Of a stretch of DNA of 14,092 nt, positions 1-14,092 are shown piece by piece. The DNA is taken from the NCBI GenBank assembly GCA_030613045.1, contig JAUWMS010000011.1, positions 1 through 14,092 on the forward strand, read 5' to 3'. The number at the start of each line of letters is the position of its first letter. Position 1 is the first letter of the stretch. Position numbers and translations under genes: made by a program. The stretch comes from Candidatus Latescibacterota bacterium (GTDB lineage Bacteria > Latescibacterota > 4484-107). Under the pieces are notes generated by a model. The model did no database searches, had not been told where the DNA came from, and saw only the letters and a list, made by a program, of their open reading frames with translations.

Positions 1-693
1 GAGGCCGGGCAATCCGGCGTGGGGGATATCTTCGCCTGGTTTGTGGCAAACGGCGTGCCGGAGTCTTATGAGCAGGAGGCCGGACGAAAGGGGATGGACA
101 TCCACGCGCTGTTGGAGGAGAAAGCTTCCGGGCTGAAGGTCGGCCAGAGCGGGTTGTTGGCGCTGGACTGGTGGAACGGCAACCGCTCCATCCTCGTGGA
201 TGTGGATCTGACCGGACTCCTCCTCGGCGCGACCCTCGCCACCAAGGCGGAGGACATTTACCGCGCGCTCATCGAGGCGACGGCCTTCGGGACGAATAAG
301 ATCATCCAGTCTTTCGAGGAGGGCGGCGTGGCGGTCAGAGAACTCTATGCGTGCGGCGGCCTGCCGGAGCGCAACAAGCTGTTGATGCAGATTTACGCGG
401 ACGTGACCGGACGCACGATCAAGGTGGCGGCGTCTCCTCAGACGGGCGCGTTGGGATCGGCTATGTTTGGAGCCGTGGCTGCCGGAAAAGCCCGGGGTGG
501 ATACGACGACATCGTGGAAGCGGCACAGAACATGGCGCATCTGAAGGACGAGCAATTCACTCCGATCCCGGAGCACACCGCTATCTATCGCAAGCTGTTT
601 GCGGAGTACGAACGCTTGCACGACTATTTCGGACGAGGCGCGAATCCGGTGATGAAGACGCTGAAGCGGATCAAGGGAGAAGTCAGAGGCTAA
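1..693 (+). CDS. araB: L-ribulokinase, C-terminal part (5' end outside the window)
   Basis: The frame is open from base 1 ([15 protein letters not shown]), so this is the 3' part of a longer gene. The GTG at 19 is not a real start. L-ribulokinase is a cytoplasmic FGGY-family sugar kinase that phosphorylates L-ribulose to L-ribulose 5-phosphate in arabinose catabolism. The 230 visible residues are about the C-terminal 40% of a usual 550-residue AraB. AraB-typical stretches are [18 protein letters not shown], the [11 protein letters not shown] helix, [10 protein letters not shown] and [10 protein letters not shown] followed by [13 protein letters not shown], which together form the second FGGY signature and nucleotide-binding lobe. 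A lysine-rich tail ends at a TAA stop. No araA or araD is visible. A CACCGC-tipped repeat starts 5 bases after the stop. Another FGGY kinase is possible, but the match to AraB is specific. Confidence 0.93.
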
Positions 694-698
694 GATGG

Positions 699-726
699 CA
701 CCGCAGAGACGCGGAGGACGCAGAGC
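699..726 (+). repeat. GCAGAG-type interspersed repeat, copy 1
   Basis: CACCGCAGAG at 699-708 is followed by degenerate GCGGAG and GCAGAG cores at 8-9 base steps. It begins 5 bases after the araB stop with its CACCGC tip pointing at the gene. Related copies lie at 832-861 (inverted), 5717-5748 (inverted) and 7830-7857, with a weak one at 11532-11558. Confidence 0.7.
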
Positions 727-732
727 ACAATG

Positions 733-788
733 CGTAAAACGTAAAACGTAAAACGTGAAAGGGAAAGCCGTCAGCGTTCAGCAGTCAG
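733..788 (+). repeat. Tandem 7-bp repeat array A (8 units, mixed unit types)
   Basis: Three CGTAAAA units (733-753) and CGTGAAA (754-760) are followed in the same 7-base phase by GGGAAAG, CCGTCAG, CGTTCAG and CAGTCAG (761-788). The array therefore joins two unit families without losing register. Period-7 arrays are known as STRR in heterocystous cyanobacteria; whether these are related is unknown. No reading frame or hairpin explains it. Confidence 0.75.
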
Positions 789-831
789 TTTCCTTCTCCT
801 CCGCCTCTAAGGTTGATAGCTTTTTAAGGGG

Positions 832-861
832 TTCTCTGCGCTCTTTGCGCCTTTGCGGTGA
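832..861 (-). repeat. GCAAAG-type interspersed repeat, copy 2 (inverted)
   Basis: TTCTCTGCGCTCTTTGCG at 832-849 continues to CTTTGCGGTG ending at 860. This is the inverse of the copies at 699 and 7830. Its GCGGTG tip (855-860) points at the ATG of the yggS remnant 16 bases downstream. With copy 1 it forms an inverted pair bracketing heptad array A. Confidence 0.7.
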
Positions 862-876
862 TAAGAGGTGGTTGCG

Positions 877-1088
877 ATGAATCAGAGGAAGATCGAGGAA
901 GCCATTGCCCGCATTCGGGCGACGCTTCCGGAGGGCGTGCTTTTGGTCGCATCGCGGCGGCGGGGATTCCCAACGTTCAAATGCGCACCCTCTCCATGGG
1001 CATGAGCAACAGCTACAAAGTGGCCATCGAGGAGGGAGCCAACCTCGTGCGCATTGGCACCAAACTTTTTGGTCCGAGAATAACTTGA
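877..1088 (+). pseudogene. YggS/PROSC-family PLP-binding protein, internally deleted remnant
   Basis: The family (about 225-235 residues) is a cytoplasmic single-domain PLP carrier involved in PLP homeostasis. The ATG at 877, preceded by AGAGGTGG, opens 25 residues that match the family N-terminus and end in GVLLVA, just where the family continues with VSK and the PLP-binding lysine. The sequence then jumps to the family C-terminus in another reading frame: IAAAGIPNVQMRTLSMGMSN, then EEGANLVRIGTKLFGPR, stopping at TGA 1086-1088. Roughly 480 bases and the PLP lysine are missing, and the join near 945-955 changes frame, so no functional protein is expected. What remains at both ends is well conserved, which suggests a recent deletion or an assembly collapse. 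Confidence 0.85.
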
Positions 1089-1134
1089 TCGTATAGGAAT
1101 TTCCATTTTTTGTCGATGACGCAGATGAACGTTT

Positions 1135-1188
1135 TGGAGTGCGATGACTCCTGTCATCGCATGCGAAATCGGGAGATTTCGCACTCCA
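1135..1188. repeat. Perfect three-way-junction palindrome
   Basis: The outer stem TGGAG (1135-1139) pairs with CTCCA (1184-1188). Arm 1 is TGCGATGAC (1140-1148) with GTCATCGCA (1153-1161) around a TCCT loop. Arm 2 is TGCGAAATC (1162-1170) with GATTTCGCA (1175-1183) around a GGGA loop. All three stems are perfect and abut with no unpaired base at the junction. It lies between the yggS remnant and the Gfo/Idh/MocA gene and has no terminator-like T-tract. Either DNA strand could fold this way. I see no second copy in the window. Confidence 0.85.
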
Positions 1189-1320
1189 TAGCAGAAGCCC
1201 GCCCGAAGAGCGCTAAGTGCAGGCTCTGTTTTGTCACTGCGTAGCGGTTTTCAGGCGGCGAACTCTTACAACGGAAACCCGCACACCAAACGCAGGACTC
1301 ACACGGGAAGGGACGACCTT

Positions 1321-2364
1321 ATGGCAAAGATCGGTGTAGGCGTGATCGGAAGCGGCGGCATTGCGCGGGCCGCGCATCTGCCGGGATATGCGGCGCTCAA
1401 AGACGAGGTGGAGATCATAGCGTGCTGCGACCTGGACGAGAAGGCGGCCAGGGAGGCGGCGGAGAAATTCGGAGCGAAGAAGGTCTTCAAGGATTATCGC
1501 GACATGCTGGCCCTGAAGAACATTCAGGCCGTGAGTGTGTGCACCCCGAATTTTATGCACAAGACGCCCACCATTGCGGCGCTTAAGGCGGGCAAGCACG
1601 TGCTGTGCGAAAAGCCGATCGCCATGAACGCCACGGAGGGCGCCGCGATGTGCCGTACCGCGAAAGAGACCGGCATGAAGCTGATGGTGGGACTGAACAA
1701 CCGGTTTCGCTCGGACGTGCAGGCGTTGAAGCGGCAGATAGACGCGGAGAAATTCGGAGAGATCTATTACGCCCGCGCCCAGGCGCTTCGACGCCGCGGC
1801 ATCCCCGGCTGGGGCGTATTCGGCGATAAGGAGAAGCAGGGCGGCGGCCCGCTGGTGGACATCGGCGTGCATGCGCTCGATCTCACCTGGTATCTGATGG
1901 GCATGCCCAAACCCATAGCGGCCTCCGGGAAGACGTACACGAAGTTCGGTACGCGCGACGGCGTGGTGGGACTGATGGGGCAATGGGATCCGAAGACCTT
2001 CACCGTGGAGGACTTTGCGGTGGGATTCATCCGCTTCGACAACGGCGCGACCGCGATCGTGGAATCCAGCTTCTGCGCCAACATCGGCAAAGATCTCTTT
2101 ACCACCGCCCTCTTCGGCACCTCCGGCGGCGGGCAGCTTAGTCCGATCCAGATCTTCACGGAGGAAAACGGGACTCTCTTCGACGTGACCCCCGTACACC
2201 TCCCGGAGGTGAAAACCCATCATCGGGAGATCGAGCTCTTCATCGAAGCCATCCGCAACGACACCGAAGTCCCCGTTCCGGGCGAACAGGCGCTCGAAGT
2301 CATGAAAATGTTGGACGCCATCTACGAGTCGTCGGAGCGGGATCGGGAAGTGGAGATTCGGTAG
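1321..2364 (+). CDS. Gfo/Idh/MocA-family NAD(P)-dependent oxidoreductase
   Basis: This is a 347-residue protein of the usual family length. ATG 1321 is chosen because AAGGGA (1308-1313) sits 7 bases upstream and the Rossmann motif starts at residue 5. The N-terminal nucleotide-binding fold has GVIGSGGIA (7-15), then GKHVLCEKPIA (91-101) with the family EKP motif; its lysine is the usual active-site residue. The C-terminal substrate domain holds GGGPLVDIGVHALD (174-187), matching the DxGxH signature with Asp180 and His184. Family members oxidise sugars, inositols or sugar derivatives, or reduce the keto forms. The substrate cannot be read here. The araB end upstream and the zinc dehydrogenase downstream suggest carbohydrate catabolism. 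It is probably cytoplasmic, as no signal peptide is seen. Confidence 0.92.
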   Translation: MAKIGVGVIGSGGIARAAHLPGYAALKDEVEIIACCDLDEKAAREAAEKFGAKKVFKDYRDMLALKNIQAVSVCTPNFMHKTPTIAALKAGKHVLCEKPIAMNATEGAAMCRTAKETGMKLMVGLNNRFRSDVQALKRQIDAEKFGEIYYARAQALRRRGIPGWGVFGDKEKQGGGPLVDIGVHALDLTWYLMGMPKPIAASGKTYTKFGTRDGVVGLMGQWDPKTFTVEDFAVGFIRFDNGATAIVESSFCANIGKDLFTTALFGTSGGGQLSPIQIFTEENGTLFDVTPVHLPEVKTHHREIELFIEAIRNDTEVPVPGEQALEVMKMLDAIYESSERDREVEIR

Positions 2365-2403
2365 GAATAGGATTTCTTTTCGGGGAAGCCTTTTCCAATA
2401 AAA

Positions 2404-2473
2404 CGTAAAGCGTGAAACGTGAAATGTGAAGCGTGAAACGTGAAACGTAAAGTGTGAAACGTGAAACGTAAGC
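2404..2473 (+). repeat. Tandem 7-bp repeat array B (10 units)
   Basis: Ten contiguous heptads run as CGTAAAG, CGTGAAA x2, TGTGAAG, CGTGAAA x2, CGTAAAG, TGTGAAA, CGTGAAA, CGTAAGC. This is the cleanest and longest array of the window. It lies 39 bases after the Gfo/Idh/MocA stop. Two further heptads of another type, GCACCAA and TCACCAA (2495-2508), keep the same phase. Confidence 0.9.
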
Positions 2474-2558
2474 GCACGAATTCCAAATTACGGCGCACCA
2501 ATCACCAAACGCTAGGTTTTTCGTGCCTCTGTGGTGCATGAGGACGGAGGATCCCAAT

Positions 2559-3578
2559 ATGCTCGAAGCCGTCATGGTACAGCCGGGTCAAATCGAGTTC
2601 AACGAAGTGCCCAAACCAAGCGTGGAGAAAGACCACGTGCTGATAGAGGTCAAGGCGTGCGGCGTGTGCGGCTCGGATCTGCACGTTTATCACGGGAAGC
2701 ATCCCTTTACCTCGTATCCGGTGATTCAGGGGCACGAGTTCGCGGGCGTAGTGGATGCCGTGGGCTCGGAGGTCGAGGGCATCCGGCCGGGCCGGAAGGT
2801 GACCGTGGAGCCCTTCTTGGTCTGTGGGCGATGCTATCCATGCCGACACGGACGAACCAACATCTGCGACGAGTTGAAGGTCATGGGATTTCAGGCGCCG
2901 GGCTGTCACCGAAATTTCTTCTCCGCTCCGGCGGACAACGTGATCCCCATCCCGGAGAAGCTGTCCTTTGAGGCGGGCGCGATGGTGGAACCGCTCGCCG
3001 TCGGAGTGCACGCGGTCCGTCGCAGCGGTCTGAAAGCGGGTATGAAGGTTCTCGTTCTCGGCGCGGGTCCCATCGGCCTTTTGACCATGCAGGCCGCCAA
3101 AGCATCGGGCGCGTCCGAGGCGCTCATCGTGGATCGGGTGGACTTCCGCCTCGAAGTAGCCCGGAAGCTCGGCGCGGATCACACGGTCAACGGAGACCGG
3201 GAAGCCGTGGCCGAGGGCATCCGACGAGCCTTCGGAGCGGACGGAGCGGATCTGATCTTCGAGTGCGTGGGCCTCGAAGTCACCGTAGAAACAGCCGTGC
3301 AGGTGGCCCGGAAGGGCACGCGGATCATGGTGGTGGGCGTCGTCGGAGGGCGTCCCCGAATCTCCATCGGCCTCCTCCAGGATCGGGAATTGGAACTGGT
3401 GGGCACGCTGATGTATATGCGACCCGATTTCGAGCAGGCCATCGCGTGGATCGCCGAAGGCTCGGTCAGGCCCACCGAACTTATCACCGCCCGATTCCCG
3501 TTCGAGGAACTGCCCCGGGCCTATCGGGAAGCGGACGAACACGCCGCGCGAAATCTGAAGGTGATGGTCCTTTTTTGA
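2559..3578 (+). CDS. Zinc-dependent medium-chain dehydrogenase (sorbitol/threonine dehydrogenase-like)
   Basis: This 339-residue protein starts at ATG 2559 with GGAGG at 2546-2550, a clear start. The GroES-like catalytic domain comes first. Cys37 (in ACGVCGSD), His59 and Glu60 (GHEFAG) are the expected catalytic-zinc ligands, and Glu144 (MVEPLA) is the extra glutamate seen in sorbitol-dehydrogenase relatives. Four cysteines at 89, 92, 95 and 103 form the structural-zinc lobe. The Rossmann domain has GAGPIG at 168-173, and an acidic residue after the second strand (VDR, Asp192) favours NAD over NADP. The reaction would be reversible oxidation of a secondary alcohol of a polyol, sugar or amino acid; the exact substrate is unknown. 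Placed after a Gfo/Idh/MocA enzyme, it fits sugar or polyol catabolism. The PAP2-like gene starts 13 bases after its stop, so co-transcription is likely. Confidence 0.93.
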   Translation: MLEAVMVQPGQIEFNEVPKPSVEKDHVLIEVKACGVCGSDLHVYHGKHPFTSYPVIQGHEFAGVVDAVGSEVEGIRPGRKVTVEPFLVCGRCYPCRHGRTNICDELKVMGFQAPGCHRNFFSAPADNVIPIPEKLSFEAGAMVEPLAVGVHAVRRSGLKAGMKVLVLGAGPIGLLTMQAAKASGASEALIVDRVDFRLEVARKLGADHTVNGDREAVAEGIRRAFGADGADLIFECVGLEVTVETAVQVARKGTRIMVVGVVGGRPRISIGLLQDRELELVGTLMYMRPDFEQAIAWIAEGSVRPTELITARFPFEELPRAYREADEHAARNLKVMVLF

Positions 3579-3579
3579 C

Positions 3580-3584
3580 AGGAG
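3580..3584 (+). promoter_or_regulatory. Ribosome binding site supporting a TTG start
   Basis: AGGAG ends 7 bases before the TTG at 3592. No ATG or GTG near the 5' end has such a site, so the TTG is taken as the start of the PAP2-like protein. Confidence 0.65.
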
Positions 3585-3591
3585 ACACCCC

Positions 3592-4194
3592 TTGAGCCGG
3601 AACGCCGAATTTCGGATAACGGACAACGCGGCGCGTTTCTTCGCGCACGCCCTCAACCCCGCCTTTACCACCTGTTTTGCGATTTTTCTGCTGTCGCTGT
3701 CGGCGGCGGAACGTTGGAGGGACTGTGCGTCGTGGATTGTCCTGAACGGCGTCTGCACGATTCTCCTGCCGTCTTCCTGCTTCCTCTGGTTAAAGCGGAG
3801 AGGAAAAATCTCGGGATTATACATCCCGGATCGGACCCAGCGAACCGGCCCCTTCCTGTGGCTGCTCTTTTTCTACACACTGGGAATCTCGCTCCTTCGA
3901 TGGATCAACGTGCCATCCTCCGTGATCGCCGCTCTGATCGTACACACCGTCAACGTAGCCCTCATAACGGGCGTGACGCGTTTCTATAAAATGAGCTTCC
4001 ACGTCATGAGCGCAGCCACGTCGGGAGGTATTCTGCTCTATTTCTTCGGAGTGCCGGCCCTGCTGAGCCTTGTGCTTATCGCAGCGCTCTCGTGGTCGCG
4101 CGTGCATACCCGTGCGCACAGTCTATCTCAGGTTCTCGGAGGCGGTTTCGTGGGATTTTTCTCCGCGCTCCTGCAATTGGAAGCGTTCTTTTGA
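3592..4194 (+). CDS. PAP2-family (phosphatidic acid phosphatase-like) membrane protein
   Basis: This 200-residue integral membrane protein starts at TTG 3592, supported by AGGAG at 3580-3584. Hydrophobic segments lie near residues 22-38, 47-66, 87-103, 109-128, 141-165 and 182-198. PAP2-like motifs are recognisable: IPDRTQRTGPF (78-88) in place of the KX6RP element, KMSFH (133-137) with the likely nucleophile His137, and SRVHTRAHSLSQ (169-180) for SRX5HX3D. The final aspartate is Gln180. As far as I recall, a Gln followed by V here marks a subgroup of short PAP2 proteins in FCB-type bacteria, so it need not mean loss of function. The family removes phosphate from lipid or isoprenoid phosphates at the membrane; the substrate here is unknown. 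It follows the zinc dehydrogenase by 13 bases. Confidence 0.75.
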   Translation: MSRNAEFRITDNAARFFAHALNPAFTTCFAIFLLSLSAAERWRDCASWIVLNGVCTILLPSSCFLWLKRRGKISGLYIPDRTQRTGPFLWLLFFYTLGISLLRWINVPSSVIAALIVHTVNVALITGVTRFYKMSFHVMSAATSGGILLYFFGVPALLSLVLIAALSWSRVHTRAHSLSQVLGGGFVGFFSALLQLEAFF

Positions 4195-4211
4195 GTTTCA
4201 CGCCGTGCCCC

Positions 4212-4326
4212 CCTTCAACTCCGCTCAGGGCAAGATTCGATTCCTCCGGGTACAGTTTGGATGATCCAGGAAAATTCTTCCGAACCGTGAACGGAACAGC
4301 ATGGAGTTCACGGAAAAGGTTTTCCG
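4212..4326 (+). other. Intergenic hairpins and a CTCAGG-type repeat upstream of the methyltransferase
   Basis: CCTTCAACTCCGCTCAGGG (4212-4230) resembles a short repeat I know from many environmental genomes, but only this copy is visible here. CCGTGAAC (4285-4292) pairs with GTTCACGG (4306-4313) across 13 bases. CGGAAAA (4311-4317) can pair with TTTTCCG (4320-4326), overlapping the previous arm. The two stems are mutually exclusive at 4311-4313. No T-tract follows at once, so a terminator role is unclear. Confidence 0.4.
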
Positions 4327-4375
4327 GTTCCCGCGTTACTCGTCCCGTTTTACGTTTAGCTGAGAAAGCAGCCCC

Positions 4376-5278
4376 ATGAACTTCCAACCCACGAAGTGCC
4401 TGATATGCGATTCTGAGAAACACGAGCCTTACCTTCAGGCCCCCAATAGATTCAATACACAGGAGAAATTTCAACTTGTGCGTTGCGCTCGGTGCGGTTT
4501 CGTCTATCTATCTCCACGCCCCACTCAGGAATTTATGGGCCGGTATTACGAAGACGAACGCTATCACCCGCATCAGCGAAACGGGGTCTCGCGGACCGAT
4601 CGCCTTTACCGAGTGCTTCGCGGCTGGAACTTACGAAACAAACGGCGGCTCATTGAACAATACTGCACCCAAGGCTCTATTCTTGACGTGGGCTGCGGCA
4701 CCGGAGAATTTCTCACCGAAATGCAGGGAGCGGGCTGGCAGGTGCTGGGGATCGAACCGGCGTCTCAGGCACGGGATTTTGTGGAAAAAGGCGGCTTACG
4801 GGTATTAGACCGCATCGAAAAGTGCCATGATCGGTTTGACGCGATCACCCTATGGCACGTGTTGGAGCACATCCATGAGGTTCATGATCTACTCCATCAA
4901 CTTGGTAAGCTCCTCTCTCCGGGAGGACGGATTTTTATAGCCGCTCCCAATCTCGAAAGCTTCGATGCCAAACGCTACGGTCCCTACTGGATTGCATTCG
5001 ACGCGCCTCGCCACCTCTATCACTTTCGACCTCAGGATATGCGGCTGTTTCTTCATACGCATGGTCTGAAAGTGATCCGCCAAAGTGCTTTATTTCTCGA
5101 CCCATGGTACAATTCCCTTTTCTCCTGCCGCCTGAAGTCTGAAATCAAAGGAAAGAAGATCGGAGCCTATGGATTCATAACATGCGGATTCGTCAGTTCT
5201 TGCGCCTCCCTCAAGGGAAGGTTCAATCGCAATTCCAGCTCCAGCCCGATCTACATCGCCTGTCACGGTGATCGCTGA
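4376..5278 (+). CDS. Class I SAM-dependent methyltransferase with N-terminal zinc ribbon
   Basis: This 300-residue protein starts at ATG 4376; the upstream AGAAAG is only a weak ribosome site. A treble-clef-like zinc ribbon comes first, with Cys8, Cys11, Cys37 and Cys40 (CLIC and CARC) and the family-typical GFVYLSPRP (41-49). The Rossmann methyltransferase core follows: motif I ILDVGCGTGEFL (102-113), acidic strand-2 end GIEP (125-128), DAITLWHVLEHIHE (155-168) and GGRIFIAAPN. The stretch ending APRHLYHF is also common in this family. Relatives often sit in polysaccharide, lipid or nucleotide-sugar gene clusters and methylate sugars or small acceptors; the acceptor cannot be named here. It stands alone between a 181-base gap and the cupin gene, 48 bases downstream. 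The sequence looks less GC-rich than its neighbours (by eye, not computed). Confidence 0.9.
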   Translation: MNFQPTKCLICDSEKHEPYLQAPNRFNTQEKFQLVRCARCGFVYLSPRPTQEFMGRYYEDERYHPHQRNGVSRTDRLYRVLRGWNLRNKRRLIEQYCTQGSILDVGCGTGEFLTEMQGAGWQVLGIEPASQARDFVEKGGLRVLDRIEKCHDRFDAITLWHVLEHIHEVHDLLHQLGKLLSPGGRIFIAAPNLESFDAKRYGPYWIAFDAPRHLYHFRPQDMRLFLHTHGLKVIRQSALFLDPWYNSLFSCRLKSEIKGKKIGAYGFITCGFVSSCASLKGRFNRNSSSSPIYIACHGDR

Positions 5279-5326
5279 TTGGTGGAAAAATAATGAGAGC
5301 AAAACCGTCCATAGAAAGGGGGAAAC

Positions 5327-5659
5327 ATGCTGCTCAAAAGCACCCAAAACGTAGAGGCCGTCGCTGTCGAAGAAGACGCGAAAAATACGAAAGTCCGATG
5401 GCTGATCTCGGATCAGGACGGAGCCCCGAATTTCGCGATGCGTCTGTTTGAAATCGGGCCTCACGGAGCCACACCGCTTCACACCCACGCCTGGGAACAC
5501 GAAGTCTTCGTATTAGGAGGCGAGGGAGTCGTCGTGAGCACGGAAGGCGACAGGAAAATCGGCCCGGGGGACGCGGTATTCATCCCCGGAGAGGAACGTC
5601 ATCAATTCCGAAGCATGGGAGACGGTGTGCTGAAAGTGTTGTGCATGATTCCGATATAG
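5327..5659 (+). CDS. Small single-domain cupin protein
   Basis: This 110-residue protein starts at ATG 5327 after AAAGGGGGA (about 5316-5324), a good start site. It has one cupin barrel. Motif 1 has His52 and His54 (LHTHAWEHE) and Glu59, and motif 2 is GPGDAVFIPGEERH (79-92) with His92. These would be the three-histidine, one-glutamate metal site. Single-domain cupins of this size include metal-binding sensors, isomerases and dioxygenase-like enzymes, and sequence alone does not select one. It is cytoplasmic, with no signal or membrane segment. A heptad array begins 1 base after its TAG stop, so it probably ends a transcription unit. The nearest plus-strand gene upstream is the methyltransferase, 48 bases away. 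Confidence 0.88.
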   Translation: MLLKSTQNVEAVAVEEDAKNTKVRWLISDQDGAPNFAMRLFEIGPHGATPLHTHAWEHEVFVLGGEGVVVSTEGDRKIGPGDAVFIPGEERHQFRSMGDGVLKVLCMIPI

Positions 5660-5660
5660 G

Positions 5661-5702
5661 CGTGAAACGTGAAGCGTGAAACGTGAAACGTGAAACGTAA
5701 GG
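5661..5702 (+). repeat. Tandem 7-bp repeat array C (6 units)
   Basis: The units are CGTGAAA, CGTGAAG, CGTGAAA x3 and CGTAAGG, starting 1 base after the cupin stop. It has the same unit family and orientation as arrays A and B, and is followed 14 bases later by an inverted GCAGAG-type repeat. Confidence 0.9.
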
Positions 5703-5716
5703 CAGGGGTTGGGGGA

Positions 5717-5748
5717 CGCTCCGCGGCCTCCGCGCGCTCTGCGGTGAG
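5717..5748 (-). repeat. GCAGAG-type interspersed repeat, copy 3 (inverted)
   Basis: CGCTCCGCGGCCTCCGCG (5717-5734) continues to GCTCTGCGGTGAG ending at 5748. The GCGGTG tip (5741-5746) lies 8 bases before the Nudix ATG, so GGTGAG of the repeat may serve as its ribosome binding site; no other good site is seen. Confidence 0.65.
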
Positions 5749-5754
5749 AAAACC

Positions 5755-6201
5755 ATGGCAACGTTCAGGAAATGCCCGCACTGCGGGGAAAAATTGGAGC
5801 AATACCGAAATCCCGTCCCGACAGTGGATGTGATCATCGAACTGGATGGAAGCGGCATTGTGCTGATCCAGCGAAAAAATCCGCCTTATGGCTGGGCGCT
5901 TCCGGGAGGCTTCGTGGACTACGGAGAAAGTTTGGAGGAGGCCGCCGTCCGGGAGGCGAAGGAGGAAACTTCGTTAGGCGTCACGCTGGTGAAACAATTC
6001 CACACCTATTCGGATCCGAAGCGGGATCCACGCCAGCACACCATCACCACGGTGTATATGGCCAGGGCCACAGGAGAGCCGAAGGCCGCGGACGATGCGG
6101 CCGGGATCGGAATCTTCCGAAAAGACAACTTGCCGGAGGAGATGGCCTTCGATCACCGCGAAATCCTGCGCGACTATTTCATTTCTCGGAGGGCCACATG
6201 A
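5755..6201 (+). CDS. Nudix hydrolase with short N-terminal CxxC
   Basis: This 148-residue protein starts at ATG 5755. The Nudix box runs from Gly52 to Leu74 ([20 protein letters not shown] inside it) and matches GX5EX7REUXEEXXU, with Glu67, Glu70 and Glu71 as metal ligands. A CPHC pair (7-10) resembles half of the zinc ribbon seen in NudC-like enzymes, but a second cysteine pair is absent. Family members cleave nucleoside diphosphates linked to another group, such as ADP-ribose, NADH, nucleotide sugars or oxidised nucleotides. The substrate is not clear. Its TGA overlaps the ATG of the acetyltransferase (ATGA at 6198-6201), so translation of the two is likely coupled. The only ribosome-site candidate, GGTGAG, lies in the repeat at 5717-5748. 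Confidence 0.92.
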
Positions 6202-6668
6202 TCAGAAGGTATCGGGAGGCGGACCGGGCGATCCTGATGGAAATCACCATCACCTGCTTTCCAAAAGTATCCATAGATCGGAACATCGAGGACCGTTTCG
6301 GAACGGTCGGCGGGAAGGACTGGACGTGGCGCAAAAAACGCGAGATCGAGGCGGATATCTCGGCGTGCCCGGAAGGAATCCTCGTCGCGGAGATGGATGG
6401 AAACGTCGTAGGATATATCACGTGCCGGCTGGATCTAGAGAGCAGGGTCGGACATATTTCTAACATGGCTGTCCTGCCCGCCTGTCAGGGACGCGGACTG
6501 GGCAAACAACTGATGCAGGCCGCATTAGACAACTTCAGACAAAAGGGCATGGAACTGGCCCGAATCGAAACATTAGCGCAAAACGAAGTGGGAGCCAGAT
6601 TTTATCCGAAAGCGGGCTTTGTGGAAGTCGCCCGTCAGATTCACTACGCCATGCCGCTGAGTTCATAG
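6198..6668 (+). CDS. GNAT-family N-acetyltransferase
   Basis: This 156-residue protein starts at ATG 6198, which overlaps the Nudix stop by 4 bases. CGGAGGG (6187-6193) inside the Nudix gene is its ribosome site. The acetyl-CoA pyrophosphate loop is QGRGLG (97-102), preceded by the strand [15 protein letters not shown], and the C-terminal half has the usual [12 protein letters not shown] motif (133-144). The N-terminus [16 protein letters not shown] is typical of small-molecule or protein N-alpha acetyltransferases related to RimI. The acceptor is unknown. Coupling to the Nudix hydrolase may mean that both act on a common nucleotide- or toxin-related substrate, but this is only positional inference. 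No membrane or signal segment is seen. Confidence 0.92.
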
Positions 6669-6670
6669 TG

Positions 6671-6783
6671 AGGCAAAGCCGCAACCAAAACCCCAAAGCA
6701 ATGGGACACGGATAGCACGGATTTACACGGATCAAATACAAAAACCTTGTCAAAAAAACAAGATTTCGCAGGCTTATAGTACA
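6671..6783 (+). repeat. Diverged intergenic repeat with CACGGAT cores, upstream of the carbamoyltransferase
   Basis: Three CACGGAT cores (within 6703-6732) stand 9-10 bases apart. Then AACCTTGTCAAAAAAA (6744-6758), a TTTCG and a TAGTACAG follow. The stretch from AGCCGCAACC on has a diverged copy at about 11620-11715, which shares AACCTTGTCAAAAAAA and a TAGCACAG. Another CACGGAT copy lies at 11475-11505. CTTGT and ACAAG (6746-6762) could form a weak AT-rich hairpin. Confidence 0.6.
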
Positions 6784-6838
6784 GTAAGGCGCGAAAGTAC
6801 CGCCTTCAAATATTCTCTCTCAATCAAGGAGGTCTCCC

Positions 6839-7822
6839 ATGACACAGTCCCTAACAGGAACTCCGGCTCCGGAACTCAGCGATCAACTCCGCGGAAAACA
6901 ACTTCCGCACATCGGACTTCTTTCCAGGGAAGAACTGGAAGAAATCATCCACCTCGGCGAATGGTTCCGGGACAACCGCTACGACCCCACCTACTCCGAC
7001 CTCCTGCGAGGCCGGGTTCAAGTGCTCCTTTTCGTCTACGAGTCCACCCGCACCCGCATGGGCTTCGAGGCCGCCATGGCCCAACTCGGCGGTTCCAACG
7101 TGTACCTCGCAGTCAAGGACACCCAGATGGGACGCGGCGAATCCATCGGCGACACCGCCCGCGCGCTCGATCAGTACATTGACGCCTTTGCCGGAAGGCT
7201 CTGGAAACAGGAAGACATCGAAGCCGTGTGCGAAAATATGACCGTCCCGGTTCTCAATGCCTGCACTCCGCTCGACCATTCGACGCACGTCATCGGAGAG
7301 CTTATGGCGATCAAACAGGCGAAAGGAAACTTGGAGGGCCTCAACTTGGTGTACACCGGTATGGCGCGCGGCATCCTCCACTCGTTTATCCGCGTCTGTC
7401 CGGTGCTCGACATCAACCTGGTTCTCGCAGTTCCAGCCTCGTATGCGGACACCATCAATAAAGCGGTCCTGAGCGAGGGGGAGGCAAAAGCAGCACAGGC
7501 GGGGACGCGCCTCGAAATCTGCACAGACCTCAAAAAAGCGGTACAAGACGCCGACTTTATACAGGCAAGCACGCTCATGCGCAGCATGCTCGCCGGAGAA
7601 CAATCCCCCGAAGAAAAAGCGGTGGATGTGCCCCGTTGGACGGTGACCGACGAAGTCCTCGACTGCGCAAAACCGGATGTGCTTTACAGCCACTCCGGTC
7701 CCGCGCACCGCGGCGTCTGCGCCACCGACGAAGTGCTGGACGGCCCGCGCTCGATTGTCCGCGAGGAAGCCCGCAACGCCATCTTCTCCAAAAAAGCCCT
7801 GCTTGCGCTAATGGTCAAATAA
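6839..7822 (+). CDS. Aspartate/ornithine carbamoyltransferase-family protein, atypical active site
   Basis: This 327-residue protein starts at ATG 6839, with AAGGAGGT at 6826-6833 the strongest ribosome site in the window. The N-terminal carbamoyl-phosphate domain has ESTRTRMGFEAAM (68-80), matching the STRTR phosphate-binding motif, then MGRGESIGDTARAL (97-110) as in ornithine carbamoyltransferases. The family HPxQ motif appears as HSTH (147-150). In the C-terminal domain the HPxP motif of aspartate carbamoyltransferases appears as HSGP (285-288), followed by RGV and DGPRSIVREEARNAI, which is aspartate-type. Both usual prolines are serine and the Gln of HPxQ is His. The length is normal. The acceptor amino acid cannot be assigned; it could be a specialised carbamoyltransferase of secondary or nitrogen metabolism. 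No arginine- or pyrimidine-pathway gene is adjacent. Family assignment is firm, function is not. Confidence 0.85.
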   Translation: MTQSLTGTPAPELSDQLRGKQLPHIGLLSREELEEIIHLGEWFRDNRYDPTYSDLLRGRVQVLLFVYESTRTRMGFEAAMAQLGGSNVYLAVKDTQMGRGESIGDTARALDQYIDAFAGRLWKQEDIEAVCENMTVPVLNACTPLDHSTHVIGELMAIKQAKGNLEGLNLVYTGMARGILHSFIRVCPVLDINLVLAVPASYADTINKAVLSEGEAKAAQAGTRLEICTDLKKAVQDADFIQASTLMRSMLAGEQSPEEKAVDVPRWTVTDEVLDCAKPDVLYSHSGPAHRGVCATDEVLDGPRSIVREEARNAIFSKKALLALMVK

Positions 7823-7829
7823 AAGCGTT

Positions 7830-7857
7830 CACCGCAAAGACGCAAAGAACGCAAAGG
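7830..7857 (+). repeat. GCAAAG-type interspersed repeat, copy 4
   Basis: CACCGCAAAGACGCAAAG (7830-7847) and a third GCAAAG follow at steps of 8 and 9 bases. It starts 7 bases after the carbamoyltransferase stop, with the CACCGC tip facing the gene, as copy 1 does at araB. Confidence 0.8.
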
Positions 7858-7864
7858 AAAGGCA

Positions 7865-7924
7865 GGTAAAGGTAGAGGTAGAGGTAAAGGTGGAGAAGAC
7901 AGCTCCTTTACCTCTACCTTTTCT
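7865..7924 (+). terminator. Hexamer repeat with long hairpin, probable terminator
   Basis: Five 6-base units (GGTAAA, GGTAGA x2, GGTAAA, GGTGGA; 7865-7894) include the left arm AGGTAGAGGTAAAGG (7876-7890). It pairs perfectly over 15 bases with CCTTTACCTCTACCT (7905-7919) across a 14-base loop, and the right arm runs into TTTTCT. It lies 43 bases after the carbamoyltransferase stop, so it may end that transcript. It could instead be only a repeat inversion. Confidence 0.5.
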
Positions 7925-7954
7925 CTCGTTCTCACGCTCCCGCGTTGGAACGAG
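7925..7954. repeat. CGTTCCCACGC-type palindrome, copy 1 (degenerate)
   Basis: CTCGTTCTCACGC (7925-7937) pairs with GCGTTGGAACGAG (7942-7954) with two mismatches and a TCCC loop. Better copies lie at 11728-11753 and 12099-12123. Confidence 0.65.
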
Positions 7955-7994
7955 GACTGATAACGAACACCCCAACGCTTACCGGAGGATCATA

Positions 7995-8825
7995 ATGGAT
8001 CGCCTCATTTTCGGAGTAACCGGTGTGCCGTCGGATGCCAAACGTCCGACGAGTCAGGCGGGGATCGAGCGGGTCAGGGAATTGGGGTTGGGATGTATGG
8101 AGCTGGCCTGGGTGCGAGGCGTGAAATTGGGGGAGCGAGCCGCGCTTGGGATCGAAGCGACGGCCAGGGAGAACGGCATTCGGCTCAGCGCCCACGGCGC
8201 GTACTACATCAATCTGAATGCGGACGATCCGGCGATTGGGTTGCGCAGTCGGGATCGTATCCTGAAAGGCGCCCGGATGGGGAAGCTTTGCGGGATATCC
8301 GGGCTCGTGTTTCACGCGGCGTCCTATATGAAGCGGAATCCGAAGGAAGTCTATCCGGTGGAGAAGGAGGCGCTGGAGGAGATCGGGGAGACGCTCAGGC
8401 AGGAGGGGAACCCGGTTACGCTCCGACCGGAAACCACGGGAAAACCCTCGTACTTTGGCGACCTGGGCGAATTGCTTCGGCTCTCCTCGGAGTTGGAAGG
8501 CGTGGCTCCATGTATAGACTTCGCGCATCTGCACGCGCGGAGCGGGGGTGCCTACAACTCTTACGGAGCCTTCGCCTCCGTGTTGGACCAGATCGGCGCC
8601 GAACTCGGTCGGGAAGCGCTGGACGATATGCACATCCATGTGGCGGGCATCCAATATACGGCCAAAGGGGAGCAAAAACATTTGATGCTCGACGACTCCG
8701 ATCTGAAGTACCGGGAATTGCTCAGGGCGCTGGCCAAGTTCGAGGTGAAGGGACTCGTGATCTGTGAAAGCCCGAATCCGGTGCCGGATGCCCTGCTTTT
8801 GCAGCGGGAGTACGCGGCACTGTAA
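7995..8825 (+). CDS. Endonuclease IV (Nfo)-family TIM-barrel protein
   Basis: This 276-residue protein starts at ATG 7995 after GGAGG (7984-7988). The open frame continues upstream without a supported start. Endonuclease IV incises DNA at abasic sites in base-excision repair through a three-zinc site. Counterparts of its ligands are visible: His67 (SAHGAYYINL), His107 (VFHAAS), Glu146 (RPETTG), Asp175 and His178 (CIDFAH), His213 or His215 (MHIHVAG), His229 (EQKH) and Glu258 (ICESP). The Asp of the enterobacterial Asp-Arg-His pair is Gln227. The form with KGEQKH and a C-terminal ICESP resembles archaeal-type relatives from memory. Abasic-site nuclease is the best guess; a sugar-isomerase-like relative is the alternative. 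It is a single gene flanked by repeats. Confidence 0.82.
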   Translation: MDRLIFGVTGVPSDAKRPTSQAGIERVRELGLGCMELAWVRGVKLGERAALGIEATARENGIRLSAHGAYYINLNADDPAIGLRSRDRILKGARMGKLCGISGLVFHAASYMKRNPKEVYPVEKEALEEIGETLRQEGNPVTLRPETTGKPSYFGDLGELLRLSSELEGVAPCIDFAHLHARSGGAYNSYGAFASVLDQIGAELGREALDDMHIHVAGIQYTAKGEQKHLMLDDSDLKYRELLRALAKFEVKGLVICESPNPVPDALLLQREYAAL

Positions 8826-8856
8826 GAATTTGTTTTTTCAGGGAAGCAGACTTGTG

Positions 8857-8956
8857 AATCATGCAGAGTAGATGTCCCGTCAGGGACAGGATATTTGTAG
8901 CATTCGAAATAGCCGAAAATTTTCCCCAAGTCCCGTGAGGGACGAAATATACACGG
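8857..8956 (+). repeat. GTCCC/GGGAC two-hairpin module, copy 1
   Basis: Hairpin 1 is TGTCCC-GTCA-GGGACA (8873-8888) and hairpin 2 is GTCCC-GTGA-GGGAC (8930-8943), with starts 57 bases apart. The copy at 11833-11932 matches it over about 100 bases, including the intervening GATATTTGTAGCATT. A third, inverted, more diverged copy is at 11982-12054. Confidence 0.85.
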
Positions 8957-8965
8957 CTTTTTTTT
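8911..8965 (+). terminator. Possible terminator using the second hairpin of the module
   Basis: AGCCG (8911-8915) pairs with CGGCT (8954-8958), enclosing the GTCCC hairpin, and eight T residues follow (8958-8965). It lies about 85 bases after the endonuclease IV-family stop. The outer stem is short and the enclosed loop long, so this is tentative. Confidence 0.35.
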
Positions 8966-8983
8966 CTGATCCGCGAGGCAAAG

Positions 8984-9418
8984 ATGACCCCGGATGTCGA
9001 AATCGGACAACGAATCAAGCAACTCCTCAGCGCGATCAAACCCGGCGTTTTGATCTGGCTTTTGGCCCTGTCTATCAATCTCCTCATCAGGAAGCCGCTG
9101 GAACAAAGCAACGCCTCCGCCCTGGGAGGATGGATCACGCTGATGGTCTGCCTCGTGGCGATCCGCCTGTTTTCCGCCCGCGCACTGCGGGATCACGAAG
9201 CCCCAAGCTTCAAAGCGGGACTCCGTCTCGGACTCCGATTTCTGATCCTCGTCGCGGGTTTAGACGCCCTGTTTTTGGGATGGGCCTCAAAACAAGGCCT
9301 GCACTACCTCGCCGCAGGCCAGCCGGTACTCGGACTCCTCTACTTAGAATGCCTCCTCATCCCGGCGTTGGGCGGCGTCGTGGAGGAAAGAAGAAGACTG
9401 GAAGAAGCGGAGGAATAG
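8984..9418 (+). CDS. Small membrane protein of unknown function
   Basis: This 144-residue protein starts at ATG 8984 after GCGAGG (about 8972-8977). I do not recognise the family. Four hydrophobic stretches lie near residues 19-36, 47-63, 83-101 and 110-128, so it should be an inner-membrane protein with four helices. There is a charged N-terminus and an acidic, arginine-rich tail, GGVVEERRRLEEAEE. No conserved catalytic-looking residue stands out. Its TAG stop lies 49 bases from the stop of the convergent ABC-F gene, and the gap is filled by a heptad array. A T-tract and the two-hairpin module lie directly upstream, so its promoter, if it has its own, must lie in or after that repeat. Confidence 0.7.
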   Translation: MTPDVEIGQRIKQLLSAIKPGVLIWLLALSINLLIRKPLEQSNASALGGWITLMVCLVAIRLFSARALRDHEAPSFKAGLRLGLRFLILVAGLDALFLGWASKQGLHYLAAGQPVLGLLYLECLLIPALGGVVEERRRLEEAEE

Positions 9419-9421
9419 TTT

Positions 9422-9477
9422 GGGTTCAGGGGTCAGGGCTCGGGGGCCAGGAGCCAGGAGTCACGTTTCACGCTTCC
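9422..9477 (+). repeat. Tandem 7-bp repeat array D (8 units) in a convergent gene gap
   Basis: The units are GGGTTCA, GGGGTCA, GGGCTCG, GGGGCCA, GGAGCCA, GGAGTCA, CGTTTCA and CGCTTCC, all in one phase. The last two are inverse-complement units of the CGTGAAA type. The TGA stop of the ABC-F gene (9468-9470) lies inside the CGTTTCA unit, and the array covers all but 3 bases of the gap between the two stops. Confidence 0.85.
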
Positions 9478-11360
9478 AAGTGCAGTTGCTCCCACTCCTC
9501 AAACAAAGCCTCCAAGCGCTTCTCCACTTTCTCCCGCTCCCGAAGCAGCCCATCGAGCCGATTCCAATCCGACGCGGTCTCTTCCTCCGAAAGCTCGGTC
9601 TCGATGCGAGCTATGGTTCCCTCCGATTCGTGAATCGCGCGCTCGATTTCGGAGAGCCGTCGCTCCGTGCGGGCACGGGATCGCTCCGCCTCCCGCTTCT
9701 TTTGAAATGCCCGGCGGCGCCCTTCTTTCTCCGCATCCTCGCTGGAGGCTTCCCCGCCCAGCGCTCTCTCCTCCCGCCGCTTCCGCTCGAAATGGGCGTA
9801 CCCCCCTTCGTAGAGCCGACTTTTTCCCATGCCCATAAAAAGAATCCGATTCGCGAGCCGATTCAAAAAATAGCGGTCGTGAGATACCGCAAGAATCGTC
9901 CCCTCGTATTGCATCAAAGCCGCCTCCAAGGCCATCCGGGACGGGATGTCGAGATGATTGGTAGGCTCGTCCAGAATCAACAGGTTGGCTTTGGAAAGGA
10001 TCAGCTTGCACAGAGATACCCGGCTTTGCTCGCCGCCGCTGAGGCTCCCGATGCGTTTGAACACGTCGTCCCCGGAGAACAGAAACGCCCCGAGGAAGGT
10101 GCGCATCTCGCCCTCCGGACGCCGCGGATCCATCGCCCATACCTCCTCTAAGACCGAATGTTTCAGATTCAGATCCAGCCGTTCCTGATCGTAATAGCCC
10201 ACGTGTATCTGGCTGCCGAACCGAATCGTTCCCGCATCCGGGGTCTCGTGGTCCAGGAGCATCCTGAGCAGCGTGGTTTTCCCCGTGCCGTTTGGCCCTA
10301 TGATCCCCACGCGCTCTCCCCGGCGCACCGCCCAGGTCAGATTTTCAAACAAGGTCCGATCTTCGTAGCGCTTCGTCAGTCCCTCACACATCAGCACATC
10401 GTTCCCGCCTCTTCGTTCCGGCGTAAAATGCAGACGCACGTTCCGTTCCCCCTTGAGGGGGGCGAGTCGTTCCGTCTTCGCCAGCCGTTTCCGGCGACTC
10501 TGAGCCTGCTTGGTCTTCTGGCCCGCTATGTTTCGCTGGATGAAGTCCTCGGGTCGGGCGATCTCCGCCTGTTGTTCCTCATAGAGTTTCCTCTGCTGCG
10601 CCTGCCGCCGCGCCCGCTCCGGCTCATACTCGGAATACGTTCCTTTATAGTGCGTCAAGCCGCGATCCTCAAGCTCCACAATTTCGGAGACGACCCGATC
10701 CAGAAAATAGCGGTCGTGGGAGACCACCACGACACTCCCGGGATATTTCGTTAGAAAATCCTCCAGCCACTCCGTAGCCCCGATGTCGAGGTGATTCGTC
10801 GGCTCGTCCAGCAACAACAGATCCGGTCTTCCGCACAATAACTTTGCCAGCGCCACCCGGGTTTTCTCCCCCCCGCTGAGCACCGCCACCGGCCTGGCCT
10901 GGCTCTGCTCATCCAATCCCAAACCCGAAAGGACCGACTTTGTTTCCCTCTCGATGCCGTACCCTCCCTGCGCCTCATACTGCTCCAGCAAGGCCCCATA
11001 TTGGTGTAACAGGGTTTCATTATGCCGGTCGGACGCCATCTCCGACTCCATACGCGCCAACTCCGTCTGCATCGCAATCAGGAATTGAAAGGCGGTTAAG
11101 GTCTCCTGCAGGACCGTCCGCGTTCCATCCAAGACCGGCTCCTGAGGGAGATAGCCCATCCGCACGCCCCGCTTCCGAATCACCGTCCCCCTATCCGGCG
11201 TCAGTGCCTCGTTCATCAACCGGAACAGCGTGGTTTTCCCGCACCCATTCGGCCCGATCAACCCGATGCGATCGCCCTCCTCCACCTGCCACGATACGTC
11301 GTCCAACACCACATGCGCCCCGTAAGATTTGGATACCTTTTCCAGTCGAACCAACGTCAT
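9468..11360 (-). CDS. ABC-F family ATPase (translation-associated, Uup/YdiF type)
   Basis: This 630-residue protein has two ABC domains and no membrane segment. The start at 11360 is chosen because MTLVRLEKVSKSYG is the family N-terminus and AAAGGGG lies upstream; the open frame 20 codons further up has no support. Domain 1 has Walker A GPNGCGKT (36-43), signature LSGGE (161-165) and Walker B LLLLDEP (181-187). Domain 2 has GPNGTGKT (355-362), LSGGE (440-444) and LILDEP (462-467). The charged linker at about 243-315 is the part that reaches P-site tRNA in this family. The charged C-terminus (about 545-628) should form a coiled coil as in Uup and YdiF. ABC-F proteins act at the ribosome E-site, relieving stalling or protecting from antibiotics. 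Nothing here shows a resistance-type specialisation. Confidence 0.94.
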   Translation of the reverse strand: MTLVRLEKVSKSYGAHVVLDDVSWQVEEGDRIGLIGPNGCGKTTLFRLMNEALTPDRGTVIRKRGVRMGYLPQEPVLDGTRTVLQETLTAFQFLIAMQTELARMESEMASDRHNETLLHQYGALLEQYEAQGGYGIERETKSVLSGLGLDEQSQARPVAVLSGGEKTRVALAKLLCGRPDLLLLDEPTNHLDIGATEWLEDFLTKYPGSVVVVSHDRYFLDRVVSEIVELEDRGLTHYKGTYSEYEPERARRQAQQRKLYEEQQAEIARPEDFIQRNIAGQKTKQAQSRRKRLAKTERLAPLKGERNVRLHFTPERRGGNDVLMCEGLTKRYEDRTLFENLTWAVRRGERVGIIGPNGTGKTTLLRMLLDHETPDAGTIRFGSQIHVGYYDQERLDLNLKHSVLEEVWAMDPRRPEGEMRTFLGAFLFSGDDVFKRIGSLSGGEQSRVSLCKLILSKANLLILDEPTNHLDIPSRMALEAALMQYEGTILAVSHDRYFLNRLANRILFMGMGKSRLYEGGYAHFERKRREERALGGEASSEDAEKEGRRRAFQKKREAERSRARTERRLSEIERAIHESEGTIARIETELSEEETASDWNRLDGLLREREKVEKRLEALFEEWEQLHLEA

Positions 11361-11417
11361 AATGCCCCTTTGAGGAGTGTCATAAGCCAAAATTCGAACG
11401 TCAGAACTAAACCTTAC

Positions 11418-11505
11418 CACGGAATTTCACGGAAGCACACGGAGAAGAAAAACGGCAAACAAAGCAAAAGCATTGGGACACGGATTGCACGGATTTCACG
11501 GATCA
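11418..11505 (+). repeat. CACGGA-core periodic repeats
   Basis: CCACGGAATTTCACGGAAG (11418-11436) with a third CACGGA, then GGGACACGGATTGCACGGAT (11475-11494) with TTTCACGGATCAAA, carry cores 9-11 bases apart. The second block matches 6703-6735 closely, including the flanking AAAGCA and GGATCAAA. Confidence 0.65.
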
Positions 11506-11531
11506 AACATAGAAATACGCCGAAGAATCAG

Positions 11532-11558
11532 TCGCGAAGGCACAAAGGCACAAAGAAA
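11532..11558 (+). repeat. Weak GCAAAG-type repeat, copy 5
   Basis: TCGCGAAGGCACAAAGGCAC and a following AAAGAAAA have the spacing of the GCAAAG family but lack the CACCGC tip and lie far from any gene end. Confidence 0.35.
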
Positions 11559-11619
11559 ATCACTTCGCAGATCCGTCAAGGGGAAGGCTTACCCAAAAAG
11601 GCAGGTAGTAGATCAGCGG

Positions 11620-11715
11620 AGCCGCAACCCCCGAACATAACCGCGGATTACGGGGATTTGGCGGATTCCAAAACAAGAACCTTGTCAAAAAAAGAGTTTC
11701 GAGGGATTGTAGCAC
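11620..11715 (+). repeat. Second copy of the 6671-6783 element
   Basis: It shares AGCCGCAACC near its start, AACCTTGTCAAAAAAA near 11679-11694, then TTTCG, GG and TAGCACAG in the same order as at 6671-6783. The CACGGAT cores are degenerate here (GCGGATTACGGGGATTTGG). Confidence 0.55.
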
Positions 11716-11727
11716 AGAGATATTCTA

Positions 11728-11753
11728 CGTTCCCACGCAGGAGCGTGGGAACG
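11728..11753. repeat. CGTTCCCACGC palindrome, copy 2 (perfect)
   Basis: CGTTCCCACGC (11728-11738) and GCGTGGGAACG (11743-11753) form a perfect 11-base stem with an AGGA loop. The flanks TTCTA on the left and AGATGG on the right are shared with copy 3 in the same orientation. Confidence 0.9.
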
Positions 11754-11832
11754 AGATGGAAGGAGCGTTTTAAAACAGGAACTCAAAACACATGGTTGCA
11801 CAAGAGCAAAGAAGGATTTTGGGAAAATTTGC

Positions 11833-11932
11833 GAATCGTGCAGAGATGTCCCGTCAGGGACAGGATATTTGTAGCATTGGGAAATAAGCCGATAGCCTCC
11901 AAGTCCCGTGAGGGACGAAATAGTCACGGAAA
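11833..11932 (+). repeat. GTCCC/GGGAC two-hairpin module, copy 2
   Basis: TGTCCC-GTCA-GGGACA (11848-11863) and GTCCC-GTGA-GGGAC (11903-11916) have starts 55 bases apart. CAGGATATTTGTAGCATT and CAAGTCCCGTGAGGGACG are identical to the copy at 8857-8956; the centre between the hairpins differs. Confidence 0.88.
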
Positions 11933-11981
11933 ACACATTATGACGAAAGGCGCATTTGGAAGGATATTCGATAAATATGCC

Positions 11982-12054
11982 GTCCCTACAGGACTGGGAA
12001 ATGTTTTTTTTGGATTGTTTTGTTTTGCTATAACTATTTTGTCCCTAACGGGAC
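11982..12054 (-). repeat. GTCCC/GGGAC two-hairpin module, copy 3 (inverted, diverged)
   Basis: GTCCCTACAGGAC (11982-11994) corresponds to the inverse of hairpin 2 of the other copies, and TGTCCCTAACGGGACA (12040-12055) to the inverse of hairpin 1. Hairpin starts are 59 bases apart. It forms an inverted pair with copy 2. Confidence 0.7.
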
Positions 12055-12098
12055 AGAACCTTATCTGTTATATTAGCGGGAAAGACTCAGGATTTCTA

Positions 12099-12123
12099 CG
12101 TTCCCACCGAGGAGTTGGGAACG
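12099..12123. repeat. CGTTCCCACGC-type palindrome, copy 3
   Basis: CGTTCCCA (12099-12106) pairs with TGGGAACG (12116-12123), with a less paired centre. The flanks TTCTA and AGATGG match copy 2 in direct orientation, 371 bases away. Confidence 0.8.
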
Positions 12124-12130
12124 AGATGGC

Positions 12131-12165
12131 AGTCACCAATCACCGATCACCAGTCACCAATCACC
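12131..12165 (+). repeat. Tandem 7-bp repeat array E (5 units)
   Basis: The units are AGTCACC, AATCACC, GATCACC, AGTCACC and AATCACC without gaps. It has the same period as arrays A-D but a different unit. It begins 7 bases after the palindrome at 12099-12123. Confidence 0.88.
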
Positions 12166-12181
12166 AAATAATAGCTTGCCT

Positions 12182-12222
12182 CCAAAAAAAAGAGGGGACA
12201 ACCTGCATCCCCTCTTTCTTTT
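12182..12222 (-). terminator. Strong intrinsic terminator, able to act on both strands
   Basis: AAAGAGGGGA (12189-12198) pairs perfectly with TCCCCTCTTT (12208-12217) around a 9-base loop. On the minus strand the stem runs into eight T residues, and on the plus strand into TTTCTTTT. It lies 28 bases beyond the final TAG (12246-12248) of the cohesin-like gene on the minus strand, marking the original end of that gene. Confidence 0.9.
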
Positions 12223-12245
12223 GTCGCTTGGTATGTGTCCATGTG

Positions 12246-12818
12246 CTACTGGACGAATAGCGCCTTTACCTTGCCCCAGCTCTCGGACTCGACGGGAACG
12301 CCCGTGATCAAGACCTGGGCGCTCTGGTCAGGCTTATCCGTCGCATCACTTGTTTTTTTTAATTATTCGGAGACCACCGAGAGCTACCCCTCATCAAAAC
12401 CTTCCAAAGGCTTGAAGGCCATCTTGGCCAGCAGAAGGGGATCGCCGCTTTTCGAGCCTGCGAAAAGCAGACCAACCGCGCCTGCCACCCCGTCTCCCAT
12501 CAACGCCGGAGGCATCACCTGAAAGCCGGACTCCACCGTGCTGCTTTCCGGCACAAAACTCAACTTCGTCGGGTCGAATCCGAGCGTAATTGTGAACGAC
12601 TTCACATCGGTCACTGCGGCATACACCTCCACGACGATCACGTCTTCGACTCCGGCTTCGGACTTGGTCATCAAGCTCTGGTTCCCATCCGCGGGGTCCA
12701 GATCCAGCGCCACCAAGACGCTTTCGTTGCTGCCCGCCAAGGCCATTCCGGCCAGAAGCGTCAGAAAAAGTACGGACGCACCCGCCACAAGGGCGCCCTT
12801 CAAAACAGTGTTCTTCAT
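12246..12818 (-). pseudogene. Secreted cohesin-like protein, frame broken near its C-terminus by two stops
   Basis: Translation starts at ATG 12818, with AGAGAGGAG 7 bases upstream. The first 144 residues are intact. Residues 1-28 are a signal peptide (KNTVLKG, a hydrophobic core, then AGMALAG with cleavage after ALA). The rest (33-144) has the alternating strands of a cohesin-like domain, for example VEVYAAVTDVKSFTITLGFDP followed by TKLSFVP. TAG at 12384-12386 and TAA at 12363-12365 interrupt the frame. Beyond them the same frame continues as SDATDKPDQSAQVLITGVPV and ends in ALFVQ with TAG at 12246-12248, just before a strong terminator. The product, if made, ends at residue 144 and may lack its last strand. 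It follows the dockerin-like gene by 147 bases. Identification as a cohesin is by pattern, not search. Confidence 0.7.
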
Positions 12819-12853
12819 GATTAGGCTCCTCTCTGAGAACAATGTTGCTCCAT

Positions 12854-12916
12854 AAAGGAAAAGCCACCTGCAAACGATCCAGCAGAGCCTCGCACGCGCG
12901 GTGGCTTTATCCTTTC
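12854..12916 (-). promoter_or_regulatory. Leader hairpin with competing partner, possible attenuator
   Basis: Plus-strand AAAGGA+AAAGCCACC (12854-12868) pairs with GGTGGCTTT (12901-12909) and TCCTTT (12911-12916), with one bulge and a 32-base loop. Read on the minus strand it lies 36 bases before the cohesin-like start. The central segment (12901-12907) can instead pair with 12934-12940, inside the neighbouring terminator hairpin, so two folds compete. Confidence 0.45.
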
Positions 12917-12917
12917 A

Positions 12918-12960
12918 AAGAGGGAGCCTCCCAGCCACCAGGGGCAACGGGAAGCTCCCC
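12918..12960 (-). terminator. Terminator-like hairpin after the dockerin-like gene
   Basis: On the minus strand, GGGAGCTTCCC (12960-12950) pairs with GGGAGGCTCCC (12933-12923) over 11 bases with one G-U pair and a 16-base loop, followed by TCTTT. It begins 6 bases after the TAA stop (12966-12968). The T-tract is short, so read-through into the cohesin-like gene is possible. Confidence 0.55.
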
Positions 12961-12965
12961 GCACG

Positions 12966-14092
12966 TTACTTGATCAGCAACATCCGCTTCGTAGCCTGGA
13001 AGTCGCTGGCAACGATCCGGTAGATGTACACTCCCGTGGCCATCTCCTGACCGTGCTCGTTGCGGCCGTCCCACGTCATCCGGTATACACCGCCAGCCTG
13101 TTCGCCGTCAACGAGAGTCCGCACCACCTGACCTAAGGTGTTGTAGATCTCCAGCCGCACGTTCGAACCTTCCGGCAGGGCATAACCGATTACCGTGGTC
13201 GGGTTGAACGGATTCGGATAGTTCTGCTTCAGCGCAAAGGTCTTCGGCAACATCTTGATGGCCGCCGCGCCCAGATCCACCGTATTCGCTCTGTGGTACT
13301 GATCCCACACCCGAGCCTCGCTGATTCGCACCGTGCCGCCGAACTCGTCCTTCACGTTGAAGAAGACTTCAACGATCGCTTCGCCCTTGATGCTATGGGC
13401 GATGTGGAGCTCGCCGGGCTTGGTGTTCTGCACGAGGAACGGAACCGTCGAGGCACTCTTCACCACGGCATGATCGAACTCGAACGCATGCACGTCGTAG
13501 TTCATCACGTAACCGTAGGTCTTGGCCTCAGCCGGCTTGTTCAGATTGACCTGAACGGTGTAGAGACCGGCCTTCTGCACCGCGGACATCGTCAGACTGA
13601 CATCCGTATTCTTTCCGAAGACCACCGGAACCGCCTTAGCCGTTGCACCCATCGTCTCGCCGTAATGGCTCGCGAAGATGGAGAAATCGCCTAAGTCCAC
13701 GGTACCGCTGCCGTCCAGATCGAAAATGGCATCTGAAGATCCCGCTGGCGCCGCGTTGCCATAGGCTCCTGCGAACCGCGAGAAGTCCTCCAGACCCACC
13801 GTACCATCCGACGTCCAATCACCCGCCGGGACGCCTACGTTGGTCGCCGCAAACGCCTGGCTTTCGAGTCCGGACACCACTTCGTAGGTCAGATCGCTTA
13901 CGCGGACGTCGTACACGTAGTCCACATTGTTCTCCGCGGTCTGATCCTGATAAGAAGCCACGCCGTAACCGGCGGAACCGACGAACGCTCCATCCCGGTA
14001 GATGTTGTATGCCTGCACCCCACGGGTGGCAATGAGCTGCTCGTTATAGACCATCGACGAGAGCACCTTGTCATCCTCGGACAGCGTCCAGC
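12966..14092 (-). CDS. Secreted dockerin-like protein with C-terminal YPNPFNP sorting domain (5' end outside the window)
   Basis: 374 residues are visible; the frame is open to the window edge, so the GTG at 14066 is not a start. Numbered from the edge, residues 1-80 look like the end of a fibronectin type III-like domain (YNIYRDGAFVG, then YVYDVRVSD). A dockerin-like pair of calcium loops follows: DWTSDGTVGLED (91-102) and DLDGSGTVDLGD (124-135), each continued by an F-x-x-F/Y-x-x-x-YG helix. Residues 160-270 form an unassigned beta-rich, cohesin-like region. The end is a FlgD-like or type IX secretion sorting domain with FALKQNYPNPFNPTT (285-299), LEIYNTLGQVVRTL and GVYIYRI, ending in MLLIK. 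It is probably exported and surface-bound. Its downstream neighbour is the cohesin-like gene, a plausible binding partner. Confidence 0.85.
   Translation of the reverse strand, partial: WTLSEDDKVLSSMVYNEQLIATRGVQAYNIYRDGAFVGSAGYGVASYQDQTAENNVDYVYDVRVSDLTYEVVSGLESQAFAATNVGVPAGDWTSDGTVGLEDFSRFAGAYGNAAPAGSSDAIFDLDGSGTVDLGDFSIFASHYGETMGATAKAVPVVFGKNTDVSLTMSAVQKAGLYTVQVNLNKPAEAKTYGYVMNYDVHAFEFDHAVVKSASTVPFLVQNTKPGELHIAHSIKGEAIVEVFFNVKDEFGGTVRISEARVWDQYHRANTVDLGAAAIKMLPKTFALKQNYPNPFNPTTVIGYALPEGSNVRLEIYNTLGQVVRTLVDGEQAGGVYRMTWDGRNEHGQEMATGVYIYRIVASDFQATKRMLLIK

Follow-up and report, generated by a model that had tools for sequence, protein, structure and literature searches.

Tandem repeats with a period of exactly seven bases are present in large excess in the genome of a Candidatus Latescibacterota bacterium (GCA_030613045.1; here G000), whose contig JAUWMS010000011.1 contains the 14,092-nt stretch analysed here (the window). 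The repeats lie mainly between genes, share a register marked by TGA, mostly persist at the same places in a sister species of the same genus (G001) and, where they align cleanly with their counterparts there, differ from them by 7 or 14 bases. We consider it probable that they belong to the known class of heptanucleotide simple sequence repeats, that they turn over through 7-nt slippage together with point mutation, and that their burst is specific to this genus. Under this explanation, arrays would lengthen and shorten in steps of one whole unit of 7 nt, at times of 14 or 21, through strand slippage in replication; point mutations copied along the way would turn a seed word into a set of related ones, and arrays would persist mainly in spacers, often directly behind a stop codon. 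Slippage as the enzymatic cause, like the reason for the number seven, is what we infer from these patterns, and slippage alone does not account for a period of 7 in preference to 5, 6 or 8.

Heptad arrays in the window and the excess of period 7

Five period-7 arrays noticed in the preliminary description of this DNA are real: they score 18 to 31.5 in our scan, and 200 dinucleotide shuffles of the window yielded no period-7 segment scoring 13 or more. The first (733-760, + strand) is built of AACGTAA and AACGTGA units, that is, TRA on the + strand, and lies 39 nt 3' of the stop of an FGGY kinase fragment ending at 693. Direct reading adds a weak extension at 761-788, three TCA-spaced heptads that are CTGA-type on the - strand, which the scan does not report even at score 10. 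The second (2399-2469, + strand; AACGTGA, AGCGTGA and AACGTAA) lies 34 nt 3' of the stop codon that ends a gene for a GFO/IDH/MocA oxidoreductase and matches better at period 21 (90%) than at period 7 (79%), which suggests that it may have grown by multi-unit duplication. Two foreign heptads said to keep its phase at 2495-2508 fall below score 10, and that claim is not sustained. The third (5661-5698, + strand; AACGTGA and AGCGTGA) lies next to a cupin gene (5327-5659), 1 nt away from that gene's stop codon. The fourth (9422-9476, - strand) is mixed, reading AGCGTGA AACGTGA CTCCTGG CTCCTGG CCCCCGA GCCCTGA CCCCTGA; it shares bases with the 3' end of a gene at 9468-11360 on the - strand, which carries two ABC ATPase domains, and lies 3 nt past the stop of an ORF on the + strand (8984-9418). 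Between the fifth (12130-12167, - strand; TTGGTGA, CTGGTGA and TCGGTGA) and the 3' end of an ORF on the - strand (12384-12818) lie 216 nt. No Rfam family matches the window at gathering thresholds, and thus no known RNA element was recognized in it.

The preference for seven extends well beyond the window. Across 80 G000 contigs (every seventh by number; 408,633 bp), with segments matching by more than 70% at periods 1-3 excluded, 57 period-7 segments were found against 0, 3, 4 and 7 at periods 5, 6, 8 and 9. Other periods from 4 to 30 gave 0-7 segments, save 14 (27) and 21 (13), which like 28 (7) are harmonics of 7. Taken alone, the first 40 contigs (204,227 bp) held 27 period-7 segments against none in one dinucleotide shuffle, and 100 kb of E. 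coli K-12 held none. The prediction that exactly 7 would outnumber the periods on either side of it is therefore borne out by a large margin, and the excess recurs in other phyla. A search with one array word located at least 116 stretches there; in the array-bearing contigs of the 80 listed ones, with the seed arrays masked, there were 130 period-7 segments, compared with 0, 3, 27 and 13 at periods 5, 6, 8 and 9.

Unit words, register and phase

The arrays had been described as sharing only their period. When read in one register, however, most units conform to NNNVTGA, with A, C or G as V. Of 122 intergenic arrays, 88 (0.72) have TGA on one strand, as against 24% of random intergenic heptads, and TGA is present in 28 of the 48 distinct intergenic units. 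When each of the five window arrays is read on the correct strand, one slot of the heptad is occupied by TGA or TAA in half or more of its heptads. AACGTRA is the + strand reading of the arrays at 733, 2399 and 5661, and the mixed array at 9422, which contains AACGTGA, CTCCTGG and CCCCTGA, has TGA in four of seven heptads and TGG or CGA in the others. In the array census, which also drew on 40 G001 contigs (as did the phase and column analyses; G001 contigs were in part selected for holding array or window matches), the main units were AACGTGA, KTGGTGA, CCTCTGA and AATCCGA.

These words are also related to one another. Single-base steps join 46 of the 48 distinct intergenic units into one network, compared with a mean of 10 and a maximum of 30 units in the largest network of 200 random unit sets (mean 18 and maximum 35 when the TGA share was matched). 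Such connectedness is compatible with common descent of the units by point mutation, and it approaches the origin from a single ancestor that had been set out as contrary to the preliminary description; among near-perfect arrays alone, however, the network splits, its largest part holding 5 of 20 units against a random mean of 4. Single linkage at one substitution gave three clusters, two of them with TGA (p 0.15), making a test of TGA at the level of clusters uninformative. Within 23 long arrays, identity is 0.82 between adjacent units (lag 1) and falls slowly with increasing distance, reaching 0.75 at a lag of 5.

Variation is unevenly distributed within the unit. Over 71 arrays the mismatch rates by heptad column were 0.20, 0.17, 0.07, 0.03, 0.05, 0.12 and 0.08 (chi-square p ~1e-20, with cells that are not independent), and 82 AACGTGA arrays of other phyla have the same profile. 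Because slippage should leave the seven columns equally variable, these rates count against a neutral form of it. They would be expected if the arrays were selected binding sites, in which a core (VTGA or CGT/CTG) is recognized at 7-nt intervals by a factor that binds DNA or RNA, the core being held while the first positions drift, and site and period being kept while the rest of the unit is replaceable. The excess of TGA over background, both by array and by distinct unit, points the same way, and a similar role has been proposed for the TAACTGA heptad by MacGregor (2015; PMC4679880). Nevertheless, we regard binding arrays as an unlikely explanation. GTG/CAC is enriched nearly as strongly as TGA (0.52 vs. 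0.18), the units AATCCGA and ATTGCGG fall outside VTGA, and 32 arrays from other phyla that are built of different words have conserved columns other than those of TGA; no candidate factor was identified. Moreover, TGA as the most conserved trimer was rejected by an unanchored test, which in this genus gave 6.2 observed against 6.1 expected over 61 arrays. What stood out there were ACG/CGT (13.3 vs. 4.7) and CAG/CTG (5.8 vs. 1.6). Among the matches listed from other phyla (111 arrays), TGA/TCA reached 15.3 against 10.4 expected, and ACG/CGT stood out again. Should the core prove to be selected, it would point to an unknown reader of 7-nt steps; should it be mutational, it would measure the sequence preference of slippage.

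A common reader of heptads might also be expected to impose phase, and neighbouring arrays do not generally keep it. Five same-strand neighbouring pairs showed offsets of 0, 0, 6, 5 and 2, one of the zeros being a split array of a single family. The earlier claim that different families are joined in perfect 7-base phase proved mostly vacuous, since the second unit may be written in whichever rotation fits, and the phase of unrelated units is thus free. Anchored on TGA, a strict in-phase join is found only in the window's own 9422 array, of 152 arrays under the criteria used, and has a chance of about 1 in 7; in-phase joining was therefore rejected as a rule.

Placement relative to genes

By a simple purpose-made gene caller, 122 of 147 arrays are intergenic, and the TGA-bearing consensus that is so common among them occurs in only 2 of the 25 arrays within ORFs. 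Such a unit is excluded from genes read in its direction, because its stops fall in all three frames of that strand; the stop-free AATCCGA/ATTGCGG units do sit in predicted reading frames. Among stop-class arrays preceded on the TGA strand by a neighbouring gene, 35 of 58 lie within -25 to +10 nt of that gene's stop codon; for opposite-strand stops the figure is 5 of 37, and for starts it is 3 of 54 (TGA strand) or 2 of 37.

This placement raises the prospect of an all-frame stop element, with the arrays acting as translational backstops or as termination-reinitiation ladders behind genes; as 7 = 1 mod 3, every reading frame meets a stop within three TGA heptads. In keeping with such a role, position 6 varies mainly from G to A, by which the stop is retained (49/57). 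The common variant of the CTGA families, however, is TGG, which is no stop, and TAA and TAG, which would serve equally, are clearly rarer than TGA in the slot. Nearness to stop codons is itself partly automatic, given that an ORF entering such an array must stop there. Co-direction with both neighbouring genes favours the element in the larger set (49 vs. 30, p 0.04), yet the first sample, made up of the window, 20 contigs of G001 and the first 40 of G000, had given 34 vs. 11, and other phyla show no such bias (35 vs. 32 and 17 vs. 11, among the matches listed). Orientation to stop codons was accordingly rejected as the main explanation, and we hold a stop element to be very unlikely.

Sister species, known heptad systems and other phyla

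Orthologous stretches of G000 and G001 are 80-92% identical, and 60 G001 contigs entered the alignment and persistence analyses. Where arrays align cleanly, the two species differ by 7 or 14 bases. Indels of a length divisible by 7 make up 6 of the 20 in or beside arrays and 6 of the 121 found elsewhere (Fisher p 0.002); the remaining 14 array indels are of other lengths, several of them lying in badly aligned, degenerate arrays. Substitutions numbered 115 of 573 positions in arrays and 4960 of 44428 elsewhere. For 8 of 12 arrays in G000, and in the other direction for 8 of 9 in G001, the corresponding place in the sister also holds a heptad array; control spacers gave 4 of 31 (loci L110-L117, picked by number; p 0.001 for 8/12). 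One orthologous place (L253:6841 vs. L306:3288) holds two different heptad families, with TCA in both on the same strand, a pattern that slippage alone does not explain and that speaks for binding arrays. The contention that period rather than sequence is conserved is thus partly supported, by the excess of period 7, the clean steps of 7 or 14 bases and this one place, and is not supported in that the units are related and share the TGA slot. In a broader form, the arrays might constitute one functional periodic element, with a fixed NNNVTGA core every 7 nt that is held at gene 3' ends by a 7-nt-counting factor, the remaining bases having enough freedom for whole families to be swapped at one site between sister species and the element having arisen or travelled in many phyla. 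We think this quite unlikely, and it is weakened by the unanchored trimer test, which does not single out TGA.

The STRR sequences of heterocystous cyanobacteria, which have a period of 7 and the unit CCCCA[A/G]T, had been named as the only precedent. They resemble the present arrays in period and differ in unit sequence, CCCCA[A/G]T being absent among the listed census units. The precedent is in fact wider. Mrazek et al. (2007), as described in two later papers (PMC4679880, PMC4692102), reported that many bacterial genomes contain heptanucleotide repeats in excess, with heptads the commonest class among 5-11 nt units in most of them; polymerase slippage was proposed there, 7 nt being the stretch that contacts the polymerase, and this published account of exactly seven is a hypothesis only. 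According to another source (PMC12699852), prokaryotes are on average depleted of short repeats, with a 6-9 bp subset highly enriched in prokaryotic phyla. The arrays described here, as head-to-tail 7-nt units beyond chance and mainly intergenic, have the features of the heptanucleotide class; compared with the long simple sequence repeats of Mrazek et al. (2007), as far as these are described, they comprise many families in one genome and one TGA register, and display 7- and 14-base steps and one two-family place between sister species.

Two individual heptads have been studied further. The direct repeats of TAACTGA described from Beggiatoaceae and from some Cyanobacteria and Bacteroidetes (MacGregor, 2015; PMC4679880) are likewise short arrays of a TGA heptad with a patchy distribution over unrelated phyla. 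They are dominated by one word, with related words rare, and lie mostly just upstream of start codons, whereas many words occur here, behind stop codons; TAACTGA is the commonest heptad in none of the 122 intergenic and 25 in-ORF arrays. The G-rich heptads GGGAATC and GGGGA(C/T)T of Xanthomonas and Nostoc (Rehm, 2015; PMC4692102) form G-quadruplexes, whereas most words here have TGA and no GGG run. The main units lack a GGG or GGGG run, which a few arrays (CCCCTGA, TCCCTGA and GGGGGGA types) do have. A heptad excess in bacteria is therefore already known, and what marks the present case is the recurrence of many related words in one genome. The genus offers hundreds of array matches, many words in a single genome, a sister species and a common register; therefore slippage, mutation bias and selection become separable by comparing columns, steps and sites.

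The burst is narrowly distributed. Three word patterns gave 311, 288 and 164 matches in G000 and 127, 101 and 85 in G001, against at most 9 in any of 39 other genomes searched from the same class or phylum (the backward control of this search is not independent, reversed GTGGTGA being a rotation of the same word). Mismatch-repair loss is not supported as its cause, with MutS_V matches present in G000 (none in G001, which is 60% complete). At the same time, the same 21-mer occurs in many phyla, among the matches listed, which again exceeds what slippage alone accounts for. Identical 21-mers in distant phyla and near-absence from the other genomes searched within the phylum could reflect copying driven by an enzyme, a reverse transcriptase, transposase or terminal-transferase-like activity that templates heptads and carries words between phyla, and RVT_1 and Y1 transposase genes are present in both G000 and G001. 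Both families also occur in array-free relatives, however, and were rejected as a private factor; the sister-species alignments read gave no evident target-site duplications or element ends, and the clean changes between the species are small unit steps. Enzyme-driven copying thus appears most improbable. An exact full-text literature search for the array words returned matches only in papers unrelated by title. As a separate observation, viral contigs also contain two of the 21-mers, one in 8 stretches and the other in 36.

Period-7 excess and its distribution

Scoring the window for s[i]=s[i+7] at a cut-off score of 13 yielded exactly five period-7 segments (733-760, 2399-2469, 5661-5698, 9422-9476 and 12130-12167); Tandem Repeats Finder returned the same five places, and 200 dinucleotide-preserving shuffles of the window gave none at that score. 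The window is contig C274 of a draft genome (G000; 3.14 Mb, 580 contigs, 78% complete), of which every seventh contig was sampled (80 contigs, 408,633 bp; score of at least 14). Here period 7 accounted for 57 segments against 0, 3, 4, 7 and 5 for periods 5, 6, 8, 9 and 10, with 14, 21 and 28 being harmonics of 7. No segments of any period between 4 and 30 were found in E. coli K-12 (two stretches, 100 kb). In other phyla, 80 loci with arrays, which had been picked by an array word, were scanned with the seed arrays masked (540 kb); 130 period-7 segments compared with 0, 3, 27 and 13 for periods 5, 6, 8 and 9. The period claim of the preliminary description is borne out by the draft genome, the E. 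coli control and these word-selected loci. Period 9 ranks second in the spectrum, harmonics aside; short period-9 repeats, of types CACGGATTT, CGCAAAGAA and CGCAGAGGA, occur in the window at 699-725, 833-865, 6664-6736, 7828-7883 and 11447-11508, and have matches in the sister-species genome, G001.

The array words have undergone a burst in one genus, for which G001 was the only other genome found. Patterns of AACGTGA type (up to three mismatches), KTGGTGA type and AATCCGM type (up to one each) gave 311, 288 and 164 matches in G000 and 127, 101 and 85 in G001; none of 39 further genomes of the same class or phylum had more than 9. Read backward, they matched 19, 90 and 0 times in G000, the 90 for KTGGTGA not being an independent control because GTGGTGA, when reversed, gives one of its own rotations. 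Named genomes nevertheless contain an exact AACGTGA-type 21-mer in 116 stretches or more, and the hosts among the 80 matches listed include Anaerolineae, Desulfococcaceae, Verrucomicrobia, Nitrospira, Gemmatimonadota, Latescibacterota, Omnitrophota, Betaproteobacteria and Bacteroidales.

Array differences between sister species

Across 23 aligned stretches of G000 and G001 (45,671 columns), clean array differences in orthologous spacers measured exactly 7 or 14 bases, for example two 7-base steps between stretches L252 and L115, 14 bases between L260 and L102, and 7 between L273 and L100. Multiples of 7 made up 6 of 20 indels in or adjoining arrays but 6 of 121 outside them (p 0.002). The arrays also persist: where both flanks aligned, 8 of 12 G000 arrays were matched by a heptad array at the corresponding site in G001, as were 8 of 9 in the reverse direction, against 4 of 31 control spacers. 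Slippage in 7-nt steps was proposed for bacterial heptanucleotide repeats by Mrazek et al. (2007), according to PMC4679880 and PMC4692102. This published account fits as the simplest reading, and we infer that slippage gave rise to the arrays.

At one place the word clearly differs while period and site are retained, TTGGTGA/GTGGTGA at L253:6841-6867 in G000 corresponding to AAAATGA/AAAATGC at L306:3288-3318 in G001; the L270/L280 spacer is a possible further case. The earlier intuition that period and site are more lasting than the exact word thereby gains one direct example.

Related words and uneven columns

Arrays are biased toward intergenic DNA. Written with TGA last, their words include AACGTGA, KTGGTGA, CCTCTGA, ATTCTGA, CCCCTGA, RCAATGA and AAAATGA, among others. 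Among 122 intergenic arrays (the G000 sample and 40 G001 contigs, window excluded), 88 carried TGA on one strand, against 24% of random intergenic heptads, and the enrichment of GTG was near that of TGA (63 of 122 against 18%). TGA was present in 28 of the 48 distinct units, and in 210 TGA heptads was preceded by G 140 times, C 48, A 22 and T never. A second class, AATCCGA/ATTGCGG with its rotations, is stop-free on both strands and made up 17 of 25 arrays within ORFs, of which 2 carried TGA. A single-substitution network joined 46 of the 48 intergenic units (random sets: mean 10, maximum 30), an excess that vanishes once limited to near-perfect arrays. The words are thus related, rather than sharing only their period as had been described, and the joining of different families in 7-base phase is mostly an outcome of choosing the rotation.

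Mismatches were scored against each array's own consensus, with the register fixed from that consensus and not from the variants. Across intergenic arrays of 28 bp or longer (n=71, including those of the window), mismatch at positions 1-7 (TGA at 5-7) was 0.20, 0.17, 0.07, 0.03, 0.05, 0.12 and 0.08. The AACGTGA arrays of other phyla (n=82) gave 0.24, 0.20, 0.12, 0.05, 0.05, 0.10 and 0.06, and other-phyla arrays of other words (n=32) lacked such a pattern. When the most conserved trimer of each array was sought unanchored (61 arrays), TGA/TCA was the outcome in 6.2 against 6.1 expected, which counts against a special role for TGA; ACG/CGT (13.3 against 4.7) and CAG/CTG (5.8 against 1.6) stood out, so the conserved part is centred on positions 3-5 and not on TGA itself. 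Of all the results, these uneven columns are the least explained by plain slippage.

Gene ends and neighbouring elements

Genes were called with a simple script based on codon usage rather than taken from an annotation. Of 58 stop-class arrays, 35 fell between -25 and +10 nt from the stop of a TGA-strand gene; the corresponding figures were 5 of 37 where the gene ended on the opposite strand and 5 of 91 for gene starts. This proximity is partly automatic, because an ORF that runs into a stop-class array has to end. Arrays fully behind the stop (0 to 10 nt) numbered 17 of 58, against 3 of 37 on the other strand (p 0.02). Co-direction with both neighbours was weak (49 against 30, p 0.04) and was absent in arrays of other phyla. 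In Desulfococcaceae bacterium HSG8, CAACTGA-type arrays precede a predicted start codon by 4 nt (L139:4230-4258 and L140:3786-3814), one base apart from the TAACTGA repeats of Beggiatoaceae and similarly placed; an inverted CAACTGA array sharing the second spacer (L140:3505-3531) is instead 3 nt behind a stop.

Oppositely oriented paired heptad arrays that could form hairpins occur at L112:4526-4593, L080:4707-4801 and L085:5338-5401. At 7864-7916 of the window, an array of the hexad AGGTAG precedes an approximate inverted copy of itself, and the two could form a hairpin in the spacer before 7995. GTTCCCACGC/GCGTGGGAAC-like palindromes lie at 11726-11757, with matches in G001, and at 12098-12125. 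Dispersed repeats at 8868-8958 and 11764-12058 have many copies in G001, where contig C43 bears partial copies (1044-1154 and 1577-1666) on both sides of a Y1 transposase gene (Y1_Tnp match 1225-1569, one in-frame TAG). This arrangement suggests REP-like elements mobilised by a RAYT-type transposase. Window positions 877-1088 resemble a decayed gene remnant of YggS type (PLP-binding).
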